Shown here: one piece after another, positions 1 through 64,000 of the stretch
How the letters are laid out: the number at the start of each line of letters is the position of its first letter
How positions within the stretch are numbered: position 1 is the stretch's first letter
Translations under genes and position numbers: made by a program
Notes under the pieces: generated by a model
What the model saw: only the letters and a program-made list of their open reading frames with translations
The model's database searches: none
What the model was told of the DNA's origin: nothing
Assembly: GCA_964036045.1 (NCBI GenBank)
Contig: OZ038378.1
Span: 142,390,933-142,454,932, forward strand
Direction of reading: 5' to 3'
From: Eutreptiella sp. 'Long Island Sound 2002'
Lineage: Eukaryota > Euglenozoa > Euglenophyceae > Eutreptiales > Eutreptiaceae
DNA length: 64,000 nucleotides

Positions 1-2
1 CC

Positions 3-563
3 AGCCCCAAAGGCCTCACGTACCTGCAGGTCACCGGGTTTAACAAACTGCGGGTGGGCCTTTCCACTGAGTCCGCCACTGAGCAGTTCATATCAGGCCC
101 CTATGTCCAAATGAAGGCCAATGGCCTACTGTTCAAGGACGAACGCCAGCGTGACTGGTTCAAAGGGGAATCCGACACGGAGTCAGTCTCTTCCGCCTCT
201 TCCGCCTCGTCCTCACCGGAGGGGCGTTCTGATTTAAAAGTCGTTTATGACGTTCCCATTTGGTTACAGGGACCGGCCCTATTGTCTTTCCTCAACGAAA
301 ACGGTTTTCTTGCTGAATCAGCGGTCCGGTCAACATGGAACCCGGGACGCTTTTCCACCGCCGCATGGCGAATAAAGGGCAAATTTGCCTCCGCAAACCA
401 AAGCGTCATGCTTCATGACGAAGCGAAACAAATTTCAATTTCCATCATCCCCATCGATGAGTTTAATAATCTCAAGCGTGAATCCATGGCTAACAGGAAA
501 AAACCAGCTTCTGCTGAGTCCAAAAAGCCCTCTTATGCACAAACTGTGAAGCAGCCAACATGA
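3..563 (+). CDS. LINE ORF1 protein, C-terminal part
   Basis: The reading frame is open from the left window edge to a TGA at 561-563, so the start lies outside. The visible ~186 residues include an S/E-rich acidic linker (around bases 175-230) and a basic, K/S/P-rich C-terminus ending near TVKQPT. No zinc knuckle is visible in this part. By position it is the ORF1 (RNA-binding, gag-like) protein that precedes the EN-RT ORF in LINEs; there is no sequence motif that proves this. It ends 4 bases before the ATG of ORF2, in a different frame, so ORF2 could be translated by reinitiation. That last point is inference. Confidence 0.6.
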   Translation, partial: SPKGLTYLQVTGFNKLRVGLSTESATEQFISGPYVQMKANGLLFKDERQRDWFKGESDTESVSSASSASSSPEGRSDLKVVYDVPIWLQGPALLSFLNENGFLAESAVRSTWNPGRFSTAAWRIKGKFASANQSVMLHDEAKQISISIIPIDEFNNLKRESMANRKKPASAESKKPSYAQTVKQPT

Positions 564-567
564 CCTT

Positions 568-3500
568 ATGACGTCACACTCACATCTACCAGCACACCAC
601 CAACCACCAGCGGTTGGACGTCCGACAGGAGACAACCAACAGCCAGTGGTTTATGCCGCAGCACACACCAAGGTAGCCACTTTTAACGCCAACGGGCTGA
701 CCACCAAGGTCCCCGTCAGCGACAACTTTTCGGAAGATAGGCAGGTCCAGATATGCCGTTTTCTGTATCGTAACTCCGTACATGTAATGGGACTTCAGGA
801 AGCGCACATCAAGGATGATCAATGCCTTGAGCAGCTAACTAAGCGGTTCAAGGACTGGGGGTTCGTCCTCCTTTCCAACCTGAGCCCCAAAGGTAGAGGG
901 GGATCTGCACTGATTTTTCACAACACTTGGACACCCCTGAAGTTGTATGCCATTGAAAAACGCCACCTTTTTGCTCAGCTGGCTGACCCCGATGGGGTCA
1001 AGCACCATTTCTGTGTTTATCATTTTCATCATGACGCAGTCGAAAGGCAGCGCCAATGGACCTTGCTCTCGCAAGTCTCGCCCACTCTCGTCCCGGAAGA
1101 CACCATCTATCTGTCCGACCACAATTCGGTCACAGTCCCCTCAAGGGACATTTCTGCACCGCATCTATCTTCTGAGCACTCCACTGTCATCGCCGCCCGT
1201 GAAGCGGAACTTGATTTTCTGACGAACCATCAACTCATCGACACATATGCATGTTTCCACAGTGGCAGACACTCCGATTTTGATTTGGAAGGCTGGACAT
1301 GGGGCTTTGCCCCGGCCAAGCCGACTACGTCGGCTAGGCCCGACCTAGCCGCAAACGAGTGCGCCCCCGTCCTTGACAGGAGACGACGGATCGATAGAAT
1401 TCTCCTTCACGAGAATTTCCAAAACTCCGTGGTGGAGTGCTATACCCGTTTTGTGGCCAATTCAGACCACAAGGCAGTTATTGCCTCACTGTCGGCCAAG
1501 CCTACCAAGCAAGGGTAGCGACTCAGAATCCCTACAACTTTCTTATCCTCGGAGGACACCCTCCAACAACTACAGGCTGAACTGCACTCCATCAACACTG
1601 AAGGTTACTCCAAGTGGGCGGACGGTTTGGAATGTATCAAAACTGCAGCTTTCTCCTATGAGAAGGCCAACAGAGCCACCGGCATCACGGAATTGCAATC
1701 TCTCTTGATGGTCTCTTCTACACATCACCTCTCGGAAGAGGCCTGGCGCTACCTCAAGGATCATGGGTACACCCCCTCATCCGCAAAAGCGGCTTATCAA
1801 ATTTTAACAGCCCTGGCCGAACGGGCAGACACCGACCGTTCAGGGCAGCAGGTTCTGGAAAAGCTAAAAACTACTCTACACGACCCACATCACTTGCAAC
1901 CATGGCGCCGCCGCCAAGAAATCTGGCGACTCACCAAACAACTACAATTCAAACCAAAACTATACTCTTTGCGCAATAGGTCCGGCCAGCTTCTGCCCGA
2001 CCCTGAGTCCATGGTCTCTGAAATCGTCTCCTATTGACAACAAACAATGAACTCCTCCGGTAAACCACAAATGGAGGTGAAGCCTTATCTCGAAACATTT
2101 TTCCGTGGCAAAAACACAGCATTGATGGCAAAAATGCTGATACAACCGCTGTCACTGGACTTAGTGCACGCCGCGCTGGAGTCCTTGAACGGCACTTCGG
2201 CACCTGGAATTGATGGAGTACATGTTTCCATCTACAAGGCCTTTTCGGATTTCTTTTGCCCCCTTATGCTTGACATTTACAAGGGCATTCTGGACTCTAA
2301 CACACTCAACGATGACTGGTCCTTGGCACTTCTTAATCCCATTCCGAAAGGACTTGGGACCGCTTCAGTACACAATCTACGGCCTTTGGTGCTGCAAAAC
2401 ACTTCACACAAATGGGTGGCAGCCATTCTTGCCCTGCAACTCAGAGATTACATTGATGCCCTCACCCCTATCCAGCAACGAGGTTTTATCAGGGGACGGT
2501 CCATTTTCACGAATCTGTGGCATACTTTTGGCTCCTGGAACTCCCCGGGGGACGCTCTGTTTTGCCCCATCGATTTCAAAAAGGCCTTTGATTCTGTTTC
2601 TCATGAGTATACCCGCACGTTCCTCAATCTTATGCAATTGCCAGACAGCCTTATTTCCCTGTGTTTACTGCTGTTTACAGCGCCAATCTGCGTCCTTGTC
2701 CGTGATCACATTTACACAGACCACAAAGTTCTCCCCCGTTCGGGTGTACGACAGGGGTGCCCCTTTTCGCCGACTATATTTGCCATGCTCATTTCCCCCA
2801 TCATCCACAAACTTATGGATCTGTCAGAACATGTGCAAGTTCTGCTCTACGCAGACGACTTAATCATTATCATTGAATGCGACCCTGCCACAGGGGCAAA
2901 GGTGTTCCTCTTGGTCTGGAGCAGGGTTCAGGAATTCTCAACAATTACAGGTTTGTACACAAACCTGGACAAGTCCAACATTCTGCTCAAGGGGCATTGG
3001 GACCCCATACACAGGGTTCAGCTCCTGAGCACAGGCCTCAGAGTAGTCGACAAATACAAGTACCTGGGCATTGTCCTTGGGGCTACCACAGCGGAGGAGG
3101 CCTATGGACCTGCACTCAGAAAAGCCACAGGTCGTGCGTTTTCCATGCAGTCGTGGTCCCTCTCACTCGCTGAAAGGGTGGAACTCCTCCAAAGCTGGAT
3201 TCTCCCACTTTTGGTCTACCCGTCTCGTGTTGTCTACCCTACAGACAATGTCATCGCCGCGGTCAAAACAATTTATCGGGTTGCCCTCAAGCTCAGCAAC
3301 TGGGGCATTACACTAGACATCCTGTCGCACAGCAAAGAGCATGGGGGGCTTGAACTGGCCCCCCCTGACACCTTCCTGCTTTGGCAATTTTCCACTATCT
3401 TTATTCGTCATGTCTACAAGGCCGAGGCCATTCCTAAATGTGTCACCGAGCCTTATGAGCGTTTTGCCACTGAGTATGGCATAAATGTCTCCCCGTCCAC

Positions 3501-5190
3501 GCTCCACACTTTTCAAATGGGGAGCAATGTGGCTTGGCACAAAATGCCTTATCTGGCTTGGAGCGCACGAGCATACTCACTTGTCACTGCCAAAGTGACC
3601 TTCAACCGGCCTGAAGCACTATCGTCTGACACCCCACTCTGGCACAACAGACTGTTCTCCAAGCCGGCATCCCTCACCTACTATTGCCCCCAGCTTATCC
3701 GGCAGGGGGTCATTACGGTGGGAGATTTATTCAACAACAGCACACATATTTCGCAGATCGCACCCACTTGGGCCAGCATTTATCAGCAGGGAGTGTTTCA
3801 TTATCACTCCTCTAATCTCGGCCAGGCACCCACGAACCCACCCCTCCACCCGGTTCCGGGAGCGGATGTGTGGTCTCGATGGACCACAAAATCCATGGCT
3901 TTGTTCCTCTGTTCCACTACCTCCCTGGCACCAAGGCAACCACCTGAGGTATGGAAGGCCTTTCACCTTCTCAACATTCCCGCACACCACAAAGACTTCA
4001 TCAGACAGGTGCTATGGCTCCGCCTCCCTGTGGGGGAGCGGCAAAAAGATTGGAAACCGGATGACGTGTGGTGCCCAATTGACGGTGAGCTAGAGACAAT
4101 CGACCACGCACGCATGGAGTGCTCCTTGCTCAAAGTTGCTTTTGACACTATTTCCAAATGTTTCCCCACGGCCACTGTAGAAGAACGTCCAACCGCCCTG
4201 CTTTCCTCCTTCCTACAGCTTTCCTTTCAGTGCCCAACAGGCTTCATGGCCTGGGCGGCGGTATACGCCAATTGGCAGGTCCGCCAAAAGAAAAAATACC
4301 AACGACAATATTCAGCTACCTGGTCCCGCTTTGTTTCTATCTGGATTGCCACCTTGAAACTATGGGCTACATGTCCATCGAGCATCCCTATTTCAGTTCA
4401 TGACCTGCATCTTTTCATCGGAGCGCTACAGTCGCTTCTCCATGATGGAGTGCTACAACACCCCTATCTGCGTGTCACACCTCCCACTCCCCCGCCCAGC
4501 AAAAAACAACGCAAAGAAACAGCGCGCCGACTGCGCAAACAGCAACGGGCGGCGGAGCTGGAAGGAATTTTTGACACCCTCTCCGCGAACGGATACACCC
4601 TGGTTTTCACGGATGGCTCATCCGCCGAAATGGAAGGTGTGGGCCGGGTAGCAGGATATGGCATCTATGCGCACCCTGACATCAGCATCTCTGCATATGT
4701 TCCGGTACACTTCCGGCAGACAAACAACACGGCAGAACTCCTGGCCGTGGTTCGGGCATTGCAAATCCTCTCTTTTGGTAAAGTCGCTATTTGCACAGAC
4801 AGTGAGTACGTCTTCCTGGGAGCCACTGGCGCGGCGCGCCGGTGGAAACTGAGGGGATGGACGGGAAGCAGCGGTCCGGTTTCTAACGTTCCCCTCTGGG
4901 AACTTCTTCTGGACTCCCTCAGTGCACACACAGGCTCCATCAAGTTTATTAAAGTGCCGTCCCATGTGGACATTCTAGGGAACAACGAAGCTGATAGATT
5001 GGCTGAACAGGGAAGGCTCTCCCATCCCAGATGCCCTGTACTTAAGACCCCGTCGCGGGACTCCATCATGCCCACGTACACCCCTCCCACCAAGCGACAG
5101 CGCAGGTCCACTGCAGCCGAGCTGGATTCGATTTTGCAAGTTTTGAATTTTTCCCCTTACAAAGACAATATGGGAGGCAGTGTGGTATAG
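568..5190 (+). pseudogene. LINE ORF2: endonuclease-reverse transcriptase-RNase H, two in-frame stops
   Basis: One frame of 1,541 codons, broken only by TAG at 1516-1518 and TGA at 2035-2037. The endonuclease (568-1518) shows FNANGL, GLQEAH, SDHNSV, RRRIDRI and NSDHKAV, the Mg-binding and catalytic signatures of the EEP family. The reverse transcriptase (about 2180-3100) shows GIDGVH, NPIPKG, DFKKAFDSV, GVRQGCPFSP and LLYADDLI. A C/H cluster near 4070-4125 (WCPIDGE...DHARMEC) resembles the finger seen after many LINE RTs. RNase H (about 4590-5030) keeps its acidic residues in FTDGSS, NTAELL, CTDSEY and NEADRLA. The enzyme would nick the target and copy its own RNA there. Both stops could be single C-to-T changes (CAG, CGA). 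The last codons lie within the tRNA-like 3' segment. Confidence 0.93.
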
Positions 5191-5245
5191 TGGTTAACAT
5201 CGTCGGATGTCGTCACGTAGATCGCCGGTTCGAACCCGGCCTGTA
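5168..5245 (+). repeat. tRNA-Asp-like sequence at the LINE 3' end
   Basis: The sequence shows an A-box-like GTATAGTGGTTAACAT, a GTC followed by ACG as in tRNA-Asp(GTC), and a B-box GGTTCGAACCC followed by GGC. Spacing between the boxes is as in a tRNA, but the arms are degenerate, so it is not a functional tRNA gene. The ORF2 stop TAG lies inside the A box. Either a SINE head was recruited to the LINE tail or a SINE inserted at the end of ORF2. Confidence 0.7.
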
Positions 5246-5297
5246 GCAGTGCTCCCCCCCACCGGCCTCGCCCGACAGGGGACTGGGGCCCCTCCCG

Positions 5298-5348
5298 TTT
5301 CTATCTATTTTTTCACATTGGACTTTCTATCTATTTTTCACATTGGAC
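5298..5348 (+). repeat. Two-copy tail repeat of the LINE
   Basis: Two copies of a 25-26 bp unit (TTTCTATCT ... CACATTGGAC) lie back to back at 5298-5323 and 5324-5348. Short tandem 3' tails like this are common in LINEs whose RT slips at the start of reverse transcription. Confidence 0.75.
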
Positions 5349-5411
5349 TGGTCTATTTTCTTAATGCGCTGTTTTAGATACATACACCATCATCAACTAG
5401 CAAAATGTGCC

Positions 5412-5595
5412 CGGCCACCTGTAGCAGTGCGCCCCGCCACCGCCCACGCCCGATGGGAGGCTGCCACCCCACCCGTTGCTTGCCTTTGCCCGAGCCTCCG
5501 CGGCTCGGGCAGTGGGGTTCGAACCTGGAGCCAGCGCCGCTGGCATCCAGGGTGCTTCCACTGAAGCACGGGGCACCTCACCAGAAATATGATCC
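5412..5595. repeat. Second copy of the LINE/SINE body plus a minus-strand tRNA-like module
   Basis: 5419-5455 repeats the segment that follows the tRNA-like part of the LINE (CCTGTAGCAGTGC, then C-rich CCACCG and CGCCCGA). At 5505-5590, on the minus strand, an A-box-like GCTTCAGTGGAAGCACC and a B-box GGTTCGAACCCC lie at tRNA spacing, with a paired CTGGATGCCAG arm between. This is SINE-type debris rather than a tRNA gene. Confidence 0.5.
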
Positions 5596-5639
5596 CATAA
5601 GCACACAGCCACATGGCACACGTGCATCTGCATCGCATT

Positions 5640-6144
5640 CTGATTTCTGAGTCTTAATGTATGTTACTCCCTTCACTCTTTGAAACTAAACAGCGACAGA
5701 CGGGGTAAGGCCGAATGAGTGCCATGCTTTGCAGCCCGGTCAGCTCGCATGTGACACAGTGAATGCAGTCCACATTTACGGACGACTGCTTATATTGATT
5801 CAGGTTGTTCGCTAGAGTCGGCAGCAAAGGACAAGCACACAAGTGACCCACGGAGCTAACCGCAACGCCTCGCTGTATTTTACATAGTGGAGCACCCCAA
5901 CCAAGAAGGGGACACGTGCATTGATTGGATTTCGCAGTACTGCTGGACTAATGGCTGGAATTGTCTATGGCGGGGACATTCAGTCTATCAGAACCGACCA
6001 TTGATCCCCCCAAAGGCCTCACCACTGGCACCCTGATGCCTCCCGCTTGACAAGTCCGCATGTGAGCCCCCTAAAGGCCCTAGGCTGATCTTATGTTCTA
6101 ATCCTCTCTACGTGTCAGGTCCGCCACCACAGCCACTGTGGGAT
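5640..6144. other. No gene seen
   Basis: Only short ORFs without codon bias or motifs. I see no repeat or RNA gene here. Confidence 0.5.
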
Positions 6145-6750
6145 CACGGGACCCAGGGTCCTGAAATCTGCACCCTACAGCCCCTGCTGGTGCACCAGGG
6201 ATTTATTGTTTCAGTGTGATGCTTGCCACGGGACCCAGGGTCCTGAAATCTGCACCCTACAGCCCCTGCTGGTGCACCAGGGATTTATTGTTTTAGTGTG
6301 ATGCTTGCCACGGGACCCAGGGTCCTGAAATCTGCACCCTACAGCCCCTGCTGGTGCACCAGGGATTTATTGTTTTAGTGTGATGCTTGCCACGGGACCC
6401 AGGGTCCTGAAATCTGCACCCTACAGCCCCTGCTGGTGCACCAGGGATTTATTGTTTTAGTGTGATGCTTGCCACGGGACCCAGGGTCCTGAAATCTGCA
6501 CCCTACAGCCCCTGCTGGTGCACCAGGGATTTATTGTTTTAGTGTGATGCTTGCCACGGGACCCAGGGTCCTGAAATCTGCACCCTACAGCCCCTGCTGG
6601 TGCACCAGGGATTTATTGTTTTAGTGTGATGCTTGCCACGGGACCCAGGGTCCTGAAATCTGCACCCTACAGCCCCTGCTGGTGCACCAGGGATTTATTG
6701 TTTTAGTCTGATGCTTGCCACGGGACCCAGGGTCCTGAAATCTGCACCCC
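6145..6750. repeat. 82-bp tandem repeat, about 7.4 copies
   Basis: Units start at 6145, 6227, 6309, 6391, 6473, 6555, 6637 and 6719, exactly 82 bp apart, and are nearly identical (single changes such as TTTCAG for TTTTAG). Each unit contains the palindrome CTGGTGCACCAG and the near-palindrome GGACCCAGGGTCC. The high identity suggests recent amplification. The last copy is cut after about 32 bp. Confidence 0.95.
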
Positions 6751-9030
6751 CGATGCTGTTTTGAATGGATCATGCCCGCTTCTGCAGGTGGGTGGTTTTC
6801 AGGGGTGTTCCTGGGACAAACAACGTAATAATTGGCGCTGTGCGAAAACGCCCCCTTGGTCTAAGCCAAAAAACAACAACCCTTGGCTGATCTTATTTGA
6901 AAGACGGGCCCGGGAGTAGCATTGCCAGAAGAGAGCAACACCGACCATGGAATGAAGTTGAAGGTGTAACCGCCAGCAGCAAGAAGGCATCGCCACACAT
7001 GCGTTTGGGGGTGCGCCATGGGATGTCCTGGATATTCATGATTCAGCGTGAGTTGCTGGGGTGCGGATGCTCAGGCATGTCAAGGGGTGGGTCAACGAGC
7101 AGTGGGTGAAGCATGTCGCACTGTTTTGGCAGCTACAGTACCCAGGCTTACCTTTGAAAACGGCTGCCTTCACGTGATCCTGGTACTTCGTTCCATGACA
7201 CCGCGTCACTTCTTTGATCGGAAGGAAGTGCTGGACCCAAAATACCTCAAGAGGGTTGAGTTTGTGCCGCAAACACATAGAATAGTTTGTGCCGGAACGG
7301 CATAGAATAGTTTGTGCCGGAAACGACAACGGCATATGTGCCTCCTGTGTACTACGAATGCAGCGTACCAGGAGGGAGGTGGTGTTGGATGGCGATTGGT
7401 GCTCACCCGTAGGAGGGGACACTTTCAGGACAAGACCGGCAAAGTTTCAGCTTGCCGGGGAGTTTGCCATTCTCTACACCCACAATTAGGCAGCTCTTTT
7501 CCGCTGCCTGACGTGTAATTGGGAAGAGCATGTCGGGGGAACAACGTTGGTGCCCTCTGACACGTTGCTGAGCGGTCGTGTATTATCGGCACATGGGCCA
7601 TTGCCCGTTGGAGATGTAAACTCATCGAAGAACACGGGGATCATTATAGTGCCTGGAACCGGTGCTTGCTTGTATCGCGTGGCATGCATCACACCAAATT
7701 GGGGAACGAAGCGTCATTCCATACCGTCTACTGAGATCCCACTGCAATGGGGTACAGCTCATGGCGTACAGAAAGGTGAGTGGCAGTGTAAGTGTAAGTG
7801 GGAGTGGGATCATGTTTCATGGGTAGGTATGGGCGATCCGCAAGGGCCCTCTTCCCAAATGGATGTGCATGGAGAGGATGCGGGCCATGTATATCATCAG
7901 AGGAGTAGCATATCATATGCATCACGCAAGGCCACCGAAGCTCTGGGCATGCAAACTCAACACGGGCAGTGGCAAACGAAGTTCGACGAAGCGACCTTGT
8001 TCGCTCTCATCAGCGCTTCCCAATCGTGCATCACCTGCACAACCTTGCGGTTCTAGAGGCCCAAAATGTCGTGCTGCCTTGCGCAGTATCTTCGCTGACC
8101 ACGCATGAATCCTCGGGAGTGGCCAAGAGGCCACATGGGCAACTATCTTGCGGCAATGGGAATTGCTCTTGGTCTTCTGGCGTCGTCATTTGTCTGGTCT
8201 CCCAAGTTCGACGCTGGGTGGTCCTTGTGGTTACAAACGCCGCCTACCGCGGTGTCGGGGCCAAGTCCCATGCGACTACAGGTGACTCCCGTGCTGTGCA
8301 CACCGCCGGCATGCCTTTCCCGTCTCCATTGCGGAGGACGCGCTTGGTTTCGCTTTCTTGGTTCGAGGTGTCGGCATCGGCCCGCGGCCTCATTCATCAC
8401 CCCGAAAAGCACAACCAACAGGTTTTGGAAAATCGTCCCATTTTGCCCCCTCCTTCCCCCGCAGTGGCATCACTCGATCCCACTGTGCTTGCACAACAGC
8501 CAGTGGCAACATGTGGCATTCCGCCCCCCCCCCCATCTCAGTCCCTGTGCTCGTGCTGTAGCACAGCGAGGAGCCAAAAGCGAAAATCGTTCGACGCCTC
8601 CTTGCCCTTGTGTACCGGCGGCAGGATACCCCACAACGCCCCCCATTTTTAGACCTTTTTCGGCCTCAGCCCCTCCACGTCCGTGAACAACCCCCCCCCC
8701 CCCCTCGTGGCAGTAGACATGGGGCTCTTATCTTTTTCACGCGGGGCGAAAGCCCTGCCTCTCTTCAAGTGTACCGGGTCTGTTCTATTATATGACCTGA
8801 AACAAGCCAGAACAGGCCCACTCTTGTCGATTTGCATTTGTGAACCGAGAATACCGTTTTGTTGGCGGTGGTCTCACCAGTTTGTGACCTCACGACATCA
8901 TTGCCTTGTCTCATGCATGGATGACACATTGATTTGCCTTTGGTTGGACGATATCATTGGAAGGAATGCAGCCATTTTTTGGGTCGGGTGTTTTTGTTGT
9001 GATATTTGGGAGGTTTCACGGACAAAAGGA
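6751..9030. other. No recognisable gene; C-run-rich non-coding DNA
   Basis: All ORFs are short or low in complexity. Long C runs occur near 8523-8535 and 8690-8704. A short duplication around GAATAGTTTGTGCCGG lies at 7281-7320. I recognise no domain. Confidence 0.45.
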
Positions 9031-9035
9031 ATGGC

Positions 9036-9600
9036 GACCCGAAAATTGCTCTGCGGGGGCGGGTGACATGGGCGCCCTCCGAAGGAGGGGGGCGGGCGTG
9101 GGGAAAACGGGCTTCCGTGCCGGGCCCCTTGTTTTATGTGGTTTTTGGGGAAAACTGTTGGCGGCAAAGACGCCAGAAAAAAAATTTTGGCCTCTTGAGG
9201 GGGTTTTGTTTTGTTTTATCTGATGTATCTGAGGTCAAAATACTCAGAAGTTTGTGGGGAATTCAAAAATGGGTGAAAAACAGAGCAAAACATTTGGACC
9301 CCGACCCAACCTACGGAGCGGACCTTGGCTGATGGGAGCTTTAGCTGATGGGAATTTTGATTTGAAAAAAAATTACCCCCACTTGTGCATGTTCAAAATG
9401 ATCAGCGCGTCATGGGGATCATTTTGAGGTAATGTATGTTGGGGTAACCACAACCACTGATCCCCCCCGGGGACCCCTCTGGCTGACCGCCCAACCCGCC
9501 TACTGCCCCAGAATTCGTACCGGCAAGGCGACCAAGGAGGTGGGGGGGGGGGTTGGGAAAATGGGCTTCTATGTCACCCCCACCGCAAAGCAATTTTCTT
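9036..9600. repeat. Inverted repeat pair about 500 bp apart
   Basis: GAAAATTGCTCTGCGG with the following GGTGACATGGG (about 9040-9071) reappears inverted at 9567-9598 as TGTCACCCCC...CGCAAAGCAATTTTC. Next to each copy is a directly repeated G-rich motif ending in GGGAAAA and GGGCTTC. It may be a small non-autonomous DNA element or two opposed copies of one repeat; no target-site duplication was confirmed. Confidence 0.4.
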
Positions 9601-10015
9601 CCCGCCAATGGGGGGAGGGTGCGGGCCTCAGGCGGCAAGGGAGCTACGACTCCTGTGGTACAATGAGTGTTTCATGGGGTTCTTGGCCTTTTTATGGCGC
9701 AATCTGCAGAATTTTTGGGGGGGGGGGATTCCCGGCCAGCATCCCCGGAATCACGGATCACGAAACCCCCTGTATTGTGTTTCGCACTATCATCACTTCG
9801 GTGTGGCAACCCGTTGTATTTGGTGCGACTTGAGGGGTGTGGGGACGAGGATGACTCTTGGGCTTTGGGGGTCAGAGCGGCGGCGGCGCGGGGCGCTGTG
9901 CCGTGCCGTGCCGCACTGCGTGTGCCGCCGTGCACACGTGTGCCCCACAGTGGCTTCGGAGCTGGTTGGGGGCTTTAGGTGTTGGAACTGGAGGGGGAGG
10001 ACGGAGGTGTGTGGG
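9601..10015. other. No gene seen
   Basis: GC-rich DNA with a G run at 9717-9727. No coding motif was recognised. Confidence 0.4.
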
Positions 10016-10305
10016 CAGCAAAAACAGTCAAACGACCCCGGCAACAACCAGCACATCCTCAATGCGCCAACTACTGGGCGCCGCTGATGTGCAAACGGCA
10101 CATCCTGCCACATCCAGCACAGCTCCAACGCACCAACGACGGGGCTCCGCGAACGCGGAAACGACACCGGCAGGAGCACCGGCCGCAGCGGCCGACAGAA
10201 CGCAGCGACCCGACGCAACATGCGAAGGGAAGAGCGGGTGACTGTCCAGGGCCTCGTAAAGAAACAACAACCCGACGGAATGTCACACGGGGGGGGGGGT
10301 CGTAG
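10016..10305 (+). repeat. Dispersed repeat family R, longest copy
   Basis: About 290 bp. It shares GGGCTCCGCGAACGCGGAAA, then GGGTGACTGTCC and GGAATGTCACAC before a G run, with copies at 18905-19045, 20525-20720 and 29440-29600. The 20.5-kb copy is also similar upstream but has an internal deletion. All copies lie in non-coding DNA, one of them inside the carboxypeptidase intron. No ORF, tRNA head or inverted ends were seen, so its type is unknown. Confidence 0.75.
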
Positions 10306-11007
10306 GCAGCATTGCCGTGCCGGAGGGTGGGGGCTTGGGGGGTGTCGAGGCCTTGCGCCAACGGCTGCGTGTGTGTTTCCCCGTGCGCCCGAGAGCACTC
10401 CCCACGGTCTCTTGCAGTGCGGCAGTGCACTGTGCCGAATCGGGTGTCTCAGTGGTTTGCGTGAGGAACCGTTCCCAAGTCGGGGTGGGTCTCTTGAAGC
10501 GCCTGTTGCCAGGGGGGGTCCACCGGGAAGGGGGTGGGGCGGAGGAATATGCCCGTGGCCTGTGCCGCGGTGTGCCCCGATTTGTTGTTGTTGTTGTAGG
10601 GCCCAGCGATGACTCCCCCAACACCGTCCGCAAGGCCAGCGGTCATGGGTGTGCCCCTGCGTGGCCTCGCGTACTGCGGTGCGGAGTGTGTGGTCTGGGA
10701 TGGGGCTTGAGGGCCGGAGCACTGCACGTGTGCAGAGGAGGAGGACGAGCAGGACTCAGAGGAGGGCGTAGGCGGCATGGGCTCAGACTCGGCCGGTGGG
10801 TCGCGCGCGCCACCAGCGGAGTCCCCCGTGCACCGCAGTGAGGCACGGGCTGCAGCCTGCGGAGGAGGGCATGCAGCCCCACCCGACGGTTGCCCGGCGC
10901 ACCCGCGTGCCAGCCCCTTCGTACCGGGCGTGCCGGGCGGCGGCCCCGGAAGGACATCGTTACAATCCCAGCGCCAGAGCCGCAGTCGTTTGCGGGATCG
11001 TCGTGGC
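10306..11007. other. No recognisable gene
   Basis: GC-rich sequence open in several frames on both strands, as expected from composition. No domain or splice pattern stands out. Confidence 0.4.
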
Positions 11008-11125
11008 ACTGGGCAGCTCTGACCCTTGATCCCGAGACGTTGTGTCGAGGACCAGATCGTGGGCAGGGTACACCCGCTCGCCTTTGGTCTGGACCAAACA
11101 CAAAGAACACCACAACTCCATGCCT
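11008..11125. repeat. Left flank of the minisatellite, inverted copy of the spacer at 11764-11872
   Basis: About 36 bp around TCTGACCCTTGATCCCGAG is repeated inverted at 11834-11872, and a weaker match extends to about 110 bp. The order is therefore flank, minus-strand array, inverted flank, plus-strand array, which is not a plain palindrome. Confidence 0.6.
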
Positions 11126-11210
11126 CACGCACACTGGGAAGCCTACGGGCTACACTGCATTACCTGGTTTCAGACTCAGCCAATCCTCTCACTACGTGTC
11201 AGATCACAGA

Positions 11211-11703
11211 GTGAGCATGATGGTGAGGAGGGGAGTGAGCACGATGGTGAGGAGGGGAGTGAGCATGATGGTGGGGAGGGGAGTGACCACGGTGGTGAGG
11301 AGGGGAGTGAGCACGATGGTGAGGAGGGGAGTGAGCACGATGGTGAGGAGGGGAGTGAGCATGATGGTGAGGAGGGGAGTGAGCACGATGGTGAGGAGGG
11401 GAGTGAGCACGATGGTGGGGAGGGGAGTGAGCACAATGGTGAGGAGGGGAGTGAGCATGATGGTGAGGAGGGGAGTGAGCACGATGGTGAGGAGGGGAGT
11501 GAGCACGATGGTGGGGAGGGGAGTGAGCACGATGGTGAGGAGGGGAGTGAGCACGATGGTGAGGAGGGGAGTGAGCACGATGGTGAGGAGGGGAGTGAGC
11601 ACGATGGTGAGGAGGGGAGTGAGCATGATGGTGAGGAGGGGAGTGAGCACGATGGTGAGGAGGGGAGTGAGCACGATGGTGGGGAGGGGAGTGAGCACGA
11701 CGA
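11211..11703 (-). repeat. 24-bp minisatellite, short arm in minus orientation (about 20 copies)
   Basis: The 24-bp unit reads GAGCACGATGGTG then AGGAGGGGAGT on the plus strand and is the reverse complement of the long arm at 11876-16200. Since 24 is a multiple of 3 and the unit lacks stops in most frames, long ORFs arise on both strands. I do not treat these as genes. Confidence 0.95.
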
Positions 11704-11875
11704 TGAACGGGGCAGTAGGGTTCGTTGCGACAAGACGGACGGTCGTCAAGAGGGTTGCGGGGACAGGATTGTGGTACTCTTTGGTGTTTTTTTTTTCGGT
11801 CCAGGCGTCGCCCGCTCACTTCACAGCACTTAAGACAACCCCTCGGGATCAAGGTTCAGAGCCGTCCAGTGCTGC

Positions 11876-14800
11876 GATCGTGCTCACTCCCCTCCTCACC
11901 ATCGTGCTCACTCCCCTCCTCACCATCATGCTCACTCCCCTCCTCACCATCGTGCTCACTCCCCTCCTCACCATCGTGCTCGCTCCCCTCCTCACCATCA
12001 TGCTCACTCCCCTCCTCACCATCATGCTCACTCCCCTCCTCACCATCGTGCTCACTCCCCTCCTCACCATCGTGCTCACTCCCCTCCTCACCATTGTGCT
12101 CACTCCCCTCCCCACCATCATGCTCACTCCCCTCCTCACCATCGTGCTCACTCCCCTCCTCACCATCATGCTCACTCCTCTCCTCACTATCGTGCTCACT
12201 CCCCTCCTCACCATCGTGCTCACTCCCCTCCCCACCATCATGCTCACTCCCCTCCTCACCATCGTGCTCACTCCCCTCCTCACCATCATGCTCACTCCCC
12301 TCCTGGCCATCGTGCTCACTCCCCTCCTCACCATCGTGCTCACTCCCCTCCTCACCATCGTGCTCACTCCCCTCCTCACCATCGTGCTCACTCCCCTCCT
12401 CACCATCGTGCTCACTCCCCTCCTCACCATCATGCTCACTCCCCTCCTCACCATCGTGCTCACTCCCCTCCTCACCATCGTGCTCACTCCCCTCCTCACC
12501 ATCGTGCTCACTCTCCTCCTCACCATCGTGCTCACTCCCCTCCTCACCATCGTGCTCACTCCCCTCCTCACCATCGTGCTCACTCCCCTCCTCACCATCG
12601 TGCTCACTCCCCTCCTCACCATCGTGCTCACTCCCCTCCTCACCATCATGCTCACTCCCCTCCTCACCATCGTGCTCACTCCCCTCCTCACCATCGTGCT
12701 CACTTCCCTCCTCACCATCGTGCTCACTCCCCTCCCCACCATCGTGCTCACTCCCCTCCTCACCATTGTGCTTACTCCCCTCCCCACCATCGTGCTCACT
12801 CCCCTCCTCACCATCGTGCTCACTCCCCTCCCCACCATCATGCTCACTCCCCTCCTCACCATCATGCTCACTCCCCTCCTCACCATTGTGCTCACTCCCC
12901 TCCCCACCATCGTGCTCACTCCCCTCCTCACCATCGTTCTCACTCCCCTCCTCACCATTGTGCTCACTCCCCTCCTCACCATCGTGCTCACTCCCCTCCT
13001 CACCATCGTGCTCACTCCCCTCCTCACCATCATGCTCACTTCCCTCCTCACCATTGTGCTCACTCCCCTCCTCACCATCGTGCTCACTCCCCTCCCCACC
13101 ATCGTGCTCACTCCCCTCCTCACCATCGTGCTCACTCCCCTCCTCACCATCGTGCTCACTCCCCTCCCCACCATCATGCTCACTCCCCTCCTCACCATCG
13201 TGCTCACTCCCCTCCTCACCATCGTGCTCACTCCCCTCCTCACCATCATGCTCACTCCCCTCCTCACCATCGTGCTCACTCCCCTCCTCACCATCGTGCT
13301 CACTCCCCTCCTCACCATCGTGCTCACTCCCCTCCTCACCATCGTGCTCACTCCCCTCCTCACCATCGTGCTCACTCCCCTCCTCACCATCGTGCTCACT
13401 CCCCTCCTCACCATCGTGCTCACTCCCCTCCTCACCATCGTGCTCACTCCCCTCCTCACCATCATGCTCACTCCCCTCCTCACCATCGTGCTCACTCCCC
13501 TCCTCACCATCGTGCTCACTTCCCTCCTCACCATCGTGCTCACTCCCCTCCCCACCATCGTGCTCACTCCCCTCCTCACCATTGTGCTTACTCCCCTCCC
13601 CACCATCGTGCTCACTCCCCTCCTCACCATCGTGCTCACTCCCCTCCCCACCGTCATGCTCACTCCCCTCCTCACCATCATGCTCACTCCCCTCCTCACC
13701 ATTGTGCTCACTCCCCTCCCCACCATCGTGCTCACTCCCCTCCTCACCATTGTGCTCACTCCCCTCCTCACCATCGTGCTCACTCCCCTCCTCACCATCG
13801 TGCTCACTCCCCTCCTCACCATCATGCTCACTTCCCTCCTCACCATTGTGCTCACTCCCCTCCTCACCATCGTGCTCACTCCCCTCCCCACCATCGTGCT
13901 CACTCCCCTCCTCACCATCGTGCTCACTCCCCTCCTCACCATCGTGCTCACTCCCCTCCCCACCATCATGCTCACTCCCCTCCTCACCATCGTGCTCACT
14001 CCCCTCCTCACCATCGTGCTCACTCCCCTCCTCACCATCATGCTCACTCCCCTCCTCACCATCGTGCTCACTCCCCTCCCCACCATCGTGCTCACTCCTC
14101 TCCTCACCATCGTGCTCACTCCCCTCCTCACCATTGTGCTCACTCCCCTCCTCACCATCGTGCTTGCTCCCCTCCTCACCATCATGCTCACTCCCCTCCT
14201 CACCATCGTGCTCACTCCCCTCCTCACCATTGTGCTCACTCCCCTCCTCACCATCGTGCTCACTTCCCTCCTCACCATCGTGCTCACTCCCCTCCTCACC
14301 ATCGTGCTCACTCCCCTCCTCACCATTGTGCTTACTCCCCTCCCCACCATCGTGCTCACTCCCCTCCTCACCATCATGCTCACTCCCCTCCTCACCATCA
14401 TGCTCACTCCCCTCCCCACCATTGTGCTCACTCCCCTCCTCACCATCGTGCTCACTCCCCTCCTCACCATCGTGCTCACTCCCCTCCTCACCATCGTGCT
14501 TGCTCCCCTCCTCACCATCATGCTCACTCCCCTCCTCACCATCGTGCTCACTCCCCTCCTCACCATCGTGCTCACTTCCCTCCCCACCATCGTGCTCACT
14601 CTCCTCCTCACCATCGTGCTCACTCCCCTCCTCACCATCGTGCTCACTCCCCTCCTCACCATCGTGCTCACTCCCCTCCTCACCATCGTGCTCACTCCCC
14701 TCCTCACCATCATGCTCACTCCCCTCCTCAACATTGTGCTCACTCCCCTCCCCACCATCGTGCTCACTCTCCTCCTCACCATCGTGCTCACTCCCCTCCT

Positions 14801-16200
14801 CACCATCGTGCTCACTCCCCTCCTCACCATCGTGCTCACTCCCCTCCTCACCATCATGCTCACTCCCCTCCTCACCATCGTGCTCACTTCCCTCCTCACC
14901 ATCATGCTCACTCCCCTCCTCACCATCGTGCTCACTCCCCTCCTCACCATCGTGCTCACTCCCCTCCTCACCATCGTGCTCACTCCCCTCCTCACCATCG
15001 TGCTCACTCCCCTCCTCACCATCGTGCTCACACCCCTCCTCACCGTCGTGCTCACTCCCCTCCTCACCATCGTGCTCACTCCCCTCCTCACCATCGTGCT
15101 TACTCCCCTCCTCACCATCGTGCTCACTCCCCTCCTCACCATCGTGCTCACTCCCCTCCTCACCATCATGCTCACTCCCCTCCTCACCATCGTGCTCACT
15201 CCCCTCCTCACCATCATGCTCACTCCCCTCCTCACCATCATGCTCACTCCCCTCCTCACCATCGTGCTCACTCCCCTCCTCACCATCATGCTCACTCCCC
15301 TCCTCACCATCGTGCTCACTCCCCTCCTCACCATCATGCTCACTCCCCTCCTCACCATCGTGCTGACTCCCCTCCTCACCATCGTGCTCACTCCCCTCCT
15401 CACCATCGTGCTCACTCCCCTCCTCACCATCGTGCTCACTCCCCTCCTCACCATCGTGCTTACTCCCCTCCTCACCATCGTGCTCACTCCCCTCCTCACC
15501 ATCGTGCTCACTCCCCTCCTCACCATCGTGCTCACTCCCCTCCTCACCATCATGCTCACTCCCCTCCTCACCATCGTGCTCACTTCCCTCCTCACCATCA
15601 TGCTCACTCCCCTCCTCACCATCGTGCTCACTCCCCTCCTCACCATCGTGCTCACTCCCCTCCTCACCATCGTGCTCACTCCCCTCCTCACCATCGTGCT
15701 CACTCCCCTCCTCACCATCGTGCTCACACCCCTCCTCACCGTCGTGCTCACTCCCCTCCTCACCATCGTGCTCACTCCCCTCCTCACCATCGTGCTTACT
15801 CCCCTCCTCACCATCGTGCTCACTCCCCTCCTCACCATCGTGCTCACTCCCCTCCTCACCATCATGCTCACTCCCCTCCTCACCATCGTGCTCACTCCCC
15901 TCCTCACCATCATGCTCACTCCCCTCCTCACCATCATGCTCACTCCCCTCCTCACCATCGTGCTCACTCCCCTCCTCACCATCATGCTCACTCCCCTCCT
16001 CACCATCGTGCTCACTCCCCTCCTCACCATCATGCTCACTCCCCTCCTCACCATCGTGCTGACTCCCCTCCTCACCATCGTGCTCACTCCCCTCCTCACC
16101 ATCGTGCTCACTCCCCTCCTCACCATCGTGCTCACTCCCCTCCTCACCATCGTGCTTACTCCCCTCCTCACCATCGTGCTCACTCCCCTCCTACCATCAT
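11876..16200 (+). repeat. 24-bp minisatellite, long arm (about 180 copies)
   Basis: About 4.3 kb of the unit CTCACTCCCCTCC then TCACCATCGTG, with point variants. Blocks of variants are themselves duplicated: a block near 12702 recurs 816 bp later (34 units), and the CACACCCC variant at 15025 and the GACTCC variant near 15361 both recur 696 bp later (29 units). The array therefore grew by segmental duplication as well as single-unit slippage. One frame encodes an LTPLLTIV octapeptide repeat over 1,400 residues; this is a result of period and composition, not evidence of a protein. Confidence 0.97.
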
Positions 16201-17170
16201 CCCCTCAGTGAAAGCCTCGGGGGCACGCCCGCTTGTGGGTGCTGTTGGGCTGTGCAGCGGAGGCACCCAAGAACAGGCCCGGGGGGTACACACCCTTGAG
16301 GCTCGTCAGACTTCGGGGGAGGCATAGACGAAACCGTCGGCGTCTCCTTCGCCACCTTGGGTTTGGGGCCATCCTCGGCGCTCACACCCGCCGCTACTTT
16401 CTATGACTCCCGCCGACACCCGCCGTGGCCGGTGTCGGCGCCAACTTCGGTTTGGGCGCGCCTCTTGCGTTGCCCTGGCCCGCCACACCGCCGCGCGCAT
16501 GCGACGTGCGTTGCGCGGTGCGGCCCGCGTGGGGTCAGGGATGTGGTTGGACGCGGGTGCACGGGGAGGGGGGGTGTCGTCGCAAGGCGTAGGGGCGCGT
16601 GGGAGAGGCCGTCGGTTGTTGTTTGGGGGTCGGGGCTGTGGTGATGGGGCGATGGTATCGCGACGGGGCGCTTGTCAACGGGGGCCAACGATCTGGAGCA
16701 AAGGCGAAGTCTGAAGCGCCGGCCACTCTCGAACACTTGTCGTCAAAAAAAAAATCAAGCGAAGGCCTGGGGAACTGGTACTGCCGCGTGTAGTGCCCGC
16801 GCCACGACTCCGAAGCACTTGTGTCCCTCAGGGCGGCGGCGGATCGGACGAGTGCCGAGTCGCGAAGCCCCAGCCCCCGGGGGCCTGCCTCCCGCGCAGG
16901 TGTGTCGCCCGCGCGCCCGCGACCCTCTTTCACGGGCTGGACCCCCCGGCCGCACCCGCGACCGCGAGACTTTGGAGGTGTGGCCGGGCCTCGTTCTGTC
17001 GAAAGGTGCGGTGGTGCTCGTGCAGGCGCGGACTGGCCCACTAGTGCGTCCACTCTCGCATCACAACCGCCCCCCCCCCCCCCTCCAAGGGACCGCAAGG
17101 CGCTGGTGTGCCACGGTAGATCGATAGAGCCCTACAGAATTGAGGGGGGCGGTTGGGAAAAGGGCTTAAT
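16201..17170. other. No recognisable gene
   Basis: GC-rich non-coding DNA with a short A run at 16747-16755 and a C run at 17070-17083. Several frames are open from composition alone. Confidence 0.4.
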
Positions 17171-18068
17171 TGACAGGACCATTGATCAGTTATGATGAAC
17201 TCTGAAATCTTTTGCGAGCATTGAAAATAGTCCTTTTTCCGCGGGGAAAATTCCGTATTTCAACTCGGTGCGGAATTTTCCCCTCATTTTTCGAGGGGAG
17301 GTGCGGAGTTTTTTCGCTGCGGAATTGTGCCCGTGTCAGCCACCGTAGGACCCGTTTGGGTTTTTGTCTTGGCATGATCGTGCTAAATGAGGGGGCTAAT
17401 GTGTGCTGGTGTCTCATCAGCAGCAAGGCGCAAGCTTGTGGGTATGCTCTGCAGATTCTCTGTTGAAGTATCAAAACCGATGCAGCAAAGCCAATGGCGC
17501 TGCAACAATGATGGGAAATCACTGGAATCCTGTCAAGTTGAGAACAGGGAAGACAACCGCGGCTTTGCATTCAGCCACTCATCCGGCATCCGACTTCCAA
17601 TCCACCTGAAACGACTGTCCGCTGTAAAGCGCTGTCCCTGTCAACCGCCCCGACCGCCCAGCCCTGGACCTTTCAGACGGTGACTGAGATGCGATGTTTG
17701 CCGCCACTCGTTGTTTGCCAAAATTTCAAGGCTTGTCAACGGATGCCGATCCGTGGTGCCTGAACGAAAAGACAAGCCACGTGCTGCCGTTCGTTGCCAA
17801 TCCGGTCGTTGTTAGCTCAGCAGGGGTTTTTGGATTCCTCGTGTGCCATACGTTTTGCGTTCCCGGTGGTGTTTTTGTTTTGAATCATTGCGCGTTGCTT
17901 TGTTGTGTTGTGTGTCTTTTGGGGATCGCAATCCCGGGTTCCCCTTTGCTTCCGATGCACCCAAGATTTGGGAGGTGCGGAATATTCCCCTGCGGAAAAA
18001 AGTGATCTTTCATGCTCTGCTGAAAGGGCTGTTTTATATAGAGGCTTCATCCTGATCAACTCTTGACA
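17171..18068. mobile_element. Candidate non-autonomous DNA transposon with ~95-bp terminal inverted repeats
   Basis: The left arm (about 17171-17282) and right arm (about 17975-18068) match as reverse complements with indels. Shared blocks include GCGGAAAAA next to GGAATTTTCCCC or GGAATATTCCCC, then ATGCTC and CTGATCAA. The ~690 bp between them contain no recognisable transposase. This is the architecture of a MITE-like element; the exact ends and target duplication could not be fixed. Confidence 0.5.
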
Positions 18069-18904
18069 GATTCAAATTTTTTGTATTGCTCACATCCATT
18101 TCAGATGTTTGCTGTTGCAGTGATTTGGATTTTCTGATTGCATGTATCCCTTTTAAAACCCTGTACAGAAATCCCTCCCCCCCCGGTATTTGACCCCCCC
18201 CGGTGCCCCCGCCCGCTCAGGGCACGCCATGCGCGGACCTGCATTCCCCCGCTGTTGTTGTGCTCCTCAGCATCGGAGGCGGCGGGTGCCGGCGGTGGAG
18301 CCGGGGCCATGTGCTGCGGTGGTGTCCGCCGTGGGGGCCCTTCTGACGATGATCTACTGCCAATACCGCCCCCGCGGAACGGTATGCGGCGCTTGTGTTG
18401 CCGACCGCCCCCCGCCCGATGCCTCCGGTTTGAGGGGGGGGGGGGGGGGCGGAGTGAAGGGGCCCCGGGGGCGTGCGGTGTGTGCTCCCCCTGCACAATC
18501 CGTGGGGAAGAGCTCCCGGGCCTGGGCAGTCTCTGGATGTGTTGCGGGGATGCCAGGTCCGGTCGAGCACAGGCGCTCATCCGACGGCCCGCAGCGGTGT
18601 TGGGGATGGTTCCCGATGGTGTCCGGGAGCCGGGCATCGCTGTGATCAGTTGAGTGACCTAGTTGCTGGGGTCCTCCTGACAGGGCTAAGCAGACCCTAG
18701 TGGTGAGTGCCATACTTCGCTTGAGCGAACCGGCGGGGGGTAATCGCCGAGACCACCACTGGGGGCCTGCAGCGCGGGCGCCACACCACGGGCTGGGGTC
18801 TGAGCGAAGGTTAATGCCGTATGGATCCTTAATGTCTTGACCACCACAACCCGCCGCCATGGAGAAACATAAATGGTGGGGTCAAGACAGCGGCTTGGCG
18901 GACC
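18069..18904. other. No recognisable gene; part of repeat R 3' side near 18447
   Basis: The sequence GGAGTGAAGGGGCCCCGGGG at 18451 recurs at 19016 immediately after a repeat-R core. A G run lies at 18435-18448. No coding motif is seen. Confidence 0.4.
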
Positions 18905-19045
18905 TTCATGAGAAGAAGGAGAAGACCGACACTGCATCATGCGGTGAAGGATAAACGGGTGACTGTCCTGGGCCCCGTAAAGCAACCAGAGATGGACTTT
19001 ATGTCACACAGGGGGCGGAGTGAAGGGGCCCCGGGGGCGTGCGGT
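18905..19045 (+). repeat. Dispersed repeat family R, divergent copy
   Basis: Contains CGGGTGACTGTCC, a GGGCCCCGTAAAG stretch and ATGTCACACAGGGGG in the order and spacing of the 10.0-kb copy; the 5' half is diverged. Confidence 0.6.
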
Positions 19046-19404
19046 GCGGGCGGGGCTGCCCCGGGGCACTGCGACGGTCGGGTCGCGGCGGCGGCGGTGT
19101 TGCACTGGCCCGCGGCCGCGTCCCATCGCATTGCGTGGCCACGTCGCAGTGCTTCGGGGCCGCGCCGTCGTGTGCCATGGCTCAGGGGTGTGCGCAGGAC
19201 CGCCATTCCAAAAGAATTTCCAAAAAAATTTCCCAAAACATTCGGCGCCCCCCCCCCCCTCATGTGTTCGGCGCTGGCAGGCCGCTTCGCATGATTGGCC
19301 GCGCTGTTGGAGGGCCGCCAGGGGAGGGAGGGCCGCAGCCACCCCCCACAGGAACGGCTGCGTGGCAGGGGCCCGCGTGGGGCAGGGCTTCTGGTATTTC
19401 CGTG

Positions 19405-19935
19405 GCAGGAAAATCACGGAAAATCACGGAAATAGGCCAACGTTGAAAATCACGGAAATCACGGAAAATCACGGAAAATCACGGAACCAGAAATTGAAGT
19501 TCCTATTGTTTGCTATTGTTGTTCCTGGTTGCCACGAAAAATCACGGAAAATCACGGAAACGGAAATGAAAGTTCCTATTGTTTGCTATTGTTGTTCCTG
19601 GCGCCGTTGGATGGAATTGGTATGGGCAAGGACCTGTGTGAGGCCTGTGTCACCATGTTTTGCAATGGTGATGTTGAAGAACGGTTCGCCAAATGGCAGT
19701 AGGCCGCCCCCAAATGTGTTGTGCTTTGTTTCGTCTCTTGTGGGTGTCCAGGTGAGGCAAAGGCGATGCATAAGGAGCTTTTTTGTACCACGGAGACACC
19801 ACAGAAAATCACGGAAATATCACGGAAATGCCACGGAAAATCACGGAAAATCACGGAAAATCACGGAAAGGCACGGAAAATCACGGAAAATCACGGAAAA
19901 TCACGGAAGGGTTTTTTCAGGCCAATCACGGAAAT
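19405..19935 (+). repeat. Clusters of a 10-bp repeat (AATCACGGAA)
   Basis: Runs of AAATCACGGA lie at about 19410-19490, 19540-19562 and 19802-19932. Between the first two, a ~30-bp segment beginning GTTCCTATTGTTTGC is duplicated (19500 and 19573). Stop codons are rare because of the repeat, so the ORF over it is not taken as a gene. Confidence 0.85.
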
Positions 19936-20524
19936 AGTAGAAGCCCTGCGTGGGGCACACGGGGCTGAGCGGCGGATCGAATCCCAACGCCGTTTCCGGG
20001 CTCCATCTCTTGTGCGCATATCCCACTGCCAAATTGAGTGCTTGTGTTTTTGCACAAAACCACAGAACGCACACAAAACACATTCCAAAGGGGCCCAAAA
20101 CCATCGCCAAACAACGCACAAACGTCAACAGACACCAATGCACATGGATGAACAACGGTTGCTCCCCAAAAGCAGCAGCGAACGCATAAACGCGCTGATT
20201 TGCCATTGGGCCAGTGGCCTCGCCAGCACGGCGTTCAAGCTTGTTCCAAGGCCTTGACGCGGCGTTCACAGTCCACAAGGCACGGGCAACTCTGATGTTG
20301 AAGGGTCTTCCCGCCCCCCCATTGTGGAAGCGTGCGTGCCTCTTGGCAGACTGCTGCTGGGCTGCGCTGTGGGTGTTGGGGTTGGTGTCCGCCCCTCTTT
20401 TTGCGTATCCCAAGGGCACTCATGCCCCCCCTACCCCAACAGCTCTTGCCCCTTGTACTCCACCCATGCGGACACCAACAAACCGGGACCTAATGGTGGG
20501 GGGACGGCCTGTGGACAGAGGCGC
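19936..20524. other. No recognisable gene
   Basis: Mixed-composition non-coding DNA; no motif or repeat was recognised. Confidence 0.4.
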
Positions 20525-20720
20525 GTGGACAACAAAAAAGAAACAGTCACACGACCCCCACAACAACCAGCACAACCCCCAACACGCCAACTACTGACGC
20601 CCAAACGGCACATCCCGCCACATCCCGCACAGCCCCGGCACACCAACAACTGGGCTCCGCGAACGCGGAAACGACACCAGCAGGACCCGACGGAATGTCA
20701 CACAGGGGGGGGGGGAGGCA
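20525..20720 (+). repeat. Dispersed repeat family R, copy with internal deletion
   Basis: Matches the 10.0-kb copy from the AACAGTCA and CAACAACCAGCACA blocks to GGGCTCCGCGAACGCGGAAA. It then jumps straight to GACGGAATGTCACAC, missing about 90 bp. Confidence 0.7.
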
Positions 20721-20963
20721 AGGGGACAGAAGGCGGGTTCGCTTTTTGCTCTGGGAAAGCTTTGCACCTGCAAAGGCCCTGTGGCCCCCATTGAAGGGCT
20801 GATTTGACTCGGGAAATGTGGTGGTTTGAGCTGGCGTGTGTGAGGGGGGGGGGGAAGGCTGGGGGGCACGTTTGGGGGTATGCTACATTTCATGGCCCGT
20901 GGCCACATGGAGGACGGGCTTGGGGCCAGAGTCCAGATGCGGCTTGTTTTTTGGTGTGTACCT

Positions 20964-21115
20964 CTCACTGAGTTTTGGGGTGCTCTTACTGAGTTTTGGG
21001 GTGCTTTTACTGAGTTTTGGGGTGCTCTTACTGAGTTTTGGGGTGCTCTTACTGAGTTTGGGGATGCTCTTACTGAGTTTTGGGGTGCTCTTACTGAGTT
21101 TTGGGGTGTGGGGGC
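20964..21115 (+). repeat. 21-bp tandem repeat, about 7 copies
   Basis: The unit is CTGAGTTTTGGGGTGCTCTTA with few changes. Being a multiple of 3, it reads as an LTEFWGA heptapeptide in one frame; I do not regard it as coding. Confidence 0.9.
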
Positions 21116-22067
21116 ACAGCACTGTGACTGAGCACATGCCAGTGTGGCCAAACCCCTGCTGGCGTTCCCAGCAACGGCGAGAACCGGACGTATCCTGTCC
21201 CTTGGCGCGCCTGACCCAATCATCCTCTACCTTGGTGAGAGGGGCGGGGGGGACTCCCAGTCACCCCAGTATCACGTTCGGGCGGCTTTGGGGGACCCCA
21301 AGCCACTCTACCAGGCCAGTCGGATGCGGAACAGTCCCAATCACCTGGTGTGTGGGGAGGGAACACATTGTTTGCTGCCCCCCTATCACGATCACCGCGG
21401 CCAACCCAACGGCGCCTATCCCGCTTGGTCAAAGCAAACCACAGGGCCTGCTGCGTGGGGCCACGGATGTCCCTACGCACCGGCGACCCTCCATTGGCGC
21501 CCATGCAACAAGATGCAGCAAGAACTATTCAATCAGGAATATGAGTACAGGGGCACAATGGACCTGGGCACAACGAATGTTCATCACGGGTTGAGCGCAC
21601 CCCCCCCCCCCCCCAAGGCCTGGCCCGCGCGCCCCTTACGTTCCCCTTGTGGAACAGCGCAACGGCTGCGGGAGCACTGCCAGGGTCGCGTGTGCGGAAC
21701 GGGGGGGGGCGGGGGGCTGATGGGAGGCTTTCCTCGCAGTCTGGGTGCCCAAAGTGTCGCGTCTCAGGGCTTATGTCGCCATGTTGACCCCCCCCCCCCC
21801 GCACCCCCACTTGGGGCGTTGCAGGGGGGGTGCAGGCCCCCTTAGAGGACACTTGGGGGGGAGGTGGGCTCAATACGGTAGAGGGTGTGCGGGTGGTGGT
21901 ACACAGCCCTTCTGCCCCCTGTCCGCCGGGGACCCCAACGCGGCATGTGGCCACGTGCCTCCACCCCCGGTCGACTGTGATATGGCAGGGGTTGTGTAGC
22001 CATCGTGTTTGGTCTCCGCTCTGGGGACCGTGAGATGGCACACCCCCGCTGCTTGCCCCTGCGCCAG

Positions 22068-22106
<39 letters not shown>

Positions 22107-22829
22107 AACACAGCACACACACCAGTAATTTCACACCAGTAATTCTCTGATACCCAGGATGGGGGGAGGGGGGGTTGGAACAGGCGAAATTTGGAATGCC
22201 AAAACCCGGCAGAAACAAAGATGTGCCAAATGATGCCCTGGTATTCGAAGGTCCGCAACTCAGAAGTCTCAGAAGTCATTTCTCGCGCCCTTGGCATGCG
22301 CATTCCCCTGGTGCCCGCGCACCTTCCTCTACGGGGAACCAACCGCCACCATCCAGAGGCCTCCAGGAACTAAGGACAAGCCTCCATCAAACAGCACCGA
22401 ACAACCAAAGGCCCAAAGGAAATGACAACCCCCGTTCATGGCCCGTGCTTGGTCCACAATCGGGGGATTTCGTCCCAGAATTCCTCGTGGTATTGAAGAA
22501 GTGATGGCAAATTTCCTCCACCCCATTCCAAACAAACTTCGCATTTACCTAAATCACCCCCCCCCCCCCCACTGCCAGGACAAGTCATCCGGGGGCTCCG
22601 TTGACACGACCAAAACACGTTCGGGCCCACAGAGGGTCAGAATGAGCAGTGGCGAGAGACCAATAGGCGCCGCAAAAGGCACACAATCAGATACCGAGGC
22701 CTTGTGCCAACCCTTCCCCCCCCCCCGCCCCCGGCAGAGTACGGGATGCCCCTACACGGCGCCTCAGACCCGGATGCACGCCATCGTTTGCAGGGCGCCG
22801 TTGCACAGGAGCCCTGCCAGCCCGCACTC
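21116..22829. other. No recognisable gene; (CA)n microsatellite at 22069-22104
   Basis: C and G runs near 21601-21614, 21790-21800, 22557-22570 and 22715-22725 dominate. Possible 3' splice sites of the downstream MinC-like gene lie at 22737, 22793 and 22808 (CAG ends), so upstream exons of that gene may be here, but I could not identify any. Confidence 0.4.
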
Positions 22830-23672
22830 ATGGCCCTCCTTCCCGTCGGTGGTGAGCCCGTCCCCGCCTCCGAAGCGGACCGCCCGCACTACGTCCGTTC
22901 GGGGCTAGGCCCCGGGGGCACCATCGAGCACCTCCAGGGCAGCGTCGTGGTCAAGGGCGACGTGCCGGAGGGAGCGGTCGTGCGGGCGTCCGGCGACGTG
23001 GTCGTGCTGGGGCAGTTGCGCGGTGAGGCCCACGCCGGCTGCGCGGGCGACCGCGCGGCGGAGGTGGTGGCGCTGGGCCTGGACCCGCGGCGCGTCAGCA
23101 TCGCCGGGGTGCCGGGGCCGCCGGACCGCCGCAGTGCCCCCGGGGCACCGACGTGCGCCCGCCTCGCGGCCGACGGGACGGTCGTGGTGGGCCCCGGCCC
23201 CGGCGGCGGTGCCGCGGGCGCGGGCGTCGGCGCGGCGGCCCCGGGCCGGGCCCGCCTGACCCCCGCCGGGCGCGCGGCGGTCTTCACGGGGGCGTACATC
23301 GCCGCCGTCGGGCTGTGCGCGCTGTTCGCCCCCGCGGCGACGTTCGCGACGCTGTTCCGCGCGGCCCCGCAGCCGCTGGGCTGGGGGCGGGTGCTCGGGG
23401 TGCTGGCCGCCTGCTTCGGGGCGTACTACGCCGGCGCCGCCTACGGGGAGGCCCGCGGGTGGGGGGCGCGCGGGTTCTACTGGTCGACGGTCGCCGGCCG
23501 CCTGTTCTTGGTGGGGGCGTTCGGGTGGCTGGTGGCCACCGGGCGCTTTGCGGAGCCGGCCCTGCTGGTGCTGGCGGCCGCCAACCTTCTCGGGGCCCTG
23601 TCCATGTGCTGGGCCTTGCGCCGGGAGCCGGGCCCGCGGCACGACGGCCGCGTCCGGCTGCGGGGCGGCTGA
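22830..23672 (+). CDS. MinC C-terminal domain fused to a four-helix membrane domain
   Basis: A 280-residue ORF from ATG 22830. Residues 22-93 match the MinC C-terminal beta-helix: VRSG near the start, VVVKGDVPEGAVV, ASGDVVVLGQLRGEAHAG, a GDR, and VSIAG. Residues ~109-122 (ARLAADGTVVV) resemble the strand that closes cyanobacterial MinC. MinC inhibits FtsZ ring assembly and binds MinD through this domain; eukaryotic copies act in plastid or mitochondrial division. After an A/G/P linker come four predicted membrane helices (about 148-170, 184-203, 219-236, 242-263) resembling small four-TM proteins of bacteria and plastids. The MinC N-terminal (FtsZ-facing) domain is absent here. The frame stays open upstream to at least 22704 and acceptor-like CAGs occur, so an upstream exon could supply it and a transit peptide. 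Very high third-position GC fits a host gene. Confidence 0.75.
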   Translation: MALLPVGGEPVPASEADRPHYVRSGLGPGGTIEHLQGSVVVKGDVPEGAVVRASGDVVVLGQLRGEAHAGCAGDRAAEVVALGLDPRRVSIAGVPGPPDRRSAPGAPTCARLAADGTVVVGPGPGGGAAGAGVGAAAPGRARLTPAGRAAVFTGAYIAAVGLCALFAPAATFATLFRAAPQPLGWGRVLGVLAACFGAYYAGAAYGEARGWGARGFYWSTVAGRLFLVGAFGWLVATGRFAEPALLVLAAANLLGALSMCWALRREPGPRHDGRVRLRGG

Positions 23673-24284
23673 CGGGGCCGCAGGCGGCGGAGCGCGCGTG
23701 CCGCCGGGGCAGAGTGGGGGCGTGCGGTGCTCCAGGGCCACGGGCAGAAGAGCGAGCGGAGGATGTGGTGCTCTGCGAACTGCCGCCGGGGAACGTACCG
23801 TGTCCCCGGGTTTTGGGGGACGGCCCCCATGATCGTGATGCCGGTGGTGCTGTGAGGGCGCTGTGAGGGGGAGAGGGCGTGGGGCGACCCCAACCGATGC
23901 CCAGGAACGACCGTGCACTTCTGCCGCGCGCACGCGGTCGTTCCAAACGGCGTTGGATGAACGCGGCCCTGCGCTGTTCCGGCAGCTTCGCGTCCGCCTG
24001 AACTCGTTTGAAAATGCATCGACCCGAAGGCACATCGCCAGACGCTGGCACAGCCACCGGGCGGTGGGAAGGCGCCCGGGGCATTGCGGTGGGTACGTTG
24101 GTCCGGGTATGCCGCTGTTTCTTGTTGGGGGGGGTCTGTTCAACGACAGTCTTTCACAAAGGCCATCGGACTTGCAATCCAAAAGGGTGTTGTTGGCGCC
24201 GTGCTGCTCCGCGAAAAGCTCAGTTTCGTTCCCCCTTTGCCTCATGAGCCTCCGCTGATTTCTGGCACTTGGAGGGGGTCATGA
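23673..24284. other. No gene seen
   Basis: GC-rich downstream flank of the MinC-like gene; no further domain is recognisable. Confidence 0.4.
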
Positions 24285-25795
24285 CGACGGAGGTATTGGA
24301 CAACGTCATGGCAACCAGAGGTACACTGATGGGGATCAGATGGCACCTTGACAGCTCTGAGATTGCACGAAGGTGGCATTGATATGGCATTGGAATGGCA
24401 CTGAGATGCTATGGGGTTTGCAGTCATGGGGATGGGGGAGAGAGCAATGGAATATCACGAAGATGGCACACGGATAACACCAAGACGGCACTGTGATGGC
24501 ACCAAGACAGCACGGAAATGTCATTGAGATGGCATCGAGGGGACATTGCGGTGGCATTCGGGCACAACAGCGATGGCACTAAGATGGACCTTTGAGGCAC
24601 TGGAATGGCACTCAGCGGAGGTATTAATGGCATGGTGCCAGCGACTGAAAATGCGATGCATTGGGGTGGCACCTCGATTACATTAAGATGGCAGTGAGAT
24701 GGCAGTGAGATGGCACAAATAGGGCAGATGGTACCGAGATGGCACCATGCGCCTGAGCATTATTGCACTGCCACATCCATGTCATCTGTGCCCCATCTCA
24801 TGGCATCTTCTTGGTATAGCAGTGCCATCCCCATGCTATTTTCATGGCATTTGAGCGCCATTTCAGTGCCAGTGCAGTTCCATTGCGGTGCCCTCTTAGT
24901 GATATTGCGGTGCCACGGCATTGCCACGTCACTTGCACTGCAATGCACGGTATCTCAATGCCATCTCAGCGCCATACCACTGCCACTGTAGTAGCATCCT
25001 CGTGCCATCCTAGTGAGATGTGCCATCTCAGTGCCATCGGAGCCCCGTCTCTGTGCCTTTGGGTGCTATGTGTGTGCTTTAGCACCGTTTCCGTGCCATC
25101 TTAGCGCCACAGCAGTGCCTTCTGAGTGCCATCGCGGTACCATCCCCATGCCACCTGAGTGCTATCATATGGCCTACCCAATGCACTCCGTGTGTCATTT
25201 GTATGCGTCGTAGTGCCAATACCGTCTCAGTGCCATCACAATGCCATCTCACTGCCATCCCATTGGCAGCACATCGTCATCTCAATGCCATCTCACTGCC
25301 ATGGCACTGCCGTATCGGTGCCTTCGGGATGCCATTCCATCGCCATCTCCGTGCCAGCATCATGCCACCTTAGTGCCATGTCCATGCCGTTTTCGTGCTA
25401 CGAAAGTGTTGTTTCCATACCATCTCAGTGCCATTTCAATGCCATTGTTATGCCATCACACTCCCATCTCACTGCCACATCAATGTCCCTTCACAGCCTT
25501 CGCACGGCCATCTCAGTCCCAGTGCCATGCGCACCGCTGGCTTGGTGCCATCTCCGTCCCTTCTCAGTGCCATCGGACGGGATCTCATTGCCACCTCTAC
25601 ACCATTCCAACCATTGCAGAGGCATTTCTGTGCCATCGGTGGCATTTCCCCCTGCCATAGTGGCGCCATCCCAGTGCCATGTCAGCTCCTTCCTAATGCC
25701 ATCGCAATGCCATTGCAGTGTGATGGCTGGTTCATCGCTGCACCATCTCAGTGGCATTGTGGTGTCATGGCAGTGCTAATGCAGCCAGTTCTAGC
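24285..25795. repeat. Degenerate GATGGCACTGA minisatellite with strand switch near 24765
   Basis: From 24285 to about 24760 the plus strand carries degenerate copies of GATGGCACTGA at 10-18 bp spacing. From about 24770 to 25790 it carries the reverse complement (TGCCATCTCAGTGCCATC). Isolated patches of the second orientation recur at 26140-26290 and 26510-26570. The array thus forms a large, imperfect head-to-head inverted repeat. No gene is present. Confidence 0.85.
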
Positions 25796-27757
25796 CAATC
25801 CCCTGTGATGGGCTTTTAGTATGTGACAAATGTGTGGCACATCAAACAAGCTCCGCCATTCTGTGAAGCTGTTTTGCCTCTCATTTTGTATTTCTAGCAG
25901 AGCTGTCCAGCGCCTCTTTCCATGGCGAGCACAGTCACAGCCATGCAGAATGGTATGAGTGGCAGTCAGCCCCATATGTGTTCTGTGGCTCAATCCAATG
26001 GTGGTGTGGAAGAGCGCCCGTTCACACAAGTCCCCATTCTTCACAATTGTGCCTACCATTGCCTTTCACGAAACTGTACACAGGACAACCTCAAGCCTCG
26101 ACAGCATACGTGGGAATCTGGCATATTCAGGTCTCTTTACGGAGCTGCCATTGCGCCATTGCAATGCCATCTCAGCACCGTTTGAGTGGCATCGTACTTC
26201 CATGGGTGTGTCGTCATCGTGCCATATGAGAGCCACCTGTGCCTCATCTTCCTGCCAACCAAGTGCCACCGTGGTGAGGGAATAAGGTGAACCCACGTGA
26301 CCACGCCAATACACGGGCACAAATGGTTATGTGTTGCTGTGAGAGTTGTTTTGGGGGGCTGTGCAGGCGCCGGCGGCAACGCCCCATGGCACCTTCCCCC
26401 GCAAATGATTGAGTCCAGACCTGTGTTCATGTGACCTGCAGGAGGGCGGCGAGGGCAGGGGACGACCACAGATTGCAGTTGCGGTGCAGACACCAGCTGG
26501 CATTTCCACTCTATTGCCGTCTCAGTGCCGTCGTCATGCCGTCTCAGTGCCACTGCGGTGCCAGATGAGTGCAAAAATATGGAGGCACACCCAGCGGGCC
26601 AGCCCCCGACCTCACCTCAACCCAGCAGCAGCCCATATACAAAGACCATGCACACCAGCGGCACTTTCCCGGTGCTGGAGGAATCCATGCCCATAAAGTC
26701 TTCAAACAATGGGTGCCAAACAGGAGTGTTCGTGGGGCATGCCATTCGGCACTCAATGAATTCGGCACCTAAACCCGGTGCCTACTTAATTAGGTCCCAA
26801 AAACAAATCACATTCCAAACAGAAGTCTGGTCGGACCCTGCCTCCTCTTTCCCTGTACATGAGCTATGGGTCTGCGCCCTGTGCCCTGTCTAACAGTGAT
26901 CCCGTGTACCAATTTCCAAGAACTATCTTGAGTTCTCATGAACATTTCGAGTCAGCCCCCCCCCCCCAAAAAAAATTCGGTCCGAACGGAAGTGTTGGTT
27001 GGGCAAGGCATTCATTGGACATGGGGGAGGGGGGGGGCGGTGTGCTTGTTGGTTGAGATTGTGGGGCCTAAACGCAACGCACTCAGTGACTTGGCTGTCT
27101 CCCACTGCGACTTGGACTGGCTCCTGATTGCTCGGGGATGGTGCGGGCAAACACACCCGAATGTCCCACGGCTTACGGCCGAACGTCGCCCGGGTCATGT
27201 CGAGCAACATCCGGAGCGAAGGGGCGACCTGGGCCACACTGTGTGGGAGGAGATGGACTCCGTCCCCCAACAGCCCCCCCCCCCCCTCCCCCATTGCCTC
27301 TCAATGCCTCGGGGCAGTGTATCGATGCCCCGCCGGTACCCCCAGTACAGCGAACCCGCATCTGTGTTCGTCCCACTGATGTCTGTCCAGTTGGCCACAC
27401 TGGACCCCCACCCCATCGCTGGCGGAGTCGCTATGCCCCACTCTGAGACCGTACATCCCCACCTCCCACCCCAACTACCAGAGTGCCCGTAGGCTCTGAG
27501 CATGACGGCCGGACTCAGGGGTCGCCAGATTGAACTGGACTTGGGTGACAGCTCCAAGTGTTGAGCACGGTGCCCCGAGACGCTCTAGGGGTCCCACAGA
27601 CGTCTCCGCTTGGTCCTTCCCGCCCCCCTCGATGTTGGTCATCTGCCGCGCGCGGGGGGGGGGGGGGGGCGGTGATGCAAATGCATTTTTGTGCATTTTT
27701 TTTTTGCATCTATCTTGCCTTCGGTTTCCTTTTATTGTAGCCATCCAGGGACAAGCA
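25796..27757. other. No recognisable gene
   Basis: Contains two small patches of the 24-25 kb minisatellite, a (CA)-poor C/A run at 26957-26976 and G/C runs at 27026-27036, 27276-27286 and 27656-27670. No domain was found in any frame. Confidence 0.4.
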
Positions 27758-27850
27758 CCATTTTGACAGGGGGAGGGAGGGGCAAATGCATTTGCATTTT
27801 TTCTTTGCATCGCATTTTTTTTTTTGCAATCTCAACTCGCATCCCCCCCT
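27758..27850 (+). repeat. ~95-bp repeat upstream of carboxypeptidase exon 1
   Basis: CCATTTTGACAGGGGG, then a GCATTTGCATT-type stretch, then CTCAACTCGCATCCCCCCC. The same order recurs at 29046-29150 in the gene's intron, in the same orientation. Confidence 0.65.
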
Positions 27851-28114
27851 CTCCCCCACCCCCCTGCATCTGCTACGCATTGCTCATCCGATGAATCCCC
27901 CTCCAAAAGACCACCGGCACAGCACAGCCTCCCCTTCTCCAACAAATCGGCAAAGAACGCGCCGCGCCGCACGACGCCGGGGGGTGCGACGCGCGTCGCC
28001 GCGCGCACGGCCCGCGGCACCGCGCCCTCTCGCACACGGCGTTCCCCCGCGCGCGCACCCGCGGTCCTGCTCTCCCTCTCAGCCCATGCCCATCCCCCAC
28101 ACGGAGCGACGGAG

Positions 28115-31100
28115 ATGACGATGGCGGCCGGCGGTCACCCGTCCTCCCCATTGCTCGGCCACGACGGCGCGGCCCTCCGTCGATACGAAGGCCCGGTCCA
28201 GCGGCTCCGGGCCCATGGCCTCATGCTGCTCTGGGCTCTCGGCCTCATCGCGGCCGTCCTGGCGTGCCTCCCTCCCGCCGCGCAGGTCCGGGGCACGGCC
28301 GAGGCGGCGCAGCGTCGCGTGGCCCCCGACGCGGCGCCGCTGATGCTCACGGCGCTGTTGGAGGAGGGCCGGACGGCGGAGGCGCGGGCCGCCTCGCGGG
28401 TCGTCGTGCACGGGGTCGCCCTGGGGCACAGCGGGTACTTCTCCGTGCCCTCGGCCTCCGGGCGCAACACCAATCACTTGTTCACGTGGTACCAGCCGTG
28501 TGAGGGCTGCGACCCCCGCACCGCCCCGTTGATCCAGTGGTTCAACGGGGGGCCCGGGTCCCCGGATACCGCAGGTCGCCGTCCGGCGCATGCCCCACGC
28601 GCCTCCCGTCCCTGCTCCCCTGGAGGGTGCCTTTCAATGGAGGGGCCTGGGGGGAGGGCCCCCGAGACTGGAGGGGCGGGCAGGGGCTGGAGGGAGGCTG
28701 GGGGGTGCACAGGATGGGGAGATGGACAGTGAGTGGAGCGCACTGAGGGAGGGAGGGAGGGGGGGGGAGGGAGGGAGGGAGGGAGCGGGGGGGGAGGGAG
28801 GGAGGGGAGGGAGGGGAGGGAGGGACGGACGGAGGGAGGGAGGGAGGGAGGGAGGGAGAGATTGAGTGAGTGAGTGAGTGAGTGAGTGAGTGAGTGAGGG
28901 AGGGAGGGAGGGGAGGGAGGGAGGGGAGGGAGGGAGGGGAGGGAGGGAGGGTGGGTGGGAGGGAGCGGGGGTTGGAGAGGGCGTTGGCTTGTAAAGGGAG
29001 GGAGGGAGGTGGATAAGTGGGAGATACAAAGGAGGGAAGGAGGGGCCCATTTTGACGGGGGGCGCGGACAAAATACAAACGCATTTGTTTGCATTCCTTT
29101 GCATCGCGTCTTTTGCAGCCTCAACTTGCATCCCCCCCCCCCCCCCAGGCAATTCATGGGCCTGGGTCGGGAGTTGCAGTGCTTGAGGGGGCGGTCGGGG
29201 GCTGGGGAGTGGTACGGTGTCGGGGTGTGGGGCTGCGCGCATGAGCGCGGGAGGGGCCTGTCCCGATATCGCCCTTTCCCGCCTGCGGAATGGTCCGATT
29301 GCATTGTACCACAGCGCTCGGACCTGGTTTTGAGTTGTATGTGGACCAGCCTCGGCGGTCCGGGTGATGCTTATGTCTGGCGTGAAGACCCATGGCCGAT
29401 GAGAACTTTACTTTGGGAGGGGGGGGGGGGCTTGGAGACCACTGGGCTCCGCGAAGACGGAAACAACACCGGCAAGAGCACCGGCCGCAGCGGCCGACAG
29501 AACGCAGCGACCCAACGCAACATGCGAAGGGAGGGACGGGTGACTGTCCAGGGCCCCGTAAAGGCACAACAACCCGACGGCATGTCACACAGGGGGGGGC
29601 TGGCGATGGCTCCAAGCCCCCCCCCCCATCCCCCAAGTAAATCTTTCAGAAGCCCATCCTTCATCCTCCCCCCCCACCCCTCTGCAGCCCCCCCCACCCC
29701 TCTGCCTATCAACACCCCCACTTCACCTGCTCACGCTGCCGCTCCACCTCCGGCCCCTGGTACTCCCCACACCTCCGCTCCACCCCTGCCCCTCCTTCCG
29801 CCCGGAGGCCACCGCGTCCACTGCGTGTGTGTGTGTGTGTGTCCAGGGGCCTTCAATCAGATCGGCAAGTTCTACGTCGGGCCCGACCTGCGGCTGCGCG
29901 CGCGGTGCTTCAGCTGGTGCCGCACGGCCAATTGCCTGTTCGTCGACAGCCCCGTCATGACGGGCTTCTCCTACCAGACCAACGCCAGCGGCGGGTTCGA
30001 CCGGGACCGCGTCGAGTACACCGCCACGAGCGCGGCCGCCGCCGAGCAGGTGCTGCAGGTGCTGCTGCAGTTCCTCCGGCTCTGGCCCGAGCACCGGCGC
30101 GCCCCGTACTACGTCCAGGGCCTGTCGTACGCCGGGATCTACGTGCCGCACATGGCGCGGGCGGTGCTGCGGCACAACCGCCGGGGGGGCGCGCCGCGCA
30201 TCGACCTCCGGGGGATCGCCGCGGGGGACCCGGTGATGGACAACGCGTACCAGTACCCGACGTACGCCCCGGCGCTGGAAGCGCTCGGGCTACTGATGGA
30301 GGACGAGGCCCGGCGGGTGGACGCCATCATGCGCCGCGCCGCGCGCTGGAGCGCGCGCGACTGCGCGCGGTCGTTCGCGGAGTGGAACCGCGTGTGGAAC
30401 GACGACGGGGGCTCCTCCTGCGCGCCGCACTGCGAGTTCCTGTTCCGGCGGTTCACGGGGTCCGAGAACACGGAGCACGTTCTGCTCGGGGCGCAGCCCC
30501 GCGCCTTCGCCCACTTCCGCCGGTTCCTGATGGGGCACGTGGCGGCGTTCCACGTCGCGGGCAGCCCCGTGCTCCGCGGGCCGGGGCCCGCCCTGGCGGA
30601 GGGGGGCGCCGTGTACGCCGCGATGGTCCGGTCCGGCGACCTGTGCGGCCCCTCCGCGCCGCTGTACGCGTCGCTGTTCCTCGACGAGGGGCTGGACGTG
30701 GTCGTGTACGCCGGGAACATGGACCCGCTGCTGGGCCCGGCGATGACGGCCGCGGGGGTCCGCGCCGCGTGGGACTACGCCGCGGCAAACGTCTCCGGGG
30801 GCGCCGCCGCGCGCGCCGCCTTCTACCGGCGGGAGAAGCAGGTCTGGCGCATCGCGGCCACGGACGCCGCGCCGGCGGGGTACGCCAAGTGCCTGGAGCG
30901 CCCCGGCCACCGCTTCTGCTACGTCGTGGTCCGCGGGGCCGGGCACGAGGCGGCGTCGTACGCGCCGCGCGCCATGTACGACCTCAACGAGCGGTTCCTG
31001 CACCGCCGGGCCTTCGCCGGGGACGCGCCGGCCGGCGGCACCCCGCAGTGCGCCCCGTGCGGCGGTGCGCCGCCGTTCGCGGGCGGCGCGGTGGCCGCGT

Positions 31101-31126
31101 GCGCGGACGTGCCCCCATTGTGGTGA
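28115..31126 (+). CDS. Serine carboxypeptidase (peptidase family S10), two exons
   Basis: Exons 28115-28574 and 29847-31126 join in phase 1 to encode 579 residues. The junction restores the family signature: NGGPGSPDT from exon 1, then GAFNQIGKFYV from exon 2. S10 enzymes remove C-terminal residues from peptides, in vacuole/lysosome or outside the cell. The inferred triad is Ser247 (GLSYAGIYVP), Asp446 (AGNMDPLLG) and His520 (GAGHEAAS); LFVDSPVMTGFSY is also typical. Residues ~35-56 form a hydrophobic helix after a basic N-terminus, a signal peptide or anchor. NAS and NVS are possible N-glycosylation sites. Oddities: Glu before the nucleophile (GESYAG) is Leu here, and the usual GGPGCSS is GGPGSPD. 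The protein may therefore differ in specificity or be a weak enzyme. ATG 28115 is the first in-frame start preceding the hydrophobic segment. Confidence 0.9.
29046..29150 (+). repeat. Second copy of the ~95-bp repeat, in the carboxypeptidase intron
   Basis: CCATTTTGACGGGGGG, then CGCATTTGTTTGCATT, then CTCAACTTGCATCCCCCC and an AG, in the same order as 27758-27850. The two copies flank exon 1 as direct repeats about 1.2 kb apart. Confidence 0.65.
29440..29600 (+). repeat. Dispersed repeat family R, intronic copy
   Basis: Colinear with 10142-10305 over about 160 bp, including GACAGAACGCAGCGACCC, GGGTGACTGTCC and GGCATGTCACACAGGGGG. Confidence 0.8.
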
Positions 31127-31454
31127 CTCGGTCGCGGCAGGGGTGTCACCGTATTGGGCCACGTCTTGCAGTTGTGTGATGACCAACATATTGCAGCTGT
31201 CTTAAGGTGTGGGGACAACGGTGTGGGCACAGACAAGGATGATGACCAAGGCACAGACAACGTGGATGTTTTGGTGTTTGCGGGGTGCATGCTTTATTGT
31301 TTCACCAATTTGGTCCCAGGTTCAATCTTTGTTGGGATTGGGAGTCAGTGTTCGCATTGTGTGTATGTAACGACTTCGTGATCGTTCGCAGTCTGCATGG
31401 ACTCTGCATATGTCATTCCGGGGCTCAAGGGGCTACCATGCGGTGGAAATGTAA
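31127..31454. other. 3' flank of the carboxypeptidase gene; no gene seen
   Basis: A TGTAA lies at about 31365-31370; that pentamer is a polyadenylation signal in green algae, but whether it serves here is unknown. No RNA gene or ORF was recognised. Confidence 0.3.
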
Positions 31455-31661
31455 ACTTTTGCAGGGTTTCACGGACCTGTAGCCAATCAGAAACCCTGGA
31501 GTGACCTCCTCCAAGAGATCAATTCACCAGGTTGCACTATTCATTGTGTCAACGTCCCATCACACGTTCGGGTACATGGCAATGAAGAAGCCGACTGGCT
31601 TGCAAAAGCTGGCAGAAAATCTGATCTGAACAGCTTGAAACGCCGTACACCGGCCTTCTAA
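31455..31661 (+). pseudogene. RNase H C-terminal relic of a second LINE
   Basis: An open stretch of 68 codons ending in TAA at 31659-31661 encodes VNVPSHVRVHGNEEADWLAK and a basic tail. It matches the last RNase H block (PSHV..GNEEAD.LA) of LINE ORF2, including the final catalytic Asp. The LINE at 1-5.3 kb has the equivalent block PSHVDILGNNEADRLAEQG, but the two differ too much to be the same family. Nothing upstream resembles the rest of RNase H, as expected for a strongly 5'-truncated copy. It is shorter than common ORF cut-offs. Confidence 0.75.
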
Positions 31662-32012
31662 GGCATTGCCTCCCCTGAGCGCACTTCACTTGGTAAACCT
31701 TCCCTCATACATTCCTAATCTCACTGCACACTTCGCACCCCTTCTTTTGCCAACGCGTTAGATGTCTCAAATTGGGCTCTTCTTTCTGCGGACCAGGTGG
31801 TCCTCAGCCACACAACTACACATATCATGTGAAACAGGCAAAGTCTGGACATCATCAATGACTTGGAGAGCACCAGCAGCTGCTGGGGCTCCTCTACATC
31901 ATGCTCATGCGATGAACGTTGTAACATTGCCTCCCATGCGTCTGATCAATGAATGCGTTCTACAGCGCCTCACACACACCACACACACACACACACGCAT
32001 GGGCATCAGAAC

Positions 32013-32130
32013 TCATGGTTCGGTCGCCTAGTGGTAGGATGTAGTTGTTGAACCTCGCAGTTTGAGCATGATTTGAAAGATTTGGGCGTCACACACACAC
32101 ACACACAGACACACAGACACACAGACACAC
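32013..32130 (+). repeat. tRNA-derived SINE-like module with (CA)n on both sides
   Basis: GGTCGCCTAGTGGTAGGAT resembles a tRNA D-arm/A box, and GCAGTTTGAGCATGATTTG is a decayed B-box region at tRNA spacing. It is followed by TTGGGCGTCACACACACA. The same GGGCGTCACACACACA tail occurs at 48898-48915. CA repeats lie at 31970-31997 and 32090-32130. Confidence 0.45.
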
Positions 32131-33220
32131 CCCACTGCATTAGTCTCTTAGGAACCCAGTTTTAGTTTGGCCAAAGAAGTGTCGCCCAGCCCCAACAGTG
32201 AGGAAGTGGTACAGGATGCAGGCAGTGTGTATATACAAAGCTGTCGCCCCAAACATCATGAGCCTACATCAATGACGAAGGCAGTCCTACTCAGTCCTAC
32301 TCAGGTCACAGGTACCATCCCTTGAACGCTCACCTGTTCATAGACGTGAACGCTGTACATAGCACCTTAACAGATTCACAAACTGCTTCTGTTTCAATCT
32401 TGATTGTGTTCGCGTCCTTGGACCAGCATAGCTGGCCCCCCTGGGGTTCAACGTTTCAGAACCTGCTGGCACCGCAAAAATAGAGACAGTGGAGCTGAAC
32501 GAGCAGGTCGTGTTGGTGCTTCATTGTGCACATTACACAACGATGAGAACGAGGAATGCACTTGAATCGAAGGCCCCAACCCCCGCCCAACGCAGCCAAT
32601 TCTGGGATAAGAAATTGTATGGGAGCACACTTGTATCATATGATTGATCTTGTTGGAACTGCCGAACATTGCTGCATATGCATACCAGGACGTGCATGTG
32701 GAGCGCTTTATGACCTGTTTGCGGCCAACACAGCCAACCACACAACAGCAGGCTGGTGAGGTCGGGATTCCCCGCGCTCATCAATTTAAGTTGCGACGTG
32801 GTAGCCGTGTCAATAGTCTCCCTGCATCATTCTTTGGATTGTGAAGGGGGTTTGCAATATGTCAATGGACTGTGCTCTTATTCGTGGACACAGGTACAAT
32901 CAATTCATGGCTGCACAACAAACATATTTCTGTAGTGCGTGTGCCGTGCCTTGTATAGTACAATGCATGTCACATGCCCTGTATTTGCTTTAGTGCCCCG
33001 TACAGGTCCACCGGAGTGGGCCTTCTGATCATGCCATGCTTGCCCATGCATCCCCGCCTTTTGTATGTGCAACTTTATTCCTTGGGGTTGGTTGTAGGAT
33101 GAAGTCCAATATTTTAGTTGCGCCCACTTTGATACCGAAGCATGTTGCGGAACAAACATTACCTCAATGCAGTACAAAGGAGTTAAACAGTGTGGTGGAT
33201 TGGGGGGGGGGGGGTGGAAG
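32131..33220. other. No recognisable gene
   Basis: Moderate GC DNA without ORFs of interest, repeats or RNA genes. Confidence 0.4.
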
Positions 33221-36200
33221 GGGGGCTGGTGTTACCTAAGTAACGCCACAGTGTGGGCCAGCAGCAGTGCGTCTGCTTGTACTACGACTGCGATACCCGT
33301 TGCCGGGGGCCCAAGTGCAACGCAAACCCGGGGAACGCGTCGCAGGTCCGGGACGGTTGACAGGCCCCGGCTGCCGGGGACGTGCCGGGCGGCGGCTGCA
33401 CCCGCGCCCGGCCTGTGCGCACGCTGGGCCCCGGGGTATTGGACATGGGTGTGCCCGTTGCCCTGTCCCTGCGCAATCCCTCCGTCAAGCGCTGCCCCGA
33501 GCCTTTGCCTCGTGTGTCTTGGGCCTGTGTTGCGTGCCCCGCGGGCACGTGGCGCACAGGGGCCATTTGGGCCTGCACATGGGCAGGCCCCCTACGTACA
33601 GTTCCCTCATGCCTCCCAGACCTTCGCTGCAGCGCATCCGGAATTTGTCCACAAATGCAAAGCTTGGCAGGTATTGTCAGGGCCGGGCCCTCCGCTGACG
33701 ACGGTGGTGTCTGCATGAGACCCCAATTAGGCCTTCCCCCTTTGTGACCCCTCCGTTGTCCATGCCCCCATGCCTCTGGTGCGAGTGCATGTGGCGTGTG
33801 GTCCGCCCGGTCGGTACAGAATCTCTACCGCCCCCTTGACTAGCACCCACCCTTGAGTTGTACCCCCGGGGGGAGGCAGCGGCAACAGCCACTTTGAGTT
33901 TTCCACTCTTCATTAGAGGGTTGGACATTCAGCTTCTCCTGTTGGACAAGGTAGCGTTATTGGTGCGGTGCGGAGTAGTTTGTATTCCTGGCACGCTTCA
34001 CAGTCCCCGTTATTGGGATGATGTTATTGCAACTGACCTTCAAAGCCCCACCTCACTCAACCCCCGCATGCGCCGGCCAAAAGCTGTAGCCAACCATCAT
34101 GATTGCTGAAGTCTGGTCACTAAAACAGCTGCAAAAATGGAGCAACCTCCCCCCTGCACGACCCCCACCGCGGTCTGTGTTTTGGCACCTCATATTCGAC
34201 ACTGAGAACCCCCCCCCCCCTCCCCCCACACAGATCCGTGGATTGAACTTCGGCCATCTGCATTACACACCAGGAGGAGGTGGGCTGTGGGGCGGGTGCC
34301 GTGCAGTGTGGAGGGGGACATGGGGCAAGGACAGTTCCGCAGAGGAGAGGGATCAGCGCGTCGCCCCCACGTAGTGTCCGCAGCAAGTGAGTATGGGAAG
34401 GGGAATTTGGCCACATCAATCCATTTGGTGAACCCCCCCCCCCCCACACACGGACCCCCCCCCCCCCCCACACACGCACCCATAATTTACGCAAAACAAA
34501 AAATCGCAGAAAAATGAACCCCTCCGGATGAAACTCCCTCCTCCGTAAGTGGAAAACCTTCATTTTGGCCTTCGGGGAGGCAAAATGCCCGGCCCCAGCC
34601 CCCTAACTCATGATGGCAGTGGGTGGGGCATCATGAGCAGGCCCCCAACCTCTCGCAATGTTTGCAGCTGGACCCATAATCCCCCAACCCAATGGGTGGA
34701 CCCCCAACCCCCTTATCCAAGAGTTGAGCATTCTCAAAGAGCGAACACGCATGTCCACCCACGCAGGGAGCAGGCCGGGGTGCAGGGGTCTGAGGAAGGG
34801 GCACTAACAACACCCCCCCCCCCCCCATGCAAACTCTTTTCTTGCACCTCTCTGATCTGCTGCTGCACTGATACAGCGCAGAAGCTGCACAGATTGCAGT
34901 GCAAAGTCCCGTAACAATCAACTCCCTCTTTGTTGTGGCCTATCTTAGAGCCGGAGAGACTGACATGGGGCCAAGCCATTGCTTGTGTCCAGCTGCTGGG
35001 CACTTGCGGAGTAGTTACATGTCCTGATTGATTGGGGTGGGAAAGGGGAAGACGAGCCGTCCCTCTCTCCGATGCAGCCAAGCTCCTCCACCACCCAAGT
35101 ACACCCCATCTCAGACCTGCATGTTAGGCTTCACTGCTCACGCCAGCTGCTATATGATGTGTGCTTGTAGATTGTAGATTAGTGGTAAGTGGTCAAGCTT
35201 TCATGTCTGCTCCACCTTGGCAGTGTTTGGCACTAGACAAGGCTCGGGTCCAAAGGGGGCGATGTCAGTGCGGGTTTGCAAGCCTGAGGCGATGCATTTC
35301 GGGTGCTTTGTCACATGTACGTTCCAAGTTGTGCAATGTTGGTCCTGTAACGGAAAGTTTGCTGCAATGGCAAATGCAAAAAAAAAACGATTGTAAAGGT
35401 GAGTACAGGGCACTTGGAACCTGGCCAAAAATTCATGGACAAGCTGACCGAGCACGTTAAAAAGACCCTCCATGAGGACTCGTATCGGAACGCAATTCTT
35501 GCTTAGAAAGCCTAAGTCATCACACGTGAAGTTCCTTGCAACCTCCCTCTTTTCTAGTATCACACATGGAAATAAATCATGCATGAGTGATGATATTTTG
35601 GACCGCTAGAACGATATCACGCATGCATTTGCCCTCCTCAACTGGATAACAAGGCAAAACATGGGTCGTAACGAGAACCTTCAGATGTAGCCATATATAA
35701 GCCAAGAAAGCAACCATTGATAGCTGATTTGCCAGCAGCCTAGTAAGCTTTCGGCAGGGTGGAAATGATTTTTACTTGGAGTGGTATTGGTGTGCAATAC
35801 TATTTTGACCACCTCCTTTTTCTAATTTCTTTTCGTCATGTGTGGTTGGGGTGTACTTGCCTTTGTCACCGGGCTAATGGAGGCACATTCCTAGGATGAA
35901 CTTATCGTTGAGCATGTGTTTTAGGGTGAAGGCCAAGCCCAAGCCTGATCGCAGTGCGGTTGGTCCTCAACACACGGACCAATTCATGCATTCGAGCAAT
36001 TTGATTTGTTTGCAGGACAAGATGACACACAAGGGGTTGCAAGAGTCATAGCGCGTACAGTTTTGGACAGTTTTGTCGTATTTGTGTGAGAAAGCTACGC
36101 TCTATGGAACATGATGGACTTGCCCGCATTTAGTTTTGCTTGTGCCGCATGCATGGAAAACACTTTGTAGAATACGACCATTCCGGTGGATCTCTTGCAG

Positions 36201-36309
36201 AAATACCAGCACTGGCTCACACAATCCGGTGGGCTAGGAGCAAGTAAAGGGGTGGGTTTAACGGAGATGTTGGATAGTCTGGTGGATCTGGACAATTTGT
36301 CCAACGGCT
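33221..36309. other. No confident gene; possible stray exons and poly-C tracts
   Basis: A cysteine-rich open segment (33262-33358, CVCLYYDCDTRCRG) ends near a CAG|GT, and another open segment ends AWQ at a CAG|GT at 33670. Neither could be linked to a gene. C runs lie at 34210-34222, 34432-34446 and 34456-34470, and one at 34812-34826. Confidence 0.25.
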
Positions 36310-36989
36310 ACATAAGTCATGCCTTCTTTGGGTGCCCGAAGTGGGGAGAAATCAGCGGGAGGTGGGCGTTGATTGGATTCATATATTTCTCCCGTGCGCG
36401 ATGTGCCCAAGTGTGATGGGAAATAAAGTAGCCCAAGTATTGAAGCATCGGGCACGGCCCTATGTTAGTAGCGCCATGCGTCTGCACTTGTTCACGCGCT
36501 ATCCAGGGGTCGAGTTTTCGCTGTGTTGACCCGAAAGCCAAGGGTGTCGCTCGGAGAGGAGACCCGTTCCTACACAACCATCATTGTTGCATATGCGCGA
36601 CAAATGCCATATTGTTAGGGTAGATGAGGAAGTGTTTTTCGCTAACTTCGCCCCTATCCTACTTCACACACAATGAGAATGAATACATTTGAAGTCTATT
36701 TTCCGAAGCAGGCAACTACCAATGAGGCATACTCCAACAATGCAAATGAAGAGTATCGGTGTCCCTATGTGCAGACTGCCTGGGTGGGCAGGTAGGCCCA
36801 TTGCGCGTTTGTAGGGTACTAAACAAATTACACCAAATTACAACATGTAACATGGTTCAATGCAACCTGTCAGTCTATCATATTATGCACACTATCGCAC
36901 GAGTTGCAGTTCTCACTGATTTTGAAGATTACCGGTGCTTTGATGCCGCTTTCCCCCTTTGGGTCACGGCGCCATGATCCTCCCTCCAG

Positions 36990-37160
36990 GTGAAAATTCA
37001 AAAATGCCATATCCCTGATTCGGAAGAATTCTCAAAACCTACTCTCAAACAACAATGATGCCCCCCAAGTATCAAAGTATGGGTCTCGAGTACGACCACA
37101 CGCCCAAATAGTTGCACTGCACTTGTACGACGCGTGCACTGCGCTACGTCCGCCCCCTTG
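36990..37160 (-). repeat. 130-bp dispersed repeat with GC-alternating core, minus copy
   Basis: On the minus strand it carries AGTGCAACTATTTGGGCG, then ACCCATACTTTGA and TACTTGGGGG. It matches the plus-strand copies at 38325-38440 and 40160-40260. The CAGTGCGCGCGC-type motif at its edge also occurs alone at 37874 and 38980. Confidence 0.6.
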
Positions 37161-38324
37161 GGGTCCCCATGCTGCGGAGAAATGAATGAGGCTATAGTAA
37201 CCATGCCGTCTCAGTGTACCCGGGGAAAACATCATTACGGTTCAAGAAACCATGCCAATTGGGGCCCCCTAATTGGGGAGAATGAAATAAGCATACATAA
37301 CCCCTTCACCCCCTCAAGGTCTCAAGTCTCCCCATAGTTTCACCCATTTGCACCTTTTTTTCACACTGTTGTGCTCATTTCCACCACACTCTTTACTAGG
37401 TTGGTTTCTCCCCACCATGGGACCCCGAGAGGGCAGAGGTGATGTATCCATGTTTTTTTCCCCCCATCACGGGGAACCCGAGCAGGCACGGCTGATGTCG
37501 GACCTCACCATCATGATCAAGGCCGAGGGACAATCCCGCATCCTCACCAAGTGTTGTATCACAACCAAGTACAACAATCGAAGGTGACCTCACAGGCTTG
37601 ATCAACGCCAAGGATCCTCACTGCTATATGTAGCCAAGACGTACTATGCCCTCATCTAGAGACGGTCGGCAGCGGGGCTACACTAGACGGCCACACCCAG
37701 CACCCCTAGGTCCATCATCCCACCCCCATTCGTGGAAGATGGACCACCTCCCGTTCCCACTGGAGGAGGCGTCCCGGGTCTATAGTTGGACATGCTCCTG
37801 AGGCAGGGGTGGAATAAGGGCTTTTGGAAGGGGTGTGCTTGGGGACTCTTCAAGGGGAACTTGGTACAGAAAGTAGCGCCTAGTGCGCGCACGGTGTGTG
37901 CGTAGTGCAAGGGCACCCCCCAAGAAGGCAAGGTTTACATAGCCATAATTGCCTCCCCATGTTAATCACCTCTCCAAGGCATCTTTTATGCAGCCTCATT
38001 GATTTCTCCCCACTACGAGGAACTAGAGAAGGCAGGGGTGATGTAGGCATGTGGATTTCTCCGCAACTTGGGGACCTTAAAACACGTGGTTCCCCGAGCC
38101 ATCTCGCTTTCTCCTCACCACGGGGAACCTGACAAGGCCGCATTTTCTCATATTGTTTGCTCCACACTCCGCGTCACCATACTTTATGTAGCCATGTTCA
38201 TATCCCCCCACTTTGGGGACTGTAAAAACGAAGGGGGTAGGACGCCATGTTGGTTCACTATGTGGAAAAAAACTAGTCGCGCAATCACTCCGATTTGTTC
38301 ACGCCATTGTGATGCTGAGGGAGA

Positions 38325-38440
38325 GCCTCAAGCGCAGTGCGCGCGCAGTGCAACTATTTGGGCGGCTGCCCGTACTAGTGACCCATACTTTGAGATACTA
38401 GGGGCCCCTAGGGGCATCATGGTGACCCCTAGCGGAGGTT
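38325..38440 (+). repeat. 130-bp dispersed repeat, plus copy
   Basis: GCGCAGTGCGCGCGCAGTGC, then ACTATTTGGGCGGCTG, ACTTTGAGATACTAGG and CATCATGGTGACCCCTAGCG. A shorter homologue lies at 40160-40260. Confidence 0.65.
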
Positions 38441-38607
38441 TTGCAAGGTGTAGCACGTTTGGGTCAAGGCATGGCAAGGCGTAGCATGGTTGTGTCAAGG
38501 CATGGCAAGGCGCAATGCTCGTGTGCACACATTGATCTATCGTGCTTGCACATATGCTACAGGTTTTCATACCCCCCTCCGCCTTTCTTAGAAACACTTT
38601 CTTCATG

Positions 38608-38850
38608 GATCTGAGTCTTGGCGATCGGGTGTTCTACACCCCTCCAACGGCGTGCGAGTTCGTGCCACGGTGGTTGGAATGGCGGGAGGTGGGCCCATCC
38701 ACTTGGAGTACTACCAAGATGCACTACGGGTGGTGAATCGCCAGCAAGATGGAGTCCATGTGTACTCAGTAGACAATGGAACAGAAAGACAATTCTGTTT
38801 TCTTGAGGGTGGCGACCAATGCGCTGTTCATGGCTTTTCCAGTTGTGCAT
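38608..38850 (+). pseudogene. Frameshifted coding relic (GDRV...ATVVG domain-like)
   Basis: Frame one reads MDLSLGDRVFYTPPT; after a one-base shift near 38650 the next frame reads VRVRATVVGMAGGGPIHLEY and continues through YYQDALRVVNRQ to a stop at 38850-38852. The two parts join naturally, as in a small SH3- or chromo-like beta domain of a transposon or host protein. I do not recognise the family. It sits inside the satellite, so it probably came in as an insertion. Confidence 0.35.
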
Positions 38851-40219
38851 GATGTGTGTTATGTGAAGGGAAGGTAGTTTGCAACTTTCTTGAGCTGGGG
38901 CTGTTTGGGTAACCTAATTCTAAGGGCGTTTCCAAGGGGTTTGCTTGGGGGCTCTTCGGGGGGAACATAGTCTAAAAGTAGCGCGCAGTGCGCGCGCAAT
39001 TCAAAGATTCCCCCTGAGATGGCAAGGATGTAGCCTTTTCCAGAATAGAGACACAATAAAGGCAAGTGCTATGCAGCCCCGCTGTGTTCTCCGCAAAATG
39101 GGGACCCGCATAGGCATGATTTTTGTAGCCATGTTAAGTTCTCCACACCATGGGGAACCTTAGAAGTTAGGGTTTCAGTAGCTGTATTGAATCATCCCCA
39201 TCAATGCAACGGCATGGTTCATGTCGTTACATTGAATTGGGGCCCACTATGGGGACTCTGATAAGGCAAGGGTAAGGCAGCCGTATTGATTGCTCCCTAC
39301 TTTCCACACCGTGATAAAGCTTTTCTAACTACATTGATTCCTGCCCACGAAAGTCATGTCTCATACAGCCATCTTGACTTCTTTTCACAACGTTGTGCCC
39401 TCCGCGAACCCAAATCTTGCTTAGCTATATTGATTTGTTCCCACCTCGGGGTCCGGGATTAGACCTGCTTTGTGTAGCCATACGGATCCCTTGTCACTTT
39501 TGGGGACCCTGAGAAGGCATGGTTTGTGTAAGCACATTGATTGATCCCAACGGTCGGCAGCCCGAGAAGCCACAGCGGGTGTGGAAAAATTGTTTTCCCC
39601 CTACAACTCGGCCCAACAAGGCAGGAGTTATGTAGCTATATTGATTTATCCCCAGCATTGGGAACTGCGTTGGCCGGAGACATGTTGCTAAATCGATTTC
39701 TACACATCACAGGGACCTTCAGAAGGCCGATGGATTCTCCTCACTATGGTGGGGACCCTGGTTAGGAAAGGGGTACATAGCCATATTGATTTGTCCTCGC
39801 CATGTGGACACCCAGAACACCCAGCTTTCTCCCGGGCCTCATAGAAGATAGGCAATATGGCTTCTTTAGTCCTGCCTTCTCGCCGTTCCCATAGTAGGGA
39901 GAGACCAATATGGCTACATAATCAAGGACTTCTCGGGGGGAAATGAATATGGATACATATCATTTGCGTTCCCTAGGTGGCGTTACGTTAATATGGCTAC
40001 TGGAACCACGAGTTCTTGAAGACCTCAAAGGGGAAACACAAATATAACTGCAAAAAGCCATGGTTATCTAGGGCGGAACGTTAGCACGCCGGGCGCGCGC
40101 CGGGCATCTTTTTCGACCCGAGCCCCTCTAGTGGCCTTTTAGGGGGTGCACTAAGGGGGCGCACTTAGCACAGTGCAGCTATTTGGGCACCTGGCTGTAC
40201 TAGAGACCCACACTTTGAG

Positions 40220-40567
40220 ATACTAGGAGCATCATGGTGACCCCTAGCGTAGGTTTTGACTTCTGATTTTGTCTCCTTTGTTGGGGACCCCCGAGAATGC
40301 AGGGGTGACGTAGCATTTCCGCCCTCTTTTGGGCCCCAACCTTCCAGTGCTATTGAGGAAACCGAAACAATCTTTGAATCCACGCTTTGTTGCGTGGTGC
40401 ATCATGGTGAACCCCGGCGTAGGTTTTGACTTCTGATTTCCTCCCCTTTGTTGGGGACCCCCGAGAATACAGGGGTGACATAGCATTTCCGCCCTCTTGT
40501 GGGCCCCAACCTTCCGGTGCTATTGAGGAAACCGGGACAATCTTTGAATCCACCCTCTGTTGCGTGG
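40220..40567 (+). repeat. Two-copy tandem repeat, ~178 bp
   Basis: Sequence from GCATCATGGTGA through TTTTGACTTCTGATTT, GGGGACCCCCGAGAA and TTGAATCCACGC is repeated at about 40220-40397 and 40398-40567 with few changes. Confidence 0.85.
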
Positions 40568-40785
40568 CCCCTCGAGTTGGGGTTAGGGACTCACGATCCA
40601 CGCTTTGTTGTGTGGCCCCTCGAGTTGCGGTTAGGGACTCACAATCCACGCTTTTTTGCGTGGCCCCTCGTGTTGGGGTTAGGGACTCACAATCCACGCT
40701 TTGTTACGTGGCCCCTCGAGTTGGGGTTAGGGACTCACAATCCACGCTTTGTTGCGTGGCCCCTCGAGTTGGGGTCAGGGCACTT
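40568..40785 (+). repeat. 48-bp tandem repeat (4.5 copies) containing GGGGTTAGGG
   Basis: Units start at 40568, 40616, 40664, 40712 and 40760. Each has CCCCTCGAGTTGGGGTTAGG and ends CACGCTTTGTTGCGTGG. The GGGGTTAGGG inside is telomere-like, but a single hexamer per 48 bp does not make a telomere tract. Confidence 0.9.
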
Positions 40786-40865
40786 TGTTGCATTTCACTC
40801 AGTTTTGCATCCGGAGGCAAGTCCGTCACCCCCCCTACGGACCATGGGAGCATGTCCCGCCTCAG

Positions 40866-41042
40866 GTTTCGACTGACCAAAGCAACTCGGCCGCCACGCA
40901 AGATGAGGCAAAAGATGAGGCGGAATTGTGTGTCTTGTGTTGCCAAAGGCGCTCCACCGTCGCAGTTTGTGATGAGTGTAAGGAGCACTATTGTAATGAA
41001 TGTATTGACACCCACACTTGTGGGACCAATGTTGTTTGTTAA
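40866..41042 (+). pseudogene. B-box-like zinc-finger coding fragment
   Basis: After an acceptor-like CCTCAG at 40865 the frame reads an acidic segment. Then come CVLCCQRR, VAVCDECKEHYCNECIDTHT and a Cys, with TAA at 41040-41042. The spacing C-x2-C-x9-C-x2-C-x4-C-x2-C-x3-H fits B-box-type zinc fingers, which bind protein partners. Only this ~58-residue piece exists here, next to a tandem repeat, so it may be the terminal exon of a gene or a fragment carried by a mobile element. No start codon can be assigned. Confidence 0.45.
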
Positions 41043-44000
41043 TTACACTACAAATGACAGTTGGAGTGGTTGAAGTCACAGATCCTGCTTTATTTTCCAA
41101 TGTGCTTTGTAGGGAAGGGGTGCAGTGCATTGTGGTCTACTTGGGGGGCTTCTCCATGGGAGGGTAAATCTGGGGCTGAAGTCGGGATAGTTAATAGAAA
41201 AGTAGTGCGCCGGGCGCGCGCTGGGCAAACATTTCCTCTAGGTCCCTGCAGTTGGGAGAAATGAATTTGGGTACAAGAAACCTTGCTTATTGCGGTTCCT
41301 ATAGTCCGGAGAAATGCGCAATAGTAGGTTGAAATCAATACGGCTACATAAGAACGGCTTTCCTATGATCCTTTTGATTGACTGATTTCTAACTCCTGCC
41401 CCCTCCCCCCCCCCCCCTTGACAAGGCATCGGATATGTGGCGATATTGATTTATCCCCATAATGGGGAACCCGACAAGGAACACCTTATGCAGTCATAGC
41501 ATCTCTCCCCACTCTTGGGTACCATGAGGAAGCACGCTGTGTATTGCCACATTGATTTCACCCTTCAAAAGGCACCCTAATAAGGCAAGAATTATGTAGC
41601 AATCTTCATTTCACCCCACTATGGAGACCCGGCGAAGGCAAGACTTTTGAGCCATATTAATTTCTCCCCAATATGAGGAACCCTAGACGCCACTAAATAT
41701 GCAGCCCCATTGATATCTCCCCACTATGGCGAGCCCTATGCACCCATAGTCGTTTTTGGCCACTATGGCGATCTTGAGAAGGTAGCAGTTATGCAGCCAT
41801 ATTGGTTTCTCCACTATTTGGGCACCGGAGAAGCTAGGGCTTATGGAGCGATATAGGTTCTTTTGCACTATGGGATGTTGAATTCTCCTCGCCACGATGA
41901 TCTTGAGAGGGCTGGGGACCCTTAGAAGTTTAGTGTTATATAACCATAATGATATCTCCCCACCCTGGGGACCCAAAGAGGAAGGCTTAAGGTAGCCATA
42001 GCAATTTCCTCCCACTATGGGAACCTTCTCAGAGCTGCATTTCTGCAGCCATATTCATTTCTTCCCACGATGGGGACGCCGAGAAGTTGATGCGATGCAG
42101 CCATATTAGTTCCTCTCCCCTCTGGAGACCGTCACCCCGAGGAGGCAAGGTTTGTGCATGTACAGTGACGTGTCCCCACTATGGGGACGCCGTGAAAGTA
42201 GGGATGACGTCGCCGTATTCAATTATCCCCTTTTGGGGGACCTCTATGAGGCACAATTTAAGAAGCCATGTATATTTGTACCCACCAAGGGGGCCGTGAG
42301 AAGGTTGGTGTTATGTGGCCATATTGATGTCTCACTATTGTGCGGACCCTAACTAGCCATTTTTATGTAGCCATACCTGTTTCAAGTTATTATAGAGACC
42401 GCAAGCGGGCAGGGGTTATCCAAACATAATGATTTCTCCCCACGAAAGCACTCGTTATGTAGCCATATTAACCCCGAGGAGGCAAGGTTTACCTAACCAC
42501 ATTGATTCGCCTCCACTTGGGAGACCACAGAAAGCATGGTCTATGTAGCCCTATTGGTTTCTCTTTCCCAAGGGGACCTTGAGAAGGCTGCCGTTTAGTA
42601 ACCGTATTGATGTCTTCTAATTATGGTGTCGCGAGGAATCCATGGTTCATCTAGCCATATCCATTCATCCCGACGGTGGGGACTGTAACAAGATAGGTGT
42701 TATGAACCCATGTTGCTTTCTCCCCACTATGGGGACGCCGAGAAGTTGCTATTATGTAGCCATATTGATTCCTTCCCACTTTGGAGACCAAGACCGTGAC
42801 GAAGCAAGGTATGTGCTTCTACAGTGATTTATCCGCATCATGGGGAACCCGTGAAGGCATCGGTCAAGTTGCAACATCTAATAATTTCCATTTTTTCGGG
42901 ATCTCGAAAAGTCATGTAGCCATATCAAATTCTCCCCGCTATGGTGCTCAAGAGGGCATGGTATATGTAGGCATATTGAGTTATTCCCACCACAACGCTG
43001 ATGAGAGGGCTTGTGTTTTAGAACCATGTTGATGTCTCCGCACTATGGGGACCTCAACAAGCCAGGTATAGTAGATCCATAACCATTACGACTCATTATT
43101 AGTGACCCTGAGCAGTCAGTAGCTTTGCAGCCATAATGATTTCTTTGCACCATTGGACGCGTCAGACGGCACATGTTATGTAGGTATATTGACGCCCGAG
43201 AAAGCAAGGTTTATGTACTGCATCCGTGCCGAAGGCGCCATGGTTTTTGTAGCCCTGTCCATGTCTTCCACTGCGGGGACCCTGGCATGTCAAGGGTTAT
43301 ATAGCCAAAATGATATCTCCCCACGTTCGGGACGCCAGGAAGGCAAGAGTTATCTTGCCATATTGACTTCTCACACTGAGGGAATCCTAGGAACGCAGCG
43401 GATTATATACCCACATTCATTCCCCGCGATACGTGGACCGATCAGTTGGTGTCATGTGGTAGCATTGATTCATCACCTCTGTGGGGACTGGGACCCCGAG
43501 GATGGAAGGTTACTGCATGTGTAGTGCAGGCGTGACGCGATTTCTCTCCACCATTGGGAAGCCACGTTATGTAGCCATATTGACCCGGAGAATGCATGGT
43601 TTCTGTCGCCATAATGATTCTTCTCCACTTTGGAGACCACAAAAGGCATGGTTTATTGAGCCGTATTGATCCCCCTTCCCCGTGGGATTCTCGAGAGGGT
43701 TGGTGTTCCGTACCCATACTCCTGTCTCCCCACTATAGGTACGGGATCAAGCAATGGTTTATGTCGACCACCCCATTCTCCCTACTGTAGTCCCTTGACA
43801 TGATAATTGTTCTTTAGCCACATTGATCTCTCCCCTTCATGGGGACCCCAAGAAGGCAGGGGTTATGTAGCAATATTCATGTTTCCAAACTGTGGGCCCC
43901 CCGCGAGGGCAGGGATTATGTAGCCGCATTGATTTCCCCCCAATATGGTGAACAACAAGTTGGTGGAATGTAGTAGTATTGGTTTGTCACCGCTTAGGTG

Positions 44001-44176
44001 ACTCTGAGGATGGAGGATTGGTGCATTTACAGTGATGTCGTTGTAGTGGATCGTGGAGGATGCTCAGGTTTAATCGTTGACCCCGACATCTTTTACACAT
44101 TCTAGCGCCTTGAAGTGGGGTGTTGGGTCTGGTGGGGCAAGGGGTAGGCCCAAAAAACATCCCTTTCTCTGTAGCA

Positions 44177-44623
44177 TCAAGGTGTCCACGCTATCCCCAC
44201 GCCCCGTTCCGGAGCCAATGTGGCGGCCAGATTTGCGGTCGGCTTGCAGCTGCCATGCCCGTTGCCATGTGGTAATTTCCGGCGGCACATCTTGGATGCC
44301 CCGTTCGGCCGCGCACGCACCGGTCCGCTATCGTTGCCGTCTTTGCTAGCATTTTGGAGGCTGGCTTGATGGGTGACGGCCTCCAATAGCGTGTGTCCTG
44401 AAACCACTTGATGGCGTCGAGACTCCCATATACGCGTTGTTTGTACCAATGGCACTGCCCGTTTTAAGCGGTTGATGGCCGTGGCCTTCACATGCACCCG
44501 TGCCCCGTGCTCGAATGCAGCGACAATGATGACTCTCCACTGCCAGGAAATGAAGACGCCATGGTTTCCACTATTAAGACCTTGACAAGGTACGGGTGCA
44601 TAACCATATTGATTTCTCCCCAC
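44177..44623 (-). pseudogene. Minus-strand ORF in an insertion within the satellite, unknown
   Basis: The 44040-44590 insertion has a minus-strand open frame of about 148 residues (VKATAINRLKRAVPLVQ in its middle) with no satellite similarity. It has balanced amino-acid use, unlike the repeat-driven ORFs around it. I recognise no family; it could be part of a transposon ORF. Confidence 0.25.
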
Positions 44624-44937
44624 TATGGGGACACCGAGAAGGCAGAGGATATGTAGCCATATCGTTTTCTCCCAACTACGGGGACCCCGAGAAGGCAGGG
44701 GTTATGTAGCCATATTGACTTCTTCCCATCATGGGGATCCAAGGAAGGCAAGGCTTATGTGGCCACATTTATTTCTCCACCCTATCTTGACCCTGATGAG
44801 TTGGTGTTATGTAGCCATATTGATTCCTCACCACTCACCATACTGTATGGACCAGGAAACCACATGCCAATAGGAGGATATAAGATCACCAAGGCCACCA
44901 TAGAAGGGGTAGAGGCGATGCCAAAACAGTCTTAGCT

Positions 44938-45399
44938 ATGCGTTACAAGGTAGGGGTCGCCATGCACAACATGGCCAAGTGGTTGCAGTACACCCTGAAG
45001 TGGAGAGATTACTACCAGCAGCAGAAAAAGAAAATGTACCATCAAGATTCCAAAGGGATAGTGCAACAAGTGTTTCGCAAATGGTATAGACAAGGGCAGG
45101 TGCACATGCGACACTACAATACCCAAAATGTGATGTCACCGCAACCGGCATGGGATGCATGGGAGGAGCAGGCAAGGCAAATCTGGAGTCAGTCTACCAA
45201 AAAGATAATGGAATGCACTTACCGGAGGGTGAAGGACGAGGTCCGACAGTACATTCGAAAGCTGTTAGCAGGACACGAGTGGGCTGTAGCCATACTGCAT
45301 GCAGAGGCGATCAACGCCAGCCGCAAAGGACGCCCTAGGGATGGCAATGAATCCGGTATTGACGGCAGCAGCATACACAAACGGCGTAGAACAGAGTAG
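44938..45399 (+). CDS. Hypothetical basic, helix-rich protein in a satellite insertion
   Basis: A 153-residue ORF from ATG 44938 to TAG 45397-45399; the frame is open from about 44895. It is rich in Lys, Arg, Gln, Trp and Tyr (KWLQYTLKWRDYYQQQKKK) and ends in a basic tail (HKRRRTE). No known motif was recognised. It fills an island of non-satellite sequence (about 44870-45920), suggesting a mobile-element or retrocopied origin. The composition is not repeat-like, so it may be a real or recently real coding sequence, for example a DNA- or RNA-binding ORF1-type protein; that is a guess. Confidence 0.4.
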   Translation: MRYKVGVAMHNMAKWLQYTLKWRDYYQQQKKKMYHQDSKGIVQQVFRKWYRQGQVHMRHYNTQNVMSPQPAWDAWEEQARQIWSQSTKKIMECTYRRVKDEVRQYIRKLLAGHEWAVAILHAEAINASRKGRPRDGNESGIDGSSIHKRRRTE

Positions 45400-46290
45400 G
45401 ACAGTATGTCGCAAGAGAGAGGAGGAAAAAAGCACACAGTGAACGAGAACAGGAGTTTGCAGGGAGGAAGCACCTTGGAAGGAAAGATGAATCTATGGGT
45501 CTCAGCAATACAGGAGACTACGTGAGCTTCACCATCAACATAAGGCCGTTAGGCGTGGCACTGCGTAGTGCATATGCAAGGGGTAGACCAAGCAGGTAGT
45601 GAACAGAGACAGCTCCCCAGGTAAAGCTGGAACACATGCCAAATGTGGAGCACTCGTTTGTACTATATGCCCTACTTCTTGAACCAGGCGGTTGCCTGAG
45701 AGCTCACATTACACTCTTTGAACTTGTTGAGCCTGAGGAAAAAAAAAGATTCCTCACCACTTTTTGGATCGTGACACAACACCGGGTTGCGAGTGTCCGC
45801 GGAGCGCCGCGAGACACCGAAGCTCCCCAATGGTTTTCCTTTGATGTTATGCCTTTTGTTTTATGTAGGGGATCAAGGACAAGAAACAGCACAGAGAGGG
45901 GTTGGCGGACCGCAACGAAGCTAAATGTATTGATTTCTGCCCACTATGGGGACCCCGAGAAGGTAGGGGTTATGTAGCCATATTGATTTCTGCCCGCTAT
46001 GGGGACGCCAAGAAGATAGGGCTTATGTAGTAGCTGCATTGATTTCTTTGTACTATGGTGACCGCGGTAAGTCGGTATTAGGTGGCCATACTTTGCCCAT
46101 CGGCAGGCAAGACACTGGTTTTGTAGCCATATTGAAGAATGCTATTTCTAGGGAGCCGGATAAGGCGTGGTTTGTGTAGCCGTATTTCTTTCTCCCCAGC
46201 GGGTTCCAAGCTACTGTCAGGACTTTTGAGGGTCCCGAGAAGGCAAGGTTTGTTTAGCCACATTGACTTATTGCCATGGGATGTAGCGGT

Positions 46291-47019
46291 AGGTCATTAT
46301 GCCCAACAGGCAAACCAATATCATACGTACACATGGTTGGCCAACCAGCCGCCCTTGAGATCTCTCCTCGTGCCCTTCATGCATTAGATGTGGCAAGGAC
46401 CCATGTGTAGACCTCCGCCACGGGATCCATGTTCAATTGAGCATGCACAATGGAAGATGCAAACTTTCACACACAAACACACACATACAGACTACAAGAT
46501 GCCTTTTCGCCTCCGGACTGACTGCAGGCAGAATTCCTCGTCTCCTCTCCATCACCCTAATGCCTAGGGGCGCAATGCACAACACAAGGGCACAAGGCCC
46601 AGCTCCATGGTTGCCATGCCCAGCTTAATCGCACAATGCGTAGCTCATTGGTTTCACTGGCCCCTTCTCCTCCACTCTTCTCTCTGTCGGTGCAATGCCA
46701 TGGTCTGAGGGCTCATACGGTGGTTTGTAAGCCATAAAAAGTCAGGGCTCCGTGCATGTGATGTGCCGCATGTGGCAGTTCTTTCACTACAAGGCGGCAT
46801 CCATGCATAATCTCATCCTGTGGCCACTACATTCTTTTAAACGAGACCGCCGTCGATTGTTCTTTGGTGTTCCGCTGCTCACTGGTCCCGTTCTCACACA
46901 GGGCTCCAGGGCTACAGTGGCCTTGCCCCACATTTTGCCTTTTCTTTCCATTGCTAAGTCTGAACTGCTTGGTCCATCATGTGGCCTGGGGCCATGCGGT
47001 GCGCATTCCTTTCTGTTGG
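46291..47019. other. No gene seen
   Basis: No ORF, repeat or RNA gene is recognisable. Confidence 0.4.
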
Positions 47020-47720
47020 GCAAATCGTTAGGGCCTCCAGCTTCCGTTGCCATCTATTGGGCACTGCAAACAGCAGTCACGTCCCAGCGCCTGCGGCCCC
47101 CGACCGTGTGTGGCTTGGCACTGTAAAGTGTCCTCCCATCCCCTGGCATGCGGCGTGAAGTGTGTGTTTTGCTTGGCGATGCAAGCTGTACTCACGTCTC
47201 GAGACATCCGGCCCCTTGTGAATATTTTGCGCGGCACTTCAAACTGAATCTAGGTCCCAGGGCCGGCGGCCTCGTAATGTGTGCTATTGGGGGCTACAAC
47301 GTGCAGTCATGTCCCAAGGCCTGCGGACTCCAAGCACTGTGTAGATGGGCCTTGCAATTTGCACTCACCTCCCATGGCCTACCACCTCCAATGAGTGTGT
47401 TGCTAGGCATTGCAAACTACACTCAAGTCTCAGGGCTTGCAGCCTTCGGCTTGCAACTATGCGCTGCTCGGACCGCAAATTGTAGTCAAGCCCTAGCACC
47501 TATTATCTATGGTTATTTCCTTGTCGCGCAATTCGAACTGTAGCCACATTGTAGGGCTTGCGGCCTACTACCAGGTAACATGGGGATTGCAAACTGCCCA
47601 CGACTTGCCGCCTACAATTTGTGGGCTGCTAGCCACTTCAACGGACGCTCATGTGGTAGGGCCGCTCAGGCTGCATCGTATATTGCTCGGCACAAAATCA
47701 CGGACAAGCTGCTGCCTCCG
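47020..47720 (+). repeat. Divergent ~60-bp tandem repeat
   Basis: A GGCCTGCGGCCTCC-type core, then GTGTGTTGCTTGGCATTGCA and CACTCACGTCCCAGG, recurs about every 58-62 bp (near 47092, 47262, 47320, 47375, 47436 and 47548) with much divergence. Confidence 0.7.
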
Positions 47721-49068
47721 CCTACTTTTGTTGGTCACTAAATCGCGTAGAGCAAATGGCCCTCCTCCCCGTCTGCGCAGCTCCCGTGTCCACCAAATTA
47801 TCACAGAGTGCTGCTTGGGAGTTTCCACTATCCTTGTTTTTCCATGTTATGACTCTTTACCGTCCCTCTTTTGGTGTCCATTATCCTCGTTGTCCCGTGC
47901 TGCCCCTTGAAACAAACCAATTTGCTCGCCTCCACCTAAGCAAAAGCCATGCACCTACGCCTCCAACACCATTCATCGTGGTCAGTTGTTCCTCAAATCC
48001 TCCTAAGCCCGTTTTTGCTCCGTTACCGCATCCCGTTATGTCTGTTAAAAGTAGCACCAGTCAGCAGCACCTCAAATGCAACGACCACGCACTTGACTCC
48101 ACGGCACCACACAACGGGCGAACTACTAGGCTCTCTTCATGCCTTTGCCAAGGGGAAGGGCCTGACTCTCTCGCCCAAAAACGACACCCACACGGCCTCC
48201 AAGTGCTCCCATTCTTTCAACCTTGGTCCTTCGGATGCTGCTCCGAAACCCCATACCCCACCACACAAAGACTCCCAGTGAACTCATGAAGGCTAACCTT
48301 AGGTGTCACAACCGAAAGGTTGGGAGATCCATTCTCGGATGGGGCATGCCTAGAGGCGGGTAATGCGCAGCTATGCGTCCGTGGAGGCCGTGGAGGCCGC
48401 CTTGCTGCTAGGAGCACCAATGAGTGCGAAAGCGCCAATCCACACACAACACATGGGGCAACATGGCGATGACGCGCTCATTGATCTATTACCATCTAGC
48501 CGGGCCGGTGGAAGCCGCCGAGCGACCACGGCACTGCTAGGATAGTCGTGGGGCAACAAGCTAGGCTCTAACCTAAAGTGCATATTGCGACAGGGCAATA
48601 GAGGGACGCACCCGTACCCGAGGCCTGCACCTTGGGGCACACCAATGGGGAATGTGGCCATAGAGGCGCCCTGCCCGAGTCCTAGCCCCGGACCCAAGCC
48701 GAGCCCCAGGCCCAGCTCAAGCCGGAACCCCAACCCCCGCTCCAGCCTAGGACCTAGCCCCTACGTCAGCCCCAGACCCAGCCCCTACCCCAGTCCAACA
48801 CCCAACCACAACCCCTACGTGAGCCGGGAGATCTAGTAAAGATGGTGAAACACTGCACCACACACATTCACATTGGGAGCTTTGACTAAAATACTTGGGG
48901 CGTCACACACACATTCATATTTCCACTAAACAGGCACAACTGTGTAACTGCTAAGATTTTTTCACATGGACGCGTACGTGTTGAAATCGACTGTTAGCTT
49001 TGCTAATTGGGGTTTTATATGTCTGTCTTATTTGTTCCAGATTGTTTTTGAAATTTTGCTTGGGGAAG
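47721..49068. other. No recognisable gene; low-complexity CCCCAGCCC tract at 48663-48835
   Basis: The tract is a degenerate 6/12-bp repeat reading Ser-Pro/Pro-rich in one frame. A GGGCGTCACACACACA SINE-type tail lies at 48898-48915. The 16-mer GACGCGTACGTGTTGA at 48967 also occurs in the phased array at 52163. Confidence 0.45.
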
Positions 49069-50109
49069 ATGGCGGAATGCATGGAATTTCAGAATTACCT
49101 CCAGGCCGGAGTGCACGACTCTGTGCGAGAGGGAACCCCAGCAGCGTCCTGGGCAAAGGCAAAAATGCGGTCAACCAAGTCCCTTCGCCATCTGGGGGAT
49201 TCGCGTTCGCAATGGCTCCAGACATTTGCCAGTGCCTCAGGATTTGGAGGGACAGAGGAGGCGCTCATTGAGAATCTGATTGGCTACACGTTGACAGAGC
49301 AGGTCCAAATAAACATGACCACGGGGGCCTTTGAGAAAATCAGGGTACAGCCAGACACTGTCAACAAGGCTTCGGACCCTGCCCTGCTGAGCTTGTTAGA
49401 GGGACAGGCTGCCCTGATCAAGTCCCTCACGGAGATGGTCAACGGTCTATCGGAAGCCCCCACGCAGTCGGAAAAGTCTGTGCCACCCCTGTGCCTCAAG
49501 GAGTTACATGAGCTGGCCTTGGTATGGAACCACCCTCAATGGGTCACCAGGGTCTTGTACTACCTCAAATGCGCGATCCTCAAGGAAGCCCTGCCGCTAG
49601 ATGCCATGAGAAAGACCCCCAAGGCGGATGACGAGGCGCAGAAGCCCCTCCTCTTCAACCTCTCGGACGACCACAAGAAAGACACCACGGTATGGACTGA
49701 GGTGGTGGGGACGGGAGATTTGGCAGGCGACGCCCCCATGGATGACAGCTCAGGCGCAACCCCCCCGGTGTTGTCCTTGAACAGCTATGTGGTGCTCATG
49801 GTGGAGTCTTTGTGGCTGCTGGTGTGGTCCTCCGTCCACTGTTACAAGGAGAGATACGAGTCGGACTCAACTTCTTCTCAACACGCATCAGCGGACCCAG
49901 ACTTCACCTCGGGCCCGAGTACAGCGGGGGCACGCCTTAAAAAGGTCATGCGACGTCGTTTCAAAATGGTGGATGGGGTTGAGTACTTCGAGGTCCATAA
50001 AGGAGAGTGGGTGCGATCGGACTCCGCCCCAGTGGGGTCCTGTAAAACGTGCAAAGGTCACGGGCTCATCGAGAGGCACTGGGTATGGAACTGCCCAAGA
50101 CTCGAGTGA
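49069..50109 (+). CDS. YR element 1: gag-like protein
   Basis: 346 residues from ATG 49069 (frame open to 49000) to TGA 50107-50109. The C-terminus carries C325-x2-C328-x8-H337-x4-C342 with an invariant-looking ERHW and CP, preceded by GEW and DS.P. The gag-like ORF of YR element 2 has the same arrangement (C-x2-C-x9-H-x4-C), which is the main evidence for kinship. It resembles a retroviral zinc knuckle with a longer loop and may bind the element RNA. Residues ~240-262 are hydrophobic. The tyrosine recombinase follows in the same frame after the stop. Confidence 0.7.
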   Translation: MAECMEFQNYLQAGVHDSVREGTPAASWAKAKMRSTKSLRHLGDSRSQWLQTFASASGFGGTEEALIENLIGYTLTEQVQINMTTGAFEKIRVQPDTVNKASDPALLSLLEGQAALIKSLTEMVNGLSEAPTQSEKSVPPLCLKELHELALVWNHPQWVTRVLYYLKCAILKEALPLDAMRKTPKADDEAQKPLLFNLSDDHKKDTTVWTEVVGTGDLAGDAPMDDSSGATPPVLSLNSYVVLMVESLWLLVWSSVHCYKERYESDSTSSQHASADPDFTSGPSTAGARLKKVMRRRFKMVDGVEYFEVHKGEWVRSDSAPVGSCKTCKGHGLIERHWVWNCPRLE

Positions 50110-50214
50110 CGGGACTTGGCGGCCCGGCCGGTGGACGCGACATCAATGCTACAACGGCTGAACCGCTTCTGAAAGGGGGGGCCTGTGCTGGCACCCACCC
50201 CTGTGGCTGCCTAG

Positions 50215-51054
50215 GACGTCATCGACTGGCCGGCGGTGGTGGATGCATGGCAAATCTTGGGAGAGACCGACCCCACGGAGTGCCCAGCGGCCTGTCTGGT
50301 TTCAACATGGCAGCCATCGACACCAAAAACCCAGACGAGCCACCTTCGACGATTTGCCCAATTCGGGGGCGCTGTCCAGCCAGGGGACATGCAGGCGTTG
50401 GCGGAACAGGTCCTGCTCTCCATGTTTGCCCAGGGCCAAAAGGCGGCGGCGGCCAGAGGATGCATATACGCCCTCAAGGCAGTGGCTACCTTGGGGTGCA
50501 TCCCCCCCCTGCAATGGGACAGGCTGTGGAGAATTTCAAAGGCGGCAGTGGATTCCCCGGGAAAACGACAGTTCAGAGGGCCCGACCTACTCCAGCTCAT
50601 GACCGAATAATGATCCAGGGTGGGGGAGTGGAAAGTCTATGCCGCAGCGGTCCTATCCTTCGCCACGCTCTGCAGAGTGGGAGAAATATCGTCGCTTCGC
50701 CGCTCGAACATCTCCAAAGTGGGAATCACGTACCAGGGGATCAAACGAGACCATCGCCAGATCACGAGACGACTGGGGCCATACGCGCAGGCATGGGCTA
50801 CGTGGCTCCGCAGGATCGCACCCGGCGAGGCGCCAGCATTGGGACGAGCAGCGGATCTCGAAATGGGTATGGCCAAGCTCTTGCAGGGCACCGACAGAGG
50901 AGAGGCCAGGGGGCATGCCTGGAGACGAGCGGGCGCAACCTACCTCCGGTGGTTGGGACTTCCGTGGAGGCACCTCCTGTGGTGGGGTAGATGGCACAGC
51001 ATCAAAATTGCTCACCTGTACGCGTCTCCCCCCGACGAATTTGAATGTGTGTAG
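50215..51054 (+). pseudogene. YR element 1: tyrosine recombinase with in-frame stops
   Basis: The frame opens after a TAG at 50212 and is broken by TAA-TGA at 50608-50613, then runs to 51054. The N-terminal half corresponds to the core-binding domain. The C-terminal half has the catalytic residues: Arg in LCRVGE, His and Arg in GHAWRR, Trp in GRWHS and Tyr in AHLYAS. It aligns along its length with the recombinase of YR element 2. It would have integrated a circular DNA copy of the retroelement. No reverse transcriptase follows, so this copy is truncated or non-autonomous. All stops could be single C-to-T changes. Confidence 0.8.
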
Positions 51055-51640
51055 ACTACGCGACTGCCTTGGCCAGCCACTGAAGGAATCCGCTGGAGAA
51101 GAACCGATATCAGGGATAACAGCGAGGAGCCACAATATGCCTGAATTGTGTTTTGCTTTGTTCGTAAAACTTAACTCGTACGCGTTGGTTTTCTCTTTGT
51201 TGGAAATTTATCATTTTTCATGGAAAATTCATGTGTGGGGTATCACCTTACCCATCCCAACCCCTATTTGCACTTCCCCTGTACCACTGGGTGCCACTGC
51301 AGACATTGCCGACCGTAGGTCGCCTTCTCCCTCCGCAGAGTGTCCCGAAAACCATACTGAATCACCTCGAAGAGAGGTTGTTAGATCAAGCGCAGGCGCG
51401 AGCGGCGTATACCCCCCTTTTTTGGGGTCATTCGCGTAGCATACCCCAAGGTATGATATTGGATGTCCAAACCCTTGTAAAATCATTATTTTGCCCAATA
51501 AGACCATCCCCCAATGCATTTTTTGATTCTGAGGCCTCTATCCCCTAAAAGTGGATATCACTTTTTTTGGGGGGTGGGGGGGTGGGGGTGGGGATGTGTG
51601 GGGGGGGGGTCAGAAGTTTTCGCTCAACAGGCTTCAAGCA
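51055..51640. other. No gene seen; 3' flank of YR element 1
   Basis: AT-richer DNA with a CGTACGCG at 51177 and G runs at 51570-51610. No reverse transcriptase fragment is present. Confidence 0.4.
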
Positions 51641-51649
51641 ATGGGGAGG

Positions 51650-51738
51650 CTTACGGTTACCGCATCAACGCCGGTCGAATGGTAAAGCGCCCGACGCATG
51701 GTTTAGAGTCGGTGGTTCGAACCCTGGCCTGCTAACTT
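51650..51738 (+). repeat. tRNA-derived SINE-like module
   Basis: TCGAATGGTAAAGCGCC (A-box region), a CCGAC/GTCGG anticodon-like arm and GGTTCGAACCC (B box) lie at tRNA spacing, followed by TGGCC. The anticodon loop is too long for a functional tRNA. Confidence 0.55.
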
Positions 51739-51767
51739 TTGCAGCGGCGGCGCCGCTTCAAATATTT

Positions 51768-51846
51768 ACCGCGCCACGGTTCGAACCGCTTACCCAAAAT
51801 TTTGCGGTCGCATGCATTACCATTCGGCCACTACCGATTCTGGCGA
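51768..51846 (-). repeat. tRNA-derived SINE-like module, minus strand
   Basis: On the minus strand AGTGGCCGAATGGTAATGC resembles the D arm of Ser/Leu-type tRNAs, and GCGGTTCGAACCGTGGCG holds the B box. It faces the plus-strand module at 51650-51738. Confidence 0.55.
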
Positions 51847-52033
51847 CCGGAATGTTCCCGACTGCTGGATAAAGTGTCTGCTACTAACAAAAAACCCAAA
51901 GTGTGTGTTTCTGTCTGACGGACTGCTGGCCTGTCTAACTGACTGATTGGCTGACTGTCAACATCTCTTTGAGGTGTACTGCCGAAGGCAATAGAATTTT
52001 CCCAAAACCTTGCTTTCAGACTGTCCTCTGACA

Positions 52034-52204
52034 CGTACGTATTGGCAGTGCAACACGTACGCGTTGGGTGCGCGGCGCGTACGTGTTGGTGTTTAGACGC
52101 GTACGCGTTAGTAACTTAACACGTACGCGTCAGCTCACCAACGCGTACGTGTTAGATTACCGACGCGTACGTGTTGATCTGTTGGTGCGTACGCAGTTCG
52201 TACG
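52034..52204. repeat. 22-bp-phased CGTACG array, left
   Basis: CGTACG begins at 52034, 52056, 52078, 52100, 52122, 52144, 52166, 52188 and 52199: seven steps of exactly 22 bp and a last one of 11 bp. Core context is mostly ACGCGTACGTGTT or ACACGTACGCGTT, while the rest of each spacer differs. This is the pattern expected for a row of protein-binding sites on one face of the helix. Confidence 0.97.
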
Positions 52205-52224
52205 CACCGCCTACGTGTTACGTG

Positions 52225-52302
52225 GTATGGCAGCTGGTTGGTCTAGTGGTATGTGCATGTTACCTACGTTTCGAAACCGTGGGTTCAAACCCTTGCATAC
52301 AC
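52225..52302 (+). repeat. tRNA-derived SINE-like module
   Basis: GCTGGTTGGTCTAGTGGTAT (Gly/His/Glu-type D-arm region) and GTGGGTTCAAACCCTTGC (B box) lie at tRNA spacing, with a decayed anticodon arm. Confidence 0.55.
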
Positions 52303-52587
52303 ACTGCGTCTGCATCGCAGGAAGGAACCGCAAGACCAGGGGCCCACAACGGACGAGGAGGACTTACCCCATGGGGCGCAACCAACAAATACAGGCGCTG
52401 AAGATCGGCAATCAAATGCGATCACCGGCTGCCCTTCGTTTTTTTAGCAATAAGGCCTACAGAGGGCTGGTCTGTTGTGGTTGTCCCAGCGTGGGCTGGG
52501 CTGGTCTTGTTGGAGCCACCATCTCTGCGCCGGAGGCTGTTCGACGACGAGGTGGCTGGTGCTGGGCTGGAGCTATTGTTGGAGTTG

Positions 52588-52668
52588 GCCAGGCCAAGGT
52601 TCGAACCGAGGAGCCCTGCCGCCGGAGTCTACGCCCATAACCACTCATCCACAGACGAACGTTGCTCA
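52588..52668 (-). repeat. tRNA-derived SINE-like module, minus strand
   Basis: On the minus strand TGGATGAGTGGTTATGGGCG and CTCGGTTCGAACCTTGGC give an A and a B box at the spacing of a tRNA with a variable arm. Most likely a Leu/Ser-like SINE head rather than a functional gene. Confidence 0.55.
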
Positions 52669-52836
52669 GTTTGGTTGCCGTAACCTGAACCACCCCTCCC
52701 TTGCAAAGAGCATCACTGCACCAGAACAGCATGTTGAATGCAAAGTGCATTGAAGACGAAGTATACTTGCCCAAAGCAATTCAATGGAATCCCGAATCAA
52801 ATATCATGCACAACAGCCGAAACACCATACATACTG

Positions 52837-54540
52837 CTAAGGAGCATTGGCCTTCCAATACGTTTTGTGTTCCTTCACGTGTGGTTGTTGTGTCCATGCA
52901 CGCACCCACACATCCCACCCCATCTTTAACAAACCCCAATCCAGATTATCATTTTTTACAACTTCCCTCCACCCTTTCACAAAAACTCGCCTCACCAGTC
53001 TACCTCTCCGTCCCCGTACCCCCCCTTTTACTTTCCTTGCCCCCCCCTTGAAGCTCCTAAACCGAATCTCCGTTTTCAGAGTCTTGTGCCTTTCTTCTGC
53101 CTTGAAGGCAGCAAAGGCACCAAGGGCATGCCACTGCTTAGCAAACCCAAGCATGTGGTCAACCCAAAGGTGCACCCACAGGGTTTGCACCAATTGGCAC
53201 CTTTTGTGATGCACTGCCATTTGCGGTAGCACATTTTTTAGGGTTTCAATTTCTTGGGCTCTTAAGAGACCCTCCTTTTTGGCAATGGTTGCACTTTTGT
53301 GCAAACAGTCCCACCACCAATCAAAATTTTGCGCCCATGTGTGTCCCCCTTCCACGACATGTTGCAAGAGACCTTCATTGTTAAGGGCTACAATGAGGGG
53401 ACCCCAAGCCTTTGTGGAAACAAATAGAATTGCTGCGCTTTGTTCACAACGGAGTGATGGTTTTTCACCCCCCTGCCCTGCGATGTCTTGAGGTGCAACA
53501 CTGTGTGAGGCAACCCTGCAAGGATTTACATGGGTCCACACCCATGTAACAGCGCGCCTCTTCGTGAAGCCATGGTGTTGCACAAGAGCCCTCCAACACC
53601 CATCAAGGCCACTTTGAGTAACACGTGTCACCCCATGCAATGCATAGTGAGGAGGCCTTTACTTGGGCAAAATGCTATGTAGCACCTGCCCGTACCAGGT
53701 CCAGTGTGACACAATGGGTGAAAGTCCCTTCCCAAAGTCGCAACCGCAACGTGTCCTGCATTTTCCACATACCCAACACACTGGGTCTACATTGGTGCAG
53801 TTCCATCTTTTCATGCCTGCCATTGCCTGTTGTGCCACGACATCTGCAACCAGGAAAATTTTTTGGTTTTGCCATGTAACCCCCTTGTACTTCATACTTT
53901 GTGTTTAGGGCCTCTTGCACCTGCTCATCCATTTTGCTAACCCTTGTGAGTGATCGTAGCAGAGCACGTTTTTCAGAGCCGTGTGAAATGCATCAGCTAC
54001 CAAGCGGGTTACCCGATCCAAGCCCTCCAAGCATAAAAAAAAGTGCCGCTTGTTTAGTTGTGTACCATCCACAGAAAGGCGTACCCCGAGGTTCGGGTAC
54101 AAATTTCCCTTACGGGTGGCCATCATGAGTCCCAGTTTCTCTCTCAAATTTGTACCGGCCCCCAGCAATTTGTGGTCCCCGTCCATTGCATTGTAGTCAA
54201 CTACTGGAGGTGCACTAAGTTCGTCCTTCACTCTTTTGACTTCATCCAGGGGGCATTTAATCCGGAATGTGGGGATGGAGTATTGTAGGGCCCGCCAGCT
54301 TTTGCCCTCTTTGCGGCAATCCCACAGGAGGGCCTCTACATGCCACATCTGGTTTTGGGGCATGGGCCCATCCGTCGTTTTCAAAATGAGGGTGCTCACG
54401 TTTTCGCCAGCTTGTACTTGCCAGGTCGGACCAAGAATTTCCGTGACTGCCGTTTGCAGTTCCGCCATCCGTTCCCATATCTTAGTCCTTCCCAGCTGTT
54501 GGTGCTCCTTAAATGGGGGCCTATTCCTTGAGTGGGGCAA
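52837..54540 (-). pseudogene. Broken transposase-like gene between the two CGTACG arrays
   Basis: Three minus-strand open segments (54540-53905, 53895-53659, 53640-52837) share one frame, separated by TAA codons. The first contains LSVDGTQLNKRHFFLCLEGL, an Asp context typical of RNase H-fold transposases. The second has a Cys-rich finger (WNCTN, CWVCGKC, RCGC). The third ends with HLWVDHM and EERHKTLKTE then a basic tail. Between segments 1 and 2 another frame reads MDEQVQEALNTKYEVQGGY, so the break near 53860-53945 may be two indels rather than one stop. The family is not recognised; DNA transposase is inferred from these motifs and from the flanking phased arrays. Confidence 0.5.
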
Positions 54541-54629
54541 AAAAAAACCCTAGGGAAAGACAACAAGGGGGGGGGGGTGCATGGACACAACAAGGTTCGC
54601 ATGTATAGGCACCAGTGCAACACTCAACA

Positions 54630-54868
54630 CGTACGTGTGCACGTACGAGTCGGCACAGCAACGCGTACGCGTTTCATTTTTAATGCGTACGTTCCACAAC
54701 AGCGAATCGTACGTTTCATGAACCCAACGCGTACGTGCCAGAACAGCGAATCGTACGTGTCATGTACCCAGCGCGTACGCGCCAGCACAGCAACACGTAC
54801 GATGCAACACCGTACCGCGTACACACCCCGCACTCCAATGCGTACGCGCCCCTTCCACAACGCGTGCG
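54630..54868. repeat. 22-bp-phased CGTACG array, right
   Basis: CGTACG or a one-base variant begins at 54630, 54642, 54664, 54686, 54708, 54730, 54752, 54774, 54796, 54818 (CGTACA), 54841 and 54863 (CGTGCG). Steps are 12, then 22 eight times, then 23 and 22. The short step is at the inner end, mirroring the left array. Some spacers also show a 44-bp second-order repeat. Confidence 0.96.
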
Positions 54869-54898
54869 TGTTGACGCACAGTGCACCCATTGCACATG

Positions 54899-55486
54899 CT
54901 ACCCAGCACACAGCCTGAACCCAAGACTCCGCAGCAGCTGCAGGTCCTCCCACGACACCTTGCCGCGGCCGACCTGGGTAAAAAACACCAGTGCGTAGCG
55001 TTCACCACGCCACGGGGCTGGCATGTGCAAAGCACCACCGCAAAAAACGACCCCATTCCGGGCATCCAATGCCACCCCATCCTCATCCACCCTATCATGC
55101 CCCTCTGGCCCTGCAACACATGTCATTGTGTAGGGGCGGGTTCCCTTTGTGGGGAACACGAGCCCCGCCTCTTCCACACAAAACTCCCCACCTGAAAAAT
55201 CACCAGCAGTCGCAATGGCACTCAAGGGCAGGTGGTCCTGGTTCTTATGCCCTGGCATTGTGGTTGAAGGGGAAACAACATGGTTCACTTGGATGGCAGT
55301 CCAAGTGAACCACGATGGCAACCTTGCGCGCCCGTAGGCATTGATGGCTGCGCACACCTTTGGGAAGTTGCGTGTTGCAGCAGCCACACGGACATTGCCA
55401 CGCTGCACCACCCCAAACAACGCGGAACGAAATCGTACTCCCCACCTGTCCTTGGAATGCCATGCCCCATCCAACCCCTCCAACAA
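54899..55486 (-). CDS. 2-oxoglutarate/Fe(II) dioxygenase-like protein (TET/JBP-like type)
   Basis: A minus-strand frame of about 195 residues, open to about 55510, with no ATG start, so the 5' end may be spliced or lost. The core reads FTWTAIQVN, PGHKNQDH, AGDFSGGEF, a distal LHMPAPW and GERYALVFFT, ending LLRSLGF. This order (HxD, GG turn, distal His, R of the 2-oxoglutarate site) is that of double-stranded beta-helix dioxygenases, especially the algal/dinoflagellate and TET/JBP-like groups that oxidise thymine or methylcytosine. The first metal motif is H80-x-N82 instead of HxD, with an Asp two residues on, so activity is doubtful. It lies just outside the right phased array and on the same strand as the transposase-like gene. 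TET/JBP genes linked to transposons are known from fungi and algae. Confidence 0.6.
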   Translation of the reverse strand: MLEGLDGAWHSKDRWGVRFRSALFGVVQRGNVRVAAATRNFPKVCAAINAYGRARLPSWFTWTAIQVNHVVSPSTTMPGHKNQDHLPLSAIATAGDFSGGEFCVEEAGLVFPTKGTRPYTMTCVAGPEGHDRVDEDGVALDARNGVVFCGGALHMPAPWRGERYALVFFTQVGRGKVSWEDLQLLRSLGFRLCAG

Positions 55487-55635
55487 AAAACATATGTGAG
55501 GGGAGGGGAGAGCAGCAGCCCCTGGGAGTCAACTACCATTACCACCATCACGGCCTCTGCCACCGCCACTACCACTGCCACTGGGCTGCTCTGCCGCCTT
55601 GCCTAACTGTAGACTCCGCACAGTGTACTTGTCCC

Positions 55636-55941
55636 TCAATGATGTAAGGGCACGCAGAGTCTTCTCCCCTTGTGTCGACTCCTTGCATCGATGAGTGAAT
55701 CCCTCAGGTCCTCAATGTATGTGGTGGCCTGAACAAGGCCATCCCTGATTTCCATTGCTGCCAGTTGCAAAAAATTCTTCTGATCTTCCACATCTTTCCC
55801 CCCCTCCCCAAGGCCAGGGCTGGCTGCGCCTTTCTTGCTTGCCCTCACAGAGGCATCGTGCAGCTTCTCTCTTAAGTCCCTAATCTCATTGTCCTTTTCT
55901 CTTCGCTCATCCTCCCACTTTGCACGCTCTTCCCTCAGCAT
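55636..55941 (-). CDS. Coiled-coil protein, unknown
   Basis: A minus-strand ORF of 101 residues from ATG 55941. The first ~30 residues (EERAKWEDERREKDNEIRDL) and a later segment are strongly charged with heptad-like hydrophobics, so a coiled coil is likely. A G/S-rich linker (SPGLGEGGKD) separates the two. No catalytic motif was seen. It lies upstream of the dioxygenase-like gene on the same strand and may belong to the same element or be an exon of it. Confidence 0.4.
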   Translation of the reverse strand: MLREERAKWEDERREKDNEIRDLREKLHDASVRASKKGAASPGLGEGGKDVEDQKNFLQLAAMEIRDGLVQATTYIEDLRDSLIDARSRHKGRRLCVPLHH

Positions 55942-56062
55942 TTAATACGCAAGTCATTGTTCAATTACTCAGTGGCCACTGAACATGGTCACTGGATAGG
56001 GGCGACTGGGCGAATGCGGTTTCCAATGCAGGTGCCTTGGACTCCACACGCCTGCATTCCCC

Positions 56063-56275
56063 CTAAGAAGAATGAAAGCGGTAAAAACTTTGCAACGCTT
56101 CTCGTGCATAAAACTGCACGTCGCGATCTTTGTCATTGGACAGACGTGTCAAAACGGGCAAAATTAATGCACGCGCAGAAGCATGCATACGCATGCAGAC
56201 ATGAGGTCTGCCCTTGCCACTAACCTCTCGTTTGCGTATGTCCTTCACGTTGATTCGTGTTAATTTGGCCCGTTG
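56063..56275 (-). pseudogene. HEAT-repeat-like C-terminal coding fragment
   Basis: On the minus strand the frame reads INVKDIRKREVSGKGRPHV, then ALILPVLTRL, NDKDRDVQFYAREALQSF and a TAG at 56063. The DRDVQFYAREAL block looks like a HEAT helix pair. A different frame just upstream reads ARVVKLTTGQIN, which suggests a splice or a frameshift near 56255. Family unknown; host exon or relic. Confidence 0.3.
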
Positions 56276-56879
56276 TCAATTTGACTACACGGGCCTCTGG
56301 GCCTAGCAGAGCTCGCATTGTACAGTTTGCTAGCTCTTCGCGTACGCCACAGCGTGTGTACGGCGGCGAAGTGCAGGTGAGCGAGTCTGGCCCATCGAGT
56401 TGGGTGGAGTGCAGTATTTGCCCTCGCAAGTTTTCGCTAGGGAGAGACTAAGTCTTTCGCCGGAAGCCGCCGGATCCCTCACTCTCATGTTGACCGTGCT
56501 CAACCCCATACCCTTCAACGGTGCTCAAAAAGGGCGTGAAACCGATCCGCCGCTCTTTATGTCCGTTGCGATCGGCGTTATCCCTGTTGCGCGAGTTGGA
56601 AATCGACACCATCCTAGTAATTGCAGTCCTAGCGAACCTCCCCGCTACCCTTGGCTAGTTGACCCCGAATGTTGAGCATCTGGTGAAGACGAAAGTGATC
56701 GCCTTTTGTCACCTGCAGCGGCCGCCTTTACGCCTATTGTTTTGCTTCAAGCACCAGGCATCCTGCTCAGCATTTTCATGCTTGATTCGCACTCACACAC
56801 ATACACGTTCGTCACTGTGTTGTCAGCCGTCGTGGCCGTGTTGGTGCGACAAGACTCGTAGTTAGAGATCGGAAACTTC

Positions 56880-57660
56880 ACACACCACTAGGATGGTAGG
56901 GCCATTCACCTTGAGGTAACGGCACACCCAATGAAAAATACATTGTGCACATGTGTGCCAAGAGAAAGGCGAAAGAGTACCACGTTTTGTTGCAGTGGCC
57001 ACACGGGCATGCCATGGTCCCCGTGGGGGTTAACTTTAAATGCAATCCGGGGTGAGCGCAAGATTGCATGTCCATGAATGGGTTTGTGACCAACATGCAT
57101 TTACAACTCTTTGTGCCTGGCATGCTAGGGTCCATGTGGTTCAGTGTACAAGGCATTGTAGGTACACTTGACCTTTCTTCCGGCCGCATAATATTTCTGC
57201 ACGTAGGCGTAGTTGCGGTGGAAAATGAGACTTTTTCCCCGTTGGACCATTACTCAGTGCGGTTGTACCTTTACACCCTACTGGCTCAGGCGCCACCAGG
57301 TAATGCTCTAGTGTGGGCTTGTTTCAAACTTGGCACAACCGTCTCTGAGCAACATTGACAGTTGTTTGCACATGGGTGTGACGTTTTGCTCTGCAAACCC
57401 CCGGAAGCTCTTTATCACACATGCACTCATTTTGTCACTTCTTTGACGATCTCAGTGCAAGCCGTTTTTTGACCTCCCGGGACACCCGACACAGTTCGGG
57501 GACTATTTTGTCTGCAGCATAAGTTTCGCACAACCTCATGTCAACACATCCCTGGTGGCGGCTCAATGCACAGATGGCAAGATGACTGCTGCACCTAAAG
57601 CTACTCGTCAGGCATGGATGTTTTGGGGGCTTGAGAGCTGTTTGGAGGTTACCCATCTAC
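56880..57660 (-). pseudogene. Multiply frameshifted coding relic, minus strand
   Basis: Protein-like pieces follow each other in changing frames: CVDMRLCETYAADKIVPELC, KSFRGFAEQNVTPMC, QLSMLLRDGCAKFET, HRNYAYVQKYYAAGRK and CMLVTNPFMDM. Together they look like one decayed gene of about 250 residues. No family was recognised; since it abuts mobile elements, a transposon gene is likely. Confidence 0.35.
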
Positions 57661-57668
57661 AGGGTGTT

Positions 57669-57734
57669 CACTAGTTGTGCCTCGTCTCAACTTTTGTTTG
57701 CGTCTCCAATGTTTAGGCAGTTTTCCTGTCTTTG
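57669..57734 (+). repeat. YR element 2, left terminal repeat (A1)
   Basis: Starts CACTAGTTGTGCCTCGTC and ends GGCAGTTTTCCTGTCTTTG; 65 of 66 bases equal 63769-63834. It ends 13 bp before the gag ATG. Confidence 0.95.
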
Positions 57735-57747
57735 TTTTTGTTAACCC

Positions 57748-58380
57748 ATGGACGGGGTTGAGCAGCGTAATCAGAACCAGCAAGAGTCAGCCGAGGAGCG
57801 GCTGGCGGCGCAAGCCAAAGAAATTCAAGAACTCAGAGAGCAACTCGCCCGAGTGGCAGTGAAGGAGGGGCCCCGCCTGCCCCCACTGAGCGTACCAGAA
57901 GTAAACCGAGCCCTCGAGAAGCCCCAGTTGGCACAGTGGATGAGACTCATGTTGTCCAACATCAAGGCGTACGTGCGCCTCAGAGCTGGTGAGGTGGGGG
58001 AGATCCCCCGACCAAGTGAGTTTGGCGGCCAGGCGACGGAGGCCGCAGTCGACCCAAGAGAGCAGCTGGCGTGGAGGGTCTGGGACTGCGTGTCCCAGTC
58101 CCAGGCGGCGTATGCCCGAAGGTATGCAGGGACGCACGGAAAAACCAGCTCCGAGTCCAACCATTACACCACGCTGGAGGAGGCATGGAAGGAACAAGGA
58201 TCGGCGTTCACGTGGCGGAGCGTGAAATTCAGGGAGGTGGGAGGAGTACTGCAATGGCAGTCGAGGCAGGGCGAGTGGATCCCTGTGGACTCGCCGCCCA
58301 GCGGGGGGTGCCAGAGGTGCGCGCAGCGGGGATCCCCCGACGAACGCCACTGGCACTTTAGATGCCCACACTGGTCCTGA
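57748..58380 (+). CDS. YR element 2: gag-like protein
   Basis: 210 residues from ATG 57748 to TGA 58378-58380. Residues ~15-45 form a charged coiled coil (EERLAAQAKEIQELREQL). The C-terminus has C188-x2-C191-x9-H201-x4-C206 with ERHWHFRCP, matching the finger of the element-1 gag. It would coat and package the element RNA. The recombinase frame follows directly without a frame change, so occasional UGA readthrough would give a gag-YR fusion; that is an inference from frame and from the same layout in element 1. Confidence 0.75.
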   Translation: MDGVEQRNQNQQESAEERLAAQAKEIQELREQLARVAVKEGPRLPPLSVPEVNRALEKPQLAQWMRLMLSNIKAYVRLRAGEVGEIPRPSEFGGQATEAAVDPREQLAWRVWDCVSQSQAAYARRYAGTHGKTSSESNHYTTLEEAWKEQGSAFTWRSVKFREVGGVLQWQSRQGEWIPVDSPPSGGCQRCAQRGSPDERHWHFRCPHWS

Positions 58381-60003
58381 CACGACCGACTGGAGCCCGG
58401 ACAGGCCGCCCCGGGCTCCGGCGTTGCGGACACGGCGGCAGAGCTGCGGGCGCTCGCCCGCCGGTGGGAGACAGCAGCCCGGTCAGACGACCCCTGCTCA
58501 CCAGAGGAAAGTGCCATGCAGTCCTGGAGACCGAGAACCCGCTCGCAGTACGCGTCCCGACTCCGGGCCTTGGCGGCTTACGCGGACCGCACGGGCCCGC
58601 CTGATACAGCCGCAGCACTGGCAGGCCTCCTGGCGGAGCGGGCGCAAGCCGGCGCTACAGCGTCAGCCCTGCGGGGTATTACATCCGCGGTCAGAGCCGT
58701 GGAGGACCTCCAGTGGCTGCCCCCAACAGTCACCACCTTGCACAAGCGGATTGCGGCGGGAGCCGCATCCTCGGGCTCTCAGCCCTATCTGTCCCTAGCA
58801 GGCTTGGTCCAGCTGGTCGAAAAGGCCAGAGACTCTAGACACGGAGCGGTCTTCAGCGCATTGGCCATCATCAGCTGGGTATGCTACCTGCGGGTGGGCG
58901 AAGCAGCTGGCATCAGGGTTACTGACCTGGCTATGCCAGGCTTTGTCCAATTTTGGAACTCCAAGACAGGGGAGGAGGGGTACACCACCCGCCCCCTGTA
59001 CAGGTATGCGGACGGCGTCCGGGCGTGGCTTCATGGCCACATGGTTTCGCTGGGCCGGTCCTCAGACATGCTCGTCTGGCAGTTAGGGGAAGCGGGGTTG
59101 GAGGCAGGCATGGCCGACGCCCTGGCGAGCACCGCCCACTTCCGAGCCAGGTGGCACGCCCTGCGCAGGGGAGGCGCCGCAGCGACTTGGGCCCGTAAGC
59201 CAGACCTCGCCTACTACAAATGGTGGGGCAGATGGCAGAGCACGGCCGTGGCGATGCAATACGGCACCAAATGGTCAGACCCGGGAGTCGTTGCCCCTAC
59301 GGTGCTGCCCGCATGGTCCCGTGGCCTGGGGCCTTTGCCGACTCCGGAACGCGTGGGCGTCCTGGCCCTGTGGGGATCCCCGATGTTCCCCAGTATCGCG
59401 AGCGCCCTCAACACCCCGACCAAGCGCAAGCAGAGACTTCCGCGAGGTCAGAAGCTGGAATCCACTGCGAGCGGCACGCTTGGGGGAGGAGGCGAAGGAG
59501 ACCAAACCGCGGCCGAGCTGGGGGAATCCCCAGGGGACGGCTCTGCTGAGGTGGGCCTGGGGCCTGACACAGCTCCTACCCTCCCTCCACTTCCTCCTTT
59601 GGCCTCTGCCATTGAGCGCGGCGCCGTGTCTCGGGAAGATGCGGGTCAGCTGTGCACGGTGGCGGGGCCTTTGGTGGCCGTGGGGGGGGGGGCGTGCGGG
59701 CCGGGAACGGCAGCCGGGCCCATCAATGTCGATTCCGACGTGGACACCGACGACAACAGCGAGGATTCCGGAAGCGAGCCCTCTGGCGAATTCGCAATCG
59801 GCAGCGCCAGGGGCTCCCCCGGGCGTCGACAGGCCGGAATTGCCAGGTTCGTTGGACGGGAGCGTAAGCCGTGGTCCTCCAGGGCAGCCGTTGGCCCAGT
59901 CAGAGGAGGACCCGCAGCGGGCTCGAAAGCTGGAGTGGTGGGCCGTGTCTACCGCACATACGCGGGGCCGCGTCGCGCTAAGGTGGTCCTGGATGGTACG
60001 TAG
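58381..60003 (+). CDS. YR element 2: tyrosine recombinase
   Basis: From ATG 58516 the protein has 495 residues; the same frame is open back to the gag stop at 58380. The catalytic set is Arg126 (YLRVGEA), His214-x-x-Arg217 (HALRR), Trp240 (GRWQS) and Tyr249 (AMQYG), numbered from 58516. Residues ~1-85 look like the helical core-binding domain. The ~240 residues after the tyrosine are a low-complexity G/P/S/E-rich tail with an acidic patch (DSDVDTDDNSEDSGSE). Part of the tail DNA (59580-59692) is repeated near the element's 3' end. The enzyme would join and integrate the circular cDNA. It ends with TAG 60001-60003. Confidence 0.88.
   Translation, partial: HDRLEPGQAAPGSGVADTAAELRALARRWETAARSDDPCSPEESAMQSWRPRTRSQYASRLRALAAYADRTGPPDTAAALAGLLAERAQAGATASALRGITSAVRAVEDLQWLPPTVTTLHKRIAAGAASSGSQPYLSLAGLVQLVEKARDSRHGAVFSALAIISWVCYLRVGEAAGIRVTDLAMPGFVQFWNSKTGEEGYTTRPLYRYADGVRAWLHGHMVSLGRSSDMLVWQLGEAGLEAGMADALASTAHFRARWHALRRGGAAATWARKPDLAYYKWWGRWQSTAVAMQYGTKWSDPGVVAPTVLPAWSRGLGPLPTPERVGVLALWGSPMFPSIASALNTPTKRKQRLPRGQKLESTASGTLGGGGEGDQTAAELGESPGDGSAEVGLGPDTAPTLPPLPPLASAIERGAVSREDAGQLCTVAGPLVAVGGGACGPGTAAGPINVDSDVDTDDNSEDSGSEPSGEFAIGSARGSPGRRQAGIARFVGRERKPWSSRAAVGPVRGGPAAGSKAGVVGRVYRTYAGPRRAKVVLDGT
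59580..59692 (+). repeat. Internal repeat B, copy in the recombinase tail
   Basis: CCTCCCTCCACTTC through GAGCGCGGCGCCGTGTCTCG to a G run; about 90% identical to 63495-63613. It is the only non-terminal direct repeat of the element. Confidence 0.9.
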
Positions 60004-60253
60004 GCCGTGCGATCCCGAGCCCCCGCACGCCGTCAAGCTGGGAGACCTCGTTTGGCCCAGCAGGTCGGAACGCCGCAGCCCAAGCGCATCAAGCTCGGGC
60101 AGGGCGGGCGTGTCCGGACGCCGGAGGCGCAAGGCCCGGTGGAGGGTGCCTTCGTGGCTGCAGCTGAGCGTCTCAAGGCCAAGGCTTGGGGGAGGGCGGG
60201 CCTAGTGGCGTCGCCCCCCTCCCCTCTGTAAGGGTCCCGACAGGGGTGGGAGG

Positions 60254-60770
60254 GTGCAGGAACAGCCCCCCCTCTTCCTGGAGTTCATGCAGACGCTCAC
60301 CCCCCATTTTCACTGGATAGCCGAGCGGGAACGTTGTGGCTTGTGGATGGTTGCGAAGAGGGTGGATTTGTGGTTGAATAGAGTATTCGATACAGCCGAG
60401 GATTTCCGCTTGCAAGGGGCTTTACCCGCTATCCTGGGCGCCTTGCGCAAGCTCCACCCGGACGCCTGGGAGGCATGCCTCCATATCAACACCTCCCCCA
60501 TTCCGCGGTTCATGGGGGGGGTGGAGGACGCCATTTTGGACCGGGGATTGGGACCGGTAGGCTCCCACCAGCTACCGGACGAACTGTCGGATGCTGTCGT
60601 ACCGCCCTTCTACCATGGAGGGCTCCAGGATTTTGACGTCGAGCGAGAGTGGCAGGACGGGGATAGGGTGGTCCGAGGGGCAACCAGATGGGTGTCGCAG
60701 CAGGTCCAGAGGATAGTGCAGGCGTTGAGGGGGGCGGGGGTCTACGAGGAGCCGGCCGACCCCCCCCCCC
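60254..60770 (+). CDS. YR element 2: N-terminal part of the RT polyprotein
   Basis: An open frame from GTG 60254 (first ATG 60287) into a run of 11 C at 60760-60770. It encodes about 170 residues (HFHWIAERERCGLW near the start, VVRGATRWVSQQVQRIVQAL near the end) that precede the RT fingers in related elements as a linker region. The RT itself is in the +1 frame from the C run onward. Removing one C would fuse them. The run is either a decay/sequencing indel or a +1 frameshift site. Confidence 0.6.
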
Positions 60771-62183
60771 TCGCCCACGTGTTACCCCTTCGTCATCCCC
60801 AAGTCATCCGAGAAGGTCTCCTTGATCTTGAGTTGCGTCAAGATCAACAAGAGTGACGGGGGCAAGCCCCCCACTTTTAGATTGGATTCCTGGGAGGATT
60901 TGGCTAGGTCCTTGTCGGCGTTCCCGCCTGATGTGGACCTCTACGGCCTCCACATTGACCTCAAAAATGCGTTCTGGAGCTTTTGCTTGCCCCAGGGTGC
61001 GCGCCAGGTTTTTCGCTTCCGGCCCGCCCCCGGGGCTCCGCCTGTGGCGCTGTCGCGCCTACCGTTTGGCTGGAAATACAGCCCCTATCTGTGCCAAACG
61101 AGTTTGGCACGCATTCTCCAGGGGGTACTGCCCCCCGAGATACTCCTTGTGCACTACCTCGATGACTTTTTGCTCGTCTTCACTGATAGGGAGGTGCTCA
61201 GGGAGGCGGGGCGAGTGGCAGTGCGTGCCCTGATCGAGGCTGGTTTCCTCATAAGTCCTAAGACTGTCCTGGACCCGGTGCCTGTGGCGTCGTTCCTGGG
61301 GAAGGAACTCGACTTGCAGGCCAGACGGATCAGGAGCCATGAACAAGCACTGCTCCAGTTGTGGGCGGGATGGCTGAGGCTGGCGGTTGGCGCAGGCAAC
61401 GACCGGCACCTCCAAAGCTTCCTGGGTTTGCTGAATTGGCATGTGCGTCCGAGGGGATTGGGTTGCCCTTTCGCGGCGGGCGCCTACTGCTGGTTGCGCT
61501 GGGGTAGGACAGTGGGGGGGGTCAAGCAGCCGGCCCAGGGCTTCCCCCTGAAAATGCTGGGCAGCCTCGCAACATTGGTGGCGTTGGCGGCCGAGCCCTG
61601 GCAGGCGCCGGGCGGGGAGGCCTGGCGGCAATTGAGGACCCTCAAGTTTGGGACCGAGGATAGGCTTTCGCGATCATCTGTGTGGTGCGGGGGCGTCGTC
61701 ATCTGTGTCGATGGAGCGCGCGATGCGGGGTGCTGGAGGGTTGGGGCGCTCGTGCCGGGAGTGGGTGTGCGTACGCATGTGACACCTCCTGCCCGCTTCG
61801 CCAGCCAGCAAACCACGGAACTGAGGGGAGTGGCGTGGGCTGTCAGGTTTGCAGTCAGGACGGGACACCGATCTGTTACGGTCTGTAGCGACAGTGAGGC
61901 GGCCATTGCTCAGGTCCTCAGGCTGCGCGCGACTAGCCACCTGACCCACCACCAAACAGTCCTTCGGTCGTTGGCTAGAATCCTGTGGGTATCGGGGATC
62001 GTGCTCCGCCTCGTGTGGGTGCCCTCGGCGCTTCAGCCGGGAGACCCTATGTCCAGGGTGACGTCAGTGTTCGGAGGCTCGCAGGCCAGGGCGGAAGTCG
62101 AGGCTTGGTGCACGTGGGATGCATTGCTGGAGAATCTGGGCGAGGCTCGGGTGAGGGGGGTGGTGTGTCTCCGGGGATGCTAG
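60771..62183 (+). CDS. YR element 2: reverse transcriptase-RNase H
   Basis: The frame after the C run reads CYPFVIPKSSEKVSL, the first RT block. Then come LHIDLKNAFWSF (first catalytic Asp), LPFGWKYSPYLC and VHYLDDFLLV (YLDD box, about 61150-61180), FLGKEL, and a tether. RNase H follows with VDGARDAG, QTTELRGV, CSDSEAAI and PGDPMSR as its four acidic blocks. It stops at TAG 62181-62183. The YLDD form and this RNase H type are usual for DIRS-like, Ngaro and VIPER elements and differ from the LINE RT in this window (YADD). It copies the element RNA into DNA and degrades the RNA strand. Confidence 0.92.
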   Translation, partial: SPTCYPFVIPKSSEKVSLILSCVKINKSDGGKPPTFRLDSWEDLARSLSAFPPDVDLYGLHIDLKNAFWSFCLPQGARQVFRFRPAPGAPPVALSRLPFGWKYSPYLCQTSLARILQGVLPPEILLVHYLDDFLLVFTDREVLREAGRVAVRALIEAGFLISPKTVLDPVPVASFLGKELDLQARRIRSHEQALLQLWAGWLRLAVGAGNDRHLQSFLGLLNWHVRPRGLGCPFAAGAYCWLRWGRTVGGVKQPAQGFPLKMLGSLATLVALAAEPWQAPGGEAWRQLRTLKFGTEDRLSRSSVWCGGVVICVDGARDAGCWRVGALVPGVGVRTHVTPPARFASQQTTELRGVAWAVRFAVRTGHRSVTVCSDSEAAIAQVLRLRATSHLTHHQTVLRSLARILWVSGIVLRLVWVPSALQPGDPMSRVTSVFGGSQARAEVEAWCTWDALLENLGEARVRGVVCLRGC

Positions 62184-62265
62184 CCCCCCCCCCCCCCCAG
62201 CAGAGCAGCGGCGGCAGAGTATGCGCCCTCCATGTAGCAACCTTTTTCTTTTGCTATCCGCACCT

Positions 62266-62775
62266 ATGACCAAGCGGCGGGGCTCGCGTGGCGCCCACAA
62301 GCGACGGGGTTCCCGTGGAGCCCACCGAAAGGGTCACCATGGCGGACAGCGGCACCGACGTTCCGCGGACGCCCAGCAGCGCCGGGCGGCGAAGTGGAGC
62401 AGAGTGCTCCGCACCCGCCTTCGCGGCAGGTTGGCGCGCCTGCCCGTCCGCCGGGTGCTGCTCGGCAACGGGGTACGCCTGTGCCCCCAGTGCCCCCTCC
62501 CTGACGACAGGGAGGGATTTTTGGAAAGGGCGGTCCGGGACGTGGCCGCACGCGTGGGAGGCACGCCGCACCGCCGCACGACCCCCGGCGGCCGCAGCGT
62601 CAAACCCCCAGGGCGGCATGCCTGCTGCCAGGTCTGGGAGGTAAGGCTGCCGGAGGGAGTCGCTGTGGCCTCCCTAACGGACTGGAACCAGGGACGCAGG
62701 GTTGCCGTACCCTATATATGGATCCAGGCCCGGTATGGGCCGGTGTTGCAAATTGCCCGCCTCTTCAACCCGTGA
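62266..62775 (+). CDS. YR element 2: fourth ORF, basic protein of unknown function
   Basis: 169 residues from ATG 62266 (frame open from 62221). The N-terminus repeats KRRGSRGAH twice and is very rich in Arg, Lys and His. The middle has LCPQCPLPDDREGF, and the C-terminus is less charged (VAVPYIWIQARYGPVL). It follows RT-RNase H by about 80 bp inside the element. No known domain was recognised; nucleic-acid binding is likely from charge only. Confidence 0.5.
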   Translation: MTKRRGSRGAHKRRGSRGAHRKGHHGGQRHRRSADAQQRRAAKWSRVLRTRLRGRLARLPVRRVLLGNGVRLCPQCPLPDDREGFLERAVRDVAARVGGTPHRRTTPGGRSVKPPGRHACCQVWEVRLPEGVAVASLTDWNQGRRVAVPYIWIQARYGPVLQIARLFNP

Positions 62776-62778
62776 GGT

Positions 62779-63455
62779 CTGACGACTGTCGTCGTTGTCT
62801 GTGCCTGGCCGGTGCGGTGGGTGTCCCTGACGGCTTGGCCGCTGGGTGCTGATTTGGGTTTGTATTTTTGGGCCGCGTCGGTCCGCGTTCCGCTGGAGCT
62901 GAAGGCCGGGTGCTGGGACTGACCGCCTTTTACCGTTAGTAAGGACTCGGCGACAGTCGTGCTCGCCTGTTTCTGCCCTCTGCAGAGGTTGACTCCGGCG
63001 GCGTGGCCGCTGGGTGCGCCTGTTGTGTTGTCTTTTTACATGGTTGGCGGCACGGCCGCTGGGTGCTTTATTTATTCACCTTTTTGGGCCAGCATCACTC
63101 CGCAGCCGGCTGGGACTGACGGCCGGTTGGTGCGATTAGCCCGCCTCTTTGTCCGCAGGGCAAGACGACCGTCGTGATCGCCTGTAACTGCCCGCTGTGG
63201 TGGCTGTCCGGGGCGGCGTGGCCGCTGGAGGAGTCCGCCGGGCTTAGGTTGTGGACCCTGTGGTGGATACCTGGATATGGCGGAGATCTTTTTGGGCCGA
63301 CCTCACTCCGCGTCCGGCTGGGGCTGCCGGCTGATTGGTGCGATTTACCCGCCTTATCTGTTCGTGGGGCACGAAGACCGTCGTGACCACCCGTGTCTGA
63401 CCACTGTGGTGACTGTCCGGGCGGCGCGGCCGCTGGAGGGGTCCGCCGAGGGTGG
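62779..63455 (+). repeat. Degenerate ~210-bp tandem repeat in the 3' region of YR element 2
   Basis: Three and a half units (about 62779, 62948, 63164, 63370) share GACGACCGTCGTGATCGCCTG, GGCGGCGTGGCCGCTGG, TTTTTGGGCC and GGTTGGTGCGATTTACCCGC-like blocks in the same order. Confidence 0.7.
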
Positions 63456-63494
63456 CGTTGCTGAATTGGGCCCGGTACAAGACACGAATCCTGA

Positions 63495-63613
63495 CCTCCC
63501 TCCACTTCAGCCTCTGGCCTCTGCCATCGAGCGCGGCGCCGTGTCTCGGGAAGATGCGGGTCAGCAGTGCACGGTGGCGGGTCCCCTGGTTGTCGTGGGG
63601 GGGGGGGGGGGGT
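63495..63613 (+). repeat. Internal repeat B, 3' copy
   Basis: Matches the recombinase-tail copy from CCTCCCTCCAC to the G run at 63597-63612. It lies about 155 bp upstream of the right terminal repeat. Confidence 0.9.
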
Positions 63614-63768
63614 TGCTTCTGTTGCTTTACCTTTTGCTTGATAACTACCTCAGTTCACATTCCTCTGGGGCTGGGATCCGGATGTGGGACCTATGGTGTG
63701 GGAACTGGGTACAGCGGAGAATGAATACCCAAGTCCTGTGCAGTTTTCTTGTGCTCTGCTTGTGCAAA

Positions 63769-63834
63769 CACTAGTTGTGCCTCGTCTCAACTTTTGTTTG
63801 CCTCTCCAATGTTTAGGCAGTTTTCCTGTCTTTG
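63769..63834 (+). repeat. YR element 2, right direct repeat (A2)
   Basis: 65 of 66 bases equal 57669-57734, same orientation. The ~165 bp after it to the window end match nothing else here. Confidence 0.95.
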
Positions 63835-64000
63835 CCCGCCCACCCACCCACTGACCGGCTGACCCCCTGAGAGCACCTGCCTTTCCTGTCCCTTTTGAAA
63901 CCGATTCCCTCGGGTAGAGTGGGGGATCTAACCGTGCTGCAGCGTGTGGACCAGGGTATAGGGTCAGGGTCCGTATCAGACTGGGGTCCCGCATCCAGCG

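Follow-up and report, generated by a model that had tools for sequence, protein, structure and literature searches.

Phased CGTACG palindrome arrays near the ends and in the internal non-coding intervals of a family of DNA transposons in Eutreptiella

Arrays of short motifs are known from transposons in two settings, either at the element ends, as in CACTA and hAT elements, or throughout the non-coding DNA, as in the VANDAL/VANC system, VANDALs being Mutator-like elements. In En/Spm, a protein encoded by the element binds the subterminal arrays of a short motif. Transib elements possess CACWRTG-like tips and generate a 5-bp duplication, and in RAG1 the pairs C730-H937, H937-H942 and H942-E962 are separated by 207, 5 and 20 residues, respectively. 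The CACTA/Mirage/Chapaev/Transib/Plavaka (CMCT) clade is characterized, in the available part of its description, by the residue order D-D-C(2)C-H(4)H-E and by target-site duplications of 2 to 5 bp (PMC12730594). The same partial account gives PlavakaA elements of fungi 5'-TGT..ACA-3' termini and 2-bp target duplications, and makes no mention of subterminal arrays in the sections at hand, the word 'subterminal' being absent from the whole paper (PMC12730594). The VANDAL/VANC motif YAGTATTAY is described in excerpts of two reports as directional rather than palindromic, in arrays that turn over fast (PMC5735166, PMC10398659).

The locus considered here lies in the genome of Eutreptiella sp. 'Long Island Sound 2002', and the window is the whole 64-kb stretch of DNA that was analysed. 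CGTACG is found 27 times in this window, compared with 5.28 +/- 2.07 times in shuffles, and triple cores at exact 22-bp steps number 12, compared with none in 100 shuffles. These counts confirm the exact 22-bp period noticed in an earlier sequence-only reading. The left array (52034..52215) contains nine exact cores, which advance from 52034 by seven steps of 22 bp to 52188 and then by 11 bp to 52199, as had been read; a site with one mismatch at 52210 (CCTACG) is still on the 22-bp lattice. The right array (54630..54868) contains ten exact cores and starts at 54630 with a step of 12 bp, followed by eight steps of 22 bp (the last ending at 54818, CGTACA), one of 23 bp to 54841 and one of 22 bp to 54863 (CGTGCG), so that the steps first proposed for it stand if the one-mismatch sites 54818 and 54863 are counted. 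The array sites have in common a palindrome of about 16 bp, roughly CAACRCGTACGYGTTG, and the spacers are mostly unrelated and carry little information. The observation that core and spacing are kept and spacers are not is thus borne out, and the view that the arrays are something other than a plain tandem repeat of recent origin is supported. When the window was scanned with a site matrix, the only comparable sites outside the arrays were those at 48973 and 51177, both part of the same element as the arrays.

The element that carries these arrays is a member of a family of DNA transposons that is common in this genome. The genome searched comprises 2.28 Gb in 2,205 contigs; 74 genomic matches to the intact 594-aa transposase P0002 were scored, of 6,165 candidates, and 40 of the 74 are stop-free within the matched stretch. 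The 30 best-scoring copies, a choice that favours young ones, were fetched and represent 27 distinct insertions; a common tip sequence ends all 30, in 27 different flanks. Exact matches to the 18-bp terminus number 341 in the genome, and those to its reversed control 0. One full copy (C9:38766655-38774221, referred to as the C9 copy) measures 7,567 bp and has 18-bp inverted termini, with the left tip TGTAACTGCTAAGATCTG opposite the right tip ...CAGATCTTAGCAGTTACA, a 2-bp target duplication, three coding regions that are all on one strand, and four CGTACG arrays. Of 20 places where a left tip was predicted, 7 yielded one, always together with a 2-bp duplication (7/7; 5 distinct flanks), and tip and duplication are likewise present in the C9 copy, in copy L044 and in the small derivative L015. 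In total, the 2-bp duplication accompanies 8/8 distinct insertions with both tips located. In the other 13 of the 20 predicted places the left end did not turn up at the expected distance, so that the upstream length differs among copies; tip pairs are about 2.2 to 7.7 kb apart among the matches listed. Deletion derivatives also exist in the family, L015 being one of 612 bp in which both tips and the end-proximal sites are kept and the genes are gone. That the arrays are part of a transposon, whose ends and target-site duplications the sequence-only reading had proposed to look for, is therefore established by the common 18-bp tips, the 2-bp duplications and the different flanks. Arrays without the gene, named in advance as an observation that would speak against such an element, do occur in L015, yet they come with the same tips and fit a transposon; the other adverse outcome, loss of the 22-bp spacing in other copies, is contradicted by all 30 best-scoring copies.

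The copy in the window is an older, broken one, with three inserts and its other end missing. It covers about element positions 3569-7567 of the C9 copy, at 86-93% identity in pieces. Its tip (48943..48988, minus strand; element 7522-7567; 93.5% over 46 bp by blastn of the C9 copy) comprises the terminal inverted repeat found by a TIR scan (48943-48960, minus strand, TGTAACTGCTAAGATTTT) and the outermost CGTACG site, at 48973; the additional match that had been seen near 48967 is this terminal site of the element itself. A foreign insert on the plus strand (48989..51165), recognized like the two others as a stretch that interrupts the C9 alignment, splits this site from the one at 51177, the two being 22 bp apart in other copies. 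It contains a gag-like ORF (49000-50109, plus strand, from the ORF list) and a degenerate tyrosine-recombinase-like ORF (50620-51054, plus strand; Phage_integrase at E=0.054 only). The second terminal site lies within a subterminal stretch (51166..51362, minus strand; element 7330-7526; 91.9% identical to the C9 copy), next to which is a second insert of about 632 bp (51363..51994). The left array follows and aligns to the element array at 7124-7267 (in A4) of the C9 copy. A third insert, of about 245 bp, occupies 52449..52693; both this and the second insert include tRNA-like sequence by eye, and ARAGORN predicted no tRNA in the window. The transposase-like gene claimed on the minus strand between the arrays is indeed there (52840..54615), 80% identical to P0002 over its length, as a pseudogene interrupted by a TAG and two TAA codons and by a pair of compensating frameshifts; with three stops and two frameshifts, the window transposase is dead. 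Read-through or an alternative genetic code for the in-frame TAA was rejected, since sense codons occupy these positions in relatives and frameshifts are present in the window copy as well. Beyond the right array (A3), the minus strand carries the 3' part of coding region B (54902..55528), with 20 homologous proteins, and a part of B that is charged and coiled-coil-like by eye (55636..55941, from ORFs and the element alignment). The alignment to the element stops at 55941, and two arrays and the other tip are absent from the window.

Comparison with the C9 copy overturns the proposal that the two arrays are the mirrored ends of an element. The left array accompanies one tip as its subterminal array, and that tip itself is found 3.1 kb to the left of it, at 48943. 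The right array occupies an internal position, with the transposase on one side and region B on the other. Among the 20 relatives of region B, three are frame-shifted models that run through the right array into the region upstream of the transposase, and these gave the first sign that this array is internal. Nor is the mirror-image layout upheld as a rule: within the window, the flank orientation of the right array against a model of the left array was not significant (48/512 sign flips), and in other copies the array upstream of the transposase both begins and ends with short steps. The single short inner steps in the window are the remnant of an array that in other copies has short steps at either end. 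The DNA helix has 10.5 bp per turn, and at this pitch a 22-bp step drifts by about 34 degrees; the suggested binding on one DNA face is therefore approximate only, and a slowly winding filament would fit better than strictly one face.

In the C9 copy, the arrays lie at 41-233 (A1), 2443-2657 (A2), 4668-4873 (A3) and 7124-7272 (A4), with a terminal pair of sites at 7510 and 7532. A1 and A4 are subterminal, near the tips, and A2 and A3 are between coding regions. The distance from tip to outermost site is 31 bp on the right and 41 bp on the left, and at 53 bp a site begins on either side. All four arrays are present in 6/6 full-length copies checked. Furthermore, both arrays that flank the transposase are found in each of the 30 best-scoring copies, at nearly the same offsets, on the 22-bp lattice and with 11/12-bp end steps; each of these copies has at least 9 exact cores upstream of the transposase and at least 7 downstream. 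The upstream array (A3), which has up to 12 cores and adjoins the transposase reading frame, shows the exact pattern 12, 11, 22 x7, 11, 12 in 20/30, the downstream array (A4) shows the full pattern 11, 22 x6 in 26/30, and the terminal pair of sites, 22 bp apart near the tip, is found in 28/30. Departures from these patterns in the 30 copies are mostly lost cores on the lattice; there is a 1-bp shift in each of L034 and L038, and L032 has two extra 22-bp units. The layout of A1 is the same in seven left-tip copies, six of which have all seven sites (L043 lacks one). A2 is present in 5/5 further copies, with 10 cores at 33, 22 x8 in four of them. L044 has kept tips and 2-bp duplication and lacks A1. 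Elsewhere in the genome, CGTACG arrays also occur on an 11-bp step, and the 11-bp family in L070 has neither transposase nor tips in common with the element. As a separate observation, 8 viral contigs carry three cores at 22 bp; a longer lattice, a run of 5, is found only in L007, a viral contig in which no encoded relative was seen.

In the C9 copy, the provisional model of coding region A spans about 522-2430, that of region B spans 2693-3958 and 3962-4591, and the transposase ORF runs from 4835 to 6661. A splice linking A to B, which would put array A2 inside an intron, was considered; with the donor and acceptor tried, the C9 copy gives no in-frame junction. An H-x-D ... H ... R pattern, as seen in Fe(II)/2-oxoglutarate oxygenases, was recognized by eye in region A of the C9 copy and of L013 and in region B of most aligned relatives; in region B of the window copy its first H is N. 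Searches of Pfam, PHROGs, NCBIfam, PDB sequences and phage records returned no dioxygenase family match for A or B, and no relatives of B were found in viral contigs. The dN/dS of region B is 0.26 between window and C9 copy, a mark of purifying selection, and is about 0.2-0.26 for the transposase C-terminus and region B between the window and C9 lineages.

Besides P0002, the window gene has four further close relatives and a distant one, P0006 (35% identical). The motif residues of P0002 are D184, D260, C282/C285, H484/H489 and E509, the same motif order is found in P0006, and the patterns are matched in 27/30 genomic copies; the catalytic residues were picked by motif only. By this motif, D-D-C(2)C-H(4)H-E, we infer a transposase of the CACTA/Plavaka/Transib/RAG1 (CMCT) clade, and the 2-bp duplication in 8/8 distinct insertions is within the range given for that clade. 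Homology to the transposases of its members was not detectable in Pfam or among PDB sequences: no Pfam family matched P0001 or P0002 at E<=10, P0006 had one weak, unrelated Pfam match only, and the PDB sequence search returned no relevant chain and no RAG1 or Transib match. Phage DNA matches were short and by chance, searches of viral contigs gave no transposase relatives, and a search of the genome contigs database gave none of P0006.

Each of the described systems resembles the element in part. The tips TGTAACTGC...GCAGTTACA read TGT..ACA and are flanked by 2-bp duplications, as described for PlavakaA. However, the transposase lacks any Pfam profile match at E<=10, and the element resides in another kind of host and has two further coding regions and four phased palindrome arrays; we do not file it as Plavaka, the likeness being one of tips and duplications by published description. 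With CACTA/En-Spm elements it has in common the broad transposase clade, judged by motif, and subterminal arrays of a short motif. It differs from them in its tips, which are TGTAAC... (341 exact ends in the genome) and not CACTA/CACTG, in having arrays also between coding regions, and in its palindromic core on a strict 11/22-bp lattice. The spacings C285-H484 (199), H484-H489 (5) and H489-E509 (20) in P0002 are close to those of RAG1, whereas the tips bear no CACWRTG-like sequence and the duplication comprises 2 bp instead of the 5 bp of Transib. The multi-gene VANDALs likewise carry dense arrays of one short motif in non-coding intervals, as do all six full-length copies of the present element, but the VANDAL motif is directional and its arrays change fast, whereas the motif described here is palindromic and on a fixed lattice. 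Our literature search did not find the four-array layout, which is not proof that it is unpublished.

Conservation of the cores was assessed at two depths. Between the window and C9 copies, cores differ at 3/114 positions and other array positions at 31/241 (p=0.0016), cores being defined as exact sites in C9, which biases somewhat toward this result. Among the young copies (27 insertions), copy-weighted rates are 14/3240 for cores and 146/10723 for the rest (p=2.8e-6), a comparison that counts shared variants many times; by variable columns (17/222 vs 47/542, p=0.77) the difference is gone. A1 alone (1/252 vs 5/1151) and A2 alone (3/360 vs 9/1170) show no core contrast. In the three frame-shifted relatives of region B, 15/19 exact sites are core-compatible, compared with 422/591 spacer hexamers, so these read-through tails show a conserved layout and, in that test, no special constraint on the cores. 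Core constraint is supported by the older comparison and by the uniformity of the cores within the element, and not by young polymorphism.

Taken as a whole, the layout is explained by what would be a CMCT-type DNA transposon that differs from known ones by its phased arrays. We consider it likely that this family has a DDE transposase of the CMCT kind and that its four arrays serve as lattices for an element-encoded protein. The arrays probably act as strips on which a protein encoded by the element docks: each would offer many sites to a putative protein that attaches to the palindrome as a dimer and forms oligomers on the lattice. Bound at the tips, the protein might help bring the two ends together for transposition; inside the element, it might control expression of the element's genes or keep the non-coding DNA free of silencing marks. 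Candidate binders are the transposase and the charged, coiled-coil-like product of region B. As the arrays occupy two kinds of position, the tips and the intervals between coding regions, it seems more likely that they serve end synapsis together with expression or anti-silencing than that they serve either alone. This dual-use lattice is put forward as a proposal and not as a result.

According to a narrower explanation, the arrays would be only binding sites for the transposase or a TnpA-like protein, acting in synapsis, and the internal ones would be left over from nested or duplicated ends. Subterminal repeats are a known feature of CACTA elements, and here too two arrays are subterminal, a site is found exactly 53 bp from both tips, the outermost sites are 31 bp and 41 bp from the tips, and the 612-bp L015 retains tips and end-proximal sites without genes. 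We nevertheless regard this explanation as doubtful, as A2 and A3 equal the terminal arrays in richness and regularity, no internal tip sequence was seen in either, and A3 is just upstream of the transposase reading frame.

An anti-silencing function alone, in which a protein from B or A would coat VANC-like target arrays and remove or block silencing marks, appears to us similarly unlikely. It draws on the two CpG in the core, on the H-x-D ... H ... R pattern in A and B, of a kind seen in oxygenases, and on the purifying selection on B (dN/dS 0.26). In addition, every non-coding interval has an array, like the VANC21 motifs in the part of that report at hand (PMC5735166), and fungal transposons that carry TET/JBP dioxygenases are described in the portion available of another (PMC12730594). 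However, none of the profile sources (Pfam, PHROGs, NCBIfam, PDB, phage records) backs the dioxygenase reading, VANC motifs are single-orientation, fast-changing tandem repeats unlike a fixed palindromic lattice, and the CpG observed/expected ratio is 0.77 in the element and 0.70 in the window, a depletion so mild that heavy methylation is not evident. A bolder version, which we hold to be improbable, would make the element a self-contained de-silencing machine, with two oxygenase-like proteins, encoded by the element and directed to or retained on a strict lattice of CpG-bearing palindromes, which would extend along all non-coding intervals and double as synaptic scaffold at the tips; if true, one protein-DNA filament would couple escape from silencing to transposition. 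Finally, a host satellite or regulatory repeat into which a transposase gene inserted might have been suspected from the motif common to both window arrays and from the 11-bp-step arrays elsewhere, but its chance is negligible, being refuted by common tips and target duplications, with fixed array offsets and one tip sequence in 30/30 copies at 27 different flanks and an 11-bp family in L070 that is devoid of the transposase and the tips.

Under the preferred reading of the four arrays as lattices for an element protein, one palindrome on one lattice would be used both at the ends and through the non-coding DNA of a single element, in many young, apparently intact copies. The family would therefore be a good natural system for asking whether one structure can act both as transposition scaffold and as anti-silencing target, and how strict the conservation of helical spacing is. 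It would also extend Plavaka-like tips, together with the CMCT-type signature, to a divergent family beyond the fungal cases covered in the available part of the published account (PMC12730594).

The transposon copy in the window is split by an insert at 48985-51165, which carries a gag-like ORF, whose C-terminal part shows a CxxC..HW..CP pattern, and after it a tyrosine-recombinase-like ORF that is degenerate. The insertion point lies exactly between the two terminal palindromes of the transposon, and no reverse transcriptase was seen in the insert. Further along the window, at 57745-62180, a gag-like ORF and a tyrosine-recombinase-like ORF stand with a reverse transcriptase (RVT_1, E=4e-13) and its RNase H in a DIRS-like arrangement, and the C-terminus of this gag is similar to the one encoded by the 49-50 kb insert. 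ORFs at 550-5187 resemble, by eye, a LINE-type endonuclease and reverse transcriptase; a piece of this stretch (~2399-3676) turns up again at 95.9% in L015, the locus of the 612-bp deletion-type derivative of the transposon. Around the transposase frame, a 23-bp inverted repeat (52885-52907 and 54571-54593; 91% complementary) has one arm in the 3' end of the reading frame and the other in the stretch directly upstream of it.

Elsewhere in the window, a 24-bp minisatellite occupies 11209-16198 in two blocks of 20.5 and 180 copies (95% matches), across which several reading frames are open. An intron-less ORF at 22605-23669 encodes the C-terminal domain of MinC (PF03775, E=1e-17) and, after it, ends in a hydrophobic stretch. 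The 2.28-Gb genome around this ORF looks eukaryotic, and the ORF could be a hint of an algal host.

Arrays of CGTACG also occur outside the transposon. A second kind, with an 11-bp step (CGTACGAATTT/AAATT), is present in three blocks at C1:18344600-18349000 of the same genome (G000), and no relation was found between this array and either the transposase or the transposon tips. On a viral contig (L007, 5751-5856), five CGTACG cores follow one another at exact 22-bp steps (CGTACGTAC within an A/T-rich spacer), with unrelated ORFs on either side.

Several copies of the transposon, at C1:3.51 and 3.56 Mb (L013 and L014) and at C18:33.96-34.06 Mb (L021, L031 and L036), lie within an inverted duplication and within a repeated segment whose identical flanks are ~48.6 kb apart. 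In another copy, of 3,821 bp (L044, G000:C2:38832518-38836338), the transposase frame is open and the two tips are present with a 2-bp duplication, and the left subterminal array A1 and the regions up to element position ~3,787 are missing. This copy represents a natural deletion that could serve to test the need for array A1.
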